64,000 nucleotides of DNA from Streptomyces violaceoruber (lineage in GTDB: Bacteria > Actinomycetota > Actinomycetes > Streptomycetales > Streptomycetaceae). Below, piece after piece: positions 1-64,000 of this stretch. Under the pieces are notes generated by a model. That model ran no database searches and had not been told where the DNA came from. It worked only from the letters and a program-made list of their open reading frames with translations. The DNA is taken from positions 3,534,001 to 3,598,000 of the forward strand of contig NZ_CP137734.1 in the NCBI RefSeq assembly GCF_033406955.1, in the 5' to 3' direction. Position 1 is the stretch's first letter. Every line of letters starts with the position of its first letter. The translations under genes and the position numbers were made by a program.

Positions 1-421
1 CGGTGGCCTCGAAAGAGATGATCACCATCGCCTCGACGGCCAGGATCAGGGCGAAGAAGCCCTGTGTCGGCCGCCACCGGCTGCTGCCGGTCTCCAGCGG
101 GTCGGCGTCGTGCCAGCCCGCGAGGATGATGAACGGGATCAGCAGGGCGGTCAGGGCGATCAGCGCCACCGCGATGCCGTCCACGCCCAGTTCGTACCGG
201 ACGCCGAAGTCCGCAATCCAGGAATGGGACTCGGTGAGCTGGTAGCGGTCGCCGTCGGGGTCGAAGCGGACCAGGACCGCGATCGCCAGCCCGAGCGTGG
301 CCAGCGAGACCAGCAGCGCCAGCCACTTGGCCGCGGTGCGTTTCGCGGCCGGCACGGCTGCCGTGGCGATCGCCCCGACGGCCGGGAGGGCCGCCGTGAC
401 TGTCAGCAGGGGAAAGGACAT
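1..421 (-). CDS. nuoM: NADH-quinone oxidoreductase subunit M, N-terminal part (runs off the left edge)
   Basis: The first 140 codons of NuoM, an antiporter-like proton-pumping membrane subunit of complex I, start with ATG at 421 and leave the window at base 1. The translation begins MSFPLLTVTAALPAVGAIA and contains hydrophobic helices followed by a polar loop with GVDGIA and an FFALILAVEAM-type helix, as in the N-terminus of this family. It lies 5 bp downstream of the nuoL stop, in the usual L-M order. The missing C-terminus and nuoN should lie to the left of the window. Confidence 0.93.
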   Translation of the reverse strand, partial: MSFPLLTVTAALPAVGAIATAAVPAAKRTAAKWLALLVSLATLGLAIAVLVRFDPDGDRYQLTESHSWIADFGVRYELGVDGIAVALIALTALLIPFIILAGWHDADPLETGSSRWRPTQGFFALILAVEAMVIISFEAT

Positions 422-426
422 CGGTA

Positions 427-2391
427 TCAGACCGCCCTCATCAGCAGGGTCGCGGCGACGAGGAGTGCCGCACCGCCGAACATCGAGACCGCGTACGAGC
501 GCGCGAAGCCGTTCTGCAGCCTGCGCATCCGCCCGGACAGGCCGCCGACCGAGGCCGCCGTCCCGTTGACGACTCCGTCGACCACGGTGTGGTCGACGTA
601 GACCAGGGAGCGCGTCAGGTGCTCGCCGCCACGGACCAGGACGACGTGGTTGAAGTCGTCCTGGAGCAGGTCCCGCCGGGCGGCCCGGGTGAGCAGCGAC
701 CCGCGCGGGGCGACGGCCGGGACCGGACGGCGCCCGTACTGCGCCCAGGCGACGGCGACGCCGATGACCATGCAGGCCACCGTCGCCCCGGTGACCGCCC
801 CGGCGCTGATCGGGGAGTCGCCGTGGCTGTGCCCGGTGATGGGCTCCAGCCAGTGCATGAAGCGGTCGCCGATGCTGAAGAAGGCACCGGCCCCGACCGA
901 TCCGACGGCCAGCACGATCATCGGGATCGTCATGAGCCCCGGCGACTCGTGCGGGTGCGGCGGTTCGTACGTGCCGCGTGTCTCGGCGGCGGGCTCCACG
1001 TCCGGCTTCGCGGGCGACGGCGTCGGGGCGTTGCGCCAGCGCTCCTCGCCGAAGAACGTCATCAGCATCACGCGTGTCATGTAGTACGCGGTGATGGCCG
1101 CGCCCAGCAGGGCACAGGCGCCGAGGATCCAGCCCTCGGTGCCGCCCTTGGCGAACGCCGCCTCGATGATCTTGTCCTTGGAGAAGAAGCCGGACAGGCC
1201 CGGGAAGCCGATGATGGCGAGGTAGCCGAGGCCGAAGGTGACGAAGGTGACCGGCATGTACTTGCGCAGTCCGCCGTAGCGGCGCATGTCGACCTCGTCG
1301 TTCATGCCGTGCATGACGGAGCCGGCGCCGAGGAACAGCCCGGCCTTGAAGAAGCCGTGGGTGACCAGGTGCATGATCGCGAAGACGTAGCCGATCGGGC
1401 CGAGGCCCGCGGCGAGCACCATGTAGCCGATCTGCGACATGGTCGAACCGGCCAGGGCCTTCTTGATGTCGTCCTTGGCACAACCGACGATCGCACCGAA
1501 GAGCAGCGTGACCGCGCCCACGATGGTGACCACCAGTTGCGCGTCGGGCGCGCCGTTGAAGATCGCGCCGGAGCGGACGATCAGGTACACGCCCGCCGTC
1601 ACCATGGTCGCGGCGTGGATGAGGGCCGAGACCGGGGTCGGGCCCTCCATCGCGTCCCCGAGCCAGGACTGCAGCGGCACCTGGGCGGACTTGCCGCAGG
1701 CGGCGAGCAGCAGCATCAGGGCGATCGCGGTGAGCTTGCCCTCGTCCGCCCCGGCCGCCAGTCCGGCCTCCCCGTGGCCGCCGAGCACCGGCCCGAAGGC
1801 GAAGGTGCCGAACCACAGGAACATCAGCATGATGCCGATGGACAGGCCCATGTCGCCGACGCGGTTGACCAGGAAGGCCTTCTTCGCGGCGGTGGCGGCG
1901 CTGGGCTTGTGCTGCCAGAAGCCGATCAGCAGGTAGGAGGCGAGGCCGACGCCCTCCCAGCCGACGTACAGCAGCAGGTAGTTGTCGGCGAGGACGAGGA
2001 TCAGCATCGCCGCGAGGAACAGGTTCAGGTAGCCGAAGAAGCGGCGGCGGCGCTCGTCGTGCTCCATGTACGCGACCGAGTACAGGTGGATGAGCGAGCC
2101 GACGCCGGTGATCAGCAGGACGAACGTCATCGACAGCTGGTCGAGCCGGAAGGCGACGTCGGCCTGGAATCCCTCCACCGGGATCCAGCTGAACAGGTGC
2201 TGCGTCAGGGTGCGGTCCTCGGCGCCGCTGCCGAGCAGGTCGGCGAAGAGGACGACGCCGAGCACGAAGGACACGGCGGCCAGCAGCGTGCCGATCCAGT
2301 GGCCGACGCGGTCCAGCCGGCGTCCGCCGCACAGCAGGACGACCGCTCCTAGCAGGGGCGCCGCCACCAGCAGCGCAATCAGGTTCTCCAC
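427..2391 (-). CDS. nuoL: NADH-quinone oxidoreductase subunit L
   Basis: This 654-residue polytopic membrane protein is the distal proton-pumping subunit of complex I, with the long lateral helix typical of NuoL. A GTG start at 2391 gives [17 protein letters not shown]. Family signatures are visible in the central part, including a [16 protein letters not shown] stretch and [18 protein letters not shown] around the pumping half-channel. Length is normal for actinobacterial NuoL (about 630-660). It follows nuoK by 14 bp. A hydrophilic loop near residues 455-485 rich in Pro and Glu is more variable than the rest. Confidence 0.97.
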
Positions 2392-2405
2392 GTTTCAGCA
2401 GCCCC

Positions 2406-2705
2406 TCACAGCTTCATCAGGCTGGCGTCGTCGACCGAGGCCGAGTGGCGGGAACGGAACAGGGACACGATGATCGCGAGCCCGACCACGACCTCCGCGG
2501 CGGCGACGACCATCGTGAAGAAGGCGATGATCTGGCCGTCGAGGTTGCCGTGCATGCGGGAGAAGGCGACGAACGCGAGGTTGCAGGCGTTGAGCATCAG
2601 CTCGATGCACATGAAGACCACGATCGCGTTGCGCCGGATCAGCACGCCGGTGGCACCGATCGTGAACAGCAGGGCCGCGAGGTACAGGTAGTTGACGGGG
2701 TTCAC
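2406..2705 (-). CDS. nuoK: NADH-quinone oxidoreductase subunit K
   Basis: This 99-residue, three-helix membrane subunit sits in the MrpC-like position of the proton pathway. The GTG start at 2705 overlaps the nuoJ stop by 4 bp (GTGA), giving [14 protein letters not shown]. The conserved acidic residue in [13 protein letters not shown] (helix 2) and the one in [12 protein letters not shown] (helix 3) are present. Length matches the family (about 100). Because the reading frame is open far upstream, the start was chosen from the overlap and homology rather than from the longest frame. Confidence 0.96.
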
Positions 2706-3559
2706 TTCGACGCCTCCTCGGACTGCTTGGAGTTGTCGGGGCCGACCGCCTTGCGTTCCAGCCGGTCCTCGGCCCGCTGCTCCAGCGCCTTCAGGTCGCC
2801 CAGCGCCTCCATCGACACGTCGCGGATCTGGCCCCGCTCGCGCAGCGTCTTGCTGACGGTCAGCTCGGAGGGGGTGCCGTCGGGCAGCAGCCCCGCGATG
2901 TCGACCGCGTTGTGCCGGGCGTACACGCCGGGTGCCGGCAGCGGCGGCAGGTGCTTGCCGTCGCGGATGCGCTGCTCGGACAGCTCGCGCTGGGTCCTGG
3001 CGCGCTCGGTGCGCTCGCGGTGGGTGAGCACCATCGCACCGACGGCGGCCGTGATGAGCAGGGCACCGGTGATCTCGAAGGCGAAGACGTACTTGGTGAA
3101 GATGAGGGACGCGATGCCCTCCACGTTGCCGTTCGCGTTGGCCTGGGCGAGACCGGTGAACTCGGAGACGGAGGCGTTGCCGATACCGGCGATCAGCAGG
3201 ATGCCGAAGCCGAGCCCGGACAGCAGGGCCAGCCAGCGCTGGCCCTTGATGGTCTCCTTCAGGGAGTCCGCCGCGGTGACACCGACGAGCATCACCACGA
3301 ACAGGAACAGCATCATGATGGCGCCGGTGTAGACGACGATCTGCACGATGCCGAGGAAGTAGGCGCCGTTGGCGAGGTAGAACACCGCCAGGACGATCAT
3401 CGTCCCGGCGAGGCACAGCGCGCTGTGCACGGCCTTCTTCATGAAGACGGTGCACAGGGCGCCGATCACCGCGACCGTGCCGAGGATCCAGAACTGGACG
3501 GCCTCTCCGGTGGAGGTGCCGGCGGAGAGGGTCGCCGCGGCGGCGAGCTGCGCGCTCAT
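2702..3559 (-). CDS. nuoJ: NADH-quinone oxidoreductase subunit J
   Basis: A 285-residue membrane subunit of the complex I arm, starting at ATG 3559 with [14 protein letters not shown]. Five hydrophobic segments are seen in the first 175 residues, including the [19 protein letters not shown] and [19 protein letters not shown] segments characteristic of NuoJ. The remaining roughly 110 residues form a charged cytoplasmic tail with Arg/Glu-rich stretches ([18 protein letters not shown]), much longer than the short tail of the E. coli subunit. The start overlaps the nuoI stop by 4 bp and the stop overlaps nuoK. Confidence 0.96.
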
Positions 3560-4233
3560 CGGCGGATCACCTCCTCCGACGCCGGCTCGGTCGCGCCGAA
3601 GGTGGAGTCGCCCTCCTGGACGACCTCCCCCTTGGAGTGGGCGACCTGCTGGACCGTGCCGGGCGCGGCCTCGGTGACCAGGCCCCGGTAGTAGTCCTGC
3701 TCGTCGGTGCCCGGGTAGATGGCGTGCGGCGAGTCGACCATGCCCTCCTCGAGACCGGCGAGCAGCTGCTCCTTGGTGAAGATGAGATTGGCGCGGCTGG
3801 AGTCGGCCAGCTCGAACTCGTTGGTCATCGTCAGCGCGCGCGTGGGGCACGCCTCGATGCACAGGCCGCACAGGATGCAGCGGGCGTAGTTGATCTGGTA
3901 GACGCGGCCGTACCGCTCGCCCGGCGAGTAGCGCTCCTCGTCGGTGTTGTCCGCGCCCTCCACGTAGATGGCGTCGGCGGGACAGGCCCAGGCGCACAGC
4001 TCGCAGCCGACGCACTTCTCCAGGCCGTCCGGATGGCGGTTGAGCTGGTGCCGTCCGTGGAAGCGTGGAGCGGTGGTCTTCTGCTGCTCCGGGTACTGCT
4101 CGGTCAGCCGCTTCTTGAACATGGCCTTGAAGGTCACGCCGAAGCCGGCCACGGGGTTCATGAATCCGGGGTCGGTCCCCTTGTGGTCCACGTGTTCCGT
4201 GTTGTCCCTGTGTTCTTCGCGTTCCTCAGCCAT
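3556..4233 (-). CDS. nuoI: NADH-quinone oxidoreductase subunit I (2x[4Fe-4S])
   Basis: A 225-residue peripheral-arm subunit carrying clusters N6a and N6b that pass electrons towards NuoB. Two CxxCxxCxxxCP motifs are seen: Cys74/77/80/84 in [12 protein letters not shown] and Cys119/122/125/129 in [12 protein letters not shown]. The ATG at 4233 is preferred over longer options because GGAAAGGAGG lies just upstream; it overlaps the end of nuoH by 8 bp. The C-terminal 60 residues after the ferredoxin fold are acidic and poorly conserved, typical of actinobacterial versions. Confidence 0.97.
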
Positions 4234-5611
4234 CGGACGCCTCCTTTCCATCCGTAGGTCCGCCCGCAGGGCCGTCACTGTGAGTATCGGGCCCACCACT
4301 GACAATCAGCTCCCGCTCCCGGCGGGGACGGCGCCTGGGCACCGGCGGCACCTGCTGTCCGGGCATCGGCGGGACCGGGAATCCGCCGGCCATCGGGTCG
4401 AAGGCGGTCTCCGTCCCGGTTCCGGTCTCGGTCTCGGCGGCCTTGCCGCCCTTGTCGCGGTACATGTCGACGAGGAAGGACAACAGCAGCAGGACCAGGA
4501 CGCCGCCGCCGATGTAGAGGGCGATGTCGCTGAAGCCGTAGTTCTCGTTCCTGAGCGCCCGCACGGTCGCGACCAGCATGAGCCAGACCAGGGAGACCGG
4601 GATGAGGACCTTCCAGCCGAGCTTCATCAACTGGTCGTAGCGGACCCGGGGCAGGGTGCCGCGCAGCCAGATGAAGAAGAACAGCAGCAGCTGGACCTTG
4701 ACCACGAACCAGAGCAGCGGCCACCAGCCGTGGTTGGCGCCCTCCCAGAAGGTGCTGATCGGCCAGGGGGCCCGCCAGCCGCCGAGGAACAGCGTGGTGG
4801 CGACCGCCGAGACCGTCACCATGTTCACGTACTCGGCGAGCATGAACATCGCGAACTTGATCGACGAGTACTCGGTGTTGAAGCCGCCCACCAGGTCGCC
4901 CTCGGACTCGGGCATGTCGAAGGGGGCGCGGTTGGTCTCCCCGACCATCGTGACGATGTACAGGATGAAGGAGACCGGCAGCAGCACGATGTACCAGCGG
5001 TCGTCCTGCTGGGCGACGATCTCCGAGGTGGACATCGAACCGGAGTAGAGGAACACCGAGGCGAACGCGGCGCCCATCGCGATCTCGTAGGAGATCATCT
5101 GGGCGCAGGAGCGCAGTCCGCCGAGCAGCGGGTACGTCGATCCGGAGCTCCAGCCGGCGAGCACGATGCCGTAGATGCCGACCGAGGCGACCGCCAGGAT
5201 GAACAGCATGGCGATCGGCAGGTCGGTGAGCTGCATGGCGGTGCGGTGGCCGAAGATCGAGACCTCGTTGCCGGCCGGCCCGAAGGGGATCACCGCGATC
5301 GCCATGAAGGCCGGGATGGCCGCCACGATCGGCGCGAGGACGTAGACCGCCTTGTCGGCGCGCTTGACGATGACGTCTTCCTTGAGCATCAGCTTGATGC
5401 CGTCGGCGAGCGACTGGAGCATGCCCCAGGGTCCGTGCCGGTTCGGGCCGATGCGCAGCTGCATCCAGGCGACGACCTTGCGCTCCCACACGATGGAGAA
5501 CAGCACGGTCACCATCAGGAAGGCGAAGCAGAACACCGCCTTGATGACCACCAGCCACCAGGGGTCGGTGCCGAACATCGACAGGTCTTCAGCGGCGAGG
5601 TACGGGCTCAT
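4226..5611 (-). CDS. nuoH: NADH-quinone oxidoreductase subunit H
   Basis: A 461-residue membrane subunit forming the quinone-chamber roof of complex I, starting at ATG 5611 with [19 protein letters not shown]. Conserved loops are evident: [19 protein letters not shown], the acidic loop [20 protein letters not shown], and the late [11 protein letters not shown] segment. E. coli NuoH is about 325 residues. Here the last 80-odd residues form an extra soluble tail rich in Pro and Gly with repeated VPP motifs ([16 protein letters not shown]), as is common in Streptomyces. It overlaps nuoG by 4 bp. Confidence 0.97.
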
Positions 5612-8139
5612 GCCTCCACCTCCTTGGGGGCGGCGCCCGCGGGCGTCGCCGGACCGATGCGGACGAGGGTTCCGGGCAGCACCCCGGCGTCGGAGGCGAC
5701 GCCGGAGCCTGCCGAGTTCAGCGGAAGCCAGACCACCCGGTCGGGCATCTCGGTGACCTGCAGCGGGAGTTCGACGGCTCCGGCGGGGCCCGTGACGGCG
5801 AGGACGTCGCCGTCCTTGACGCCCGCCTCGGCGGCGGTCGCGGCCGACAGCCGCGCGTGGGCGGCGTGCCGGGTGCCTGCGAGTGCCTCGTCGCCCTGCT
5901 GCAGCAGCCCCTGGTCGAGCAGGAGCCGGTGCCCGGCCAGTACGGCCTCTCCCGCGGCCGGCCGCGGCAGCGCGCTCGCGGTCTGCAGCGGCTCACCGGC
6001 CCGCGGCCCGTCCCAGGCGCCGAGCCGGTCGATCTCCGCGCGCGTGGTGCGCAGATCGGGCAGGCCGAGGTGTACGTCCATGGCGTCGGCCAGCATCTGC
6101 AGGACGCGGGCGTCGGTGGGAGCCGGAGGCCGGGTCATCTGGTCGGGCTTGAGGGCGGCCTCGAAGAAGCGCACCCTGCCCTCCCAGTTGAGGAAGGTGC
6201 CGGGCTTCTCGGCGACCGCGGCGACGGGCAGGACCACGTCGGCGCGTTCGCTGACCTCGCTGGGCCGCAGCTCCAGCGACACCACGAACCCGGCCTCGTC
6301 CAGGGCCGCACGCGCGCGCGTGGGGTCGGGCAGGTCGGCGACCTCCACGCCCGCCACGAGCAGCGCCTGGAGTTCGCCCCGGGCCGCGGCCTCGACGATC
6401 TCGCCGGTGTCGCGCCCGTAGCGGTGCGGCAGGTCGGCCAGGCCCCACAGGGCGGCGACCTCCTCACGCGCGCGCGGGTCGGTCGCCGGGCGTCCGCCGG
6501 GCAGCAGCGACGGCAGCGCGCCCGCCTCGATGGCGCCGCGCTCCCCGGCCCGGCGCGGGATCCACACCAGCCGGGCGCCGGTCGCCGCCGAGGTCCGTAC
6601 GGCGGAGGTGAGGCCACCGGCCACGGACGCCAGCCGTTCACCGACGACGATCACGGCGCCCTCGGCGCGCAGGGCCTCGGCGGCCTGGGTGCCGCCCTCC
6701 TCCAGGCCGACGCCGCTGGCGAGGGCGTCCAGCCACTCGGTCTCGGTGCCGGGAGCGGCGGGGAGCAGGGTGCCGCCCGCCTTCTCCAGGCCTCGCGTGG
6801 CGTGCGTGGCGAGCGAGAAGACCTTCTGCCCGTGCTTGCGCCAGGCCTTGCGCAGCCGGAGGAAGACGCCGGGCGCCTCCTCCTCGGCCTCGAAGCCGAC
6901 CAGCAGGACGGCGGGCGCCTTCTCCAGCGACGTGTACGTGACACCGGTGCCTCCCCCGGACTCCGTCCGGGAGCTGCCCCCAAGGTCGCGGCCCCGTCCG
7001 GCGACGTGGGCGGCCAGGAAGTCGGCCTCCTCGGCGCTGTGCACGCGCGCGCGGAAGTCGATGTCGTTGGTGTCGAGCGCCACGCGCGCGAACTTGCTGT
7101 ACGCGTAGGCGTCCTCGACGGTGAGCCGTCCGCCGGTCAGGACGCCGGTGCGGCCCCTGGAGGCGAGCAGTCCCTGCGCGGCGATCTGGAGCGCCTCCGG
7201 CCAGGAGGCCGGCTCCAGCTCGCCCTCGGCGTTGCGCACCAGGGGCGTGGTGAGCCGGTCGCGCTGCTGGGCGTACCGGAAGCCGAAGCGCCCCTTGTCG
7301 CAGATCCACTCCTCGTTGACCTCGGGCTCGTTGGCCGCGAGGCGCCGCATGACCTTGCCGCGCCGGTGGTCGGTGCGGGTCGCGCAGCCGCCGGAGCAGT
7401 GCTCGCACACCGACGGCGAGGAGATCAGGTCGAAGGGGCGGGAGCGGAACCGGTAGGCCGCCGAGGTCAGGGCGCCGACGGGGCAGATCTGGATCGTGTT
7501 GCCGGAGAAGTACGACTCGAAGGGGTCGCCCTCGCCGGTGCCGACCTGCTGGAGCGCGCCCCGCTCGATCAGCTCGATCATCGGGTCGCCCGCGACCTGG
7601 TTGGAGAACCGGGTGCAGCGGGCGCACAGCACGCAGCGCTCGCGGTCGAGCAGGACCTGCGTGGAGATCGGCACGGGCTTCTCGTAGGTCCGCTTCTTGC
7701 CCTCGAAGCGGGAGTCGGACTGGCCGTGCGACATGGCCTGGTTCTGCAGGGGGCACTCGCCGCCCTTGTCACAGACCGGGCAGTCCAGCGGGTGGTTGAT
7801 GAGCAGCAGCTCCATCACCCCGTGCTGGGCCTTCTCGGCGACGGGCGAGGTGAGCTGCGTCTTGACCACCATGCCGTCGGTGCAGGTGATGGTGCAGGAC
7901 GCCATGGGCTTGCGCTGGCCCTCGACCTCGACGATGCACTGGCGGCAGGCGCCGGCCGGGTCGAGGAGGGGGTGGTCGCAGAACCGGGGGATCTCGATGC
8001 CGAGCTGCTCGGCGGCCCGGATGACCAGGGTGCCCTTGGGCACGCTGATCTCGGCGCCGTCGATCGTCAGCGTGACGAGATCCTCCGGCGGGACCGCCGC
8101 CGCTCCCCCTCCCGAGGGAGTACTGGTGGTCACGGTCAT
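5608..8139 (-). CDS. nuoG: NADH-quinone oxidoreductase subunit G
   Basis: An 843-residue iron-sulfur subunit of the NADH-dehydrogenase module. The 2Fe-2S domain has Cys54, 65, 68 and 82; the His-ligated N5 cluster has His116, Cys120, 123 and 129; N4 begins with Cys169, 172 and 175 and ends in CPVGAL. A molybdopterin-oxidoreductase-like domain follows, entered by [11 protein letters not shown]. This half no longer binds a cofactor in complex I. The ATG at 8139 overlaps nuoF by 4 bp and gives [13 protein letters not shown]. The C-terminal half is Ala-rich and divergent. Confidence 0.97.
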
Positions 8140-9482
8140 GCCTTCACCTCCGTGCGGTCGGCCCAGGCCGTCGACTTGGCCGGGTCGAAGGGGCAGCCGC
8201 GGCCCGTGATGTGCTCCTCGTACTCCTCGCGGAAGTACTTGAGCGAGGAGAAGATCGGCGAGGCGGCACCGTCGCCGAGGGCGCAGAAGGACTTGCCGTT
8301 GATGTTGTCGGCGATGTCGTTCAGCTTGTCGAGGTCGGACATCTGTCCCTTGCCGGCCTCGATGTCGCGCAGCAACTGGACGAGCCAGTACGTGCCTTCG
8401 CGGCACGGTGTGCACTTGCCGCAGGACTCGTGGGCGTAGAACTCGGTCCAGCGGGTGACGGCCCGCACGACGCAGGTCGTCTCGTCGAAGCACTGGAGCG
8501 CCTTGGTGCCGAGCATGGAACCGGCGGCGCCCACTCCCTCGTAGTCGAGGGGGACGTCGAGGTGCTCGTCGGTGAACATCGGCGTCGAGGACCCGCCGGG
8601 CGTCCAGAACTTGAGCCGGTGGCCGGGGCGCATGCCGCCGCTCATGTCGAGGAGCTGGCGCAGCGTGATGCCGAGCGGGGCCTCGTACTGGCCGGGGCCC
8701 GCGACGTGGCCGCTGAGCGAGTAGAGCGTGAAGCCCGGGGACTTCTCGCTGCCCATCGACCTGAACCAGTCCTTGCCCTTGTTCAGGATCGCGGGAACTG
8801 AAGCGATCGATTCGACGTTATTCACCACAGTCGGGCACGCATAGAGGCCCGCGACGGCAGGAAAGGGGGGACGGAGCCGCGGTTGACCCCGGCGGCCTTC
8901 GAGCGAGTCGAGCAGTGCGGTCTCCTCACCGCAGATGTACGCGCCCGCGCCCGCGTGCACGGTGAGGGTGAGATCGAGTCCGCTGCCCAGGATGTTCTCG
9001 CCGAGGAAGCCGGCCGCGTAGGCCTCGCGCACGGCCTCGTGCAACCGCCGCAGCACTGGGACGACTTCACCACGCAGATAGATGAAGGCATGCGAAGACC
9101 TGATGGCGTAACACGCGATGACGATGCCCTCGATGAGGCTGTGCGGGTTCGCGAAGAGGAGCGGGATGTCCTTGCAGGTCCCGGGCTCCGATTCGTCGGC
9201 GTTGACAACTAGATAGTGAGGCTTGCCGTCCCCCTGAGGAATGAACTGCCACTTCATCCCCGTCGGGAACCCGGCACCGCCGCGTCCACGCAGACCGGAC
9301 TCCTTGACGTACGCGATCAGGTCGTCCGGCGCCATCGCCAGCGCCTTGCGGAGCCCCTCGTACCCTTCGTGCCTCCGGTAGACGTCGAGAGTCCACGACT
9401 CGTCCTCGTCCCAGAAGGCCGACAGCACGGGTGCGAGCAGCTTCTCCGGGTTGCTGCCCCTGATCTCGGCTGCCACGGTCAT
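8136..9482 (-). CDS. nuoF: NADH-quinone oxidoreductase subunit F (NADH/FMN-binding)
   Basis: A 448-residue catalytic subunit that oxidises NADH via FMN and passes electrons to cluster N3. The NADH-binding [10 protein letters not shown] is at residues 66-75, the FMN-site [13 protein letters not shown] at about 178-190, and the 4Fe-4S ligands are Cys354, 357 and 360 (CGKCTPC) plus Cys400. Start ATG at 9482 shares one base with the nuoE stop (TGATG). Length is normal for the family (about 440-450). Soluble peripheral arm, partner of NuoE and NuoG. Confidence 0.98.
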
Positions 9483-10354
9483 CACTCCCCCTCCTCGGCG
9501 GTAGGCCCTGCCGGGTTGGAAGGGTCGGATGCCGATGTGTCCTGCGGCGCGTCGTGCGAGCTGAGGTGTTCCGTCGGGGACGGGTCGTGCACGGCCCGGT
9601 CCTGCGGCGCGTCGTGCGGTCCGCCGTCCCGCGGGTGCACCACGCGCGCGGCGGACGCTTCGCCCTTCGCCAGCCTCAGGCCGGCCAGGGAGGCGGGACC
9701 CGCGCTGCCGCCGGCCGCGACGGCGCCGTCCCGCTCGTCGGGGAAGCCCGCCAGGATCCGGGCGGTCTCCTTGAAGGTGCACAGGGGAGCACCGCGCGTC
9801 GGCGTCACCGGCCGTCCCGCGCGCAGGTCGTCGACGAGGGCCTTGACGCTCGCCGGGGTCTGGTTGTCGAAGAACTCCCAGTTGACCATCACGACCGGCG
9901 CGAAGTCGCAGGCCGCGTTGCACTCGATGTGCTCCAGGGTGACCTTGCCGTCCTCGGTGGTCTCGCCGTTGCCGACGCCGAGGTGGTCCTGGAGGGACTC
10001 GAAGATGGCGTCGCCGCCCATCACCGCGCACAGCGTGTTGGTGCAGACCCCCACCTGGTAGTCGCCGCTCGGCCGGCGCCGGTACATGGTGTAGAAGGTG
10101 GCGACCGCGGTGACCTCGGCCGTGGTGAGGTCCAGCACGTCCGCGCAGAACTGCATCCCGGTGCGCGTGACGTGTCCCTCCTCCGACTGCACGAGGTGCA
10201 GCAGCGGCAGGAGGGCGGACCGGGAGTCCGGGTAGCGGGCGATGATCTCGCGCGCATCGGTCTCCAGCCGGGCCCGGACGTCGTCCGGGTAGGCGGGCGC
10301 GGGCAGTTCCGGCATGCCCAGGCTGACGCCCCGCTCCGAAGAAGAGGTGGTCAC
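9482..10354 (-). CDS. nuoE: NADH-quinone oxidoreductase subunit E with long C-terminal tail
   Basis: A thioredoxin-like 2Fe-2S (N1a) subunit; ligands are Cys104 and 109 (CTNTLC) and Cys145 and 149 (CNAAC). GTG start at 10354 overlaps the nuoD stop by 4 bp. The core ends near residue 195 and a tail of about 95 residues follows, making 290 residues in total against roughly 160-240 in most homologues. The tail is low in complexity and contains two HDAPQD motifs encoded by a 20-bp exact repeat 60 bp apart (9539-9558 and 9599-9618). Confidence 0.96.
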
Positions 10355-11673
10355 CGGTCGACGCCTCCCATCACGGGGTCGATGGACGCCACCGCGACGA
10401 TGACGTCGGCGACCTGGCCGCCCTCGCACATCGCCGCCATGGCCTGCAGATTGGTGAAGGACGGGTCGCGGAAGTGGACCCGGAAGGGGCGGGTGCCGCC
10501 GTCGGAGACGACGTGCACCCCCAGTTCGCCCTTGGGGGACTCGACCGCCGTGTACACCTGTCCCGGCGGTACCCGGAAGCCCTCGGTGACCAGCTTGAAG
10601 TGGTGGATCAGGGCCTCCATGGAGGTGCCCATGATCTTCTTGATGTGGTCGAGGGAGTTGCCCAGGCCGTCCGGTCCCAGGGCGAGCTGGGCGGGCCAGG
10701 CGATCTTCTTGTCGGCGACCATGACCGGGCCGGGCTGGAGCCGGTCCAGGCACTGCTCGACGATCCTGAGCGACTGGCGCATCTCCTCCAGCCGGATCAG
10801 GAAGCGGCCGTAGGAGTCGCAGGTGTCGGCGGTCGGGACGTCGAAGTCGTACGTCTCGTAGCCGCAGTACGGCTGGGTCTTGCGCAGGTCGTGCGGGAGA
10901 CCGGTGGACCTCAGGACGGGGCCGGTGGCGCCGAGCGCCATGCAGCCGGCCAGGTCGAGGTAGCCGACGTCCTGCATGCGGGCCTTGAAGATGGGGTTCC
11001 CGGTGGCGAGCTTGTCGTACTCCGGGAGGTTCTTGTTCATCTTCTTCACGAACTCGCGGATCTGGTCCACGGCGCCCGGCGGCAGGTCCTGGGCGAGGCC
11101 GCCCGGGCGGATGTACGCGTGGTTCATCCTGAGGCCGGTGATCAGCTCGTAGATGTCGAGAATCAGTTCACGATCGCGGAAGCCGTAGATCATGATCGTG
11201 GTGGCGCCCAGCTCCATGCCGCCGGTGGCGATGGCCACCAGGTGCGAGGAGAGCCGGTTCAGCTCCATCAGCAGGACCCGGATGATCGTGGCCCGGTCGG
11301 GGATCTGGTCGTCGATGCCGAGGAGCTTCTCGACGCCCAGGCAGTACGCCGCCTCGTTGAAGAACGGCGTCAGGTAGTCCATGCGCGTCACGAACGTGGT
11401 GCCCTGCGTCCAGGTCCGGTACTCGAGGTTCTTCTCGATGCCGGTGTGCAGGTAGCCGATGCCGCAGCGGGCCTCGGTGACCGTCTCGCCGTCGATCTCC
11501 AGGATGAGGCGGAGCACGCCGTGCGTGGACGGGTGCTGCGGACCCATGTTGACGACGATGCGCTCGTCGTCGGCGCGGGCCGCGGACTGGACGACCTCGT
11601 CCCAGTCACCGCCGGTGACCGTGTAGACGGTGCCTTCGGTCGTCTCCCTCGGGGAGGCGTGGGAAGTGCTCAC
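10351..11673 (-). CDS. nuoD: NADH-quinone oxidoreductase subunit D
   Basis: A 440-residue 49-kDa-type subunit that forms the quinone-binding pocket together with NuoB. GTG start at 11673 ([14 protein letters not shown]) overlaps the nuoC stop by 4 bp. Family motifs: [13 protein letters not shown] near residue 43, with the quinone-site His; [10 protein letters not shown]; and the C-terminal PVMGGVDR ending. The N-terminal 35 residues before RIVVNMGPQ are a non-conserved extension. Descended from the large subunit of NiFe hydrogenases, without metal-ligand cysteines. Confidence 0.97.
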
Positions 11674-12421
11674 GAGTACGACCTCCGCTGGTCCGGAGCC
11701 GGGATCTGGGCGCCCTTGTACTCGACGGGGATGCCGCCGAGGGGGTAGTCCTTGCGCTGCGGAAAGCCCTGCCAGTCGTCCGGCATCATGATCCGCGTCA
11801 GGGCCGGGTGATCGTCGAAGACGATGCCGAAGAAGTCGTACGTCTCGCGCTCGTGCCAGTCGTTCGTCGGATAGACGGAGACCAGCGACGGGATGTGCGG
11901 GTCGCCGTCGGGGGCGCTGACTTCGAGGCGGATCAGCCGGTTGTGGGTGATCGAGCGCAGGTGGTAGACGGCGTGCAGCTCGCGGCCCTTGTCGTGCGGG
12001 TAGTGGACGCCGCTGACGCCGGTGCACAGTTCGAAGCGCAGGGCCGGGTCGTCGCGCAGGGTGCGGGCGACGCGGACCAGGTGCTCGCGCTCGATGTGGA
12101 AGGTCAGCTCGCCGCGGTCGACGACCGTCTTCTCGATGGCGTTGTCGGGCAGGAGACCCTGCTCCTCCAGCGCGCCCTCGAGTTCGTCGGCGACCTCGTC
12201 GAACCAGCCCCCGTAGGGCCGGCTCGCCGGGCCGGGGAGCCGGACGGAGCGGACCAGGCCGCCGTAGCCGGAGGTGTCGCCGCCGTTGTTGGCGCCGAAC
12301 ATGCCGCGCTGGACGCGGATCTCCTCGCCGCCCTGGCCCCGCTGGCCGGGGAGGTTCTCCGCGGACAGGTCCTTCTCGGGGTTGACCTCGTTCGCGTCAC
12401 CCGCGGTGTTGTTCGCGTCGC

Positions 12422-12425
<4 letters not shown>
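11670..12425 (-). CDS. nuoC: NADH-quinone oxidoreductase subunit C
   Basis: A 251-residue 30-kDa-type peripheral subunit that scaffolds NuoD. The GTG start at 12425 ([14 protein letters not shown]) overlaps nuoB by 4 bp. The signature stretch [29 protein letters not shown] is evident (positions near 195-225), followed by RKDYPLGG. The first 70 residues are hydrophilic and divergent. Encoded separately from NuoD, unlike the fused NuoCD of E. coli. Confidence 0.97.
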
Positions 12426-12976
<551 letters not shown>

Positions 12977-12988
12977 GTCAATGGCCCC

Positions 12989-13348
12989 TCAGTCCCATTC
13001 CAGGCCGCCGCGCCGCCATACGTACGCGTACGCGACGAAGACGGTGAGCACGAAGAGCAGCATCTCCACGAGCCCGAAAATCCCCAGGGCGTCGAAGGTG
13101 ACGGCCCAGGGGTAGAGGAAGACGATCTCGATATCGAAGATGATGAAGAGCATCGCCGTCAGGTAGTACTTGATGGGGAAGCGCCCGCCGCCGGCCGGCG
13201 TGGGGGTCGGCTCGATGCCGCACTCGTAGGCCTCGAGCTTCGCCCGGTTGTACCGCTTCGGACCGATCAGCGTGGCCATCACCACGGAGAAGATCGCAAA
13301 GCCTGCCCCGAGGGCTCCCAGTACGAGGATGGGCGCATACGCGTTCAC
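12989..13348 (-). CDS. nuoA: NADH-quinone oxidoreductase subunit A
   Basis: First gene of the operon: a 119-residue, three-helix membrane subunit. GTG start at 13348 with GGAG about 8 bases upstream. The family signature is seen: YECGIEP in the first loop, then RFPIKYYLTAMLFIIFDIE at the start of helix 2 with conserved acidic residues, and a C-terminal WRRGGLEWD. It is the promoter-proximal gene, and the Rex-type operator lies about 110 bases upstream. Confidence 0.97.
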   Translation of the reverse strand: MNAYAPILVLGALGAGFAIFSVVMATLIGPKRYNRAKLEAYECGIEPTPTPAGGGRFPIKYYLTAMLFIIFDIEIVFLYPWAVTFDALGIFGLVEMLLFVLTVFVAYAYVWRRGGLEWD

Positions 13349-13455
13349 CGCTCCTCGCTCCTCTCAGTCGGCACTGACTGCTGGCGGTTGCACTGGACTC
13401 ACAGCCGCCCCAACAGCCCCACGAGCCCCGCCCGTCCCGACGAAGATCGCGAACA

Positions 13456-13471
13456 TGTGAAGCAGGTCACA
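13456..13471. promoter_or_regulatory. Probable Rex operator (ROP) of the nuo operon
   Basis: The 16-bp inverted repeat TGTGAAGCAGGTCACA differs at one position from the Streptomyces Rex consensus TGTGAAnnnnTTCACA. Rex is an NADH/NAD+-sensing repressor, and nuoA-N is an established Rex target in S. coelicolor, so site and context agree. It lies just downstream of the candidate -10 element, where a bound repressor would block transcription. Binding itself is inferred. Confidence 0.8.
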
Positions 13472-13487
13472 AGCCCAACTGCCTCGC

Positions 13488-13493
13488 ATCCTA
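13488..13493 (-). promoter_or_regulatory. Candidate -10 element of the nuo promoter
   Basis: On the minus strand these bases read TAGGAT, a good match to the principal sigma TAnnnT. No convincing TTGACA is seen 17-18 bases upstream. Transcription would begin near 13481, so the Rex-type palindrome would fall in the first 25 transcribed bases and the 5' leader would be about 130 bases long. Confidence 0.4.
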
Positions 13494-13506
13494 TGCCCGA
13501 CGCTCT

Positions 13507-13520
13507 GTGATCTGCGACAC
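13507..13520 (+). promoter_or_regulatory. Crp-like site upstream of nuo
   Basis: GTGATCTGCGACAC fits the motif GTG-N6-G-N-CAC reported for Streptomyces Crp. A second TGTGATCT copy starts at 13539 (followed by CCACCAC, one base off the motif) and a third, GGTGATCT, at 13583. The site lies about 26-39 bases upstream of the inferred nuo start site. Function is inferred from sequence match only. Confidence 0.4.
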
Positions 13521-14159
13521 GGGGTATTACACAAGCTTTGTGATCTCCACCACCTGACGAACGATCATGAAGTCGGATGAGCGGTGATCTTCACACAAGA
13601 AGCGTTCACCTGATCACCAGAGGTGACATTTTCACTCGTCGTCGCTGGCCAGAGGGCCCGAGCAGGGTGCGTCTCAATATCAAGATGGTTCCCTTGCATG
13701 CAAATTGGCGCTGGAAGCCTGCCCTTGATAGAGGAGGCGTTCACACATGAGAGGGAGGACCGGGGGGCGATGTGGACACGTGCACGCGTTCACGAGCGGC
13801 GGCGCATCCCGCGGGCCGCCGCCACGCCGGCCCCGAGAGTCGAGGGGCGCACCCGCACGCGGCGCGCCCACCCGCGACGGACGCGTGTGCCGGGGTAACC
13901 GTTCCGTGACCTGCGCCACATTCATGAGAGGCGTCTGAGAACCGGGCTTGGCCAAGTGTCCCAACAAGTGGTAAGCGCGGGGCAATTCGGGCGTAACGAT
14001 CAAAGACCGTGATCACAGGCGGGTTACGGCCCGTCCGCAATGTCCGTTACGGCGTCAATAAAGAGCGACACGCCCGGGATTCGACGGCCCGATTGAACAA
14101 CTGTGGCGCAGCACACGTTTCTTGAAGGTATGGAGGAGCTACTGATACCGGTTGTCCCT
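13521..14159. other. Intergenic region between nuoA and the NlpC/P60 gene
   Basis: About 640 bases without a convincing gene. It holds several GTGATC-type elements (13539, 13583, a palindromic copy near 13609-13620, and the perfect palindrome GTGATCAC at 14009-14016) and two GTTACGG repeats near 14023 and 14045. A 63-codon frame from ATG 13747 has a GAGGAGG box but no protein-like composition. I found no c-di-AMP riboswitch core. The NlpC promoter must lie here but I cannot place it. Confidence 0.5.
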
Positions 14160-14993
14160 ATGTCCCACACCGCTCACATACGCAGCCACCGGAAGCCCCG
14201 CCGCAGCGCGTCGACGATCGCGATGCGGACCGGAGTTGCCGGTGGCGTCCTCAGCACCCTGGCAGTGGCCGGTGCGTCGGGGGCGGCCCACGCGGCCGAA
14301 CCCGTGACGCAGACCCTCGAACTGCCCACCCTGACGGCCGACCTGGCCGCTCAGGTCGCCCAGTCCGCGGACGTCACGCAGCAGGCGGCCGCGAGCTACC
14401 AGCTGCAGGCCGAGCGTGACGCGGCGGCCGCCAAGGCCGCCAAGCAGGCCAAGACGGACCTCGCCGAGGCCAAGAAGAAGGCCGCGGAGGCCAAGAAGAA
14501 GGCCGCGGAGGCCGCGCGCAAGGAGGCCGCCGAGCGCGCCTCGCGCGCCGCCGAGCGCACCACCCTGAGCGCGTCCTCGGACACCGGCTCCTCCACCGGC
14601 ACCGGCAGCAGCACCAGCACCGGCACGTCCACGGCGACCGGTTCGGCCGCCGCCGTCGTCTCCTTCGTGCAGGCCCAGGTCGGCAAGGCGTACGTCTCCG
14701 GCGCCACCGGCCCGTCCGCCTACGACTGCTCCGGTCTCGTGCAGGCCGCCTTCAAGCAGGTCGGCATCAGCCTGCCCCGCGTCTCCCAGGCGCAGTCGAC
14801 GGCCGGCACCCAGGTCGGGCTGGACAACCTCCAGCCGGGCGACATCCTCTACTGGGGCGGCGCGGGCAGCGCGTACCACGTGGGTGTCTACGTCGGCGGC
14901 GGCATGTTCGTCGGCGCGCAGAACTCCTCCACGGGCGTCGTGGAGAAGCCGCTCTCCTACGACCCGCCGAGCGGCGCGGTGCGCGTGCTGTAA
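14160..14993 (+). CDS. Secreted NlpC/P60 cell-wall endopeptidase
   Basis: A 277-residue exported peptidoglycan hydrolase. Residues 1-45 form a signal peptide (HRKPRRSAS, then a hydrophobic core ending SGAAHA). Residues 60-145 are an Ala/Lys/Glu-rich coiled coil containing duplicated AKKKAAE units, followed by a Ser/Thr/Gly linker. The C-terminal NlpC/P60 domain has the catalytic Cys in YDCSGLVQAAF and the His in YHVGVYVGGG. Such proteins cleave stem-peptide bonds during growth or sporulation. The start is uncertain: ATG 14160 suits the signal peptide best, but ATG 14130 and GTG 14103 are in frame and no strong ribosome site decides. Confidence 0.9.
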   Translation: MSHTAHIRSHRKPRRSASTIAMRTGVAGGVLSTLAVAGASGAAHAAEPVTQTLELPTLTADLAAQVAQSADVTQQAAASYQLQAERDAAAAKAAKQAKTDLAEAKKKAAEAKKKAAEAARKEAAERASRAAERTTLSASSDTGSSTGTGSSTSTGTSTATGSAAAVVSFVQAQVGKAYVSGATGPSAYDCSGLVQAAFKQVGISLPRVSQAQSTAGTQVGLDNLQPGDILYWGGAGSAYHVGVYVGGGMFVGAQNSSTGVVEKPLSYDPPSGAVRVL

Positions 14994-15022
14994 GCCGCAC
15001 ACCCACTCGTACACGCGCGACA

Positions 15023-15051
15023 GGGCCGCAGCCGCTCGGGGGCTGCGGCCC
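15023..15051 (+). terminator. Stem-loop terminator after the NlpC/P60 gene
   Basis: A perfect 11-bp inverted repeat (GGGCCGCAGCC / GGCTGCGGCCC) with a 7-base loop begins 30 bases after the stop codon. No T-run follows, as is usual for Streptomyces terminators. Confidence 0.8.
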
Positions 15052-15126
15052 TCCGTCCTCTCCTGGCATGCTCGGCGCGCGGGCCGGTTCCCACCGGCCC
15101 GTCCACGAGCCGAAGGAGAGAACGTC

Positions 15127-15753
15127 ATGCCGAGTGTCTTCGTCCAGGGGCGGCCCACCGCCTCCTACCCCCCGTTCGCGCCCGAGGCAGGGCGCGGAGC
15201 GGTGCGGCGCGTCACCGAGGTCGGCGAGGAGGTGCTGCACCGGCCGTGCCGGGACGTCACCGAGTTCGGACCCGACCTCGCCGCGCTGATCGACGACATG
15301 TTCCGCACCATGTACGTCGCGGAGGGGGCCGGACTGGCGGCCAATCAGGTCGGGGTGGACCTGCGCCTGTTCGTCTACGACTGCCCGGACGACGAGGGTG
15401 TCCGACATGTCGGACACCTCGTCAATCCCGTCCTCGACGCCCTCGACCCGGCCGCGCGCCGGCTGCTCGACGAGGGCGAGGGGTGCCTGTCCGTGCCGGG
15501 CGCCGTCATGGCCGTACCGCGGCCCGACCGGGCCGTCGTGCGCGGCCTGGACAAGGACGGCGTGCCGCTCCTCGTCGAGGGCACCGGCTACTTCGCGCGC
15601 TGTCTCGCCCACGAGACCGACCACGTGAACGGGCACGTCTACCTGGACCGGCTCTCCGGCCGGGAGCGGAAGGCGGCGCTGCGGCAGTCGGCGGACCGGC
15701 GCGAGGAGGTCTTCGCGCGCCGGGCCGCCAACGCCGCGGCCTTCGCCGCCTGA
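15127..15753 (+). CDS. def: Peptide deformylase
   Basis: A 208-residue metalloenzyme that removes the N-formyl group from new polypeptides. All three motifs are present: GAGLAANQ (residues 67-74), EGCLSVPG with metal ligand Cys120, and the HExxH-type HETDH (His162, catalytic Glu163, His166). ATG 15127 is preceded by GAAGGAG. The N-terminal 25 residues are an extension relative to E. coli Def. Streptomyces usually carry several def paralogues; which one is the housekeeping copy cannot be told from this sequence. Its stop codon begins an 11-bp tandem repeat. Confidence 0.95.
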   Translation: MPSVFVQGRPTASYPPFAPEAGRGAVRRVTEVGEEVLHRPCRDVTEFGPDLAALIDDMFRTMYVAEGAGLAANQVGVDLRLFVYDCPDDEGVRHVGHLVNPVLDALDPAARRLLDEGEGCLSVPGAVMAVPRPDRAVVRGLDKDGVPLLVEGTGYFARCLAHETDHVNGHVYLDRLSGRERKAALRQSADRREEVFARRAANAAAFAA

Positions 15754-15816
15754 CCACCGCCTGATCGCCGCCTGATCGCCGCCTGACCACCGCCTGACCA
15801 CCGCCTGGGCGCCGCC
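15751..15816. repeat. Six-copy 11-bp tandem repeat at the end of def
   Basis: Six consecutive 11-bp units of the forms TGACCACCGCC and TGATCGCCGCC (last unit TGGGCGCCGCC) run from the def stop codon towards the convergent flavoprotein gene. The units differ at two or three positions. No stem-loop terminator is seen between these two convergent genes. Confidence 0.85.
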
Positions 15817-15835
15817 TCCGATCAGGCTGCGCTGA

Positions 15836-17128
15836 TCACGCCTTCGGCGCGACCTTGCTCAGTCCGTTGATGATGCGGTCCATCGCGTCGCCGCCCGTCG
15901 GGTCCGTCAGGTTGGCGAGCATCTTCAGGGTGAACTTCATCAGGATCGGGTGGGTGAGGCCGCGCTGGGTCGCGATCTGCATGACCTTCGGGTTGCCGAT
16001 GAGCTTCACGAAGGCGCGGCCCAGGTTGTAGTAGCCGCCGTAGGTGTCCTTCAGGACGCGCGGGTAGCGCTGCAGGGCGATCTCGCGCTGGGCCGGCGTC
16101 GCCCGCGCGTGGGCCTGGACGACGACGTCGGCGGCGATCTGGCCGGACTCCATGGCGTAGGCGATGCCCTCGCCGTTGAAGGGGTTCACCAGGCCGCCGG
16201 CGTCGCCGACGAGGAGCAGGCCCTTGGTGTAGTGGGGCTGGCGGTTGAAGGCCATGGGCAGCGCGGCGCCGCGGATCGGGCCGGTCATGTTGTCCGGGGT
16301 GTAGCCCCAGTCCTCGGGCATGGACGCGCACCAGGCCTTGAGGATCTCGCGCCAGTCCAGTTCCTTGAAGGCGGCGGAGGTGTTCAGGACGCCCAGGCCG
16401 ACGTTGGAGGTGCCGTCGCCCATGCCGAAGACCCAGCCGTAGCCGGGCAGCAGGCGGTCCTGCGGGCCGCGCCGGTCCCAGAGTTCCAGCCAGGACTCCA
16501 GGTAGTCGTCGTCGTGGCGGGGCGAGGTGAAGTAGGTGCGGACGGCGACGCCCATGGGGCGGTCCTCGCGGCGGTGCAGGCCCATCGCCAGGGACAGCCG
16601 GGTGGAGTTGCCGTCGGCGGCCACGACCAGCGGCGCGTGGAAGGTGACCTCGCGCTTGTCCTCGCCCAGCTTGGCGTGGACGCCGGTGATGCGGCCGGTG
16701 CGGTCGTCCACGATCGGCGCGCCCACGTTGCAGCGCTCGTACAGCCGGGCGCCCGCCTTCTGGGCCTGCCGGGCGAGCTGCTCGTCGAAGTCGTCGCGCT
16801 TGCGGACGAGTCCGTAGTCGGGGAACGAGGCGAGATCCGGCCAGTCCAGCTGGAGGCGCGAGCCGCCGCCGATGATGCGCAGGCCCTTGTTGCGCAGCCA
16901 GCCGGCCTCCTCGGAGATGTCGATGCCCATGGCGACGAGTTGCTTGACCGCGCGCGGGGTGAGGCCGTCGCCGCAGACCTTCTCCCTGGGGAACGCGGTC
17001 TTCTCGAGGAGCAGGACGTCCAGCCCCGACCTCGCCAGGTGGTACGCGGTCGTGGAGCCGGCCGGCCCCGCGCCCACGACGATGACGTCGGCGGTGTTCT
17101 CGGAGAGCGGCTCAGTCTCGACGGTCAC
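15836..17128 (-). CDS. Geranylgeranyl reductase family FAD-dependent oxidoreductase (MenJ-like)
   Basis: A 430-residue flavoprotein. The N-terminal dinucleotide-binding GAGPAGSTTAYHLARSG begins near residue 18, KVCGDGLTPRAVK near residue 50 is typical of the GGR family, and GDAGGLVNPFNGEGI near residue 290 is the second FAD motif. The family saturates isoprenoid double bonds. Because menG, mqnC and the nuo operon are neighbours, partial hydrogenation of the menaquinone side chain (as by mycobacterial MenJ) is the likely role; archaeal-type lipid reduction is unlikely here. GTG start at 17128 with GGGGAG 8 bases upstream. Confidence 0.85.
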   Translation of the reverse strand: MTVETEPLSENTADVIVVGAGPAGSTTAYHLARSGLDVLLLEKTAFPREKVCGDGLTPRAVKQLVAMGIDISEEAGWLRNKGLRIIGGGSRLQLDWPDLASFPDYGLVRKRDDFDEQLARQAQKAGARLYERCNVGAPIVDDRTGRITGVHAKLGEDKREVTFHAPLVVAADGNSTRLSLAMGLHRREDRPMGVAVRTYFTSPRHDDDYLESWLELWDRRGPQDRLLPGYGWVFGMGDGTSNVGLGVLNTSAAFKELDWREILKAWCASMPEDWGYTPDNMTGPIRGAALPMAFNRQPHYTKGLLLVGDAGGLVNPFNGEGIAYAMESGQIAADVVVQAHARATPAQREIALQRYPRVLKDTYGGYYNLGRAFVKLIGNPKVMQIATQRGLTHPILMKFTLKMLANLTDPTGGDAMDRIINGLSKVAPKA

Positions 17129-17225
17129 GGCGGGATCTCCCCAAGTTCGGAATCTGCGTGCCGACCGGCACTGGTCATGGGCAGTCTATTCAGCGTCACC
17201 GACCACCCGGCTGAAGGGCTGCCCA

Positions 17226-17789
17226 GTGAAGCGACCTCTCCCCGTTGTACGGCTGCGCGTCCCCACCGACGAGGACGCCGTCGCCTGGCACCGGATCTTC
17301 GACGACCCGGACGTCATGGAGTTCCACGGCGGGAGGGCGGCGGAGCTGTCCGTCTACGAGGAGCTGACCGCCCGCCAGCGCCGGCACGACGCCGAGCACG
17401 GCTTCTGCCTGTGGACCATGGTGGACGAGTCCGGGCAGGTCATAGGGTTCACCGGGGCCCAGCCGTGGCCTGGGGACTGGGGCCCCGAGGGCGAGATCGA
17501 GATCGGCTGGCGGCTCGGCCGGGCGCACTGGGGCAAGGGGTACGTCACGGCGGCCGCGCGGCAGACGCTGGAGCGGGTGCGCGATGCGGGTGTGGCGGAA
17601 GTGGTCGCGATGGTCAACGCGCGCAACGCCCGGTCCATCGCGGTCACGGAGCGGCTGGGCATGCGGCTCGCCGAGGTCTTCACGATCCCGTCCTCCGAGC
17701 AGCGGGGGCACTGCTACCGCCTCGACCTGCACCAGCAGCGGACTCCTGGCATGACTCAGGGTAACCGGTTGTCACAGTCAGCCACTTGA
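17226..17789 (+). CDS. GNAT family N-acetyltransferase (RimJ/RimL-like)
   Basis: A 187-residue protein of the acetyltransferase_3 type. It shows the conserved order of the family: an N-terminal VVRLRVPTDEDAVAWHRIF, the IGWRLGRAHWGKGYVTAAA acetyl-CoA loop near residues 95-115, and NARSIAVTERLGMRLAE near 138-154. Substrates range from ribosomal protein N-termini to antibiotics or amino acids, and cannot be assigned. GTG start at 17226 with AAGG upstream; divergent from the flavoprotein gene with 97 bp between. Confidence 0.85.
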   Translation: MKRPLPVVRLRVPTDEDAVAWHRIFDDPDVMEFHGGRAAELSVYEELTARQRRHDAEHGFCLWTMVDESGQVIGFTGAQPWPGDWGPEGEIEIGWRLGRAHWGKGYVTAAARQTLERVRDAGVAEVVAMVNARNARSIAVTERLGMRLAEVFTIPSSEQRGHCYRLDLHQQRTPGMTQGNRLSQSAT

Positions 17790-17838
17790 CGCTTCCGGGC
17801 GGTGCGCGGCGGCGCTACCCTGCCGGGTACCGCTGGGG

Positions 17839-18195
17839 GTGACGTCCGTGCGACCGGTGTCCGAGAAGCCCGATGTCCGCGTACCGCGCCTGGTCGGCCT
17901 CATGGCCGTGGACGCGTACGAGACCGCCCGCGTCCAGGGCCTGTTCCTGTACGCGCCGGACCGGCCCGATCTCCGGACCGCCGCCGTCGACCACGTCGCA
18001 CGCCAGTATCCGCGGCCCGGCGCACAGGTGCCGCGCGAGTCCGTGGTGTACGTGTGGTTCGACTTCGGCGAGGGTGAGGGCGGCGGGGGCATCCGCGAGC
18101 CGCGCGGGCCCCGTCCTCCGCTGGGCGGGCTCCGCCGTGAGCTGGCGGAGCCGGGGGAACCGCCGTCCTACTGCGCCGCGCTCAGCTCGCCTTGA
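17839..18195 (+). CDS. Small PASTA-like domain protein
   Basis: A 118-residue soluble protein. Residues 13-75 read like a single PASTA repeat: [18 protein letters not shown], an intervening helix, then [22 protein letters not shown] repeats usually bind muropeptides at the outside of Ser/Thr kinases or penicillin-binding proteins, but here there is no signal peptide, membrane segment or kinase. The tail is Gly/Pro-rich. GTG start at 17839 follows GGGGG. The last 14 bp overlap the end of the convergent menG. Function unknown. Confidence 0.7.
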
Positions 18196-18877
18196 AGCCG
18201 CGGTGCAGCGTCACCACGCCGCCCGTCAGGTTGCGCCACGCGACCCTGGACCAGCCGGCCCTGCCCAGCCGCCCGGCGAGCGCCGGCTGGTCGGGCCAGG
18301 CCCGGATGGACTCGGCGAGATAGACGTACGCGTCGGGGTTGGACGACACCGCGCGGGCCACCGGCGGCAGGGCGCGCATCAGGTACTCGGTGTAGACGGT
18401 GCGGAACGGCGCCCAGGTCGGGTGCGAGAACTCGCAGATGACGACCCGGCCGCCGGGCCGCGTCACCCGGTACATCTCGCGCAGCGCGGCGTCCGTGTCC
18501 TGGACGTTGCGCAGCCCGAAGGAGATGGTGACGGCGTCGAAGACGTCGTCCTTGAACGGCAGCCGCGTCGCGTCGCCCGCGGTGAACGGCAGCCAGGAGT
18601 GCCGTTCCTTGCCGACCTGGAGCATGCCCTGGGAGAAGTCGCAGGGGACGACGTAGGCGCCGGTGCGGGCGAAGGGGAGGGACGACGTCGCCGTGCCGGC
18701 CGCCAGGTCCAGGACCTTCTGCGCCGGGCGGGCGTCGACGGCTCTGGCGACCGCCTTGCGCCACGCCCGGTCCTGGCCGAGCGAGAGCACGGCGTTCGTC
18801 AGGTCGTACCGTTCCGCGACGTGGTCGAACATCGAGGCGACTTCGTGCGGCTGCTTGTTCAGGGAAGCGCGGGTCAC
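18182..18877 (-). CDS. menG: Demethylmenaquinone methyltransferase
   Basis: A 231-residue SAM-dependent C-methyltransferase of the UbiE/MenG family, performing the last ring methylation of menaquinone. Motif [17 protein letters not shown] is near residues 55-70. The family signature around [11 protein letters not shown] (near 117-127) and the later [12 protein letters not shown] are present. GTG start at 18877 ([18 protein letters not shown]) is chosen from homology; in-frame sequence further upstream is low-complexity. Works with mqnC and other futalosine-pathway enzymes to supply the quinone reduced by NuoA-N. Confidence 0.93.
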
Positions 18878-18920
18878 GGGCCCATTGTTGCAGCACCCGC
18901 CCCTGCCGCCGCCGACGGGC

Positions 18921-20012
18921 TCACGGCAGCAGACGGGGCCGCTTCCGCGCGGCGACGTCCTCCACCCACCCGAACAGCAGCACGAACACCGCAATCAGGA
19001 CCCACCCGACGCCCAGCAGGAACCACTGGCTCTCCAACGGCAGGTACGCCTCGAAGGCGGGCACGTCCCAGAGCCGGTCGATCAGCGGCACGGCCAGGAC
19101 GAGGGCCAGCTCGTGCCAGAGGTAGACGGTCACCGCGCGGGCGTTGAACACCGTGACCAGCCGGTCCAGCCGCCGCAGCCGGGCCAGTCCCGAGAGGCCG
19201 ACCCCGAGCCGCGCCTTGGAGTACATCAGCAGCGTCACGAACCCGGCCGACCAGAAGGCCTGCGCGAGCGGGATGTCGTCGAGGTCGTAGGTGCCGTACT
19301 CGGCCCGGTGCGTGAAGGCGTACCAGGCACCGCAGGCGAGGGCCGCGAGCGACAGGACGACGACCGCGGCCGGCTTCAGCCGTCCCAGCACGCCGTCGCG
19401 GTGGGCGAAGCCGAGGATCCAGCAGAAGAGGTACGTGGCGAGGTCGAGCAGCCCGGTCCCGAACCGGTTCTCGGGCGGCTGCCAGAGGAACTGGAACGCC
19501 ACGGCCGGGGCGAGGGACAGCAGCAGCACCGGCACGGGCGCGAGCCGGAAGACCCGCAGCAGCAACGGGGAGAGCAGCACGAACCACAGATACGTCCTGA
19601 GGTACCAGAGGATCTCCCAGGCCTGTTCGCCCCACGCGCTGCCCGGCGGGTCGCCGAGCGGCACGACCCAGTAGACGATCTGCCACCCCGGCATCCAGCC
19701 GCGCGCCAGCATCGCGCCCACCACGAACAGGCCCCAGCACCAGAACGGCGGCAGCAGGCGGCGCAGCCGGTTCCTGAACACCGTGGCGGCGGGACGCCGC
19801 AGCGAGCGGGCCATCAGGGTGCCGCCCAGGCCGAACATGATCCCCATGGACGGGAGGACCAGCCCGGCCCAGGGCCAGCCGAAGGCGTGGTAGGCGACGA
19901 CCCGGACGAGGGCGAGGGCACGCAGGGTGTCGAAGTAGCGGTCCCGCACCACCGGGGCGGCACCCTCCTCACCCCGCGCGGCGCGCACGGCGCCCCTGCT
20001 GTGCGCCCCCAT
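18921..20012 (-). CDS. Acyltransferase-3 family membrane protein
   Basis: A 363-residue polytopic protein with about ten hydrophobic helices. The N-terminal [24 protein letters not shown] carries the conserved Arg and His of membrane-bound O-acyltransferase family 3, and the late [16 protein letters not shown] is also typical. Members transfer acetyl or succinyl groups to exported glycans. The ATG at 20012 shares a base with the stop of the deacetylase/glycosyltransferase gene, so it probably modifies that enzyme's polymer. Acyl donor and glycan are not known. Confidence 0.8.
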
Positions 20013-22243
20013 CAGCCGGTCCCCGCCGGCGTCCCCACCTCGCCGGTCCGTTTCAGTTTCTGCCAGCGCAGCCGCCCGCCGGTCAGGGCGGTGACGCAGG
20101 AGTGGATGAGGACGAGGTACATCATCTGCCGGTACGCCAGCTGCTGGAGCGGCATCATCAGCAGGTACCGGTACTTCTCCCGGTCCAGCCGGAAGGCGTA
20201 CGCCGCGCACACCAGCTGCACGCCCAGCACCGCGAGCCACGCGAGGAGCGCCGCGCGGAAGTCGACGAACAGCATCGAGTAGACGGTGAACACGTCGATG
20301 AGCGGGGCGAAGACCGGCGTGACCACCTGGAAGAGCACCACCAGCGGCATCCCGACCCGCCCGAAGCGGCCCGAGGGGCCCTTGTCCGTCAGCGACCGGC
20401 GGTGCTTCCACAGCGCCTGCATCGTGCCGTACGACCAGCGGTAGCGCTGCGACCAGAGCTGGCCGAGCGACCCCGGCGCCTCCGTCCAGGCGCGGGCGTG
20501 CTCCTCGTAGACCACCCGCCACCCAGCGCGGTGCAGGGCGATGGTGATGTCGGTGTCCTCGGCGAGGGTGTCGTCGCTCATGCCGCCTGCCTGGAGGACC
20601 GCCTCGCGCCGGAACGCGCCGATCGCGCCGGGGATGGTCGGCATGCAGCGCAGCAGGTCGTACATGCGCCGGTCGAGGTTGAAGCCCATCACGTACTCGA
20701 TGTGCTGCCAGGCGCCGATGAGGGTGCGCCGGTTGCCGACCTTGGCGTTGCCCGCGACCGCGCCGACGGAGGGGTCGGCGAAGGGCTGCACCAGGTGCCG
20801 TACGGTGTCGGGCTCGAAGACGGTGTCGCCGTCCATCATCACGACGATGTCGTACCGGGCGTGCCGGACGCCGTTGTTGAGGGCGGCGGGCTTGCCCGCG
20901 TTGGCCTGTCGCACGACCCGGACGCCGGGCAGTCCGAGGGACTCGGCGATGTCCGCCGTGCCGTCCGTCGAACCGTCGTCCACGACGATGATCTCGACGG
21001 GGTGGGTACTGCGCGCCAGCGATCTCAGGGTCGCCTCGATGCACTCCTTCTCGTTGTACGCCGGGACGATCACGCTCACCGGCCCGGTGACGGGCGGACC
21101 CCAGCTGAAGCGGCGTCTGTTGCGCTGCCGGTAGTGGCGGCGGGCGAGGACCAGCATCATCGCGAAGCGGCCCATGACGGCCACGCCCACGACGACGAGC
21201 CCGACCGACAGCGCGGGGACCGTCCACTCGGCGACGGCGACGGCCGCGATCAGCGCCTTGCCCTCGTAGAGGGTGGCGCCGGTGGCGCGGTGATGGGCGG
21301 CCTGGAGGCCGCCTCCCTGCTGCTGCGACTGCTGTGGCTGATGTGACTGCTGATCGGCCATGACACCGCTGACCGTGGTGAAGGTGTACCCCTTCGCCTT
21401 CATCCTCTCGATGTACTTCGGCAACGCCTCGATCGTCTGCGACCGCTCGCCCCCGGCGTCGTGGAAGAGGACGGAGGCCCCCTCGTCGTCCTCCGGCGTG
21501 GCCCACTCGACGATCTTCGAGACGCCGGGCCGTTTCCAGTCGTCGCTGTCGGTGTCGATGAAGACGCTGGTGTAGCCGTCCGCGCCGAGGCTCTCGTAGA
21601 CGGGCCAGCTGTAGTTGTCGATGGCGTCCGTCTGGGAGGAGTACGGCGCCCGGAACAGCGTGCTGGTGATGCCGGCCGCGCCCGCCAGGGCGAGCTGGGT
21701 CTGCTCGATCTCGCGGGTGACGCGGGCCTGGCTCTGGTAGGAGAGGTCGACGTGGGTGAAGGTGTGGACGCCTACCTCGTTGCCCTGCTCGACCATGTCC
21801 CGCGCGATCCCCGGGTGGCGCGAGACCATCGAGCCGACCAGGAAGAACGTGCCGGGCACGTCGTACTTCTCCAGGATGTCCAGCACCTGGGGCGTCCAGG
21901 TGAGGTCGGGGCCGTCGTCGAAGGTCAGCACGATCGTCTTGTCAGGGACGGAGACGGTGGTGGCCTGTCCGCCGGGGAAGGACAGGATCGGTCCGCCGTC
22001 GAGCACGTCGTCGGGGACGTCGCTCGCCGAGGCCCCGGTGCGTACGCGCTGGTCGCCGCCGACCTCCGCGCGCAGATAGCCGTCGAGGAGCATCACGCAG
22101 GTCAGCGCGAGCAGGAGGAGCAGGGCGAGCAGGACGCGCGGGCGTTGCAGCGCGGCGGCCCGGCCGGCGGCCCGTTCCATCCGGGAGGGGGCACGACGGC
22201 GGCCCCGCGCGGGCGGGGTGGGGGGTGAGGTGGGCGTGGTCAT
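20012..22243 (-). CDS. Fused polysaccharide deacetylase / family 2 glycosyltransferase (MatB-like)
   Basis: A 743-residue membrane enzyme. A TM helix is at about 34-53. The NodB-type deacetylase domain (about 100-295) has TFDDGP (107-112), HTFTH (160-164), RAPY (198-201) and LFHDAGG (about 259-265). After further helices, a processive GT2 domain (from about 370) has VIVPAYNE, VDDGSTDGT, MDGDT, AEDTD and the QRYRW motif, followed by C-terminal helices. The architecture matches S. lividans MatB, which makes a poly-N-acetylglucosamine-like adhesive matrix polymer, so synthesis and partial deacetylation of a beta-glycan is likely. ATG at 22243. Confidence 0.88.
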   Translation of the reverse strand: MTTPTSPPTPPARGRRRAPSRMERAAGRAAALQRPRVLLALLLLLALTCVMLLDGYLRAEVGGDQRVRTGASASDVPDDVLDGGPILSFPGGQATTVSVPDKTIVLTFDDGPDLTWTPQVLDILEKYDVPGTFFLVGSMVSRHPGIARDMVEQGNEVGVHTFTHVDLSYQSQARVTREIEQTQLALAGAAGITSTLFRAPYSSQTDAIDNYSWPVYESLGADGYTSVFIDTDSDDWKRPGVSKIVEWATPEDDEGASVLFHDAGGERSQTIEALPKYIERMKAKGYTFTTVSGVMADQQSHQPQQSQQQGGGLQAAHHRATGATLYEGKALIAAVAVAEWTVPALSVGLVVVGVAVMGRFAMMLVLARRHYRQRNRRRFSWGPPVTGPVSVIVPAYNEKECIEATLRSLARSTHPVEIIVVDDGSTDGTADIAESLGLPGVRVVRQANAGKPAALNNGVRHARYDIVVMMDGDTVFEPDTVRHLVQPFADPSVGAVAGNAKVGNRRTLIGAWQHIEYVMGFNLDRRMYDLLRCMPTIPGAIGAFRREAVLQAGGMSDDTLAEDTDITIALHRAGWRVVYEEHARAWTEAPGSLGQLWSQRYRWSYGTMQALWKHRRSLTDKGPSGRFGRVGMPLVVLFQVVTPVFAPLIDVFTVYSMLFVDFRAALLAWLAVLGVQLVCAAYAFRLDREKYRYLLMMPLQQLAYRQMMYLVLIHSCVTALTGGRLRWQKLKRTGEVGTPAGTG

Positions 22244-22260
22244 GAGCGTGGGGCGTCCGG

Positions 22261-22680
22261 TCAGTCGGTGGGGGCGGTGGAGGGAGCGGCTGAGGAAGCC
22301 GTGGCGGGAGCGGTGCCGGGGACCGCGCTGGGAGAGGCGGAGGGCGCGGGGCTCGGCGGCACGCCCGTGGGCGCGACGCCACCCTGCGGACGCGTACCGC
22401 CGCCGGGACCCGGGCCGCCCTCGGGTCCACCACCTCCGCCGACGCCGAAGGGCAGCAGCGAGGACGGGTTGACCGAGATACCGACGCCCATGAAGGCCAG
22501 GCCCAGGACGGCCGTGTAGCCGACGCACACGGCTCCCACCAGCAGACCCAGCCGGCGCAGCAGCCGGGCCCGGCGTCCGGTGCTGTCGACGAACACGGGC
22601 CCCTCGGCGGGCGCGATGCCGCGTTTGCGACGACGACCGCGCGTGGCGGCTCGGGAGGCGGTGACAGGCTCGGATCGCAT
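22261..22680 (-). CDS. Small single-pass membrane protein of the polysaccharide cassette
   Basis: A 139-residue protein starting at ATG 22680. It has an Arg/Lys-rich cytoplasmic N-terminus (residues 1-45), one TM helix (about 46-70, LGLLVGAVCVGYTAVLGLAF) and an external tail rich in Gly, Pro, Ala, Ser and Thr with PSAP repeats. It lies 17 bp upstream of the deacetylase/glycosyltransferase gene, so it is probably co-transcribed and may be an accessory or wall-spanning partner. No recognised domain. Confidence 0.75.
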   Translation of the reverse strand: MRSEPVTASRAATRGRRRKRGIAPAEGPVFVDSTGRRARLLRRLGLLVGAVCVGYTAVLGLAFMGVGISVNPSSLLPFGVGGGGGPEGGPGPGGGTRPQGGVAPTGVPPSPAPSASPSAVPGTAPATASSAAPSTAPTD

Positions 22681-22873
22681 GCCCCGGACGTTAGGGAGCC
22701 TTGCCTGTCGCGAACTGGCAGTTCCTTGAGAGGTCCCGGTGAAAAGCGGCCATTCCTGTCCGTTTCCTGGGAGATGACGCCGAACAGTGCCCTTTCCTCA
22801 GCGAAGGCCCAGGTAGGCGTGGCACCTTCACTGGTCCGACGACGACATTGGACAAGAACGGGAGAGTGCGCTC

Positions 22874-23878
22874 ATGAGGGTTCACCGGACCGCGACAGCC
22901 GGGTGCGCCCTGTTGTTCGCCCTGGTCACCGCGGGTTGCGCCGGACAGGACGACGGCACGGCCGACGCGGCCCCCGCATCGCCGTCGGCACCGTCCGAGC
23001 CGACCACCGCCTACGCCCCCTACGTCAGTGCCACCACCGCGTCCGCCACCGACACGGCGGGCTCCCCCACGACGTACAACCTGGCGTTCGCCATCTCGTC
23101 CGGCGACGACTGCGTCCCCCGCTGGAACGGCGTCCAGGACATCGACGACGCCTCCGTCGCCTCCCGCGTCGAGAAGCTGAGGGAGTCCGGCGCCACCGTT
23201 CGCGTCTCCTTCGGCGGCGCCTCCGGCACGGAGCTGGCGGCGGCCTGCGGCAGCGCCTCCGCACTGGCGGCGGCGTACGGCACCGCCCTCGACGCGGCCG
23301 GTTCGACGCGGGCGGACTTCGACATCGAGGGCGACGCGCTGACCGACGCCGGCTCCGTCGCGCTGCGCTCGGAGGCGATCGCGCTGCTCCAGGAGCAACG
23401 GGACGGCCTGGAGGTCTCCTTCACCCTCCCGGTGATGCCCACGGGCCTGGACACCGACGGCCTGGCGCTGCTGGCGTCGGCCAACGACCACGGCGTACAG
23501 GTCTCCGCGGTCAACCTCATGACCATGAACTACGGCGAGTCGTACACCGCCGACATGGGCGACTACGCCCTCGCCTCGGCGAAGGCCGCGCACACCCAGC
23601 TGAAGAAGGTCTTCGGCACGTCCGACGCGGACGCCTGGCGGGGCATGGCGCTCACCTCGATGCTCGGCGTCAACGACGTCGCCGGTGAGACCTTCACGCT
23701 CGCGGACGCCGCCGAGGTCCGTGCCTTCGCCGAGGAGAAGGGCATCGCCTGGGTGTCGATGTGGGCGGCGTTCCGGGACGTGCAATGCACCGAGGACGCT
23801 TCGGCCACCGACGCGCTCACCACGTGCAGCGGCGTGGCGCAGGAGGAGGGGGCGTTCGGGACGGCGTTCGGCGCGTAG
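22874..23878 (+). CDS. GH18-like (chitinase-type) lipoprotein
   Basis: A 334-residue exported protein. The lipobox is LVTAGC with Cys at about 22, followed by an Ala/Pro/Ser linker. The fold resembles family 18 glycosidases: a VSFGGASG segment (SxGG motif), DFDIEG near residue 150 (the end of DxxDxDxE with the catalytic acid Glu) and VNLMTMNYG near 213-221. It would cleave chitin or a related beta-1,4 N-acetylglucosamine glycan at the cell surface, interesting beside the divergent deacetylase/GT2 cassette. ATG at 22874 with GGGAG upstream. Confidence 0.8.
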   Translation: MRVHRTATAGCALLFALVTAGCAGQDDGTADAAPASPSAPSEPTTAYAPYVSATTASATDTAGSPTTYNLAFAISSGDDCVPRWNGVQDIDDASVASRVEKLRESGATVRVSFGGASGTELAAACGSASALAAAYGTALDAAGSTRADFDIEGDALTDAGSVALRSEAIALLQEQRDGLEVSFTLPVMPTGLDTDGLALLASANDHGVQVSAVNLMTMNYGESYTADMGDYALASAKAAHTQLKKVFGTSDADAWRGMALTSMLGVNDVAGETFTLADAAEVRAFAEEKGIAWVSMWAAFRDVQCTEDASATDALTTCSGVAQEEGAFGTAFGA

Positions 23879-23913
23879 GCGGGACGTCGGACGAGCCCCG
23901 CGGGGCCGCGCGG

Positions 23914-24513
23914 TCAGCGCCCCCGGTACACCAGACGGCCGCCCACGACGGTGGCCACGCACGTGGACGCGCCCTCCCGCACGAGCGCGGCCCGGTCGGG
24001 TACGTCGAACACCGCGAACCGGGCGGGCTTCCCGGCAGCGAGTGCGGGCAGCAGCACCAGCGGCACCGGCGAGAGAGACGCGGGTCCGGGCAGGGTGGCC
24101 GGGCGCCCCGCCAGGGCGAGCCCCGCTCCGCGCACCGCGTCCAGGGCCGCGCGCCCCCGAAGCTCGCCGGCGACGGCGACCGTTCCGTGCGCCAGCATGC
24201 GCTGCACCCCTCGGCGAGCGCTGGCGCCCCGCGCGGACGCCTGCGCACCGAGGAGGGCGAGCGCGCGCTGCCCGAAGATCGGCTCGGTGCCCAGCCGGTC
24301 CGCTTCGCGCGGGTCGGGGTGGTACGCCTGCTCCAGCAGTTCCGGGCCGTACGGGTTGAGCAGTCCGGGCGTCAGGATGCCGGGCCACCGGCGCACCCGC
24401 GCCCGCGGGTGGTCGGCGGCCAGCGCCTCGTACGGGCCGACGGCGGCGAGCCGCGCACCGTCGACCACGACGGTCGCCTCGGGCGAGGCCTCACAGACGT
24501 GGATCGTCAGCAC
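23914..24513 (-). CDS. Imidazolonepropionase-like domain protein beside mqnC (amidohydrolase remnant fold)
   Basis: A 199-residue protein with the beginning and end of an amidohydrolase: an N-terminal beta domain (VVVDGARLAAVGPYEAL), a PGLLNPYGPELLEQAYHPDP segment where active amidohydrolases have PGxVxxHxH, and a C-terminal PARFAVFDVP ... VVGGRLVYRGR. The metal-binding histidines of the first motif are replaced and most of the TIM barrel is absent, so hydrolysis is unlikely. It lies 7 bp after mqnC and is probably co-transcribed. A structural or regulatory role in the futalosine pathway is a guess. GTG start. Confidence 0.7.
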   Translation of the reverse strand: MLTIHVCEASPEATVVVDGARLAAVGPYEALAADHPRARVRRWPGILTPGLLNPYGPELLEQAYHPDPREADRLGTEPIFGQRALALLGAQASARGASARRGVQRMLAHGTVAVAGELRGRAALDAVRGAGLALAGRPATLPGPASLSPVPLVLLPALAAGKPARFAVFDVPDRAALVREGASTCVATVVGGRLVYRGR

Positions 24514-24520
24514 GGCGGCC

Positions 24521-25720
24521 TCAGTTGGGGGCGAGCAGCTTCAGCTCGGGGTGGGCCGTGCCGCCCTCGATCGCCGTGGAGGAGATGTGGGAGACGACGC
24601 GCTCGTCGACGGGGTCGTTCGCCGGGTCGTCGTGCACGACGAGGTGCTCGTACGTCGTGGCCCGCTGCGCCGGGACCCGCCCCGCCTTCCTGATGAGATC
24701 GATGATCTCCAGCCGGTTGGACCGGTGCTTGGCGCCCGCGGAGGAGACGACGTTCTCCTCCAGCATGATCGAGCCGAGGTCGTCCGCGCCGTAGTGCAGG
24801 GAGAGCTGGCCGACCTCCTTGCCGGTGGTCAGCCAGGAGCCCTGGATGTGGGCGACGTTGTCGAGGAACACGCGGGCGATGGCGATCATCCGCAGGTACT
24901 CGAAGAGCGTGGCCTGCGTGCGGCCCTTCAGGTGGTTGTTCTCGGGCTGGTAGGTGTACGGGATGAAGGCGCGGAAGCCGCCGGTGCGGTCCTGCACGTC
25001 CCGGATCATCCGCAGGTGCTCGATGCGCTCGGCGTTGGTCTCGCCGGTGCCCATCAGCATCGTGGACGTCGACTCGACGCCCAGCCCGTGCGCGATCTCC
25101 ATGATCTCCAGCCAGCGTTCGCCGGACTCCTTCAGCGGCGCGATGGCCTTGCGCGGCCGCTCGGGCAGCAGCTCCGCACCGGCACCGGCGAACGAGTCGA
25201 GTCCGGCGGCGTGGATGCGCCGGATCGCCTCCTCGACCGACACCTTCGAGATCCGCGCCATGTGCTCGACCTCGCTCGCCCCCAGGCTGTGGATGACGAG
25301 CTGCGGGAACTCCTTCTTGATGGCGGCGAAGTGCTCCTCGTAGTACTCGACGCCGTAGTCCGGGTGGTGGCCGCCCTGAAACATGATCTGCGTGCCGCCC
25401 AGCTCGACCGTCTCCGCGCAGCGGCGCAGGATGTCGTCGAGGTCGCGGCTCCAGCCCTTCTTGGTGTCCTTGGGGGCCGCGTAGAAGGCGCAGAACTTGC
25501 ACGCCGTGACGCACACGTTCGTGTAGTTGATGTTGCGCTCGATGATGTACGTCGCGATGTGCTCGGTGCCGGCGTACCGGCGCCTGCGTACGGCGTCGGC
25601 GGCGGCGCCCAGCGCGTGCAGCGGGGCGTCGCGATAGAGGTCGAGCGCCTCTTCGGGGGTGATCCGCCCACCGGCGGCGGCGCGGTCGAGGATGGGCTGA
25701 AGGTCGGCCTTCTCGGTCAC
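24521..25720 (-). CDS. mqnC: Cyclic dehypoxanthine futalosine synthase (radical SAM)
   Basis: A 399-residue radical-SAM enzyme that cyclises dehypoxanthine futalosine in the alternative (futalosine) menaquinone pathway. The CxxxCxxC cluster ligands are Cys70, 74 and 77 (CVTACKFC). FQGGHHPDYGVEYYEE, STMLMGTGET and FIPYTYQPENNHL match the MqnC/MqnE family; the AHIQGSWLTTGKE segment and gene context favour MqnC. From memory, the S. coelicolor orthologue next to this conserved neighbourhood has been shown to be MqnC. GTG start at 25720. Confidence 0.92.
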   Translation of the reverse strand: MTEKADLQPILDRAAAGGRITPEEALDLYRDAPLHALGAAADAVRRRRYAGTEHIATYIIERNINYTNVCVTACKFCAFYAAPKDTKKGWSRDLDDILRRCAETVELGGTQIMFQGGHHPDYGVEYYEEHFAAIKKEFPQLVIHSLGASEVEHMARISKVSVEEAIRRIHAAGLDSFAGAGAELLPERPRKAIAPLKESGERWLEIMEIAHGLGVESTSTMLMGTGETNAERIEHLRMIRDVQDRTGGFRAFIPYTYQPENNHLKGRTQATLFEYLRMIAIARVFLDNVAHIQGSWLTTGKEVGQLSLHYGADDLGSIMLEENVVSSAGAKHRSNRLEIIDLIRKAGRVPAQRATTYEHLVVHDDPANDPVDERVVSHISSTAIEGGTAHPELKLLAPN

Positions 25721-25798
25721 CGGCGTCCCTTTCGCAAGGTTCGTAAGGGTTGTGGACGGACCCGCCCAGCGTACGCCAGGCGTTTCGCCCGCTCGTGC

Positions 25799-26572
25799 TC
25801 AGGCCGCGTATGCCCCGGCCAGGACGCCGAGGAAGGCGCCCGCGATCAGGAACGGCCCGAAGGGGATGGCCGTCTTGCGGTCCGCGCGCCGGGCGACGAG
25901 GAGGGCACCGCCGTACAGCGCCCCGAGCAGGAACCCGGCGAAGGTGCCCAGCATCAGGGTGGGCCAGCCGTACCAGCCGAGGACGGCACCGGCCGTGAGG
26001 GCGAGCTTGACGTCGCCGAAGCCCATGCCGGCCGGGTTGATGAGGAACAGCACGAGATAGCCGGCGCCGAGGGCGAGGGCGCCCAGCAGGGCGGTCGTCC
26101 ACTCCCCCGCGTGCTCGGGCACGAGCGCGGTGAGCCCGAGCAGGACGAGCGCGGCGCCGGCCAGCGGCAGGGTGAGCGGGTCGGGCAGCCGCCGTACCTT
26201 CAGGTCGACGACGGCCAGGAGCACGCCGACCGGGGCGAGCAGCAGCCAGACGGCGGCCTCGGGCCGGGTCCCGGTGGCGGCGGCGAGCGCGGCGCAGACG
26301 AGGGCGGTGGCGAGGGACGCGGTGCGCGGACCGTGGGACGCCTGACCGGCCGGGCACTGCCCGCACCGGGCCCGGCCGAGCCAGCCGCGTACGGGGTGCC
26401 CGTCCGGGCACCGCTCGCGCCACGCCTCCCCGGACGGGGCGGAGAACCGGTAGGCCGCGCGGGGCAGCAGCGCGCCCGTCGCCGCGCCCCACAGCGCGGC
26501 GACGAGGACGACCACGAGGTCGATGTCGATGGCGCTGTTCATGACGGAGTCGATGGCGGAGTCGATGCTCAT
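25799..26572 (-). CDS. Prepilin peptidase (A24 family)
   Basis: A 257-residue membrane aspartic peptidase that processes type IV prepilins and probably the Flp/TadE pilins encoded at 41592-42878. About seven helices. The catalytic Asp pair is seen in VVDLKVRRLPDPLT (near residue 125) and GMGFGDVKLA (near 190). A partial Zn-finger CGQC with CPDGHPVR is near residues 52-70. ATG 26572 overlaps the upstream LysM-BTAD gene by 4 bp. It lies 14.5 kb from the pilus genes, with other modules between. Confidence 0.88.
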   Translation of the reverse strand: MSIDSAIDSVMNSAIDIDLVVVLVAALWGAATGALLPRAAYRFSAPSGEAWRERCPDGHPVRGWLGRARCGQCPAGQASHGPRTASLATALVCAALAAATGTRPEAAVWLLLAPVGVLLAVVDLKVRRLPDPLTLPLAGAALVLLGLTALVPEHAGEWTTALLGALALGAGYLVLFLINPAGMGFGDVKLALTAGAVLGWYGWPTLMLGTFAGFLLGALYGGALLVARRADRKTAIPFGPFLIAGAFLGVLAGAYAA

Positions 26573-29500
26573 CCGGCGGCGGAGACGCCCTCGCGCCAGG
26601 TCGGCAGCAGCTCGTCGAGCAGCGCCTCGGTGCGCGGCGGCACCCCGCGGGCCCCGCTGCGGGCGACGAGGTCGGCGGCGAGGGCACGCAGCCGGCCGGG
26701 GTCCCCGGTGGTGTGGGTGGCGCGCAGCAGCTCGTGCCACAGGCGTTCGTCGGCGGGGGCGGTGCGCAGCGCCGCGGTCAGCGCCTCGATGGCCTTCTCC
26801 GCGCGGTTCTTCTCCAGGTGGAACTCGGAGAGCGCCAGCCCGGTGTCGGCGACCAGCAGCGGGAGCTGGGCGTCGACGATCTCGTGGGTGAGCCAGCGGT
26901 AGCGGCCCTCGGGCCGGTCGGCGAGCAGCGGCCCGCGCACCAGCACCAGCGCGTCGGTGAGCAGCCGCCCGCGCACCTGGCGGCTGCCGGCACCCCGGCC
27001 CTGGGTGGCCTCGTAGTAGAGGGAGCGCAGCACGTCGAGGTCGGAGACGACGGACTTGGCAAGGGTGAGCCGGCCGGTGGCGTCGGTGCCGAGCCGAGGG
27101 GTGCCGTCGGGGTCGGAGCCGAGCCAGGCCCGCAGCCGCTCCAGCAGCGCGTCGCGCACGTCCGCCGTCACGCCGCGCGGCCACAGCGCGGAGGACAGCA
27201 CCCGCGGGTGGACGCCCTCGCGGTGCAGCAGGAGCAGCGCCAGCGCCTCGTGCAGCAGGGCGCTGCGCTCACCGTCGGGCGTGTCCAGGCCGATGATCTC
27301 GTACGACCCGACGAGGCGGGCGTACACCGCGGGCCGTCCCTGCTCGCTGATGTCGACGAGGAACGGCGGGGCGTTGGCCGGCCGGCCGGGCCCGCCCTCC
27401 GGGTCGGAGCCGGGGCCGGAGCCGGGATCGGCGTCGGTGAACAGCTCGACGACGGCACGCCGCTGGGCGGCCGGCAGCATCTGGGCGTCCAGTTCGAGCC
27501 CGAGCAGCGGCGCGAGCAGGCGGCCCGCGCCGGTGATCTCCATCTCCCAGGCGGCGCCGGGCAGGTCGGTGCCCTCGGTGCCGACGAGGTAGCCGATGCC
27601 GAGCCGGCCGGCGTCGGCGGCGAGTTCGGCCAGTCGCAGCGCGTCGTCGTCGGAGGGCTGGGCGGCCAGCAGGACGAGGTGCGGGGCCCAGCGCGTGTGC
27701 TGGGCGGGCCCGGTGCGGCCGGTGAGGACGGAGTCGTGCCCGGCGGCACCGAGCGCGCCGCGCCGCTGCCGGGTCTCGGCGGACATGGTCTCGAAGAGGT
27801 CCTCGAACCCGTCGAGATGGCGGATCCGGTTGGGCGCGAGAGGCGTGAGGTCGTCCCCGAACCCGACCAGGGTGATGGTCATCCGGTCCGACCAGCCGTT
27901 GGTGGCCAGCTCGGCGGCGACCGACGCGAACACGGCGGCCCGGTCGGCCTCGGTACCGCCGAGCGAGACGATGCCGGGCACCGCCTCCAGGTTGAGCAGC
28001 AGCCGGGAGTCGTCCATGGTGCCGAGACTGACGAGCCCGGGGTACGGCGCGGCCGTCTCGGCCTCCTCGTACCCCTCGGCGTCGGAGCGGGCCAGCATCC
28101 AGAAGGTCTGGTCCTGACCCTGCTGCCACGGCGCGGGCGGCTTCCCGGCCGGCTGGGCGAGCTGGAGGTGCAGGTCGCCGTTGCCGCTCATCCAGGCCGC
28201 GTAGACGACGGGCAGCGGGCGGGACTCGGCGGTGAGGGAGGCGGCCAGCCCGCGCAGCGACCGGTCGAGCAGGCGTACGCCCTCGGGGTCGGCGCCGACG
28301 AGCAGCGCGTCCTGCACGTCCTGGGCGTCACCGGTCGGCGTGGGCGGCTCCATGCCGCGCCGTCCGCCGACCGCGCCGAGCGCCGACTGCCACATCGCCT
28401 GCCGGCGCCGTCGCCCGAGGGCGCCGAGGAGACCGGCGGCGAGCAGGGGTGCGGCGAGCAGCGCCTCGGGCAGCCCGAAGGAGTGGCCCTCCTGTCCGGC
28501 GGCGGGGGTGGCGTGCTCCTGACCCGTGCCGGGGACGGGAGTGGCCGGTGTGACGGGACTGGCGGGGTTGGCGGGTGTGGGCGCGGGCCGCTGCTCGGGC
28601 AGGGAGACCTGGGCGTCACCACCGCCGCTCCCCTGGGCGTGGTCCCCGCTCTTGGCGTAGTCGCTGATCTGCTGCTGCACCTGCTCGGAGACGTCGGGCG
28701 CCTCGTCGGGCATCTCGACCAGCTCGCCGCCGCGGGCGTCGCCGGGCATCTCCATGATCCAGCCGGGCCGGATGAGTGAGGCCTCCGAGAGCCGGGACCC
28801 GTCGGGCTGCACCCGGTCCTTGTTGAGCTCGAAGATCTCCTTGTACCGCCGCCCGTCACCGAGGTGCCGTTCGGCCACCTCCCAGAGGGAGTCGTGGTGA
28901 CGCCCCTCGGGCGGCTGGATCCGGTAGTACTTCGTGTCGCCGTGCGCGGCGGAGGAGCCGCCGTCGGCGCGGGCGGCGTCCTGGCCCGCCTGTCCCGCCT
29001 GCTCGGCCAGGGCGTTGGCGGTGGCGGCCGCCTGTTCCTGCTGCTGGGCGAAGATCCCCGGCGTCTGCTGGGCGGCGGCGACGGACGGCTTCTGGTTCCC
29101 CTCCAGGCTCTGCCCCAGCTGCGACAGCCCCGGCGTGAGGCTCGCCGCGGTGGCGCCGACGAGGAGCAGGGCGGCGACCAGCTGCCGGGCCAGCAGCTGA
29201 CTGGGCCCGGACCCGGGCACCCGCCCCGGCACCCCGACACCGGACAGCGCGGCCTTGACCTCGACGAGCACACAGGCGGTGAACTGCGCCCAGGCGAGCC
29301 AGACGATGACGGTGAGGATGTGCAGGAAGGTCTGCACGGTGATCTCGCGCTGCAGCCAGTCGAGGCTCGGCGCCCCACCCGGGAACGGCCACCCCGCGGT
29401 CACGGCCAGCGCGAACGGCACCCCGACGACCAGCCCCGCCAGCACGACGAAGGCAAGGAACGCCTTGACGAAGTCCCCGAACGTCCGCCGCCGCACCCGC

Positions 29501-29586
29501 ACGGGCTGAGGCGTGCGGTTTCTCGGTGCCGAGGGTGCCGAGGGAGCCGTCGAGCTTGACGAGCTGGTGGTGCGGCGTCGCGGCAT
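26569..29586 (-). CDS. Large membrane protein with LysM and BTAD domains
   Basis: A 1005-residue protein. TM helices are at about 40-64, 86-108 and 133-152. A Gln/Ala-rich region (165-215) leads to a LysM-like domain (219-282; SLWEVAERHLGDGRRYKEIFELN, then SLIRPGWIMEMP). A Pro-rich linker and a fourth hydrophobic pair at about 385-405 follow, then a long soluble C-terminus ending (about 865-1005) in a bacterial transcriptional activator (BTAD/SARP-type TPR) domain. Similar LysM-BTAD proteins occur beside Streptomyces tad loci. Probably a wall-linked scaffold or signalling protein of the pilus; no DNA-binding OmpR-type domain is obvious. ATG 29586. Confidence 0.78.
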   Translation of the reverse strand: MPRRRTTSSSSSTAPSAPSAPRNRTPQPVRVRRRTFGDFVKAFLAFVVLAGLVVGVPFALAVTAGWPFPGGAPSLDWLQREITVQTFLHILTVIVWLAWAQFTACVLVEVKAALSGVGVPGRVPGSGPSQLLARQLVAALLLVGATAASLTPGLSQLGQSLEGNQKPSVAAAQQTPGIFAQQQEQAAATANALAEQAGQAGQDAARADGGSSAAHGDTKYYRIQPPEGRHHDSLWEVAERHLGDGRRYKEIFELNKDRVQPDGSRLSEASLIRPGWIMEMPGDARGGELVEMPDEAPDVSEQVQQQISDYAKSGDHAQGSGGGDAQVSLPEQRPAPTPANPASPVTPATPVPGTGQEHATPAAGQEGHSFGLPEALLAAPLLAAGLLGALGRRRRQAMWQSALGAVGGRRGMEPPTPTGDAQDVQDALLVGADPEGVRLLDRSLRGLAASLTAESRPLPVVYAAWMSGNGDLHLQLAQPAGKPPAPWQQGQDQTFWMLARSDAEGYEEAETAAPYPGLVSLGTMDDSRLLLNLEAVPGIVSLGGTEADRAAVFASVAAELATNGWSDRMTITLVGFGDDLTPLAPNRIRHLDGFEDLFETMSAETRQRRGALGAAGHDSVLTGRTGPAQHTRWAPHLVLLAAQPSDDDALRLAELAADAGRLGIGYLVGTEGTDLPGAAWEMEITGAGRLLAPLLGLELDAQMLPAAQRRAVVELFTDADPGSGPGSDPEGGPGRPANAPPFLVDISEQGRPAVYARLVGSYEIIGLDTPDGERSALLHEALALLLLHREGVHPRVLSSALWPRGVTADVRDALLERLRAWLGSDPDGTPRLGTDATGRLTLAKSVVSDLDVLRSLYYEATQGRGAGSRQVRGRLLTDALVLVRGPLLADRPEGRYRWLTHEIVDAQLPLLVADTGLALSEFHLEKNRAEKAIEALTAALRTAPADERLWHELLRATHTTGDPGRLRALAADLVARSGARGVPPRTEALLDELLPTWREGVSAAG

Positions 29587-29869
29587 GGGCGGAGTCCTGG
29601 GTCGTGGTCGTGGGCGGCGAAAGCCGCGGGGGCGTCCGGTAAGAGGGGTGTGCTGAGCCTACCGAGATCTTATGGACTCCCACCGGCGGCGGCGAAGGGG
29701 TGAGGGAGGCCCACATCACAACGTCCGCCCGTTTCACGCCCTTTGCCCGCCTCTACGGAGACCCCCTTCACACACCGCACACAAACCCCGAAAACCGGTC
29801 AGAGGCCGTGCACGCACCCCTGGTAGCTTCGTTCCCTGTCGCACACGCCGCATCCCGGGGGGAACACCA

Positions 29870-30535
29870 GTGGCCCGCAGCGCCCTCACCATGACCGCCG
29901 CCACCTTCGCCGCGACGGCGGCCCTGCTCCTGACCGCCTGCGGCGGAGACGGCGACGAGTCGTCCCCGGACGACATCAAGGGGGCGGGGACGGGGGCCGG
30001 CAATCCTTCCTCATCGGCCTCCACGCCGGGCACGGCCGACGCGAACCGGCCGGACGTGAGCCTGCCCGAGGACTTGAAGCTGGTCTTCGACTTCCAGCGG
30101 CCGTCGGACGCGGACCAGGCCGCAGCGCTGGAGGATGCCGCGAACTACATCCGCGCCCTGGACCACGGCATCGCGCAGCAGGATCCGAACGACCCTGCTT
30201 ATCAGTTCTATTCGACCGGCGGCGCCGAGAAATACGCGAAGTCCCAGATCGAGGCGTGGGTCAAGGACGGCTGGACGGTCACCGGAGACGACCGGTACTT
30301 CAACGCCAGTATCGATCCCGTGGGTGAGGGCAAGTCGGTGCTCGTCAGCTTCTGCCGCAACCAGGCGAAGTTCTACAGCAAGAAGGTCAAGACCGGGAAG
30401 GTCAACTACACCGAGGAGAACCTGGACAGCTACCAGAAGTTCAGCCTGCTGATGAGCCCCTCCGAGGCGTCGGCGGCGGTGTGGCAGGCGCGGCAGATCG
30501 AGGTGCAGGGACGGGTGAAGGAGTGCAAGGGATGA
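29870..30535 (+). CDS. Lipoprotein of WXG module A
   Basis: A 221-residue exported lipoprotein; GTG 29870 preceded by GGGGGAA. The lipobox is LLLTACGG, then a Ser/Thr/Gly linker to about residue 60. The mature domain contains DVSLPEDLKLVFDF, EDAANYIRAL and KKVKTGKV. These recur almost unchanged in the lipoprotein at 52622, so the two are paralogues about 220 residues long. The function is unknown. The next gene overlaps by 4 bp (ATGA), and the same lipoprotein/exported-protein pair is repeated at 52622-54375. Confidence 0.85.
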   Translation: MARSALTMTAATFAATAALLLTACGGDGDESSPDDIKGAGTGAGNPSSSASTPGTADANRPDVSLPEDLKLVFDFQRPSDADQAAALEDAANYIRALDHGIAQQDPNDPAYQFYSTGGAEKYAKSQIEAWVKDGWTVTGDDRYFNASIDPVGEGKSVLVSFCRNQAKFYSKKVKTGKVNYTEENLDSYQKFSLLMSPSEASAAVWQARQIEVQGRVKECKG

Positions 30536-31641
30536 CCGTGCGTCGTCGCCGCCTCTACTGGTCGTCCGCAGCTCTGTCGATCGCCATGGTCGGAGGCCTG
30601 GCCCCGGCGGCCCATGCCAACGGCACGCCCGGCAACACCACGACGCCTCCAGCCGACGAGAGCCCCAAGGGCGACACGAACGGCCGCACCCTGCTGTCGT
30701 CGGTCTCCCAGTCCAGGATTCGGCTCACCTATCTCGACGGCCGGACCGGCAGCGGCTCCATGGAGGACCTCACCTCCGTCGACCCCAACTGGGAGCCGCC
30801 CGTCTGCTGGTACGAGCCGGTGTTCACACCGGAACAGCTCAAGTCCGCGGTCACGGACCTCAAGAAGAACGGCGGCCTGGGTGCCGTGAACGCCCACGAG
30901 TTCTGGACCTCGGGCATCTTCGTGGATCACTACGAGGAGGGCGAGGAGCAGGACAACTTCGACGTCAACTCGTCGAAGAACACCATGGCCAAGGGCTACA
31001 AGGACTACAACGTGGGCAAGGACGGCATGTTCTGGCGCAGCGTCGTCCGCAAGGGACACGAGCACGACACCAAGGCCTGGGACTGCGGCCGCATCATGTT
31101 CTGGCAGGACGCCGGCACGATCCCGGACGACGAGCACGCCCCCACCCCCGAGACGCTCGCGGCCTACGCGTACGACCAGATCGACGTACCCAAGACCGAG
31201 GTCGAGCTGAAGCCCCAGGCGGAGTCCACGGTGAACCTGCCGACCTGGGTCTGGCTGGACAAGGGCACCTTCAAGGAGGTCAAGGTCCGGGCCGAGCTGC
31301 CGGGCACCGGCCTGTGGGCGGAGACGACCGCGAAGCCCGTCGCCCTCCATCTGGAACCCGGCACGGCCGACGCCGAGACCTTCCCCGCCTCTGGCGACTG
31401 CGAGATCAACGCCGACGGCTCCATCGGTACGCCGTACACGAAGGGCAAGGCCGACGAGACGCCTCCCTGCGGCATCCGCTACCTACGCGCATCGAACGGC
31501 GAGCCGTACCAACTGAAGGCCTCGATCACCTGGGAGATCTCCTGGGAGGGCAACGGCGGCGCCCAGGGCGACCTGCCGGACGGCACCTTCGAGACGACCC
31601 AGGACATGGAAGTCCAGGAGATCCAGTCCATCAACCGCTGA
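30532..31641 (+). CDS. Exported protein of WXG module A (paralogue of 53290-54375)
   Basis: A 369-residue secreted protein with a signal peptide (MTVRRRRLYWSS, hydrophobic core, PAAHA cleavage near residue 28). No known domain. Strongly conserved with the 361-residue protein at 53290: PVCWYEP near residue 90, GYKDYNVGKDGMFW, VNLPTWVWLDK, ASGDCEINADGSIGTPY, TPPCGIRYLR and the C-terminal VQEIQSINR. No C-terminal anchor. Always paired with the upstream lipoprotein, so the two probably work together outside the membrane. Confidence 0.82.
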   Translation: MTVRRRRLYWSSAALSIAMVGGLAPAAHANGTPGNTTTPPADESPKGDTNGRTLLSSVSQSRIRLTYLDGRTGSGSMEDLTSVDPNWEPPVCWYEPVFTPEQLKSAVTDLKKNGGLGAVNAHEFWTSGIFVDHYEEGEEQDNFDVNSSKNTMAKGYKDYNVGKDGMFWRSVVRKGHEHDTKAWDCGRIMFWQDAGTIPDDEHAPTPETLAAYAYDQIDVPKTEVELKPQAESTVNLPTWVWLDKGTFKEVKVRAELPGTGLWAETTAKPVALHLEPGTADAETFPASGDCEINADGSIGTPYTKGKADETPPCGIRYLRASNGEPYQLKASITWEISWEGNGGAQGDLPDGTFETTQDMEVQEIQSINR

Positions 31642-31885
31642 ACAGCTCCTCGGCCCGCTCGACACTCAGCGCACGCCGTGCCCAAACTTCGAGTTGGTCG
31701 AGGTCCCAGCAGTCGAGCACGCGCTCCCGCAGAGCGAAGCACACCGGGATGTCCCGCCATTCGAGAATGCGGAGCGTCATCCTGGCCCGCTCCTGGATCC
31801 GGCCCTCCACCCGGCCTTCCTCGCGGACCTGCACAGCCACTGGGTTGTCGAAGAAGTAACGGATCCTCCTAGGCACGCGTCCCAC
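31631..31885 (-). CDS. C-terminal fragment resembling Rpn-family (PD-(D/E)XK) proteins
   Basis: An 84-residue frame from GTG 31885. It contains REEGRVEGRIQERA, a spacer, then RILEWRDIPVCFALRERV and DLDQLEVWARRA. That pattern (EGRxEGRxE followed by a helical tail with DLDxLxxWxxRA) ends Streptomyces proteins of the Rpn/transposase-like nuclease family, normally about 280-300 residues. The nuclease domain is missing, so this is either a degraded gene or a free C-terminal module. It ends 11 bp inside the convergent exported-protein gene. Confidence 0.5.
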   Translation of the reverse strand: MGRVPRRIRYFFDNPVAVQVREEGRVEGRIQERARMTLRILEWRDIPVCFALRERVLDCWDLDQLEVWARRALSVERAEELFSG

Positions 31886-31911
31886 CTCTCCGGTACGGCC
31901 CGATCGTCCCG

Positions 31912-32337
31912 CTACGCCGCGACAAGGTCACACCACACGTACTTGCCCCGGTTCCCGCCCCTGGCCAGCGGTTGCCACCCCCACAGGTCGGCACACGCCC
32001 GCACGAGCGCGAGGCCGCGCCCCTCCTCCGCCTCCGTGAGCGCGTCCAGGTTCCCGGGCGGCTCCGGCGGCCCCGGGTCCGCGTCCCACGCCCCGACCCG
32101 CAGCACGCCGGCCGCCCAGCGCACGCGCAGCGCGGCAGGACCTTTGGTGTGCCGTACGGCGTTGGAGACCAGCTCGGTCGCGAGCAACTCGGCGGTGTCC
32201 ACGAGGCGGATGAGGCCGTGCATGGTGAGGATGAGACGAAGAGTGCGGCGGCAGACGGTGACGGCGCGCAGGTCGTTCGGGATGTAGAGGGTGTACTCCC
32301 AGGGGGCCGCAGGATCGACTGGCTCGTTCTCGGGCAT
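31912..32337 (-). CDS. ATP-binding protein, anti-sigma-factor kinase (HATPase_c) family
   Basis: A 141-residue GHKL-type ATPase of the RsbW/SpoIIAB-like family abundant in Streptomyces. The N-box ELLATELVSNAVRHT is near residues 48-62, the G1-type region DADPGPPEPP near 84-93 and the EEGRGLALV G2 motif near 103-111. A short helix-strand N-terminus is present. Divergently transcribed from an XRE-DUF5753 regulator followed by a DUF397 gene, a common Streptomyces trio (whiJ-like) thought to control development. ATG at 32337. Confidence 0.88.
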   Translation of the reverse strand: MPENEPVDPAAPWEYTLYIPNDLRAVTVCRRTLRLILTMHGLIRLVDTAELLATELVSNAVRHTKGPAALRVRWAAGVLRVGAWDADPGPPEPPGNLDALTEAEEGRGLALVRACADLWGWQPLARGGNRGKYVWCDLVAA

Positions 32338-32461
32338 GGGTGAACTCCGTTCGGCGGTCGGATAATTGGCCGGTGGCTTCGCCGCTCACCAAGGCATGGC
32401 GAAACGGTGCACTTCCGGCACTCGTCGGCACCACACAGTGCGCGTTACGTCACCGACGGTA

Positions 32462-32479
32462 TTTCCTAGTTTTAGGAAA
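32462..32479. promoter_or_regulatory. Palindromic operator candidate upstream of the XRE regulator
   Basis: TTTCCTA-GTTT-TAGGAAA, a perfect 7-bp inverted repeat with a 4-base centre. It overlaps the -35 position relative to a good -10 (TATTCT, 32496-32501). The location suits autoregulation by the downstream helix-turn-helix protein. Confidence 0.55.
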
Positions 32480-32495
32480 CCGCAAGCGCCTGCCG

Positions 32496-32501
32496 TATTC
32501 T
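32496..32501 (+). promoter_or_regulatory. -10 element of the XRE-DUF397 promoter
   Basis: TATTCT, 51 bases before the TTG start. A TTAGGA lies 18 bases upstream within the palindrome and may serve as a weak -35. Confidence 0.45.
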
Positions 32502-32552
32502 GACCCCCGAACGAGCTACGCAGCACCAGCAGTTGAACCCAGGAGGCGTCGG

Positions 32553-33404
32553 TTGCCGCCGAAGAGACACCTCACGGCCCGCAGGGTGCGCTTGGGCTGT
32601 GAGCTGCGCAAACTGCGTGAGTCGATGGGCATGAAGTCCAGGGAGGCCGCCGCACTACTCGGCGCCGACTCGGTCCAGATGAGCCAAATCGAGTCCGGGG
32701 TCGCCGGGGTGAGCGCCAAACGCCTACGCCGCCTCGCGGTGCACTACGCCTGCACGGACGAAGGGCTGATCGAGGCACTGGTGGCCATGGCCACTGACCG
32801 CACCCGTGGCTGGTGGGAGGAATACCGGGGCGTACTGCCCCCAGTCTTCCTGGACACCGCCGAGGTCGAACACCATGCGACGGCCCTGCGGGAAATCGTG
32901 ATCACTCACGTCCCGGGACTGCTCCAGACCACCGACTACGCCCGCGCGGTGTACACGTACATGATGCCGGGCCTGCCCGACAGCGAACTGACGCCGCGTA
33001 TCGAACACCGGATGCGGCGGCGCTGCGTGATCGAGGGTGCCGAACCGACGCCCTACGAGACGATCATTCACGAGTTCGCCCTCAGGGTTCGTGTTGCCGA
33101 CCGCGCCGTGGCACAGGCTCAGCTACACCAAATTCTGACGCAGATCGAGGACGGTCACGCGACCGTCCGCATCATCCCCGCCGACCAGGACGGTTTCGCC
33201 GGCGCCGAAGCTTCGATGATGCAGGCATGCGGCCCTGTGCCCCAGTTGGACACGGTGCTTCGGGACTCACCCACGGGCACTGCCTTCATTGATGCGGAAC
33301 CTCAGCTGAACCAGCTTCGAACACTGTTCCGTAAGGTGGAGAAGGCGTCGCTGAGCCCGGCGGCGTCCCGGGACTTCATCCACCGTTTGACGAAGGAACT
33401 GTGA
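32553..33404 (+). CDS. XRE-family transcriptional regulator with DUF5753 domain
   Basis: A 283-residue regulator. The helix-turn-helix is at about residues 13-68 (LRKLRESMGMKSREAAALLG, QMSQIESG). A DUF5753 effector domain of about 180 residues follows, with HVPGLLQTTDYARAV and RRRCVIEG typical of the WhiJ/SCO4543-like family. The start is set at TTG 32553 because AGGAGG lies exactly 7 bases upstream and the HTH then begins at the usual distance; the longer frame to 32340 crosses the promoter. Followed by DUF397. Confidence 0.9.
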   Translation: MPPKRHLTARRVRLGCELRKLRESMGMKSREAAALLGADSVQMSQIESGVAGVSAKRLRRLAVHYACTDEGLIEALVAMATDRTRGWWEEYRGVLPPVFLDTAEVEHHATALREIVITHVPGLLQTTDYARAVYTYMMPGLPDSELTPRIEHRMRRRCVIEGAEPTPYETIIHEFALRVRVADRAVAQAQLHQILTQIEDGHATVRIIPADQDGFAGAEASMMQACGPVPQLDTVLRDSPTGTAFIDAEPQLNQLRTLFRKVEKASLSPAASRDFIHRLTKEL

Positions 33405-33412
33405 GGCGAGCA

Positions 33413-33628
33413 GTGACCGAGACGCTGCGCTGGCGGAAGTCGTCGTTCTCCGGCGGTGGCGACGGCAACACCTGCGTGGAGATCGCAGCGCTGCCAGACC
33501 GCGTGGCCATACGCGACTCGAAGGCGCCCTCACAGGGCACACTCACCATCCCGGTCGGCTCTTTCGACGCCCTCATACAGAGCCTCAAGACGCCACTGTC
33601 CGACCGGGCGCACGCTCGGGTGCGCTAA
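33413..33628 (+). CDS. DUF397 domain protein
   Basis: A 71-residue acidic small protein with the DUF397 signature WRKSSFSGGGDGNTCVEIA and AIRDSKAP. DUF397 proteins act as partners or antagonists of the adjacent XRE-DUF5753 regulators in Streptomyces. The start is set at GTG 33413 (GAGG 7 bases upstream); an alternative GTG at 33401 would overlap the regulator stop by 4 bp and add four residues. Confidence 0.88.
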   Translation: MTETLRWRKSSFSGGGDGNTCVEIAALPDRVAIRDSKAPSQGTLTIPVGSFDALIQSLKTPLSDRAHARVR

Positions 33629-33681
33629 GTTCAGACGCGCGTTCTAAGTGAAGGCATCGCACGTGCACGGGGGAGAACACG

Positions 33682-35262
33682 GTGTCGCACAGGCCGGCGG
33701 ACTGGTACGTACTCGACCTGGACAATGACCCGACGCCGGGCGACCCCGACCGCATTCGCAAACTCGCCGGCACCCTGCACGACTTCGCCGACGACGTGTC
33801 CGACGTACTGCGCGACCTCAAGGGCATCGCCAAGGAGGAGGAGATCCTCTCCTGGGCGGGCAAGACGGCGGAGGTGTTCGCCGAGGAGTTCGAGGACGCC
33901 CCGAAGAAGCTGCGCAAGCTGAAGAAGTCGTACGGCCTGGCGGGTGACGCGCTGGCCACCTTCTGGCCCGATCTCCAGGATGCCCAGGAGAAGGCCGACA
34001 AGGCGCTGCGCGACGGCCGCAAGGCCCGTCAGGAACTCACCACCGCGCAGACCGCACTGACCGGTGCCGAGGACTGGGTGCGCAGGGCGACCGAGAAGAG
34101 CGACTCGTACGACCCGGCCAAGAACGGCGGCAAGGACGTCCCCAAGCCCGACGAGGCCGACGTCCGCCGCGCCACGCGTGACGCCCAGCACGCGAAGGCC
34201 CGACAGGCGGCGGCCGAGCGGAACGTGGAGAGCGCCCAGAGCGCCCTCGACGCGGCCAAGAAGCTCGCCGGTCAGGCGAAGGGGCTGCGCGAGGAGGCCG
34301 CCCGCCGGACGGTGACCAAGCTCCGGGAGGCCTCCGACGCCGGTATCCCCAACCGGCACTGGTGGGAGGAGATCGGCGACTGGGTCTCCGACCACTGGGA
34401 CGAGATCGTCACCATATGCAAGTGGGTCGTGACAATCGTCGGCATCATCGTGATGATCGTGGGCGGCCCGCTGGGCTGGTTGGTGTTCGCTGCGGCACTC
34501 GTCGTGATGGCGGACACGATAAGAAAGGTCATCAAGGGTGAGGCGGGCTGGGGCGACCTCCTATGGGCAGCCCTGGACTGCATACCCGCCACCAAGGGCT
34601 TCACCAGCCTCGCCAAGCTCGGCAAACTGTGGAAGGCGGGCGGGCTGAAGGCACTCGGCGCCGGGGCCATGGGCGGCATCGGTGGTGGTTTGAAGAACCT
34701 CGCCAACAGCGTACGCAACCTGAAAAATGTACGCTTCTCACTGTTCAGCATGATGGGGAAAAGCCGATGGTGGAAGGCCGACTCACCCCACGTCGCTCCG
34801 CCCGGTCGACAAGCAGACGACGCCCTGCCGTCCGACATGCCCATTTATCACAAGCCAGGGGCAACTGCTATCGGATATGACCCGGCAACTCTCCGGAATT
34901 TCGATGTCGCGGAGCGACTGCCCGGCTACCAGGATGTCATCATTCACGGCACGACCGATGGCCGAATGGTTGCCGGCCAGGTCAACCGAGCAGGACAGCG
35001 AGCGGGCGGACACGACGTGCACCCCAACCATGTCCTCGACACGATCAATCGCATACCGGGCTACAATGGCGAGCCGATCCGAATGCTCACCTGTCATTCC
35101 GGGACGGCTCAGCCCGAAGTGATCCAGCACATGGCGAACTCTCTGGGGGTCCCCGTCAAGGCCCCGACCAACGCAGTGGGTGTTCCCTCCTTCGGTGACG
35201 GCCCCTTCACTCCCCAAATTAAGGACAACGGGTCATGGCTCACCTTCCTGCCCATGGCGTGA
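33682..35262 (+). CDS. WXG-domain effector with putative His/Cys toxin C-terminus
   Basis: A 526-residue protein starting at GTG 33682 (GGGGGAG upstream). Residues 1-215 are helical with a DPTPGDPDRI segment and a WAG (WxG) turn at 58-60, matching the N-terminal secretion-type domains at 39308, 55409 and 58106. A hydrophobic segment (about 244-276) and a Gly/Lys-rich linker follow. Residues from about 385 to 526 are unique to this copy: VIIHGTTDG (His422-Gly423) and IRMLTCHSGTA (Cys471), then LGVPVKAPTNAV. This order of HG and xxC resembles clan CD (caspase-like) peptidase or polymorphic-toxin domains. Toxin activity is inferred. Confidence 0.78.
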   Translation: MSHRPADWYVLDLDNDPTPGDPDRIRKLAGTLHDFADDVSDVLRDLKGIAKEEEILSWAGKTAEVFAEEFEDAPKKLRKLKKSYGLAGDALATFWPDLQDAQEKADKALRDGRKARQELTTAQTALTGAEDWVRRATEKSDSYDPAKNGGKDVPKPDEADVRRATRDAQHAKARQAAAERNVESAQSALDAAKKLAGQAKGLREEAARRTVTKLREASDAGIPNRHWWEEIGDWVSDHWDEIVTICKWVVTIVGIIVMIVGGPLGWLVFAAALVVMADTIRKVIKGEAGWGDLLWAALDCIPATKGFTSLAKLGKLWKAGGLKALGAGAMGGIGGGLKNLANSVRNLKNVRFSLFSMMGKSRWWKADSPHVAPPGRQADDALPSDMPIYHKPGATAIGYDPATLRNFDVAERLPGYQDVIIHGTTDGRMVAGQVNRAGQRAGGHDVHPNHVLDTINRIPGYNGEPIRMLTCHSGTAQPEVIQHMANSLGVPVKAPTNAVGVPSFGDGPFTPQIKDNGSWLTFLPMA

Positions 35263-35287
35263 GCCTCAGCGAACATATGGAGCCCAC

Positions 35288-35683
35288 ATGATTAACCCGG
35301 TAGGTTTCTTTTCAGAGCTCAGCCCTGGATGGGGACTCCCTGAGAGTGGTTCGATCAGAGAGGCAGTACGATCTTCGGGTGAGGCGGATGAAGCAGAGAT
35401 TGTCTCGTACCTGCTGAACGGTACTGAGATCTGGAGCGAAATGAGTGCGGGGCCAGACGTACTGGACCCCGAGGGTCAACTCCTGACCGGTATCGGTTCT
35501 TTGTACACTGACGGCGAATGGATCTGGCGCGGAGACCTTTCGTACTACGTTTCCCACCATCACGTCGCCCTACCCGATCAATTCGTCACGCACATCCGAG
35601 ATTCAAACTACTCACCACCGAAGGTTCCGGAAAACAGGCTCGTCGCGATCGCGACAGAAGATCTTGGCATGTCCCTCGATTAA
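35288..35683 (+). CDS. Probable immunity protein for the upstream effector
   Basis: A 131-residue acidic soluble protein at ATG 35288, 25 bp after the effector stop. No signal peptide. It contains GEWIWRGDLSYYVSHHHVALP, a Trp/Tyr-rich stretch like those seen in small polymorphic-toxin immunity proteins, but I cannot assign a family. By eye the G+C is clearly lower than in the flanking genes, as is the 3' part of the effector, which fits a recently exchanged toxin-immunity cassette. Immunity function rests on position and size. Confidence 0.55.
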   Translation: MINPVGFFSELSPGWGLPESGSIREAVRSSGEADEAEIVSYLLNGTEIWSEMSAGPDVLDPEGQLLTGIGSLYTDGEWIWRGDLSYYVSHHHVALPDQFVTHIRDSNYSPPKVPENRLVAIATEDLGMSLD

Positions 35684-35720
35684 GGCTCCACAGAACGGAC
35701 AGAAAGGGAATGGTAAATCG

Positions 35721-36326
35721 ATGCCCAGCTTCTCGCTGGCCGTTCCGGATTCCTGGTGGGAATTTGACATACGCCCGGAGGGGCGTGAGGCCACGGTACG
35801 AACAATGGTCGACGAACGTGTCCGGGAGACACCGGAGTTGGCCCCCTACCGCGCCGACCTGACCGCCATGCTCCGGAAGATGGCCAAGGACGCCCACGAC
35901 TCCGGTGCCCTCTACCTGGGCTGCATGGCGGAGAACTTCGACGGTGTCCCGCTCGCCGCGACCGTCACCGTGTCCGTGCTCGGCGCCAAGAACAAGCAGG
36001 GGGTCGCTCTGTCCACCGACCCCCGGGCCATCGCCGACAGCCTGCGTACGATCACCGCGCGGCGTGAAGGCGACGCCTGGCGCAAGGTGACGACCGTCGA
36101 CATTCCCGAAGTGGGCCCGGCCGCGCGGACGTACGGCGTGGAGGACGTGCCCGTGGCGCCGGGTGACAGTCGTACCCTGCGTATGGCGCTGACACAGACG
36201 TACATCCCCGTCCCGGGAACCACCGAGCAGGTCGTCCTCGTCTCCGGAGCCAGCCCGGTGCTGGACCTCGCCGAGGCGTTCCACGACATCTTCGACGCTG
36301 TGACCGGCACGTTCCGTTTCGTCTGA
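35721..36326 (+). CDS. About 200-residue soluble partner of WXG module A
   Basis: A 201-residue protein starting at ATG 35721. The N-terminus is FSLAVPDSWWEFDI (a strand-turn typical of Mog1/PsbP-like folds) and the C-terminus is TYIPVPGTTEQVVLVSG then DIFDAVTGTFRF. The same beginning and end recur in the proteins at 37342 and 60584 and more weakly at 36740, 56755 and 59919. No secretion signal. Possibly a cytosolic chaperone or adaptor of the WXG proteins, comparable in position to EspG of mycobacterial ESX systems, though not recognisably EspG by sequence. Confidence 0.65.
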   Translation: MPSFSLAVPDSWWEFDIRPEGREATVRTMVDERVRETPELAPYRADLTAMLRKMAKDAHDSGALYLGCMAENFDGVPLAATVTVSVLGAKNKQGVALSTDPRAIADSLRTITARREGDAWRKVTTVDIPEVGPAARTYGVEDVPVAPGDSRTLRMALTQTYIPVPGTTEQVVLVSGASPVLDLAEAFHDIFDAVTGTFRFV

Positions 36327-36348
36327 CCCGCAGAGAGGACTTCGGGCC

Positions 36349-36684
36349 ATGGGCAAGAGCGACCTCGCACTGCCGTTGACCGAGCTGGAGGACTACGGGC
36401 GCCGACTGCGGTCGCTCAAGACGCGGCTGAACCACACGAAGAAGCTCTTCGAGTCCTACAAGGACGACATCGGCGACGGCAGCGTCAACGACGCGCTGGA
36501 CGACTTCGAGTCCAACTGGGAGGACGGACGTGAGGACATCACCCAGCAGCTCGACGCCCTCGCGAGTATGTCGGACGCCGTGGTCCGCGAGTTCAAGAAG
36601 CTCGACGACGAACTCACCAAGCAGGTCAACGACGCCGTGAAGACGGAGGACAAGCGGGGCAGCAAGGGCGGCAAGGACAAGTAG
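36349..36684 (+). CDS. WXG100-like small helical protein, module A
   Basis: A 111-residue, almost fully helical protein starting at ATG 36349. The central turn reads DDFESNWEDG with Trp57, and the pattern of two long amphipathic helices matches WXG100/ESAT-6 family substrates. The Lys/Gly-rich tail (KRGSKGGKDK) is shared with the proteins at 40729 and 57798. Probably exported through the type VII pathway, or a co-secretion partner of the 526-residue effector. Last gene of module A; convergent with 36740. Confidence 0.72.
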   Translation: MGKSDLALPLTELEDYGRRLRSLKTRLNHTKKLFESYKDDIGDGSVNDALDDFESNWEDGREDITQQLDALASMSDAVVREFKKLDDELTKQVNDAVKTEDKRGSKGGKDK

Positions 36685-36739
36685 CGGGCGTCGACGTCCC
36701 GGTCGACCGGTCGCAGGCGGCGCCCACCTGCCTTCCGTG

Positions 36740-37345
36740 TCACATGTGCAGTGTCCCCGCGATGGTGTCCACGATGCTCTCCAGTGGCTCGTCCAGGACC
36801 GGTTCCGTCCAGGAGACCAGGAGGGTGATGGCCGCGTCCGTCGTCGCGGGGCGGACGGCGTAGAAGAGGGTGTGGACCACCGGGCGGGGGCCGAGGAGGC
36901 GTTTCCTCTCCTCGATGAGGTTCTGGCGGATGCGGACCGCGTCGCCCAGGGGAAGGCCCACCTCGCGGACGTCGGGTTCGCCGAAGTCCCTCGCCGTCAT
37001 GTGCTCGGTGAGAAGCGGGAGGGTGACCTCCGGGAACGTGGCGTCCGGATGGATCGCGTCGAGTTCGAGGACGGCCGCCACCGTCTGGTGGCCGCTGAGG
37101 TACCAGCCGAAGGCGCCCAGCGGTTCGCGGGTACGGCTGTCGGCCGCGGCACGCTTGAGGTCGCGGGCCAGGAGACGGGCGTTGCCCTTCTCGCCGTCGC
37201 GTGCGTACCGTTCGACCAGCTCCCCGGCCTGGTGCCTGGCCCAGTAGTCGAGGTCGATGGTCCCGGCGACGGGGAACGGCACCCAGTCCTCCGAGCACTC
37301 CAGCCCAAGGTTCGACAGGTCGTCGGCGGTCATGTCCGGGGTCAC
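36740..37345 (-). CDS. About 200-residue soluble partner of WXG module B (first type)
   Basis: A 201-residue protein of unknown function; GTG start at 37345 overlaps the upstream stop by 4 bp, with an in-frame ATG at 37333 as an alternative. Ends ITLLVSWTEPVLDEPLESIVDTIAGTLHM, matching the C-terminal pattern of the partner family (a beta strand, then D-I/F-A-G-T/S-L). Occupies the same last position in module B as a homologous type occupies in module D. Confidence 0.6.
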   Translation of the reverse strand: MTPDMTADDLSNLGLECSEDWVPFPVAGTIDLDYWARHQAGELVERYARDGEKGNARLLARDLKRAAADSRTREPLGAFGWYLSGHQTVAAVLELDAIHPDATFPEVTLPLLTEHMTARDFGEPDVREVGLPLGDAVRIRQNLIEERKRLLGPRPVVHTLFYAVRPATTDAAITLLVSWTEPVLDEPLESIVDTIAGTLHM

Positions 37346-37986
37346 TCCGTCCAGGTCAGCGAGCCGGCGATCGCGTCGAAGAGGCCGGCCATCGCGTCGG
37401 CGATCGGCTCCAGGGGTGTGGAGAAGGTGAGCAGCAGGTACGCCGTCGTGCCGGGGACGGGGAGGTGGTATTCGACCGAGACGGAGGCATGGGCTGCATG
37501 GGGGGCGTCCGGGCCGTTCTCGCCCGGCTGCCGGGTGAGTCTGCGGACCCGTACGGCCGTGCCCGCGGTCAGTTCCTCGACGGCGATCTCGGGCACCGGC
37601 GTGCCTGCGTTCCCGCTCCCGGCCTCCGTCGCCTCCGCGTCCTCGGCGAGGACGCGTGCCAGGTCCTCCGGCGGGAGCGGTTCCGCGTGGCGCAGGGGCG
37701 CCAGGGTGACGAGGAGCGAGGCGGGGATGGTGAGGGGGCCGGCCGCCTGGAGGCTCAGGTACAGCTCGATCCCGCCGCCGCGGTACGCCTTGGCGGCCCG
37801 GCGCCGCAGGTCGCCGCGCAGCTCCTCCTTGAGGTGCGGCGCGTTGTCGATGCCGCGGAACTGGCGTTCCACCAGTGCGTCGATGGAGTCGTCCCGCTGG
37901 TCGGGGTCGAGCAGGATCCGGAACCAGCCCTCGGGCAGCAGCAGACGGTAGTCGGCAGGGGGCGTGGCGCTTTCGGTGCGCGTCAT
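37342..37986 (-). CDS. About 200-residue soluble partner of WXG module B (second type)
   Basis: A 214-residue protein, ATG 37986. The opening PPADYRLLLPEGWFRILLDP is almost the same as PPDDYRLLVPRDWFRIDL of the 193-residue protein at 60584, and both end with a PGTTAYLLLTF/PGGAGYILLSF strand plus AGSLxW. The two are clear paralogues. Predicted alpha/beta, no signal peptide. A PsbP/Mog1-like fold is my inference from the start and end motifs; the role beside WXG proteins is unknown. Confidence 0.65.
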   Translation of the reverse strand: MTRTESATPPADYRLLLPEGWFRILLDPDQRDDSIDALVERQFRGIDNAPHLKEELRGDLRRRAAKAYRGGGIELYLSLQAAGPLTIPASLLVTLAPLRHAEPLPPEDLARVLAEDAEATEAGSGNAGTPVPEIAVEELTAGTAVRVRRLTRQPGENGPDAPHAAHASVSVEYHLPVPGTTAYLLLTFSTPLEPIADAMAGLFDAIAGSLTWTE

Positions 37987-39311
37987 GGGGCGCCTTTCCT
38001 CGGTGTCGTCCGTTCCGGGACCGGCCGGTCGAGGCGGAGGCGGCTGCGCAGTTGGTGAACCGCGTAAGGGGCGCCCTGGAGGGCGAGGCCGACCGCTCCC
38101 AGGAGTACGGCGGTGAGTGCGGTGCCCGGGTGCTCGTTGGTGATCCGTAGGCCCTGGATGACGGAGAAGACGGAGCCGATGGCCATGATCGCGGTGGAGG
38201 ACACCCCGGCGATGGTTCCGGGGAAGTGCGACCTGCGGCGGGCCTCCGTGCCCGATCCGGGGAGCATGCGCAGGCCCAGCACCGGCCCCTTCGGCCAGAT
38301 CGCCTTCCCGGTCAGGCGGCGTTCGGACACCGTCAGTCCCGCGGCCCTCCGCAGCCGGGCCCAGCCGTCGGCGCCCGTCTCACCCCCGAACCAGAGGTCC
38401 CAGGGCAGGACGGCCCGCACCTGCTCCGCCGGTCCCCGGAGTTCCACTCCGAGTTCGGAGCCCGCGCGGTCGCGGACCCGGACCAGTGACGTCACCGCGT
38501 GCGCGCCGGTCAGCGGGAACCAGTACTCCTGTCCGCCCAGATCCCGCAGGACCAGGTCGCGGTCCTGCACCCGCAGCTCGGTGTCCCGGCAGAACCGCAC
38601 CGTGGCGCCGAGGCCCGGCGCGGGAGCGGGGCCGACACGCTCACGCACGGCGGGGGCGTACCGGCGCAGGCGCACCCGGGTCCAGGCGCGCAGCAGCAGC
38701 CTCGCCACCGGTGCGACGGCTGCGGCGGCCACCAGCAGGAGGATGAGCCAGGGCGCCGTCGTCCCGGAGAAGAGGACTGCCGTGAACGCCGCGAACCACG
38801 CGCCCCCGGCGACGGCTCGGACACCCCAGTACCAGTACGGAAAGACGCTGCCCGGCCCCAGCACGGCTCCTCCGCCGCCCGAGGCCACCATCGGGTCCTC
38901 CCTGTCCCGCACCACGTGCAGGGGGATGCGCGCTGCCTTGAGGAGATGGGACACCCCCGTGCGGCTGAGGAGCTGTTCGCCCCGGACGGAGCGTTTGGGA
39001 AGGACGGGCGACTCCGGCAGCCAGTCCTCGAGGTCGAAACGGCCGATGAGCGCCCCGTCGCGGTCCTGGAGCTGGAGTTCGCCCCAGGACCCGGGCAGAG
39101 TCGGGCCCACGCGCTCCCGGTCCTCGCCGGGGGCGTCGACGAACACGGCCCGCGCGATGCCGTCGCCGCCCACCGGGTGGCGGGCGGTGCGGCGGCGGCT
39201 GCGCAGGACCAGGGCGCCGTCTTCGCAGTAGAGCCGTGCGGAATGACAGCGTTCGAGGCCGGGGCCGCGCGAGGCGGCCGGCCTGAGGGCGGGCTCGGGG
39301 ACCGCGGTCAT
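37983..39311 (-). CDS. Membrane protein of WXG module B
   Basis: A 442-residue protein starting at ATG 39311. A soluble N-terminal region (1-160) with beta-rich DGALVLRSRR and WGELQLQDRDG segments leads to two TM helices (about 163-205), a second soluble domain with REYWFPLTG-like strands, then two TM helices (about 370-420). No known family. It overlaps its neighbours by 4 bp on both sides, so it belongs to the module B operon. It takes the place that a two-helix membrane protein takes in module D (59344). Confidence 0.65.
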   Translation of the reverse strand: MTAVPEPALRPAASRGPGLERCHSARLYCEDGALVLRSRRRTARHPVGGDGIARAVFVDAPGEDRERVGPTLPGSWGELQLQDRDGALIGRFDLEDWLPESPVLPKRSVRGEQLLSRTGVSHLLKAARIPLHVVRDREDPMVASGGGGAVLGPGSVFPYWYWGVRAVAGGAWFAAFTAVLFSGTTAPWLILLLVAAAAVAPVARLLLRAWTRVRLRRYAPAVRERVGPAPAPGLGATVRFCRDTELRVQDRDLVLRDLGGQEYWFPLTGAHAVTSLVRVRDRAGSELGVELRGPAEQVRAVLPWDLWFGGETGADGWARLRRAAGLTVSERRLTGKAIWPKGPVLGLRMLPGSGTEARRRSHFPGTIAGVSSTAIMAIGSVFSVIQGLRITNEHPGTALTAVLLGAVGLALQGAPYAVHQLRSRLRLDRPVPERTTPRKGAP

Positions 39312-40732
39312 CCCGTCGCCCCGTCGTACAAGGACGTGACCGCCCCGTAGGCCCCCTCGGCGCCGGCGGCCACACCGGTGGCCGTGGCCCCCGCCCAGGC
39401 GTTGGTCTGGCCGGAGAAGTTGCCCAGCGCATTGCTGACCGCGGGCATCTGCGTCGCGGCCGGCGCGATGCCGTCGAGGTCGGCGGCGGCCCTCGCCAGG
39501 TCCGGGTCGAGGGTGCCCGCCGAACGGGGCGCCGCCATCCCGCCGAGGCCCTCCCGCCAGCCCTGCTTGGAGAACGCGTTGCTGATCGACTTCACTCCTC
39601 CGACAGTGTCCCGGTACATGGAGACGGGGCTGAAGCCCTCCTTGATGTTGCTCCAGGTGGGCAGTTTCCCCTTGGGCATGTTGGCCATGGCCTTCGCCGC
39701 GTCCTTGCCCCGGATCGCGCCCTGGGCACCCCGGTTGGCGAGGTTCCAGGCCTTGTTGGTCTTCATGCCGGACGCGACCGCGCTCTTGTAGAGGTTGCTG
39801 CGGGCCAGTGCCTTGCCGCCCGCGGCCACCCCCTTGGCTCCTGCCATCGCCGCCCGGCCGAGGCCGAAGGTGGCCACGCCGACGGCGTCCAGGATCACCG
39901 ACTTCCAGCTGCCCTCGCCGCCCAGGGCCAGCACCAGGTCGGTGGCGAGGGCGACGACGCTGGCCAACAGGGCGACCGCGTTGGCGACGGCCGCGATGGC
40001 CTGGCCGACGACGGGGATCCAGCCCAGGGCGAGTGCCGCGACACCCGCCCACAGGGCGATACGCCCCGCCCACTTGGAGATCTGGGTGAGCCAGCCCGCG
40101 TTCTCGTGCACCCAGTTCTTGAACTTGTCCTTCCAGCCGTCCTTGAGACCGTCGTTCTCGATGACGTCGTGGATGGCGTCGGCGGCCCGGCGCGCGGCGG
40201 CGTCCCTGACTTCCTTGGCGGTGTGGAGCGCTTCCCTGGCCGAGGTCAGCGCCGACGACGCGTTCTCCTTCTGTTCCTTGTACTTCTTGGTGTCCGGGTC
40301 GTCCTCGGGGGTCTCGTCGGGCTGCCCGTCCAACGACTTCTGGGCGGCGCCGATGTCTGCGTCGGCGGCTTCCGCGTCGCGCAGCGCCTTGTCGGCCATC
40401 TGCTGGGCCCGGTGCAGCTCCGAGGCGAACTCGGTGCTGCACACGCCGTCCACGACCCGGGTTCCGAGCGCGTCGGCCGCCTCGTCGTACCGCTTGAACG
40501 CCTTGCGGAGCTTGTCACCGGCGCCCTCGGCGGCCGACCGGAACTCGGTGGCGGCCTTGCCCTTCCAGTTCTCGACGGAGGCCAGCTCCTTGATCTCGCG
40601 GGCCTCCTTCTCGATGGCCTCCGCGGTCTTGCGCAACTGCCGACCGAGCTTCGCCACCTCTTCCGGGTCGCCGGGCACCGGGTCGGAGCTCTCGTCGAGC
40701 ACCGCCCAGCGGTGGTTCGCGGGACGCGTCAC
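39308..40732 (-). CDS. WXG-domain effector-like protein, module B
   Basis: A 474-residue protein, GTG 40732. N-terminal helical domain (1-205) with DPVPGDPEEVAKLGRQLRK, NWKGKAA (WxG at 56-58), DEAADALGTRVVDG and ELHRAQQMADKAL, very close to the protein at 58106. A hydrophobic segment is at about 218-270, then a Gly/Ala/Lys-rich region and an Ala-rich C-terminus with no recognisable enzyme domain. This is the architecture of type VII-secreted polymorphic proteins; the copy may be a structural or orphan form without a toxin tip. Confidence 0.72.
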   Translation of the reverse strand: MTRPANHRWAVLDESSDPVPGDPEEVAKLGRQLRKTAEAIEKEAREIKELASVENWKGKAATEFRSAAEGAGDKLRKAFKRYDEAADALGTRVVDGVCSTEFASELHRAQQMADKALRDAEAADADIGAAQKSLDGQPDETPEDDPDTKKYKEQKENASSALTSAREALHTAKEVRDAAARRAADAIHDVIENDGLKDGWKDKFKNWVHENAGWLTQISKWAGRIALWAGVAALALGWIPVVGQAIAAVANAVALLASVVALATDLVLALGGEGSWKSVILDAVGVATFGLGRAAMAGAKGVAAGGKALARSNLYKSAVASGMKTNKAWNLANRGAQGAIRGKDAAKAMANMPKGKLPTWSNIKEGFSPVSMYRDTVGGVKSISNAFSKQGWREGLGGMAAPRSAGTLDPDLARAAADLDGIAPAATQMPAVSNALGNFSGQTNAWAGATATGVAAGAEGAYGAVTSLYDGATG

Positions 40733-41055
40733 CTGTCGCCGCCCTTCTTCCCGGACTTGCCCTTCTCGTTCGCGCGTCTGAGCGCTTCGGCGAGTTCGTG
40801 GTCGATCTTGTCGTACGAGTCGGCCGCGGCCTTGGTGATCCCGTGCAGCTTCTCCAACTCGTCGGTCAGCTGCCGGCGGTGGATCTTCCAGTTGCTGCCG
40901 AACTTGTCGAAGGCGTCGAGGATCTTCTGCGACCCGATCTCGCCGACACCGTATCCCTCGGCCGGATTGGCCCGCTCGGCGAAGGTGCCGCGGATGCGCT
41001 TCAGTGCGCGGGCGCTCTCCCGGATCCGGTCTATGTCCGCTTCTTGGTCCCCCAT
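40729..41055 (-). CDS. WXG100-like small helical protein, module B
   Basis: A 108-residue helical protein, ATG 41055. It has a DKFGSNWKIHRRQL turn with Trp56 and the Gly of WxG missing, NPAEGYG near residue 30, and a C-terminal DHELAEALRRANEK followed by a Lys/Gly tail. It is the clear paralogue of the 103-residue protein at 57798, which has NPAEEY and DHKLAEALRDARKK. First gene of module B and translationally coupled to the WXG effector-like gene, suggesting a co-exported pair. Confidence 0.72.
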   Translation of the reverse strand: MGDQEADIDRIRESARALKRIRGTFAERANPAEGYGVGEIGSQKILDAFDKFGSNWKIHRRQLTDELEKLHGITKAAADSYDKIDHELAEALRRANEKGKSGKKGGDR

Positions 41056-41133
41056 GACCTCGTTCTCCTCCTGGCCCTTCCTACTGCCTTGCCCTGCTGC
41101 CTTGCTCGCGTTCGCCCGGCCCGGCTGTGGGAC

Positions 41134-41595
41134 TCACCCCACCTCGTTCTCCGCCACCGCCTCGCCGTGGACCACCACGTCGCCGCCGTAGAACATGCCG
41201 GTGAAGACCGGGGAGTAGGTGAGCTGGACCTCGACCTGCACCTGGGCCGCGTCCGCCGTGACGCAGTGGGTCGCGGCGATGTCCGCGCCGGTCATGTCCA
41301 TCTCGGCGGCGAAGGCCTTGACCCGGGCGTTGCAGTTCTCGTAGTTGATGGGGGCGGGGCCGCCCACGTCGTCGTAGAGGGCCTCGCGGTCGATGTCCTG
41401 GGCGGCGTAGCGGGCCGCCTGTTCGGCGATGTCCGCGGCGCGTTCGCGCTTCGAGATGGACATGCCGCCGTCGATGACGAAGGCCGACAGGGACAGGAAG
41501 ACCAGGGCGAAGATGATGACCGCGCCGGCGCCCGAGCCGCGGTCGTCCAGCCGGGTGCGCCGGTCCGCGAGCCAGCCGCGTACCTGGGTTCTCAC
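41134..41595 (-). CDS. TadG-like pilus assembly protein
   Basis: A 153-residue membrane-anchored protein, last gene of the tad operon. After RLDDRGSGAGAVIIFALVFLSLSAFVIDGG (one N-terminal helix, about 25-45) comes a soluble domain with two cysteines. Unlike the two TadE proteins upstream, there is no Glu at +5 of the prepilin-type motif. Annotated by context and the TadG-like helix. GTG 41595 overlaps the preceding stop by 4 bp. Confidence 0.75.
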   Translation of the reverse strand: MRTQVRGWLADRRTRLDDRGSGAGAVIIFALVFLSLSAFVIDGGMSISKRERAADIAEQAARYAAQDIDREALYDDVGGPAPINYENCNARVKAFAAEMDMTGADIAATHCVTADAAQVQVEVQLTYSPVFTGMFYGGDVVVHGEAVAENEVG

Positions 41596-42029
41596 GCCGT
41601 CCTCCGGTACGGGTCCAGCGGGGAGCTGAAGGTCGCCGACAGGGTCGTGGGGATGTTCAGGCCGATCGCGTCCAGGCCGCGCACCTCGCAGCTCACCTCG
41701 ACCGTGAAGAGGGTGTCCGGTTCGAAGCCCGCGCTCTTCTGGACGACCGAGACCGGGCCGGAGCACACGTCCGCGAGGTTGGCCTCGGCGGCCTTCTTCG
41801 CCTCCGCCATCGCCGTACCGTGGTCCTTCTGGATCGAGCCCGCGCGGGCCGCGTCCCTGGCGGCGCCGTCGAGTGCGCCGCGGCCGTCGACGAGCTGGCC
41901 GAAGGCCACCAGGACGAGGATGAAGAGGATCATCACGGGGGCCAGGATGACCACCTCGATGGTGGACAGCCCCCGGTCGTCGCCCTCGTTGCGCAGCGGC
42001 CGGCCGCCGCTGGGGCGGGAGGGGTTCAT
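41592..42029 (-). CDS. TadE-family pseudopilin (second copy)
   Basis: A 145-residue protein, ATG 42029. The prepilin-like motif GLSTIEVVILAPVMILFILV is at about residues 20-39, with Glu at +5 after the Gly, followed by a short exported domain containing two Cys. It would be cut by a prepilin peptidase (candidate at 25799-26572) and act in Flp pilus assembly. Ends with an overlap into the TadG-like gene. Confidence 0.82.
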   Translation of the reverse strand: MNPSRPSGGRPLRNEGDDRGLSTIEVVILAPVMILFILVLVAFGQLVDGRGALDGAARDAARAGSIQKDHGTAMAEAKKAAEANLADVCSGPVSVVQKSAGFEPDTLFTVEVSCEVRGLDAIGLNIPTTLSATFSSPLDPYRRTA

Positions 42030-42551
42030 CTAGTTGCCCCCCTCCTGCACGAAGCGCTCGACCGGGCCCATCGACTGGGCGTGCACCGTCAGGTCCAGGC
42101 CCGGGAAGACGGTGGGGATACGGGCCGTGATCTCCACTCCGACCGTGTTCTGCTCCGGCTGGACCATCTTCACGTCGGGGGACAGGACCAGTTGCGGGCC
42201 GAGTTGGCGGATGTAGCTGTCGACCACGTCCCGGGCCTCGCCCCGCCACGCGCCGGGCTGGGCGTCCGCCGTCGCGCGGGCCTTGCGCGCGCCCGCCTGG
42301 GCCGCGGCCTGCGCCACGTGGTCCGCGAAGAAGTACAGACCGAACTGCACCGTCGCGAAGATCATGAAGAACAGGACCGGAGTGAGGAGCACGAACTCGA
42401 TCGCGGTCATGCCGGAGTCGTCTCCGCGGGTGGTCGCGGCCTCCCGGGCGGCGTCCACCCTGTGGCGCACCCGTCTGTGCACGCCCCCGAGTGCGCCCTT
42501 GAGCACGCCGCGCACAGCGCCCGGCGTCCTCGTCCCCGTCTGTCCCGTCAC
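42030..42551 (-). CDS. TadE-family pseudopilin (first copy)
   Basis: A 173-residue protein containing GMTAIEFVLLTPVLFFMIFA, the prepilin motif with Glu at +5 after Gly. The preceding basic leader is long (about 47 residues). The start is set at GTG 42551 with GGGGA upstream; GTG 42590 would add 13 residues. The soluble part contains FFADHVAQAAAQAGARKARA, typical of TadE. One base separates its stop from the next start. Confidence 0.8.
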   Translation of the reverse strand: MTGQTGTRTPGAVRGVLKGALGGVHRRVRHRVDAAREAATTRGDDSGMTAIEFVLLTPVLFFMIFATVQFGLYFFADHVAQAAAQAGARKARATADAQPGAWRGEARDVVDSYIRQLGPQLVLSPDVKMVQPEQNTVGVEITARIPTVFPGLDLTVHAQSMGPVERFVQEGGN

Positions 42552-42617
42552 GTCGTCCCCGTCACAGCGCCCATAGCTCCAGAGCCGCACGGCCGTACAG
42601 CGGCCGTGTACGGCCGG

Positions 42618-42878
42618 TCAGCAGGTCTTGCCCGCGTCCGCGCCCTTGATGCAGTCGCCGACCTTGTTGGCGCCGTCGCTGAGCGCGGCGTTGATGATGG
42701 CGGCCACCACGCCGACGATCGCGACGACGACCGCGGAGATGATGACCCACTCGACCGCGGAGGCCCCGCGGTCCAGCTCGCCGGAGCGGGCGCGCTCCAC
42801 GCGGGCCCGCAGGAAGGTGATCAGGAAGTCGACGGGCACGATGCCCGTGGTGCCGGTGCGGAGGTTCCGTCCGTTCAT
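42618..42878 (-). CDS. Flp-type type IVb pilin
   Basis: An 86-residue prepilin, ATG 42878. Basic leader to residue 38, then G|ASAVEWVIISAVVVAIVGVV: cleavage after Gly38, Glu43 at +5 and Trp in place of the usual Tyr at +6, followed by the hydrophobic pilin helix. The short tail has two Cys (KVGDCIKGADAGKTC) that could form a terminal disulfide. Major pilin candidate of this tad locus. Separated from tadC by 89 bp, which may hold its own promoter to allow high expression. Confidence 0.88.
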   Translation of the reverse strand: MNGRNLRTGTTGIVPVDFLITFLRARVERARSGELDRGASAVEWVIISAVVVAIVGVVAAIINAALSDGANKVGDCIKGADAGKTC

Positions 42879-42967
42879 GGTGGGTTCTGTCCTCTCGTGT
42901 CGGTTCTGGGAGCGAAGCGGCTCGGAGCTGCTCAGTCGGGGCTGCGGCGGGTACGCCGGACACTGCG

Positions 42968-43888
42968 TCACACCTGGAACACCCGCATCGCCGCCGGATA
43001 GATCAGGAACACCAGGAACCCGGCGCACAGCAGGAGCTGGGCCACGAGCATCGACTGGGACTTCTCGCCCGCGCTGCCCTCGATCTCGGAGAGTTCGCGG
43101 TGGCGCATGGTCTCGGCGCGTGAGGCGAGGGACTCGCGGACCTTGGCGCCGTCGTCCGCCACCAGGGCAAGGGAGGCGGAGAGGTCCTTGAGTTCCTCGA
43201 CGCCCAGGTCCTCGCCGAGCTGCCCCAGCGCCTGCCACTGGCTGATGCCCGTGATGCGCGCGTCCGCCAGCGCGTTGCGGATGCGATGGGTGGCCCAGCC
43301 GTCCGACACCTCCGCCGCCGCCATCAGCGCCTCCGGCAGACCGCGGCCGCCGGCCAGGCTCATGGAGACCAGGTCCAGGTACGCCCCGATCACGCGCCGC
43401 AGGTCACGGCGCTTGTCGGCGGCGTCCCTGCGCACCTCCAGGTCGGGGAGGAAGAAGAAGAGTGCCGCGCAGAGCAGGGCCAGCCAGACCGGGATGATCG
43501 GACTGTCCCCGAAGCCGAGCTGCCAGACGATCGCGAACAGGAACGGGCCGAAGAACAGGCCGCCCACCGCCAGCAGCGCCTTCGTCGCCAGGAACTTCTC
43601 CCAGCTGCGGTCCAGCACCGCCAGGTCCGCGCGCAGCGAGCGCTGCTCCCAGCCCTGCTGGAGGTACAGCTCGGCGACCCGGGCGCCGACCTGGGCCCGC
43701 AGCGAACCGAGACGGCTGGTGTCCTTCGCCGCGCGGGACGACTCGTACGCCGCTCCGCGCGCCCGCATCGCGTCGATGCGGGCGACCTGCTGGATCGGGC
43801 TGCGTCTGCTCGGCATCAGAGCACGGACCAGGGCGTAGATGCCCAGGCCGGTGACGGCGCCGACCAGGACCGGCATGGTCAGGTTCAT
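42968..43888 (-). CDS. tadC: Tad pilus inner-membrane platform protein TadC
   Basis: A 306-residue GspF-family (T2SSF) membrane protein with helices near the N-terminus (about 5-25), centre (about 110-155) and C-terminus (about 280-300). The cytoplasmic T2SSF domain contains LDLVSMSLAGGRGLPEAL and DLGVEELKDLSASLALVADDGAKVRESL. It forms the assembly platform with TadB above the TadA ATPase. ATG 43888 overlaps tadB by 4 bp. Confidence 0.9.
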   Translation of the reverse strand: MNLTMPVLVGAVTGLGIYALVRALMPSRRSPIQQVARIDAMRARGAAYESSRAAKDTSRLGSLRAQVGARVAELYLQQGWEQRSLRADLAVLDRSWEKFLATKALLAVGGLFFGPFLFAIVWQLGFGDSPIIPVWLALLCAALFFFLPDLEVRRDAADKRRDLRRVIGAYLDLVSMSLAGGRGLPEALMAAAEVSDGWATHRIRNALADARITGISQWQALGQLGEDLGVEELKDLSASLALVADDGAKVRESLASRAETMRHRELSEIEGSAGEKSQSMLVAQLLLCAGFLVFLIYPAAMRVFQV

Positions 43889-44928
43889 CGTCGTACCCCC
43901 TCGTCCCCAGACGCCGGCGACGGCTGGGACGGTTGCGGCAGGCGCTGTACGGGCTGGCCGGGGTGACCCGGCTGGCCCGGCGTGCGGGGGCGCACGAACT
44001 GGACGTCGGCGCCGTCCCGGACCAGGAAGCGCTCCGGAGTCTCGATGGTCGACAGCTTGCGCAGCCACCAGAAGCCCAGCGCGAACAGGCCGCACACGCA
44101 GACCAGGACCAGCTGGCCGACGGGCGAGCCGTACGGCTCGACGAAGTCCCGGTTGAAGATGGACAGGCCGAGGACGAAGAGGACCGAGACCGCGACCACG
44201 ATCTGCACCGACCGGCGGGTCGACGCGCGCTGCGCCATCACGCGCTGGCGCATGTCGACCTCCTCGCGCGCCGACTTGGCGAGCGCGCCGAGGACCTGCC
44301 GCAGACCCGGGCCGCGCAGCCGTGCGTTGAGGATGAGGGCCGCGACGATGATGTCGGCGGACGCGTCGTCGATCTCGTCGGCGAGGTGCTGGAGCGCGTC
44401 GGGCAGCGGGGTGCGCGAACGCAGCCGGTCGACCAGGGCGTCCAGGTGGGGGCGGAGTACGGGAGCGGCGGCTCGGGCGGAGGCCGGGATGGCCTGCTCC
44501 AGGCCGACGGCGCCCGCGATGGTGTCCCGCAGCGACTCCGTCCACGAGGCGAGGGCCTCGACCCGCTTCATGGCGGCGCGTTCCTCGCCGGCGCCGCCGA
44601 AGAGGCGGTCCCAGAAGAAGACCAGGACGCCGGCCGCGATGCCGAGCACCGCCCAGCGGGTCAGGAGCAGGACGACGAGTCCGGCCAGGGCCGCGGCGGA
44701 ACCGCGTCGGCCCGCCCACCGGATCAGCTCGTTGACGCGCTCGCTGGCCTGCCGCTTCTCGTGCTCGGGCTTGGCGGGCAGTCCGCGTACGGCGACGAGG
44801 AAGAGGGCCAGGCCGCCGCCGACGGCGACGCCGCAGCCGAGGGCGTACAGGATGGTGGTCGAGAACAGTCCGCCCATGGAACCGAGCGAGTCCAGTGCCG
44901 CGAGTGTCGTGGTGGTCGTCATCTCCAT
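43885..44928 (-). CDS. tadB: Tad pilus inner-membrane platform protein TadB
   Basis: A 347-residue GspF-family membrane protein. Helices near residues 22-48, 78-110 and 250-310 flank a T2SSF domain with SLRDTIAGAVGLEQAI and LADEIDDASADIIVAALILNARLRG. The Pro/Gln-rich C-terminal tail repeats PGQPGHPGQPVQ. ATG 44928; a second ATG two codons later is also possible given the GGGGG directly upstream. It follows tadA by 7 bp. Confidence 0.9.
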   Translation of the reverse strand: MEMTTTTTLAALDSLGSMGGLFSTTILYALGCGVAVGGGLALFLVAVRGLPAKPEHEKRQASERVNELIRWAGRRGSAAALAGLVVLLLTRWAVLGIAAGVLVFFWDRLFGGAGEERAAMKRVEALASWTESLRDTIAGAVGLEQAIPASARAAAPVLRPHLDALVDRLRSRTPLPDALQHLADEIDDASADIIVAALILNARLRGPGLRQVLGALAKSAREEVDMRQRVMAQRASTRRSVQIVVAVSVLFVLGLSIFNRDFVEPYGSPVGQLVLVCVCGLFALGFWWLRKLSTIETPERFLVRDGADVQFVRPRTPGQPGHPGQPVQRLPQPSQPSPASGDEGVRR

Positions 44929-44935
44929 GTCCCCC

Positions 44936-46243
44936 TCACCCCCACGTTCCGTTGGGCCGGTAGCCGTAGGCGATGAGTTCCTCCAGGCAGGCGATGGGGG
45001 CGTGCGGGACGACCTGGCCGTCGGGCGTCTCGGCGAACACCTCGCTGGACAGCACCCGGCCGTCGACGCCGTTGACCTCGCGGACCGAGGTGACCATGCG
45101 CTGGAGACGGCCGCCGCTCTGGAAGTCGTTGCGCCGCTGGACGAAGACGACGAAGTTGACGGCGCCGGCCACCAGCATCTGGCTGGCCTCGATCGGCAGC
45201 CGCTCGGTCGCCTGGAGGGCGTACGTGGAGATGCGGTTGAAGACCTCGTGCGAGCTGTTGGCGTGGATCGTGGAGAGCGAGCCGTCGTTGCCCTGCGACA
45301 TCGCGTTCAGCATGGTGACGATCTCGTCGCCGAGCACCTCGCCGACGATGACGCGGGAGGGGTTCATACGCAGGGAACGGCGGACCAGTTCCGCCATGGT
45401 GATGGCGCCCTGCCCCTCGGAGTTGGGCAGCCGCTCCTCGAACGCCACGACGTTGGGGTGGAGTTCGGGGAAGGTGTCCAGGCCCAGCTCCAGCGCGCGT
45501 TCCACCGTGATCAGCCGCTCGTGCGGTGGGATCTCGTTGGCGAGGGCGCGCAGCAGCGTCGTCTTTCCGGCGTTGGTGGCGCCCGCGATCATGATGTTCT
45601 TGCGGGCCCGGACCGCGCAGGCCAGGAAGTGGCCCAGCTCGGGGGTGAGGGTGCCGTTGCCGACCAGGTCGGAGATGAAGACCTTGCCCATGCGGGCGCG
45701 GCGGATGGAGAGCGCCGGGCGCCGGGCGACGTCCATGACCGCCGACAGACGCGAACCGTCCGGCAGCCTCAGGTCCAGCTGCGGGTTGGCGGAGTCGAAG
45801 GGGCGGGAGGACAGGCCGGAGTAGGCGCCGAGGATCTGGATCAGCTCGATGAGTTCCTCGTCGGTCTCGGCGACGGCCTCGCCGCGCGTCTCGCGCCCGT
45901 CGGAGTAGCCGACGAAGACGTGGTCGCAGCCGTTGATGTCGATGTTCTCGACCTCGGGGTCGTCGAGGAGCGGCTGGAGCCGGCCGACGCCGAAGAGCGC
46001 GGCGTGCACGGCGGCCGCGTACGCCTCCTCCGTCTCCGCGTCCAGCGGCGTACGCCCGCCGTTGATCTCGGCGCGGGCGTACTCCTCCAGTATCTGCGCG
46101 ATGACGGCGCGCGCGTAGTGCCGTTCGTCCTCGGTGGACATCGGCGTGACGCCGCTGACCTGGTCCTGGCGGCGCTGCTCGGAGATGCGGTCGCCGGCGT
46201 CCTGCCGGAACCGCTTGACCAACGAGTGGTCGACAGCGGTCAT
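44936..46243 (-). CDS. tadA: Tad pilus assembly ATPase TadA/CpaF
   Basis: A 435-residue secretion ATPase of the VirB11/CpaF type that powers Flp pilus assembly. N-terminal helical domain to about 75, then VENIDINGCDHVFV and PQLDLRLPDGSRL. Walker A GATNAGKTTL is at 221-230, the Asp box/Walker B region includes RVIVGEVLGDEIV near 305-317, and the His box is STIHANSSHEV. Cytoplasmic hexamer partner of TadB/TadC. ATG 46243 overlaps the TadZ-like gene by 4 bp. Confidence 0.94.
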   Translation of the reverse strand: MTAVDHSLVKRFRQDAGDRISEQRRQDQVSGVTPMSTEDERHYARAVIAQILEEYARAEINGGRTPLDAETEEAYAAAVHAALFGVGRLQPLLDDPEVENIDINGCDHVFVGYSDGRETRGEAVAETDEELIELIQILGAYSGLSSRPFDSANPQLDLRLPDGSRLSAVMDVARRPALSIRRARMGKVFISDLVGNGTLTPELGHFLACAVRARKNIMIAGATNAGKTTLLRALANEIPPHERLITVERALELGLDTFPELHPNVVAFEERLPNSEGQGAITMAELVRRSLRMNPSRVIVGEVLGDEIVTMLNAMSQGNDGSLSTIHANSSHEVFNRISTYALQATERLPIEASQMLVAGAVNFVVFVQRRNDFQSGGRLQRMVTSVREVNGVDGRVLSSEVFAETPDGQVVPHAPIACLEELIAYGYRPNGTWG

Positions 46244-47121
46244 CGGCCGGCCCCCGCGTGGCCGGGCATGCCGGGACCGGCGGGACCGGCCGGACCTGCG
46301 GCACCGGTGCCGGCGGGCATGGACCAGGCGGCGCCGAACTGCTGGTACAGGTCCGAGGTGACCTTGCGGGCCGAGCGGATGAGCAGCGACTTCTCCAGCC
46401 GCCCGCGCCTGCGTCCGGCCAACTGGTCGGCACCGGCCGGGTCGTCGGCGATCGTGCCGACCACGCGGGCGCCGGTCTGGGCGTGCACCAGCATGTCGTT
46501 GACCTGGCCGGAGAGCTTGGCCGCGTTGTTCGTGTCGGCGACGAGGACGACGCCAACCAACGGCAGGCCGAGGCCGGCGGCGCCCCGCGATCCGCCGTGC
46601 AGCTTGTGGGACAGCGCGGTGGCACGGTCCCGGACCCGGGCGATGGCCTCCGGCTCGGTACGGGAGAGGAGGAGGACGAGGGAGGCGTGCGGGAACAGCT
46701 CGGTCGCCGGGGAGTCCCCGCTGATCCGGCCGCAGTCGGCGATGACGTCGGCGGGGGCGTTCGGGGAGTCGGCGAGGGAGGCGAAGGCCCGGCCGAGGGT
46801 GGGCCACAGGCCCGCGAGCCCGGCGGCCTGCTCGGAGATGCCGAGGCCGACGAGGACGTCGAGGCCGCCGCTGAGCGGCTGTACGTGGTCCCAGAGCTGG
46901 TCGGGCACCAGGCCCCGGCGGGCGGTCGCGGCGATCGACAGCATGCCGGTGTTCGGGTTCAGCGGACCGCCGTGCGCGGCGGCCGACCGGTACACCAGGT
47001 CGCCGCCCGCCGGGTCGGTCTCGGCGAGCAGGACACGGCGCGGCCAGACCGCCGCCAGGGCGACGGCCGCGGTGGTGACGCCGGGGGAACCCTTGTCGGC
47101 GGCGAGGGCGATGAGGGCCAT
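46240..47121 (-). CDS. TadZ/CpaE-like MinD-superfamily protein with degenerate P-loop
   Basis: A 293-residue protein, ATG 47121. It opens MALIALAADKGSPGVTT, which aligns with the deviant Walker A KGGxGKT of ParA/MinD proteins but has Val in place of the nucleotide-contacting Lys. AETDPAGGDL (residues 33-42) corresponds to the next conserved strand. A Gly/Pro/Ala-rich tail (PAGPAGPGMPGHAG) ends it. TadZ/CpaE homologues localise pilus machinery at the pole; the missing Lys suggests weak or no ATP hydrolysis. Confidence 0.82.
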   Translation of the reverse strand: MALIALAADKGSPGVTTAAVALAAVWPRRVLLAETDPAGGDLVYRSAAAHGGPLNPNTGMLSIAATARRGLVPDQLWDHVQPLSGGLDVLVGLGISEQAAGLAGLWPTLGRAFASLADSPNAPADVIADCGRISGDSPATELFPHASLVLLLSRTEPEAIARVRDRATALSHKLHGGSRGAAGLGLPLVGVVLVADTNNAAKLSGQVNDMLVHAQTGARVVGTIADDPAGADQLAGRRRGRLEKSLLIRSARKVTSDLYQQFGAAWSMPAGTGAAGPAGPAGPGMPGHAGAGR

Positions 47122-47139
47122 GGCTTCTTCGGTCGCCTT

Positions 47140-47859
47140 CTAGTTGCCGGGAATCAGAACGACGGCGACCTCGCCCGCGGACGCGGCCTGCGCCAGCGCC
47201 GCGGCGTCGGCGGCGTCGACGGTCAGCGTGACGGGCAGGTTGGTGCTGGTGATGCTGTCGCCCGAGGCGGCGGAGGCGTCCTCGACCACCGCGCGTTCGA
47301 CCAGCAGCGAGCTGTCGGCACCGGCCGACCCGGAGGAGCCTTCCTGGTCCCCGCCGCCGGTGGACTTGTTGCCGACGCGGTAGACGGCGACGTTGTCGCC
47401 CGCTTCCAGGCCCTTCGGGTACTGACCCTCCTTGAGGGCGACGCCGACCGTGGCCTGGCCCTGCTCCATGCCGGTCTTCTTGGCGAACATCTGGCCCACG
47501 ACGACGGTGCCGCCGTAGATCGTGGACTTGGCCTGGAGCTTCATCAGGCCCGCACGCTGCTCCCAGGGCACGAAGTCGGCGCCGGAGTCGTCGTTCACCA
47601 TGACGACCTTGATGTTGTCGTCGGTGATGGACTCACCGGGCTTGATGTCGGCCGTCACCTGGATCGCCTCGACCCGGTCACCGACCTGCAGCACCAGCAT
47701 CGTCGCGCCGAGCGCGCCCAGCAGGATCAGCAGCACCGCCAGCGCGGCCAGCGCCGGTTTGCGCTCGCGAGGAGGGCTGGGAAGCCGGTCTCCGACCGAC
47801 GGCTGAGCCGGCGCCGCGGAACGTCCCGCGCCCGCCCCCGTACGCTCCTGGATCTTCAC
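47140..47859 (-). CDS. SAF-domain protein, CpaB/RcpC-like
   Basis: A 239-residue, single-pass membrane protein, first gene of the tad operon. A Pro-rich N-terminal 40 residues and a TM helix at about 43-65 (LAALAVLLILLGALGATMLV) precede an SAF domain (VTADIKPGESITDDNIKVV ... GGTVVVGQMFAKK). C-terminal part has a Gly/Ser linker. CpaB/RcpC proteins are periplasmic pilus factors; in a monoderm this would face the wall. GTG 47859 with GGGGAG 7 bases upstream. Confidence 0.82.
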   Translation of the reverse strand: MKIQERTGAGAGRSAAPAQPSVGDRLPSPPRERKPALAALAVLLILLGALGATMLVLQVGDRVEAIQVTADIKPGESITDDNIKVVMVNDDSGADFVPWEQRAGLMKLQAKSTIYGGTVVVGQMFAKKTGMEQGQATVGVALKEGQYPKGLEAGDNVAVYRVGNKSTGGGDQEGSSGSAGADSSLLVERAVVEDASAASGDSITSTNLPVTLTVDAADAAALAQAASAGEVAVVLIPGN

Positions 47860-49067
47860 GCAACCGCTCCCCGTACAACCAAGAAAATTGCCTGCCACGT
47901 ACTCACTCGGGCGTCGAGCGCCCAAGTACACAGAATCGTCTGCAGTTTCGGACACTTCACCCGTGACCGCCCGACCGATGACGTCCCGGGGCATCCCCGT
48001 ACGCACCCGCCCGACCTGGGCAAATAGCCAGCAGTAAGGCGAGTGTCAAGCCACCGCACCGTATCAGCCGCACATAAGCCCCTCAAGGCATGCCCTCCTG
48101 TGCCCACAGACCCTGTCCACCGTTACTCATCTGCAACTTCGCATCGGTGGAGCCCCTTTGAGCAAGGCGCAGAAAGCAGCCACTCTCACTGTGCTCGCGC
48201 GAATAAGGAACGGCCAGAGCCCGACAGCATCCGGGTGCGGTTCGTCACGGTGCGCCCATGAGCCCTGCACGATTCACTCACGAGGTAGCCGACCGGCCGT
48301 GCCGTGATCTTCGCTCGGATCAGTAACGGGGCGGATACGCAGAGAGTATGGGATCGCGTCACCGATGGACCTACTTCCGGTGAGCGGGCCGGTTCCAGAC
48401 TTCGAGAAAGGACGAGTTGCGCGAGATCCTGAACAACGCCATTGCCCTCGATGCGGCGCCGGCAACGGGCGTACAAGTACCGGACCTCTCCCCGCAGCCG
48501 CACCAATTGGCCGATGGCGGCTGAAGGCCTCTCCTGCGCTCCCTGACGCGCGTACTCGGCCCACACCTGGCCTGCCCCTACGTGGAAGCCCTTCTCGCGA
48601 AGCACGGCTCCCCGTCCCCGCCCAGGCTGAAGTAGCTCGGCGCTGAAGTAGCTCGGCGCTGAAGAAGCTGGGCCGCACCCGGCGCGGCCCTGCTCACAGT
48701 GAACGGCTCGTGCAAGCCCACCGGAGGCATCCGCGCCGATCGTGCCCGGACCTGCCACGGCCAACAGGGCACAAAGAGTCGTCCCGCAACTGAGTACGTG
48801 CAGGTGGCAGCCATGCTGCCCACGCCTCCACGAAAGCTGCTCGTGCTGCCCCGGACGACCTCGCTCCGCAGGCTCCGGAAGCCAGGGTCCGGTGGGCGTC
48901 GGGAGCCGTGGAGACGGGTACGGCGCCCGCCGGTGCGGGGAGCGGACTGACGCGCTATTGGCCGACGCCGCCCACGCGTCTATCGTGCCCCCGACGGGCC
49001 CGTCGAGGCTCGGCCGGCGCGGCACACCGGGGCGCCGGGAAGCCGCCGTCCACCGGGGGGATGAGGC
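47860..49067. other. 1.2-kb gene-poor interval upstream of the tad operon
   Basis: No complete gene is supported. The left part should contain the tad promoter. Between about 48400 and 48650 the plus strand has short protein-like stretches in broken frames: KDELREILNNAIALD near 48410-48460 and LLRSLTRVLGPHLACPYVEA near 48535-48590. They look like remnants of a decayed gene. A three-copy 16-bp tandem repeat follows at 48626-48673. The long open frames seen here have no domain-like composition. Confidence 0.55.
48626..48673. repeat. Three-copy 16-bp tandem repeat
   Basis: Two exact copies of GCTGAAGTAGCTCGGC followed by a third with two differences (GCTGAAGAAGCTGGGC). Each copy of the first type brings an in-frame TAG on the plus strand after a stretch that otherwise looks coding. 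Confidence 0.9.
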
Positions 49068-51431
49068 ATGAGACGGGGGCGTGGAGCGGCAGGTGCCGGA
49101 GCCGGTGCTCTGCTGGGCGGGGTGCTCGCGCCGCTGACCGAGCACCTCGGTTCGTCGCTCACCGACGGGGCGGCCGGGCAGCCCTGGGTCGCCTGGTCGT
49201 TGTTCGTCCTGCTGTGTGTCCTGGGCGGAGTGCTCGGCACATTCTTTCCTTCGAGCGGTGGCACCACCGCGGACGCCCCGCCTCCGCTCGCCCCCGGGCC
49301 CACCGAACCGGTCACCGGCGCGACGACCACCTCGCTGCGCCCGCCCCGTATCGAACGGCGCCTGCGCGGCCGGGAGGCGGAACTGGAGCGGCTCACCGCC
49401 TTGCTGCGCGACCCGGCGGAGAAGTTTGCGGTCGTCTGCGGGGTGGGCGGCGTCGGCAAGACCACGCTGGCAGCCGCCGTGGCCGCGCGGGCCGAAGCCG
49501 AGGGCTGGTCGGTCTTCTGGACCCGGTGGCGCGACCCCGGCACGACCGCCGACGACATGGTCAGAGTCGCGCTGGCCTGCGGGATGCCCGAAGAGAGTGT
49601 CCGGGCCGCCCGGTCCGGGCACGACAGCCTCCCGGATGCCGTGTGGCGGTACCTGGCAGGGCGCCGAAAATGGCTCGTGGTCCTCGACAACGCCGACGAG
49701 ACCGAACGCCTGGGCGACGCGTCCGAGCCGGTCGCCCACTACCGAGGCTGGGTCCGACCGGACGGCCGCGGACTGCTGTTGGTGACCAGCCGCGACACCA
49801 GCGCGCAGACCTGGGGGCCCGCTGCCGACATCCTGCGGCTCGACCCCCTCGACACCGCCTCTGGTGGCCGGGTCCTGCTGGACTCCGCACCCGGCGCGGG
49901 CAGTCACGAGGAGGCGATGGCGCTCGCCGGCCGGCTTGGCGGCCTGCCCCTCGCGCTCCAGGCCGCCAGTCGCTACGTGGGGGCCGCGACGAGCCGTCAC
50001 CGTGACTTCGCCGCCTACCGGGAGGCACTGGACCGGGAGGCGGAGCTGCTCGTCGGCACGGACCCGTCGGAGGCGCGCGATCCGGCCGTGGCCCGCACGT
50101 TCTTGCGCCACACCTGGGAACTGTCCCTTGACCAGCTCGACAGCGAGGGCCTGCCACTGGCCCGCCCCCTGCTGCGGCAGCTGGCCCTCTACGGGCCCGC
50201 CGCCATACCGCCCGTACTCGTCACGCCCCGGCTGATGACCACGGCGGTGGGCCGTTCAGTGAGCGCCGGGGAGGTCGACCGCGCCCTCGCCGCGCTGGAG
50301 CGCTTCGGGCTGCTCGGCACCGAATCCGAGGTGCCGGGCTCCGTCCTGCTCCATCCTCTGGTCCGCGAGATGAGCGCCCTGGCCCTGCGGTCGGACTCCG
50401 GCGCGGACCTCGACCGCTGTGTCCGCGCCCGGGCGGATGCCCTCGCCACGGCGGTGACCGGATTACCTGAAGGGCTGCCCGGCTGGCCCACGGCTCGGCT
50501 GCTGGCCCAGCACGCGCCGCTGCTGCTGTCCGCGCCGCGGACCGTCCCACTCACGGAGGCGGCAGCGGTCGTCGACCGGCTCGGGGACGTGCTCGGCGAC
50601 TCGGGCGACTACGCTCTGCAACGCGTGGTCCGCCAGGCCGTGCTCGCCCGGCGCGAGCACGAGCTGGGGCCAGACCACCCCGACACGCTTCTGTCGCGCA
50701 ACCACGTCGCCAACAGCGTGCTGAGTCTCGGGCACCATACCCAGGCACTCGCCGCCCACCGAACGGTGCTGGCCGCCCGCGAGCGCGTGCTCGGCCCCCG
50801 CCACCCCGACACCCTGGTGAGCCGGAACAACGTGGGTTTCGTCTGCGAGCTGCTTGGTGACTACGAGGAAGCCCAGGCGCTGCACGAGCACACCCTGGCC
50901 GACCGGCTCACGGTTCTGGGCCCCGACCACCGGCACACCCTGGTCAGCAGACAGAATCTCGCCAACTCCATCGACGGCCGGGGCGACCACCTGCTGGCCG
51001 TCAGCCTGCACCGGGAGGTCCTCGCCGACCGGCTCCGACTCCTGGGCCCGGACCACCGGGACACCCTCGCCAGCCGGAGCCATGTCGCCGAGTCGCTAAG
51101 CCGGTGCGGCGAACACGCCCGCGCGCTGGAACTGCACGGACAAGTACTGGCCGACCGTACGCGCGTCATGGGCCCCGACCACCCCTACACGCTGCTCAGC
51201 GGTCATCAGCTCGCCAGGGCGCTCAGCGACGCGGGTGACCACGCCGGTGCGGCGGACCGCTACGAACAGGTGCTCGCCCAGCGGCGGCGGGTGCTGGGCC
51301 CCGACCACCCCGACACTCGGGCCACCGAGCAGGGGCTCGCTCTCTGCCAGACGGAGCGCGCGGCCCGAGACCGGTCGGCGGCGGCATCCCGGGGGATTGG
51401 CCGGCGGGGCCGTGTCAGAACCCGACGATAA
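49068..51431 (+). CDS. Membrane-anchored NB-ARC/TPR STAND NTPase
   Basis: A 787-residue protein, ATG 49068. N-terminal hydrophobic segments (about 9-24 and 41-60), a Pro/Thr linker, then an NB-ARC domain with Walker A GVGGVGKTT (125-133), Walker B KWLVVLDNADE (about 205-215), LLLVTSRD and GLPLAL. The C-terminal part (about 510-765) is a series of TPR/kinesin-light-chain-type repeats marked by LGPDHPDT-like motifs roughly every 42 residues. Such STAND proteins are signalling switches, some in phage defence. Codon 466 is TTA (50463-50465), implying bldA dependence. Confidence 0.9.
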   Translation: MRRGRGAAGAGAGALLGGVLAPLTEHLGSSLTDGAAGQPWVAWSLFVLLCVLGGVLGTFFPSSGGTTADAPPPLAPGPTEPVTGATTTSLRPPRIERRLRGREAELERLTALLRDPAEKFAVVCGVGGVGKTTLAAAVAARAEAEGWSVFWTRWRDPGTTADDMVRVALACGMPEESVRAARSGHDSLPDAVWRYLAGRRKWLVVLDNADETERLGDASEPVAHYRGWVRPDGRGLLLVTSRDTSAQTWGPAADILRLDPLDTASGGRVLLDSAPGAGSHEEAMALAGRLGGLPLALQAASRYVGAATSRHRDFAAYREALDREAELLVGTDPSEARDPAVARTFLRHTWELSLDQLDSEGLPLARPLLRQLALYGPAAIPPVLVTPRLMTTAVGRSVSAGEVDRALAALERFGLLGTESEVPGSVLLHPLVREMSALALRSDSGADLDRCVRARADALATAVTGLPEGLPGWPTARLLAQHAPLLLSAPRTVPLTEAAAVVDRLGDVLGDSGDYALQRVVRQAVLARREHELGPDHPDTLLSRNHVANSVLSLGHHTQALAAHRTVLAARERVLGPRHPDTLVSRNNVGFVCELLGDYEEAQALHEHTLADRLTVLGPDHRHTLVSRQNLANSIDGRGDHLLAVSLHREVLADRLRLLGPDHRDTLASRSHVAESLSRCGEHARALELHGQVLADRTRVMGPDHPYTLLSGHQLARALSDAGDHAGAADRYEQVLAQRRRVLGPDHPDTRATEQGLALCQTERAARDRSAAASRGIGRRGRVRTRR

Positions 51432-51609
51432 ACACACGGTGAGCGTCCGGGGCACGACTCGGTCGCGCGTTCGCCTTTCCGGCGTGCTGGACAGGCCTTG
51501 GCCTTGGTCTTGGCAAGTCGGTCGACCTCGATCCAGTCCGCGTAGTGGTGCCGGCCCCGCTCGCCGCGGAGGTTCCGCAGCTGCGCGTCGGTGACCTCCT
51601 CGCCTGACG

Positions 51610-51861
51610 TCAGTCCGAGCACGAGGACGACCCATCGTCTGCCGGGACGCCGGCTTGCGGGTTGCAAGGCAGGAACTGCCGGTCGTACAGGTCGTACAGC
51701 ACGGGCGCGCTCTCGCGAGCGGCCCACCTCGACCCTCCGAACACGCCGACGAGCACCGCCGCTCCGACCGCGACGAACAGCACGAGTCCGACACCGTCCG
51801 GCACCCGGAACCGACGGTCGCGATCCGTCGCCGCGTCCCTCAGCCGCTCACGCTCCGTCAT
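51610..51861 (-). CDS. Small single-pass membrane protein
   Basis: An 83-residue protein from ATG 51861. Charged N-terminus (MTERERLRDAATDRDRR), one TM helix (about 22-43, VGLVLFVAVGAAVLVGVFGG) and a short Ser/Cys-containing external tail. Its start lies inside the end of the upstream 210-residue membrane protein gene (14-bp overlap), so they are coupled. No family recognised. Confidence 0.65.
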   Translation of the reverse strand: MTERERLRDAATDRDRRFRVPDGVGLVLFVAVGAAVLVGVFGGSRWAARESAPVLYDLYDRQFLPCNPQAGVPADDGSSSCSD

Positions 51862-52480
51862 ACGCCCGATCCCACCTGCTCTGCCGCACGCCACCCCACG
51901 TGCCCATCACGACGGCCGCCCCGAAGAGCGTCGCCAGGAGCACGCCGTTGGAGCCGGCACGTCCGTCGTCGGGACTCGCGACGCCTTCGGGGTCGTACCG
52001 CACCCGCAGCTCGTCGCCCTTCGACGTCGAGTCCCGGCACCCCTCGCTCTCCGAGAGCGAGGGCGAGATGTCCTGTCCGTCGACGGTGCGCAGTTCGCAG
52101 TGGTTGGTGCTGCTGTAGTCCGCGCTGACGACCACGGCGTCGGCGGACACACCCCGATCCGCCAGGGCGGCCGTGCCCCCGGCGCCCGCGCCGAAAATGC
52201 CCAGGGCCACACCGGCGATCAGCGGCACGATCAACTGCCACGCCACTTTCCGCTTCCTGCGCGGCACGCGGCGCAGCAGGAGCACCGGGACCAGGAGCGA
52301 CGCCAGCGGAAGGATCAGAATGGCGAACAGGCCGCCCACCCCACGCACCACGGTCGGAAGCGGCACGACGGGCCCCAGCCAGGCCAGTCCGAGCGAACCC
52401 CCGGCACAGAGCAGACTGAACGCCAGCCACCGCACCAGGTCGGACCTTGCCGCCCTGTCCTGGGATATGACATCAGCCAC
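51848..52480 (-). CDS. Four-helix membrane protein of unknown function
   Basis: A 210-residue protein; GTG or ATG-type start at 52480 giving MADVISQDRAARSDL. Three N-terminal helices (about 18-38, 46-70, 80-102) lead to an extracellular domain of about 70 residues with two cysteines (NHCELRTVDG and SEGCRDST), then a final helix (about 180-198). The external segment reads like a DUF3592-type beta fold (a conversion motif LRVRYDPEGVASP), but the match is weak. Divergent from module C. Confidence 0.65.
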   Translation of the reverse strand: MADVISQDRAARSDLVRWLAFSLLCAGGSLGLAWLGPVVPLPTVVRGVGGLFAILILPLASLLVPVLLLRRVPRRKRKVAWQLIVPLIAGVALGIFGAGAGGTAALADRGVSADAVVVSADYSSTNHCELRTVDGQDISPSLSESEGCRDSTSKGDELRVRYDPEGVASPDDGRAGSNGVLLATLFGAAVVMGTWGGVRQSRWDRAYDGA

Positions 52481-52540
52481 GTGACTCCTCGTCCCTCGCC
52501 AGCCCCTCGCGTGTCCAGAGCACCGTAGCGATTCCCGAGG

Positions 52541-52621
52541 CAGTTCACTCTGGCGAAACCGGGAAGCACGCAGATACCGTCAGTAGCCTTGACCTCACTT
52601 CTGTCTCACGGGGAGTCCACT
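52541..52621 (+). promoter_or_regulatory. Promoter/leader of module C, duplicated upstream of module D
   Basis: This leader is nearly the same as 57572-57651. Shared parts include CACTCTGGCGAA (first base differs), ATACCGTCAGTAGCCTTGA and CACGGGGAGTCCACT before the GTG. TAGCCT within it is a plausible -10 and GGGGAG the ribosome site. A weaker relative, GGTAGCTTCG, lies before the lipoprotein of module A. Confidence 0.65.
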
Positions 52622-53293
52622 GTGAAGCGCCGCTCTTTGCCCGTTGCTGCCGCGCTCGCCGCCTCAGCCGCCTTGCTGCTGACGGCCTGCGGGGGCGGGG
52701 ACGACAAGTCCAGCGACAACGACAAGATCGCGGGAGCCGACCAGGGGACGGCGACTCCGAAGGAGTCCGTGAAGCCATCGATGGCACCGGCGGAGGACAA
52801 TCCGGACGGCGTCGACGTGTCTCTCCCCAAGGACATGAACCTGGTCTTCGACTGGGACAAGCCGAAGGACGAGAACGAAGCGGCCGCGATGGAGGATGCG
52901 GCGAACTACATCCGCGCGATCTATCGGGGCGTCGACAAGCGCACGGCCAAGGACGCCGCCGTGGCCGCATACGCCACCGGCGACGGGCTGCACTACGCCG
53001 AGACGCAGATCAACAGCCGCATCGACGGCGGATGGACTTCGACCGGCACCCGCCGTCACTACGACGTCTCCACTCGATCCGCCTCCAACGGCAACTCGGT
53101 GGAGGTCGCCTTCTGCGTGGACTCCAGCAAGTTCTACGGGAAGGAGGTCAAGACCGGGAAGGTCCTCAAGAGCGAACCGAGCATCGCCGACTTCGACCAC
53201 TTCGAAATCATCATGGTCAAGTACCCCACGGCCGAACACCTCTGGCAGGCCTCCAAGGTGTTCGTCGAGACGAAGGCGAAGCAGTGCCAGTGA
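52622..53293 (+). CDS. Lipoprotein of WXG module C
   Basis: A 223-residue lipoprotein, GTG 52622 with GGGGAG 6 bases upstream. Signal peptide with lipobox LLLTACGGG, a charged Ser/Asp/Lys linker, then DVSLPKDMNLVFDW, MEDAANYIRAI and KEVKTGKV, all matching the lipoprotein at 29870. Paralogue of unknown function. A truncated third relative is at 57652. The following exported-protein gene begins inside its stop (GTGA). Confidence 0.85.
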   Translation: MKRRSLPVAAALAASAALLLTACGGGDDKSSDNDKIAGADQGTATPKESVKPSMAPAEDNPDGVDVSLPKDMNLVFDWDKPKDENEAAAMEDAANYIRAIYRGVDKRTAKDAAVAAYATGDGLHYAETQINSRIDGGWTSTGTRRHYDVSTRSASNGNSVEVAFCVDSSKFYGKEVKTGKVLKSEPSIADFDHFEIIMVKYPTAEHLWQASKVFVETKAKQCQ

Positions 53294-54375
53294 AGGGGGT
53301 AGCGCGTACGGCACTGGGCGCCGGCACGGCAGCACTGATACTGGCCTTCGGCACTGTCGTACTCGGTGCGCCGGTCCACGCCGCGGAACCGACGGCGAAC
53401 GACCAGGGCGCCGGCACCAAAGAGGAGGGCGGCCGCAAGGATTCCGGCATCTACGCCGCCGTCCGCATCCAGTACTCCGGATCCGTCGCCCCGAACGGCG
53501 GCAAGGGAAACGTGACGTCCGCCGACGTCGACTGGACTCCCCCGCCCTGCTGGTACGCCCCCTACCTCGGCGCCAAGGACTTCAAGAAGACGATGTCCGC
53601 CGAGATAGAGGAGGCCGCGAGCGCGCCCGGCATGACCGGGACCCCCGCTGCGGCGATCGGCCAGACGAAGGCGCACTACGAGGACGAGTACGGCTGGACG
53701 GACACCCCCGGTTACAAGGACTACAACGTCGCCAAGGACGGCGAGGGCATGTTCTGGGCCGGCGTCGAGAATCCCAACGAGCCCGACTTCCTCAAGCGGA
53801 ACTCCTGCACCGACCTCCCGTTCTGGGTCGACAACGGCGAGGCCCCGCCGCCCCAGTACGAGGAGGCCATCACCCCGGAGATACTCGCCGCCCTCGCGTA
53901 CCAGCACATGGAGCTTCCCGGCACCGAGGTCACTCTCGCCCCCGCCCAGACCACGAAGGTGAACCTGCCGACCTGGGCCTGGCTCGACAAGGCCGACTTC
54001 CACGAGGTCCAGGCCACGGCCGCCATCGCCGCCCCGGGCTTCGCCCTCACGGCGACGACCACCGCCAAACCCGTGTCCCTCAAGCTGGAGCCGGGCACTC
54101 CGGACGCCGTGACCTACCCGGCCTCCGGCGAGTGCACGATCAACGACGACGGCTCCATCGGCGAGCCCTATGCCAGGGGCAACGCAGACCGGACCCCGCC
54201 CTGCGGCGTCAAGTACCTCCGCTCCTCCGGAGACGGCACCTTCGACCTCCAGGCCACCATCACCTGGGAGATCGCCTGGACCGGCACCGGTGGCGCGGGC
54301 GGCGACCTCCCCGACGGCACCTTCGAGAACGGACAGGCCGTCACGGTGCAGGAAATCCAGTCGATCAACCGATGA
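53290..54375 (+). CDS. Exported protein of WXG module C (paralogue of 30532-31641)
   Basis: A 361-residue secreted protein, GTG 53290. Signal peptide with core GAGTAALILAFGTVVLG and cleavage after PVHA near residue 32. Blocks shared with the module A protein: PPCWYAPYLG, PGYKDYNVAKDGEGMFW, VNLPTWAWLDK, ASGECTINDDGSIGEPY, TPPCGVKYLR and a C-terminal VQEIQSINR. The conserved cysteines suggest disulfides. No enzyme motif recognised. Followed 22 bp later by the module's WXG100-like gene. Confidence 0.82.
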   Translation: MKGVARTALGAGTAALILAFGTVVLGAPVHAAEPTANDQGAGTKEEGGRKDSGIYAAVRIQYSGSVAPNGGKGNVTSADVDWTPPPCWYAPYLGAKDFKKTMSAEIEEAASAPGMTGTPAAAIGQTKAHYEDEYGWTDTPGYKDYNVAKDGEGMFWAGVENPNEPDFLKRNSCTDLPFWVDNGEAPPPQYEEAITPEILAALAYQHMELPGTEVTLAPAQTTKVNLPTWAWLDKADFHEVQATAAIAAPGFALTATTTAKPVSLKLEPGTPDAVTYPASGECTINDDGSIGEPYARGNADRTPPCGVKYLRSSGDGTFDLQATITWEIAWTGTGGAGGDLPDGTFENGQAVTVQEIQSINR

Positions 54376-54397
54376 CAACCCCACAGAGCAGGCAGCC

Positions 54398-54703
54398 ATG
54401 TCGTTCCTGAAGTTCTTCTCCGACGACGTCAAGGAGATGGCGAAAGCACTGGAGAACAGCGGCGGCCGCATGAAGGAGGCGTCGCAGGAAATGAAGCGGG
54501 CCGACTCCAGCCAGGTCGGACATTCCGAACTCCAGTCCGCCTGCGATGACTTCGCCGATTCCTGGGACTACGGATTCGGGCAGTTGTCCAAACTGACGAA
54601 GGGCGTCTCCAAGTTCGCCGACAAGGCGTCCGAGGAGTTCCTCAAGATGGATCAGACGCTCTACGACGAGCTGAAGAAGTCCGCGACGAAGCCCAAGAAA
54701 TGA
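54398..54703 (+). CDS. WXG100-like small helical protein, module C
   Basis: A 101-residue helical protein, ATG 54398. DDFADSWDYGFGQL places Trp56 in the helix-turn-helix, and a Lys-rich tail follows. It differs from the B/D type at the N-terminus (MSFLKFFSDDVKEMAKALEN) but keeps the DF-x-x-S/D-W pattern. Probable type VII substrate or co-secretion partner. Convergent with 54708, only 4 bp apart. Confidence 0.7.
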   Translation: MSFLKFFSDDVKEMAKALENSGGRMKEASQEMKRADSSQVGHSELQSACDDFADSWDYGFGQLSKLTKGVSKFADKASEEFLKMDQTLYDELKKSATKPKK

Positions 54704-54707
54704 CCGC

Positions 54708-55304
54708 TCACGCCTCGACGCGCGGCGGCCACTCCACGCCCGCCGCGGACAGGCGGTTGAGATGTGTACGCCTCCGCCGTCGCGTCACGCCGAGACCGAC
54801 GAGGTAGAAGGCGAAGAAGACGACCCAAATTCCCACCGCGACGAGGACGTTCCTCACCGTGTACCCGGGAAAGATGAGGAAGATCGCCATGACGACCGGC
54901 AGAATGAGGATGTTGCTCAGGACGCGCGGGTTGTACCGGCCGCTCGCGTCGACGACCATCTGCGAGTAGAGCAGTTCCACCCGGGGCCGCGCCTCCGGGA
55001 CCGGCGTGAGGCCGAGTGCCGGGCGCATGCCCGGCAGCGGGGTCCGGCCGGGAGCCTGCTGGTGAGCGGCCTGGAGAGCAGTGGCCCGCGTCCGAGCGTC
55101 AGGCATGCGGACGAACAGGAAAAAGGGATTGTTCAGAGCGGCGTTTCCGGGGGCGTGCCCGACATAGCGATATCCGAAGCTCTCGGCGACGTACGCGAAT
55201 GCCGCGAATTTCTTCAGGCCAGGGAAATGCGGTCTGACCGTGAACTCGCGGGCCTCCTCCGCGACAGCCTTCATCAGCTCGTTCAGGAGATGCCGTTCGT
55301 CCAT
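54708..55304 (-). CDS. Two-helix membrane protein of module C
   Basis: A 198-residue protein, ATG 55304. N-terminal soluble domain (1-125) with RPHFPGLKKFAAFAYVAESFGYRYVG, then two TM helices (about 130-150 and 155-175; ILILPVVMAIFLIF and VLVAVGIWVVFFAFYLVGL) and a basic tail. No family recognised. It is the only module C gene on the minus strand, lying between the WXG100-like gene and the WXG effector-like gene. Confidence 0.65.
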   Translation of the reverse strand: MDERHLLNELMKAVAEEAREFTVRPHFPGLKKFAAFAYVAESFGYRYVGHAPGNAALNNPFFLFVRMPDARTRATALQAAHQQAPGRTPLPGMRPALGLTPVPEARPRVELLYSQMVVDASGRYNPRVLSNILILPVVMAIFLIFPGYTVRNVLVAVGIWVVFFAFYLVGLGVTRRRRRTHLNRLSAAGVEWPPRVEA

Positions 55305-55408
55305 GACCGTCTCCTCCTCGGCTCGTACGGGGACGGCCCCATCGTGACATACGGGCGCCGCTGGTAACTTACCGGCTCAGCCAGCACAAAAGCACGGGGA
55401 GAAGTCCG

Positions 55409-56758
55409 ATGAGTTCCGAAAAATACCCGAATCTGGGGTTCGATCCAGCTCCCGGCGATCTTGAGGCCGTCCGGGACCTGGTGAAGGCGGTGGGCCGTGT
55501 CACCAGTGGCAGCGACACGGCCCAGACGGAGCTGAGCAAGATGGGAACGGTGGACGGAATTTGGGCGGGCAAGGCCGCCACGTCGTTCCAGGACACCTAC
55601 TCACCCGTTCCTCCGTACCTGAAGAAGGCGCTGGGGTCGCTGGACACCGCGCACCGGGCGCTCAGCGGCTGGGAAACGCAACTGGACGGATTCCAGACCA
55701 GGGCGCGAAAGCTGGAGGAAGAGGCGGCGGAAGCCACTAGGAAGGTCAACTCCGCACAGTCAGCGGTGAATTCGCTGCCCTCGTCCGCCGAGGGGCTGTC
55801 GGACGCGGACGAGAAGAAGCACGAGAAGGACGCCAAGGAGAAGAAGAAGTCCCTGGAGACCGCCACCGGCGAACTGACCGCGATCCGCAGCCGGGCGCAC
55901 TCGCTCCAGAGCGAGCACGGACAGGCAGCGGCAGACGTCACGCGTCTGGTCAAAGGTGCCGCGGACGACGCGCCGCCCGAGCCCGGCTGGTTCGAGGAAG
56001 CGCTGGACGCGGTGGGAGACCTGCTCTCGGACGCCTGGGACACCATCACGGACCCGAACTTCTGGAAGCTGATCGGCGACGTGCTGGCGGACATCGCGAT
56101 GGTCGTCGGCGTTCTCGCGATCTTCTTCTCCGGTCTCGGTGTGGCCGCGTTCATCATCGCGGGGCTGGCGCTCGCCTTCCACCTGGCCGCCAAGGCCGGC
56201 GGGGCCGACGTCACCTGGGAGACCATCGCGTGGGACGCCGTCGGTGTGTTCGCCGGCGGCCTCAGCCTGGCCGGCGCCCGGCTCGCCCAGTCCGGCCGCG
56301 CCCTGGTCAACGCCGGCCGGGAGCTGCGGCTGTCCTCCGGCTTCATGAAGGCACTCGGCAATGTCCGGTTCGGCAACCTCCTCAACGGCCTGCGCGGACT
56401 TCCCAGCGGTGTCGCCAACTCCGCACGGGGGCTGGGCATGGCGGGCAAGGGCTGGTCGTTCGTCGCTGCCGGCACCGCCGTCGACAAGGCGGCGACGTGG
56501 ACCGGTGCCGCGCTGGCGATCGGCTCCAACATGCACAACGGCACGTGGGACCAGGGGCGGTGGACGGACGGCGAATTCAAGATCGGTGACATACCGGTCG
56601 TGGGGCCGTTCATGGACTACTTCGGTGCCACCGACGGCGGCGAGGTCATGGCGCCCGGGCCGGCGTCCCCCACCTTCGACACGCAGACCGCCCTCAGCTC
56701 GTCTGGCAACACCTTCACCAAGCACCTCGACCCCTCGCAGATGGGTACGGCCGCATGA
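55409..56758 (+). CDS. WXG-domain effector-like protein, module C
   Basis: A 449-residue protein, ATG 55409. DPAPGDLEAVRDLV and IWAGKAATSF (WxG 52-54) open a long helical domain with a coiled coil (about 95-185, very Lys/Glu-rich). Hydrophobic segments are at about 220-260 (LADIAMVVGVLAIFFSGLGV). The C-terminus is Gly-rich, ending in DGGEVMAPGPAS with no recognised enzyme domain. Type VII polymorphic-protein architecture; a toxin tip is absent or very small. Overlaps the next gene by 4 bp. Confidence 0.7.
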   Translation: MSSEKYPNLGFDPAPGDLEAVRDLVKAVGRVTSGSDTAQTELSKMGTVDGIWAGKAATSFQDTYSPVPPYLKKALGSLDTAHRALSGWETQLDGFQTRARKLEEEAAEATRKVNSAQSAVNSLPSSAEGLSDADEKKHEKDAKEKKKSLETATGELTAIRSRAHSLQSEHGQAAADVTRLVKGAADDAPPEPGWFEEALDAVGDLLSDAWDTITDPNFWKLIGDVLADIAMVVGVLAIFFSGLGVAAFIIAGLALAFHLAAKAGGADVTWETIAWDAVGVFAGGLSLAGARLAQSGRALVNAGRELRLSSGFMKALGNVRFGNLLNGLRGLPSGVANSARGLGMAGKGWSFVAAGTAVDKAATWTGAALAIGSNMHNGTWDQGRWTDGEFKIGDIPVVGPFMDYFGATDGGEVMAPGPASPTFDTQTALSSSGNTFTKHLDPSQMGTAA

Positions 56759-57480
56759 GCGCGGTGTCCCACGGCCCGACCGATGACATCGAGCGCGGCG
56801 CGACCGCTCCGTTCCACTACGCCTTCCACCACGACGTTCCGGACGAGTTCGTCCGGCTCCCGGAACCCGCGGAGTCCGACGGCTGGCGCGAGGCCATGGC
56901 GGAACTGCTGCCGGGGGCGGACGCGGAGGCACGGGACGCCGCCAGCGAGGGCCTGCGCCGCCAGCTGCCACTGCTGAGCGCCAGGGATAACGTGCTCCTC
57001 ACCGCGATGTGCGTCGGCACGGAGGAAGTGGACGGCGGCGAGCGCCTGTCCATGGGCCTGCTCGCGGTCACCGTTCGCCCGAGCGAGCACAGCCCCGCCC
57101 GTCGGCTCTTCACCGCCGAGGGCATCTACCGGGCGACCGCCAAGAAGTTCTTCTCCCACGTCGCCGAGGACCGCCTGGAAGAGATCAGCTTCCCGCTGGG
57201 AGAGGGTCTGCAAGGGCCGCAGGACATGGTGCTGGCCACGAAGCTCCCGTGCGGCCCGGGTGTCATGTCGACGTCCCTGCGCACGCTGCGGCTGCCCCCG
57301 ATCGAGGCCGGGATCGCCGTACCGCCCCTTCCGATGGCAGCCCTGCAGCTGATCGTCCCGGCGCCGCACGGGTACTGCGTGTACGTCACCATCTCCACTC
57401 CGTCGGTCTTCCTGCTGGACTCCTACAGCGCACGCCTGGCCCACATCGCCCGCACGCTCGGATTCGGCGAGCCGACCTGA
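56755..57480 (+). CDS. Soluble partner of WXG module C
   Basis: A 241-residue protein, ATG 56755 (ATGA overlap with the effector-like gene). No signal peptide. It opens with AFHHDVPDEFVRLP and contains LTAMCVGTEEVDGGERLSMGLLAVTV and a late IVPAPHGYCVYVTISTPS strand, arranged as in the roughly 200-residue partner proteins of the other modules, but more divergent. Function unknown; a chaperone or adaptor role is inferred from the tight coupling. Confidence 0.6.
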   Translation: MSAVSHGPTDDIERGATAPFHYAFHHDVPDEFVRLPEPAESDGWREAMAELLPGADAEARDAASEGLRRQLPLLSARDNVLLTAMCVGTEEVDGGERLSMGLLAVTVRPSEHSPARRLFTAEGIYRATAKKFFSHVAEDRLEEISFPLGEGLQGPQDMVLATKLPCGPGVMSTSLRTLRLPPIEAGIAVPPLPMAALQLIVPAPHGYCVYVTISTPSVFLLDSYSARLAHIARTLGFGEPT

Positions 57481-57571
57481 AACGCCGCGGCGCCGACCCG
57501 CGCTTCGCCACGGTCGGGTGCGCCCACGACCACACAGTCGCATCTTCCGCGAATTGCCCCGCCGTCCGGCG

Positions 57572-57651
57572 CAATTGACTCTGGCGAACCACGACCCTCG
57601 CCTATACCGTCAGTAGCCTTGATCGCACTTCTGTCCCACGGGGAGTCCACT
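57572..57651 (+). repeat. Second copy of the module C/D leader
   Basis: Nearly the same as 52541-52621, with an even better -35-like TTGACT (57575-57580), TATACC, the shared CGTCAGTAGCCTTGA and GGGGAG ribosome site. In this copy the leader feeds a truncated lipoprotein reading frame and then module D, so it may still be the module D promoter. Confidence 0.8.
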
Positions 57652-57801
57652 GTGAAGCGCCACCCCATACCCGTTGCCATCCTGCTCGAGGCGGCAGGAC
57701 CGCCACTCACGGCCGGTGGCGACGAGGATCACGGATCCAGACCAGTGGCATGCACTGGCCTGCGCAGGACTCCACGGCGATCAGGGGGACAAGCGTCATG
57801 A
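57652..57801 (+). pseudogene. Remnant of a third lipoprotein gene
   Basis: Forty-nine codons from GTG 57652. The first 30 align with the start of the lipoprotein at 52622 (VKR, PVA, then LTAG instead of LLTACG), with scattered identity at DNA level after an almost perfect leader match. The lipobox Cys is lost and the rest of the roughly 220-residue protein and the paired exported protein are deleted. The frame ends by overlapping the ATG of the next gene (TGA at 57799-57801). It could still be translated and couple expression of 57798. Confidence 0.75.
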
Positions 57802-58109
57802 GCGACAGAACACGAGCAGATCTCGACATCATACGAGATTGCTCCGACTCACTGTTCCGAATACATCGCGAGTTCAAAGAGCACGGGAACCCCGCCGAGG
57901 AATACAGCGACGAGCTGGGCAGCAAGGACCTGCGTGACGTTTTTGGAGAGTTTTCAGACACCTGGAAGAAGACTCGAAAGAAACTCATGAAGGACATCGA
58001 GAACCTGGCGAAGTTCACCAAGACCGCGGCGGACACGTACGACGATGTCGATCACAAGCTTGCCGAGGCCCTCCGGGATGCCCGCAAGAAGTCGAAGGGG
58101 AAGAAGTGA
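57798..58109 (+). CDS. WXG100-like small helical protein, module D
   Basis: A 103-residue helical protein, ATG 57798 with GGGGGA 10 bases upstream. GEFSDTWKKTR gives Trp56; NPAEEYSDELGSKDL and DHKLAEALRDARKKSKGKK match the module B protein at 40729. The next gene overlaps by 4 bp (GTGA), exactly as in module B. Candidate type VII substrate or co-secretion partner. Confidence 0.72.
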   Translation: MSDRTRADLDIIRDCSDSLFRIHREFKEHGNPAEEYSDELGSKDLRDVFGEFSDTWKKTRKKLMKDIENLAKFTKTAADTYDDVDHKLAEALRDARKKSKGKK

Positions 58110-59311
58110 GTTCGCGGCCACGCGATTGGGAACCCCTCCACGACGGCGACCCCATACCCGGAGACCCCTACGAGGTTGCCGGACTCGGCAAGAAGCTCCG
58201 CAAGATGGCGGACGAGATCGACAAACAGTCTCGAAACATCAGAGCCCTGTCGTCCGTCGACGGATGGGACAGCGATGCCGGGCGCGCCTTTCACGAGATA
58301 GCGGACGGCGCGTCGGGTCGCCTCAAGCGAGCGTTCGATCGCTATGACGAAGCGGCCAAGGCGTTGGGCACGAAGGTTGTCGACGGCGAGGAATCAAAAG
58401 AGTACGCCAGCGAGTTGCACCGGGCTCAAAAGGTCGCGGACAAGGCTCTGCAGAAGTACCGCGAGGCGGAGACGGATCACAAAACCGCCATCGGCGACCT
58501 CAAGCAGTACGAAGGGACCGTTCCGTCACGCGACGACGTGACGGACCGCACTCGTCTCGAGAAGAAACGTGACGCCGCTATGGGTGTCATCCGCGAGTGC
58601 CACAGCGAAATCGGCCGAGCCAAGATCATACGTGACGACGCGGCGAAGGCAGCTGCCAAGCACATCAAGAACATCGTGCATCACGACGGCGTGCGCGATC
58701 CCGGCGGGATCATGAACTTCCTCGCCGACTGGGCCGACAGACTGTCCAACGTCTCAGCGATCCTGTCCGTACTGGCAGTTATCTGCGCCTTTGTGCCTCC
58801 ACTCCAGATACTGGCTCCGATCTTTGCGGGCCTGTCGGTCGTCACAAGCGCCCTGGCATTGGCAGGCCACATCTACGACATGACGGCGCGCGGGGGCAAG
58901 TTCAGCGCCTCACGACTGTTCTTCGACGCCTTGGGCGTTATGCCGGGGCTGGGAGCACTGAAGGGATTCAAGGCTCTCAAGGGACTGTCCAAGCTGCGCG
59001 GCCTACGATTCAGTGGCGGCGCCGCGTTGGAAGGTGTCGGCTTCAAGTTCTTCAACGGTATCGCCGTCAACACGGTGAACAAGATCCTCGTGAAGGCCGG
59101 GAAGCCGGTCATCGCGGGTGAGAAGCTCACCGCCGCCATCAAAACAGGCGGGTTCGCCAGCGCCATGGTGAAGATCTTCACTGGTCACGACGGCAAGGCG
59201 ACCGGCGACCCGGGAGACCCCGGAGTCCCGCCGAAGGTCACGCCCAGCCCCTCTCCCCAGCCGGCTCCCACGCCGTCGCCCGCACCCTTCCACACTGCCC
59301 TGGCCCGATAG
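58106..59311 (+). CDS. WXG-domain effector-like protein, module D
   Basis: A 401-residue protein, GTG 58106. N-terminus DPIPGDPYEVAGLGKKLRKM, then VDGWDSDAGRAF (Trp54; a WxxxxG variant), YDEAAKALGTKVVDG and ELHRAQKVADKAL, nearly the same as the module B protein at 39308. Hydrophobic segment at about 210-262. The C-terminus is a short Pro/Ser tail (VTPSPSPQPAPTPSPAP) and no toxin domain is seen. Possibly a structural or orphan member that lost its tip. Confidence 0.72.
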   Translation: MSSRPRDWEPLHDGDPIPGDPYEVAGLGKKLRKMADEIDKQSRNIRALSSVDGWDSDAGRAFHEIADGASGRLKRAFDRYDEAAKALGTKVVDGEESKEYASELHRAQKVADKALQKYREAETDHKTAIGDLKQYEGTVPSRDDVTDRTRLEKKRDAAMGVIRECHSEIGRAKIIRDDAAKAAAKHIKNIVHHDGVRDPGGIMNFLADWADRLSNVSAILSVLAVICAFVPPLQILAPIFAGLSVVTSALALAGHIYDMTARGGKFSASRLFFDALGVMPGLGALKGFKALKGLSKLRGLRFSGGAALEGVGFKFFNGIAVNTVNKILVKAGKPVIAGEKLTAAIKTGGFASAMVKIFTGHDGKATGDPGDPGVPPKVTPSPSPQPAPTPSPAPFHTALAR

Positions 59312-59343
59312 CCCCCATCCCCCACACAAGGAGAACGACTTCG

Positions 59344-59922
59344 ATGCCGGCAGAAGACCAGGAACTCGGACCAGACGAGTACAAGGCCCGCGGCAACATC
59401 GTCAGGAAGATGGTGCCCGGCGAAGTACTGTTCCGCGTGCCGGAAGCGCGGGACCTGGCAATCTCCGAGGGAAGACGCCTGCACTACGACTTTCTTGATG
59501 ACGCAGCCGTCCTCAAGCTTTTGCGCCTTCGCCACCTGGACGACGTGAAGCTGCACAGCGCAGGAATGAAGCTGGGTATTCCTTCCGCGCTGATCATCGC
59601 AGCCGCGTTCGTCTACTGGGGCGGCTACGTCCAGTACTGGGAATCATCGAAGTCCCAGGCCATGTACTACGCGGCGTGCGGTGCGGTCCTTGCCCTCATG
59701 GTCCTGCTCTACGTCATCTCACTCACCCGGCACTGGGGAAACCGACCGCGGCAGAAAATGCGTGCCCGAGCGGCCGCCTACCGGAAGATCGCGCACGTCG
59801 CCGCGGAGCACGGCGCCGAGTTGCCCGGCTTCTACCCGCACTACGGCGCCTACCCCTTCGCCGCCACCTTCCACGCCGACGCGGCGGAACTGGAACTTCC
59901 CGACGGAGCGACCCCGCGATGA
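59344..59922 (+). CDS. Two-helix membrane protein of module D
   Basis: A 192-residue protein, ATG 59344 with AAGGAG upstream. Soluble N-terminus (1-75), two TM helices (about 78-95 and 106-126) and a soluble C-terminus with RAAAYRKIAHVAAEHGAELPGF. It sits where module B has a four-helix membrane protein, but I see no clear sequence relation. Stop overlaps the next start by 4 bp. Confidence 0.65.
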   Translation: MPAEDQELGPDEYKARGNIVRKMVPGEVLFRVPEARDLAISEGRRLHYDFLDDAAVLKLLRLRHLDDVKLHSAGMKLGIPSALIIAAAFVYWGGYVQYWESSKSQAMYYAACGAVLALMVLLYVISLTRHWGNRPRQKMRARAAAYRKIAHVAAEHGAELPGFYPHYGAYPFAATFHADAAELELPDGATPR

Positions 59923-60587
59923 CTACGGCCACCTCGGAGAACGGACTTGCCTCGGTGTCCGAGGGCGAGGCGGTCCACGTTCGCTGGATCATGCCCGAGG
60001 GCTTCTTCGAGTTGCCCATGGATGTGGAATCCATCGACGAACTCGCTGATGAGCTGATCTCTCTGGCCCAGCGGGTGATGCCGGACGCGCCCGAGAACAT
60101 GCAGTACCAGTGGGCCGCTCTCTGCGCGGGCAACTACGACGCCTTCGTCGAGGGCGGGATCCAGTACGCCGGATTCGTCATCACAGAAGTCGACGGCACA
60201 CGCTGCGCGGCCACGGTCCATGTCTCCATGACGGAGCTCGCGGACGAGGCCCGACTGCGCCCGATCCTTGCCACGGCCGGGGCGCTGCGTGACCTCGGTC
60301 AGGGCGAGGTCACGGAGATCGACCTTCCTTGCGGTCCCGCGGTGTCGTTGATCGGTGCCCGGCGGTCCGTCGTCGACGCGGCGCTCGCCCCTTCCGGGCA
60401 TGACGAACCGTTCTGGACGTCGTTCATCCAAGCTCACGTCCCCCTGCCCAACGGCACTGTCGTCGTGCTCGAAATGGTGACTCCGACGCAGGAAGGGTGG
60501 GACGTCTTCTCCGCCATGTTCGCCGGTATCCTCAAGTCCCTCTGCTTCTTCGACGACAAGGGCACGCCCGTGGGGCTCGGCACGTGA
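59919..60587 (+). CDS. Soluble partner of WXG module D (first type)
   Basis: A 222-residue acidic protein, ATG 59919. VRWIMPEGFFELPMD at the start and AHVPLPNGTVVVLEMVTP then FSAMFAGILKSLCFF at the end follow the partner-family pattern (strand-WF, PLP/PVPG strand, AGxxxSLxF). No signal peptide or membrane helix. Translationally coupled on both sides (ATGA before, GTGA after). Confidence 0.62.
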   Translation: MTTATSENGLASVSEGEAVHVRWIMPEGFFELPMDVESIDELADELISLAQRVMPDAPENMQYQWAALCAGNYDAFVEGGIQYAGFVITEVDGTRCAATVHVSMTELADEARLRPILATAGALRDLGQGEVTEIDLPCGPAVSLIGARRSVVDAALAPSGHDEPFWTSFIQAHVPLPNGTVVVLEMVTPTQEGWDVFSAMFAGILKSLCFFDDKGTPVGLGT

Positions 60588-61165
60588 CGACGACCCACCG
60601 AAGCCGGCCACCGGACGACTATCGGCTCCTCGTTCCTCGCGACTGGTTCCGCATCGACCTGATGGTCGACCGATGGCGACCTCAGCTGAAGAAGTTCGTC
60701 GACCAACAGGCAACACGCAGGCAGATGTCCACCGATGCCGGTCGCGAACTCTGGGCCTCCTTGCGTAACGCGGTGGAGACCGGTGTGTCCCAGGGAGCTC
60801 TGGAGCTCTACCTGCGAACGGATGTCGTCGCCGGTACGGGCGCCCCGGCGACTCTGATGGTCTCCCTGCTGCCCATGCGAGATGCGCTGCATGCCTCACC
60901 GGAAGAATTCGCCCAGGCCTTGCGGGGCCGGGAAGAGGGCGGCGCGACCGTCTCCGTCTCCAGCCTGCCGGCCGGATCCTGTGTACGCGTCTCCACGACG
61001 ACGGCACTTGATTACTACGTCGAGATGCCGGGTGGGGCGGGCTACATCCTGCTCTCGTTCACCGTTCCGCTGAGTGGTGTGGAAAGCCCCTTGGGCGAGC
61101 TGTGCGAGGCCATGGCCGGCTCCTTGCGCTGGATCCACAACGCCGCACCACAGGAACAGCGGTGA
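60584..61165 (+). CDS. Soluble partner of WXG module D (second type)
   Basis: A 193-residue protein, GTG 60584. PPDDYRLLVPRDWFRIDL, ALELYLRTDVVAGTGAPATLMVSLLPM and the final YILLSFTVP ... AMAGSLRW pair it unambiguously with the module B protein at 37342. The conserved order of B and D (WXG100-like, WXG long protein, membrane protein, then two soluble partners) supports duplication of a whole operon. Function unknown. Confidence 0.65.
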   Translation: MTTTHRSRPPDDYRLLVPRDWFRIDLMVDRWRPQLKKFVDQQATRRQMSTDAGRELWASLRNAVETGVSQGALELYLRTDVVAGTGAPATLMVSLLPMRDALHASPEEFAQALRGREEGGATVSVSSLPAGSCVRVSTTTALDYYVEMPGGAGYILLSFTVPLSGVESPLGELCEAMAGSLRWIHNAAPQEQR

Positions 61166-62079
61166 TCTGGAAGCCGGGCCCGGGTGAGACGCTCCTCGCC
61201 CGGGCCCCCGTCACCTTCGCCACGGGCGCTGCCATGCGAGTGAGGGGCAGGCGGTGGTTTCGGGACGAGGAGCGCAACGATATTCAGGGCGAGCTGGACG
61301 GTTGGCCCGCAGGACCGGTGCACCGCGCCCGGTCGACCGGCGTCGGGGCGGTGTGGGCCGCCTTGAGGATCTCAGGGCTGGCCGTAGGAGCGCTCATAGT
61401 GGCCGCCCTGCCCACCGGCACCGCAGTCGGCACCGCATCGGCCCCCCGTACCACCGGGAACCGCGCCGACGAACTCGAGGACTCCCCGTCCTGTGGGCCG
61501 CGCCCGGCACCCTCGCTCGCACCCTGCCCTGGCAGCTGGACCCGGCTCGCTCCGACCAGAGACGCTCTCGGACGCATTTGATCGTCACAGGCCACCGCCT
61601 CGTCGTCGTGGGCCTCCCCTTCAACGAGCGCAGGTTCCGCGAACTTCCTGTCCCGTTGGCGCGAGTTCCCGATGCGTCATCTTGCCGACCGGCCCGACAT
61701 CGTGCCTTCGGATTCTCTGTCACCCGCACTTCGCGAGGGCGTCGAGACCTTCGCTGCCGACCGCGGCCCCGATGCCCTGCCTCCGCTGGTCGTCAGGAAC
61801 GCTTGCGGTTGCTACCGCATCGAGGTTCTGACTCCCGGTGCTTCCGTGGCGTTCTACGGAATGCACGCCCGGGCGAGGATCGTCGATGCCGAAGGCCGGG
61901 AAATGGAGATGGACAGCTATCACCTGGAGGACCTGTCCGTCGAAGACCTGTGGCTGTGGAAGAGCCTGTTCAGACCGACGCCCCCGTCGGCCGGGGCGTC
62001 GTCGGGCCAGCCGGGCGGCAGGCCTCTCCCTGACGGGCGAGGTTCACCCGGCGTCCGCCCGCCCGGCGCACGACGGTGA
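61162..62079 (+). pseudogene. Frameshifted gene: single-helix membrane protein at the end of module D
   Basis: The frame opens at GTG 61162 (overlapping the previous stop) with IWKPGPGETLLARAPVTFATG and a TM helix (about 69-90), up to RADELEDSP near 61490. Sensible protein then continues one base out of phase (VLWAAPGTLARTLPWQLDP ... THLIVTGHRLVVVGLPF) to about 61640, and returns to the first frame (MRHLADRPDIVPSDSL ... EDLWLWKSLF) until 62079. The original frame has a stop at 61579-61581. Two compensating one-base shifts therefore restore the end. They may be real mutations or sequencing errors; a full protein would be about 305 residues. Confidence 0.7.
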
Positions 62080-62100
62080 CGTCGCACGCGCCGGGCGGGC
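62057..62100. terminator. Bidirectional terminator between module D and the EsxA-like gene
   Basis: Perfect 13-bp inverted repeat (GCCCGCCCGGCGC, 62057-62069; complement at 62088-62100) with an 18-base loop, between two convergent genes. The left arm lies inside the last codons of the frameshifted gene. Confidence 0.75.
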
Positions 62101-62112
62101 GTCCTGGGAGCG

Positions 62113-62415
62113 CTACTTGCTCCGCGCCTGCTTCGCCAGCTCGTCGTCGATCTGCTCGAACTTGTCGGCCGCCATGGTGAGGTAGTCGCCCATGCCGTCG
62201 AGGCCGTCGAGGGTGTCCTTGGCGCCGCGGGTGAACTCGTCGAAGTTGTCGTCGAAGGCCTTGGAGGACGACTTCGTGACGTAGCCCGACTCGACCAGGT
62301 TCGCGATGTACTTGCGGAGGCCGTCGAGCTTCTCCTGGAGCTTTTCCTTCTCCTTCACGACATGCTTGGCGGCATCCCGCATGTCCTGATATGTGATGTC
62401 AAGGTCTTTGGGCAT
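62113..62415 (-). CDS. EsxA-like WXG100-family protein without the Trp
   Basis: A 100-residue helical protein, ATG 62415 with AGGAAG upstream. Helix 1 (about 8-42) and helix 2 (about 54-95, FDDNFDEFTRGAKDTLDGLDGMGDYLTMA) flank a turn VESGYVT where WXG proteins have WxG. There is no Trp in the whole protein. The C-terminal FEQIDDELAKQ resembles the YxxxD/E-type secretion signal with Phe for Tyr. Divergent from eccC, which supports a role as a type VII substrate or structural partner. Confidence 0.8.
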   Translation of the reverse strand: MPKDLDITYQDMRDAAKHVVKEKEKLQEKLDGLRKYIANLVESGYVTKSSSKAFDDNFDEFTRGAKDTLDGLDGMGDYLTMAADKFEQIDDELAKQARSK

Positions 62416-62490
62416 GAAGCCGCTTCCTCTCACAACGCCGCAGGGCCAACCCCCGTGGCTCCTCGTGTGCGGATCGAACCGGCGCACCGG

Positions 62491-62521
62491 TCACGCCGGT
62501 CGTATGACACGACCGGTGTGA
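62491..62521. promoter_or_regulatory. Large inverted repeat between the EsxA-like gene and eccC
   Basis: Thirteen-base arms (TCACGCCGGTCGT / ACGACCGGTGTGA, one mismatch) around a 5-base centre, 75 bases upstream of the EsxA-like start. Its position between divergent genes suggests a shared operator; a stem-loop in the EsxA-like leader is an alternative. Confidence 0.5.
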
Positions 62522-62700
62522 TCGTCCGCTCTGAGGCAGCAGCTTACGGGGGAGGCCAGTGGTGTCACATCCCTGCGTTGCCAACGGGAACGTCCGGTCA
62601 CCGCCCTGTTGCCGGACCGCGACACCCAGCGGATATCGTCGCCTGGACTGTGAGCCGTGGTGTGGAAGCGGCCGCAGGGGCTCGCCTGGGGAGGACAAGC

Positions 62701-64000
62701 GTGCGACTGACTCTGACCGTCGTGGATCCGTACGGCGGGGGCTCCGCCGACGTCGTGCTCGACGCGGACCCCGAGTCCACCGTCGGGGACATCGCCGAGG
62801 AGCTGGCCAAGCAGGTCGGGGTCGCGGGCGCGCAGGTCATCCCCATCGGGCATCAGGGCCAGGCGGGTACCGGCGGTGCGCCGCTCGTCTACGTCGACGG
62901 GTACGCCGTCGATCCGTCCGCCACCGTCGTCGGGTCGCCGCTTCGCGAGGGCGCGGTCGTCAGTCTGCAGGACCCGTCCGGGTGCCTGCCCGGTGAGCCC
63001 ACCGGGCTCGTGGAGTTGCGGGTCGTGGGCGGGCCCGGTGCCGGGTTCGTGCACCGGCTCGGGGTGGGGAAGTACGACATCGGCAGCGGGCCGGCCGCGT
63101 ACGTCCGGATCGAGGACCCCGAGGTCGACGCCCGTGCCCTGACCCTCTCCGTCGCCACCGACGGGACCTGCAAGGTCGCCGTGCACTCGGACAAGGAGGG
63201 CGTCACCCTCGACGGGGAGTCCGTCCAGGAACGGGACGGCGACGACTGGCCGCTCGGGGCGCAGATAGCGGTCGGGAACTCGCTCGTCGAACTGGCCCGG
63301 TACGCGCCGCCCAACGCGGCACTCAAGTGGTCCGAGGACGGGGTGGGGCTGGACTACAACCGGCCGCCCCGGCTGCGGCCGGCCGAGCGGCAGACCAACT
63401 TCCGGCTGCCCTCACCGCCCCGCGACTACGAGGCCCGGCCGCTGCCCTGGCTGATGGCGTTGACGCCGCTCGTCGGTGCCGTGGTCGCCGTGATGGTGTT
63501 CGGGCGCTGGTACTACCTGATCATGGCCGGTCTCAGCCCGATCCTCCTGTTCGCCAACTACTTCAACGACAAGAAGCACGGGCGCAAGTCCCACGCCAAG
63601 CAGGTCAAGGAGTACGAGGAGCAGAAGGCGCGGATCGAGAAGGACGCGCAGGCCGCGCTGGTCGCCGAGCGGGACGACCGGCGGCAGGCCATTCCCGATC
63701 CGGCGGTCGTGCTGTCCGTGGCGACCGGGCCCCGGACCCGGCTGTGGGAGCGGCGGCGCACCGACCGTGATCACCTGCTGCTGCGGGTGGGGACCGGACA
63801 ACTGCCCTCCGAGGTCGTGCTCGACGACCCCGAGCAGGACGACCACCGGCGCCAGGTCACCTGGAAGATCGAGGACGCGCCCGTCGCGCTGTCGCTGCGC
63901 ACCCTCGGGGTCGTCGGCATCGCGGGGCCCGGGGACTCGGCCCGGTCGCTGGGGCGGTGGGCGGTCGCACAGACCGCCGCGCTGCACAGCCCGATGGACG
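62701..64000 (+). CDS. eccC: Type VII secretion protein EccC, N-terminal part (runs off the right edge)
   Basis: The first 433 codons of a FtsK/SpoIIIE-type ESX ATPase, GTG 62701 with GGGAGGAC upstream. Residues 1-92 look like a YukD/ubiquitin-like domain (LTLTVVDPYGGGSADVVLDADPE begins it). Residues 103-200 resemble an FHA domain (GGPGAGFVHRLGVGKYDIGS, VTLDGESV), and two TM helices at about 250-286 precede the cytoplasmic EccC region (RRDDR, then RTRLWERRRTDRDHLLLRVG). The ATPase domains lie beyond the window. This is the motor expected to export the WXG proteins encoded upstream. Confidence 0.9.
   Translation, partial: MRLTLTVVDPYGGGSADVVLDADPESTVGDIAEELAKQVGVAGAQVIPIGHQGQAGTGGAPLVYVDGYAVDPSATVVGSPLREGAVVSLQDPSGCLPGEPTGLVELRVVGGPGAGFVHRLGVGKYDIGSGPAAYVRIEDPEVDARALTLSVATDGTCKVAVHSDKEGVTLDGESVQERDGDDWPLGAQIAVGNSLVELARYAPPNAALKWSEDGVGLDYNRPPRLRPAERQTNFRLPSPPRDYEARPLPWLMALTPLVGAVVAVMVFGRWYYLIMAGLSPILLFANYFNDKKHGRKSHAKQVKEYEEQKARIEKDAQAALVAERDDRRQAIPDPAVVLSVATGPRTRLWERRRTDRDHLLLRVGTGQLPSEVVLDDPEQDDHRRQVTWKIEDAPVALSLRTLGVVGIAGPGDSARSLGRWAVAQTAALHSPMD

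What the first reader, a model, noticed from the sequence alone, without database searches (positions are those of the whole stretch)
62113..64000. EccC with ubiquitin-like and FHA domains beside a Trp-less EsxA
The N-terminus joins a YukD-like domain and an FHA-like domain to the EccC membrane anchor in one chain; in Firmicutes the ubiquitin-like protein is separate. The FHA part could connect secretion to Ser/Thr kinases. The divergent WXG100 protein lacks any Trp.
Basis: partly seen in the sequence, partly recalled or inferred. Interest (0 to 1): 0.52.

Follow-up and report, generated by a model that had tools for sequence, protein, structure and literature searches.

The report
Secretion ATPase with built-in ubiquitin-like domain
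A Streptomyces protein-export motor carries at its front end a ubiquitin-like piece that other bacteria make as a separate protein, followed by a phosphate-reading domain that seems to have lost its reading site.

Summary
The window edge cuts a 1525-aa EccC/EssC-type ATPase gene (start 62701; end beyond the window). Residues 1-92 are a YukD/EccD-type ubiquitin-like domain (profile-profile match 97.1%, reversed controls at most 1.1%); residues ~101-203 are an FHA fold; a membrane region and FtsK-type ATPase follow. The layout recurs across Actinomycetota. The protein misses the curated EccCa, EccCb and EssC cut-offs; EssB was found in 0 of 14 carrier genomes, EccB in 6 of 14. So it is a separate actinobacterial T7SS variant, near the published T7SSd, which lacks a known ubiquitin-like protein. 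I propose the Ubl works in cis.

The kinase idea is not supported: all four phosphothreonine contacts are lost here and in 53 of 54 Streptomyces sequences aligned, and the adjacent kinase neighbours mqnA in at least 11 of 15 Streptomyces genomes lacking this ATPase. The EsxA is Trp-less in 80 of 80 relatives, a clade trait.

Side lead: ~200-aa proteins beside candidate substrates are predicted to have the Mog1/PsbP fold of T6SS Eag chaperones.

The parts
62701..64000 (+). T7SS-type ATPase (TsxC/EssC/EccC superfamily), N-terminal 433 of 1525 residues; gene ends at window coordinate 67278, beyond the window
   Evidence: FtsK_SpoIIIE E 5e-63 in the full protein
62701..62976 (+). ubiquitin-like (YukD/EccD-type) domain, residues 1-92
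63001..63309 (+). FHA-fold domain, residues 101-203, without the canonical phosphothreonine contacts
   Evidence: fold; residues:
63439..63558 (+). transmembrane region, residues ~247-286 (one segment passes a mean KD of 1.6)
   Evidence: hydropathy; profile match of the surrounding region to YukB, EccC3 and EccC5
62113..62415 (-). EsxA-like WXG100 protein, 100 aa, no Trp, turn motif SGYVT, C-terminal FEQID
   Evidence: PF06013 64.6 bits over cut-off 27.3; divergent relative 244-679 bases from the ATPase start in 80 of 80 named Streptomyces loci
57798..58109 (+). second small helical Esx-like protein beside a candidate substrate
   Evidence: weak PF10824 hit, 21.8 v cut-off 23.5 bits; relatives in 63 of 80 loci
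58106..59311 (+). candidate T7SS substrate: T7SS_signal domain plus hydrophobic segments
   Evidence: PF21725 45.7 bits over cut-off 27; relatives in 75 of 80 loci; hydropathy
55409..56758 (+). candidate T7SS substrate: T7SS_signal domain plus one hydrophobic segment
   Evidence: PF21725 27.8 bits over cut-off 27; relatives in 63 of 80 loci
59919..60587 (+). Mog1/PsbP-fold protein, possible Eag-like chaperone
   Evidence: AF2 pLDDT 88; VIA Z 11.8 EagT6, 11.6 SciW
60575..61165 (+). relative of the Mog1/PsbP-fold protein, overlapping the previous gene by 13 bases
   Evidence: alignment A4; profile hit E 8e-56 (this sequence is one of the rows of A4)
56755..57480 (+). third relative of the Mog1/PsbP-fold family, overlapping the end of the 55409 substrate gene
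   Evidence: profile hit E 1.4e-31 (this sequence is one of the rows of A4)

Best explanation
This is the core ATPase of an actinobacterial type VII secretion variant that is neither T7SSa nor T7SSb. Shown by sequence: one chain carries a YukD/EccD-type ubiquitin-like domain, an FHA-fold domain, a transmembrane region and FtsK-type NTPase domains; the first NTPase keeps Walker A GTTGSGKSE and a DE Walker B, while the two C-terminal ones read GRS where GK[ST] is usual (read off P0001). Inferred: the Ubl does in cis what free EsaB/YukD, or the Ubl of EccD, does in trans: it docks on the stalk or first ATPase module of the same or the next subunit and steadies or gates hexamer assembly. The degenerate FHA acts as a phosphorylation-independent docking face, as reported for EssC FHA domains with EssB. 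The Trp-less EsxA, whose C-terminus keeps a [FY]xxxD-like motif, binds the last ATPase modules and triggers export of the helical T7SS_signal proteins encoded nearby.
For: Ubl homology with reversed controls; YukD over cut-off in one member, L084's ATPase; ubiquitin, FHA and YukB/EccC chains all found by one N-terminal profile; an alignable N-terminus in 15 non-Streptomyces loci. Fails EccCa, EccCb and EssC cut-offs, as do five further members, while the same genome's T7SSa EccC passes both Ecc models. YukC/EssB in 0 of 14 carrier genomes, EccB in 6 of 14. No YukD domain over cut-off in 10 of 24 carriers, so there the fused one is the only candidate. Divergent EsxA within 1 kb in 80 of 80 loci. 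T7SS_signal relatives in 75 of 80.
Against: The Ubl part of the AF2 model is only moderately confident (block pLDDT 57-77, loop 31-42; whole model 68.9, pTM 0.60), and the PDB fold searches were filled by the FHA domain, so the Ubl fold was not tested on its own. The window protein itself has no Pfam YukD hit. No binding, secretion or assembly data exist here. The cis-docking step rests on analogy with ESX systems, where the EccD Ubl meets EccC (stated in PMC11217815 and PMC9600267); but a passage of PMC9600267 says that YukD of B. subtilis did not interact with the YukB ATPase in a two-hybrid assay and bound YueC instead. The other components of the channel remain unidentified.
Confidence: 0.68

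Rival explanations
1. It is simply a T7SSa EccC or a T7SSb EssC with a diverged N-terminus, working with the usual partner subunits encoded elsewhere in the genome.
For: The ATPase part matches EccCa (422 bits), EccCb (324 bits) and EssC (562 bits) clearly, and this genome has EccD-like and EccB genes near 2.32-2.33 Mb.
Against: All three curated cut-offs are missed; 8 of 14 carrier genomes have no EccB match and 14 of 14 no YukC/EssB match; own EccC and this protein are far apart in the ATPase tree, though on a long branch.
Confidence: 0.12
2. The FHA part still reads phosphothreonine, written by the adjacent Ser/Thr kinase, and so couples export to signalling.
For: A Pkinase-domain gene lies directly downstream, convergent (L009:11339-13129). 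Relatives in other actinobacteria keep at least 3 of 4 contact residues in 13 of 15 cases, and one such ATPase (L100) lies in a run with PP2C, kinase and FHA genes.
Against: All four contact residues are lost in this protein, and in 53 of 54 Streptomyces sequences; 30 of 30 best class-level hits keep at most one. The kinase relative is next to mqnA in at least 11 of 15 genomes lacking the ATPase. Kinase proximity does not follow FHA state in the other lineages: a kinase lay within 6 kb in 5 of 20 non-Streptomyces loci with, and 1 of 3 without, the residues, where 8 of these 23 states were scored by eye.
Confidence: 0.1
3. The protein is a true member of the published T7SSd, whose Ubl was overlooked because it is fused to TsdC.
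For: T7SSd is the only variant in PMC11217815 besides T7SSa that is reported from Actinomycetota; it has an FHA-bearing ATPase and no separate Ubl was found.
Against: TsdC FHA domains are said to keep the phosphothreonine motif, which is lost here; TsdH and TsdI were not identified (not searched by profile); no named Olsenella or Bifidobacterium sequence could be fetched, and the paper's main text does not mention Streptomyces.
Confidence: 0.3

Closest known systems
T7SSd TsdC (Garrett, Higginson and Palmer 2024, PMC11217815; parts 1-5 of 7 of the text read)
   Same: Actinomycetota; EssC-like ATPase with an N-terminal FHA part; WXG100 partner; no free-standing ubiquitin-like gene
T7SSb EssC/YukB
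   Same: FHA-type N-terminus ahead of the TM hairpin; best PDB match of the N-terminal profile is YukB 9qks, positions 141-421, E 1.7e-29; FHA without pThr site, as reported for EssC
   Different: EssC is reported to have two FHA domains and a separate EsaB; here the first domain is Ubl; no YukC/EssB match; under the TIGR03928 cut-off
T7SSa EccC with EccD
   Same: FtsK-type ATPase; a YukD-type domain fused into the machine (on EccD)
   Different: Ubl sits on the ATPase, not on EccD; EccCa/EccCb cut-offs missed; no EccB match in 8 of 14 carriers
T6SS Eag chaperones EagT6 and SciW (for the neighbouring ~200-aa proteins)
   Same: Predicted Mog1/PsbP fold, Z 11.8 and 11.6; beside helical substrates with hydrophobic segments
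   Different: No Pfam sequence match; T7SS context; PsbP, LpqN and the immunity protein Tsi3 share the fold, so function is open

Membership tests
YukD/EsaB ubiquitin-like family | sequence homology to the YukD domain | tested here: met
   hhalign 97.1%, E 6e-11 against 21 EccD domains, reversed controls 0.4-1.1%; PF08817 over cut-off in one homologue, under it in two. The window protein itself has no Pfam YukD hit
YukD/EsaB ubiquitin-like family | beta-grasp fold | tested here: inconclusive
   AF2 gives strand-strand-helix-strand-strand-strand at block pLDDT 57-77; the fold searches did not test this part
FHA domain | FHA fold | tested here: met
   3gqs Z 15.4, rmsd 1.9, 98 aligned
FHA domain | phosphothreonine contacts Arg/Ser/His/Asn | tested here: not met
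   Ser, Asp, Ala, Glu in the window protein
T7SSa EccC | over TIGR03924 and TIGR03925 cut-offs | tested here: not met
   422.4 v 509.15 and 324.2 v 346.55; own-genome EccC 966.7 and 930.6
T7SSa EccC | works with EccB | tested here: not met
   EccB match in only 6 of 14 carrier genomes; in the own genome it lies over 1.2 Mb away. Presence tested, not interaction
T7SSb EssC | over TIGR03928 cut-off | tested here: not met
   561.7 v 778.4
T7SSb EssC | partner EssB/YukC | tested here: not met
   PF10140 in 0 of 14 carrier genomes at E 1
T7SSd TsdC | actinobacterial FHA-bearing ATPase without separate Ubl gene | tested here: met
   the own genome's only YukD over cut-off lies in a 597-residue frame at the T7SSa locus, read as EccD
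T7SSd TsdC | conserved FHA phosphothreonine motif | tested here: not met
T7SSd TsdC | TsdD kinase, TsdH and TsdI encoded alongside | tested here: inconclusive
   a kinase is adjacent but looks like inherited synteny; TsdH and TsdI were not searched by profile
T7SSd TsdC | same clade as Olsenella/Bifidobacterium TsdC | not testable with these tools
WXG100 | over PF06013 cut-off | tested here: met
   64.6 v 27.3 bits; TIGR03930 just missed, 44.1 v 44.85
WXG100 | WXG motif | tested here: not met
   no Trp in 80 of 80 relatives; G[YF][VT]T at the turn in 80 of 81 rows, window included
Eag/DUF1795 chaperones (59919-60587) | Mog1/PsbP/DUF1795 fold | tested here: met
   predicted model, pLDDT 88.3; Z 11.8 EagT6, 11.6 SciW
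Eag/DUF1795 chaperones (59919-60587) | sequence match to a known family | tested here: not met
   no Pfam family at E 0.5 for a fragment lacking the first 4 residues

The most novel reading that the evidence does not exclude
Actinomycetota carry a widespread T7SS class in which the near-universal ubiquitin-like component is built into the ATPase. This would explain the reported absence of that component from T7SSd, and would mean the whole class (T7SSd included) has an in-cis Ubl, a pseudo-FHA branch and a pThr-reading branch, and uses Eag-fold chaperones, known from T6SS, for its membrane-segment-bearing substrates.
Probability: 0.35. Interest if true: 0.7.

Novelty: new variant of a known kind. 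Interest (0 to 1): 0.5.

Why it matters
The role of the T7SS ubiquitin-like component is described as unclear in PMC11217815, which found it in all its new subtypes except T7SSd; published contacts differ between systems (with the ATPase in ESX, with YueC but not the ATPase in B. subtilis by two-hybrid, PMC9600267 passage). A natural fusion to the ATPase points to where it works and makes that testable by deleting one domain of one protein. The two FHA states (contacts kept in 13 of 15 other-lineage rows of A1, lost in the 21 Streptomyces rows) offer a natural comparison between phospho-controlled and uncontrolled export. If the Mog1/PsbP-fold neighbours are chaperones, T6SS and T7SS would share a chaperone fold for membrane-segment effectors.

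Tried and rejected
Kinase control through the FHA: rejected for this protein; across lineages kinase distance did not follow FHA state (the eight states of L213-L220 were entered by eye and are used nowhere else; distances are to the best-matching ATPase segment).

Loss of the FHA site as a Streptomyces-only event: my first reading. One search showed that 19 non-Streptomyces genomes among the 30 best class-level hits have also lost it. That sample is chosen by score, hence biased to window-like sequences.

EccC/EssC assignment by bit score: EssC is the highest single model, but EccCa and EccCb together exceed it, so scores alone do not place the protein; only the missed cut-offs are used. No Firmicutes EssC could be put in the tree, so its place relative to T7SSb is not settled. 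The tree is a quick search with long branches flagged (L011, L101, L097, L088).

T7SSd test: L213 looked like a small-genome candidate but is 36% GC with unclear affiliation. Not usable as a T7SSd reference.

Fold search: the rows listed for the 213-residue model are FHA domains or proteins aligned through theirs; absence of ubiquitin there says nothing.

Plasmids: a first search with a small Esx-like protein found nothing.

Correction to my notes: the checkpoint entry gives 12 of 15 for the kinase-mqnA pair; that count included the own genome. The listing shows 11 of the 15 others.

Rows dropped: L071, L070, L081, L082, L085 and L101 were left out of A1 (start placed late, or architecture different); L137 and L123 (8807-9367) from A4; L080. 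A3 holds 53 of the 80 named loci. In one search, 34 of 38 loci gave a row (L214, L215, L216, L219 gave none, reason not found). In one search the E limit of 1e-20 also admits ordinary EccC, so 265 of 394 is an upper figure for this class.

Full report
What is there. The window (G000:C1:3534001-3598000 of an 8.63 Mb single-contig genome) ends inside a 1525-residue ATPase gene. The most likely start is the GTG at 62701 and the gene ends at window coordinate 67278. A named relative, Streptomyces coelicoflavus NBRC 15399, is 98% identical over residues 1-433. Divergently, a 100-residue WXG100 protein runs from 62415 to 62116, stop at 62113. Upstream lies an island of small Esx-like proteins, two proteins with Pfam's T7SS_signal domain, and several ~200-240 aa proteins without a Pfam match.

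The ubiquitin-like part. Pfam's YukD model does not hit the window protein itself. Four other lines agree that residues 1-92 belong to that family. (1) Profile-profile comparison of 36 N-termini with 21 EccD ubiquitin-like domains gives 97.1%, E 6e-11; the Streptomyces rows alone give 96.0% and the other rows alone 95.4%; four reversed controls give 0.4-1.1%, and the FHA part against EccD 1.0%. The FHA part against the Ubl part gives 21.6%, higher than the other controls but far below the match. (2) In a search of 30 genomes, PF08817 hits the N-terminus of a homologous ATPase over its curated cut-off (30.4 v 27 bits, positions 6-74 of 76) and two others below it (20.6 and 16.8 bits). (3) A profile of the 36 N-termini, searched against all PDB chain sequences, finds redesigned and natural ubiquitins within positions 13-79 (E 1e-7, 2e-6, 8e-5, the last without a stretch that passes alone), FHA domains at about 90-187, and YukB, EccC3 and EccC5 further on. 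(4) AlphaFold2 gives strands 2-8 and 15-21, helix 28-38, strands 63-65, 68-70 and 86-88, a beta-grasp order, but with modest confidence.

The FHA part. The fold is clear: 3gqs at Z 15.4, with GarA, OdhI and T3SS PscD/YscD behind it. The four residues that FHA domains use to hold phosphothreonine (motif recalled; columns set on the intact relative L094) read Ser, Asp, Ala, Glu. In A1, 21 of 21 Streptomyces rows keep at most one of four; 13 of 15 rows from other Actinomycetota keep at least three, the exceptions being L089 and L092. In A3, 53 of 54 rows keep none. Among the 30 best class-level hits all keep at most one, 19 of them from outside the genus. So this branch carries a pseudo-FHA, as has been reported for EssC of T7SSb (PMC11217815), while other branches appear able to read phosphothreonine.

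The kinase. The gene downstream and convergent is a Ser/Thr kinase (PF00069 120 bits). In 15 Streptomyces genomes chosen for lacking this ATPase, the best relative of the kinase lies beside mqnA in 11; the flanks held were 1.5 kb, so 11 is a lower bound. The ATPase therefore seems to have entered an existing kinase-mqnA neighbourhood. Over the broader set, a kinase lies within 3 kb in 6 of 26 Streptomyces loci.

Which family. The protein misses all three relevant NCBIfam cut-offs: EssC 561.7 v 778.4, EccCa 422.4 v 509.15, EccCb 324.2 v 346.55. Five further members (L084, L086, L094, L100, L089) also miss all three, whereas the T7SSa EccC of the same genome passes both Ecc models. In a tree of 51 ATPases built without the N-terminus, 26 Streptomyces rows form one side of a branch (SH-aLRT 99) and the own T7SSa EccC lies far off on a long branch. 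Of 14 genomes with this ATPase, none has a YukC/EssB match and 8 have no EccB match. Of 24 carriers searched, 10 have no YukD domain over cut-off, so the fused Ubl is the only candidate there.

Spread. With the N-terminal 380 residues as query, 26 of 61 genomes of the genus have a match at E 1e-35 or better (my count from the listing), and 52 of 296 phylum genomes have one at E 0.001, a limit that also admits ordinary EccC. A profile search of 394 class genomes lists places down to E 5e-94 before the listing is cut, most spanning positions 1-422 of the profile. Large plasmids of Embleya and S. clavuligerus carry relatives at 51% and 45% identity.

The Trp-less EsxA. All 80 named Streptomyces loci have the divergent EsxA, 244-679 bases from the ATPase start, and none of the 80 proteins has a Trp. 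The turn reads G[YF][VT]T in 80 of 81 rows, the window's included, in place of WXG. The window protein's C-terminus has an FEQID motif; 'E' and 'D' of it are kept in at least 90% of rows. A passage in PMC8401907 (found by term search) reports S. scabies EsxA and EsxB with FNG and FQA motifs, so absence of WXG is not new in the genus.

How it probably works. In T7SSb a free EsaB/YukD is essential; in T7SSa a ubiquitin-like domain on EccD meets EccC (both as stated in PMC11217815, read in parts). A Ubl tied to the ATPase N-terminus, beside the membrane anchor, would reach the same face in cis. Against this, a passage of PMC9600267 says that B. subtilis YukD did not interact with the YukB ATPase by two-hybrid but did with YueC. 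I propose that the fused Ubl steadies or gates the hexamer, that the pseudo-FHA docks a partner without phosphorylation, and that EsxA binding to the C-terminal modules starts export. Only the anatomy is shown here; each step of the mechanism is inference. That contrary passage made me lower my confidence from 0.70 to 0.68.

Relation to print. PMC11217815 defines T7SSc-j; T7SSd is the actinobacterial one, with an FHA-bearing ATPase and, to the authors' surprise, no ubiquitin-like protein. I read parts 1-5 of 7 of its text; its main text has no occurrence of Streptomyces. Searches for EccC with FHA and ubiquitin-like, Streptomyces with EssC, T7SSd, forkhead-associated with ubiquitin and fused and TsdC/TseC/TsxB listed no title or abstract start that reports an ATPase with a fused ubiquitin-like domain; of the papers listed there I opened PMC11217815 at length and PMC9600267 by passages, not the others. 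Subscription journals and most preprints are outside that library, and the supplements of PMC11217815 could not be read. Whether TsdC itself carries the fused domain could not be tested.

Side lead. The protein at 59919-60587 was modelled at pLDDT 88.3. Its structural relatives include BT_1490 (3hlz, Z 12.1), EagT6 (11.8), 3lyd (11.8), SciW (11.6), PsbP (11.1), LpqN (10.9) and Tsi3 (9.2). EagT6 and SciW are T6SS chaperones for membrane segments of effectors. The family is found at E 1e-5 in 25 of 61 Streptomyces genomes; by my count 20 of these are among the 26 with the ATPase, one more (G050) shows only a short ATPase match, and four (G007, G008, G026, G051) lack it. In the 80 loci, 75 of 100 such genes lie within 1.5 kb of a T7SS_signal substrate hit and on its strand; random placement upstream of the ATPase with random strand gives a mean of 29.5 and at most 42 in 500 draws. 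They could be chaperones or immunity proteins; lack of any obvious signal peptide in the sequences read favours the former slightly.

Noticed in passing
window 56755-57480, 59919-60587, 60575-61165; further profile hits at window 35715-36335, 36737-37249, 37345-37986: A family of ~200-240 aa proteins with a predicted Mog1/PsbP (Eag chaperone-like) fold, paired on the same strand with T7SS_signal substrates more often than random placement; two of the further hits hold an in-frame stop.
   Followed up: partly
L101:5636-9670 (-), genome 5.217-5.222 Mb: A paralogue with the same Ubl plus FHA N-terminus but with the four phosphothreonine residues intact by eye, then a long low-complexity linker and an FtsK-like C-terminus; hits of similar strength and extent, residues about 1-216, occur in many of the other genus genomes listed.
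   Followed up: partly
window 53146-54375 and a 44% identical copy at window 30385-31638: A ~400 aa family with a hydrophobic stretch near the N-terminus, in several copies in many genomes; matches at E 1e-60 or better in 15 of 61 genomes, 14 of which carry the ATPase and the 15th (G050) a short match to it.
   Followed up: partly
L213:7563-13837 (-): In a 36% GC actinobacterium a gene that looks by eye like a membrane Ser/Thr kinase overlaps the ATPase gene by one base, kinase first, although the FHA part there is degenerate.
   Followed up: no
L100:955-11530 (+): A run of RDD-FHA, PP2C phosphatase, FHA, Ser/Thr kinase and a further small gene leads into an ATPase of this class whose FHA keeps all four contact residues.
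   Followed up: no
window 49068-51431: A 787 aa protein with an AAA/nSTAND-like NTPase and many TPR repeats near the T7SS island.
   Followed up: no
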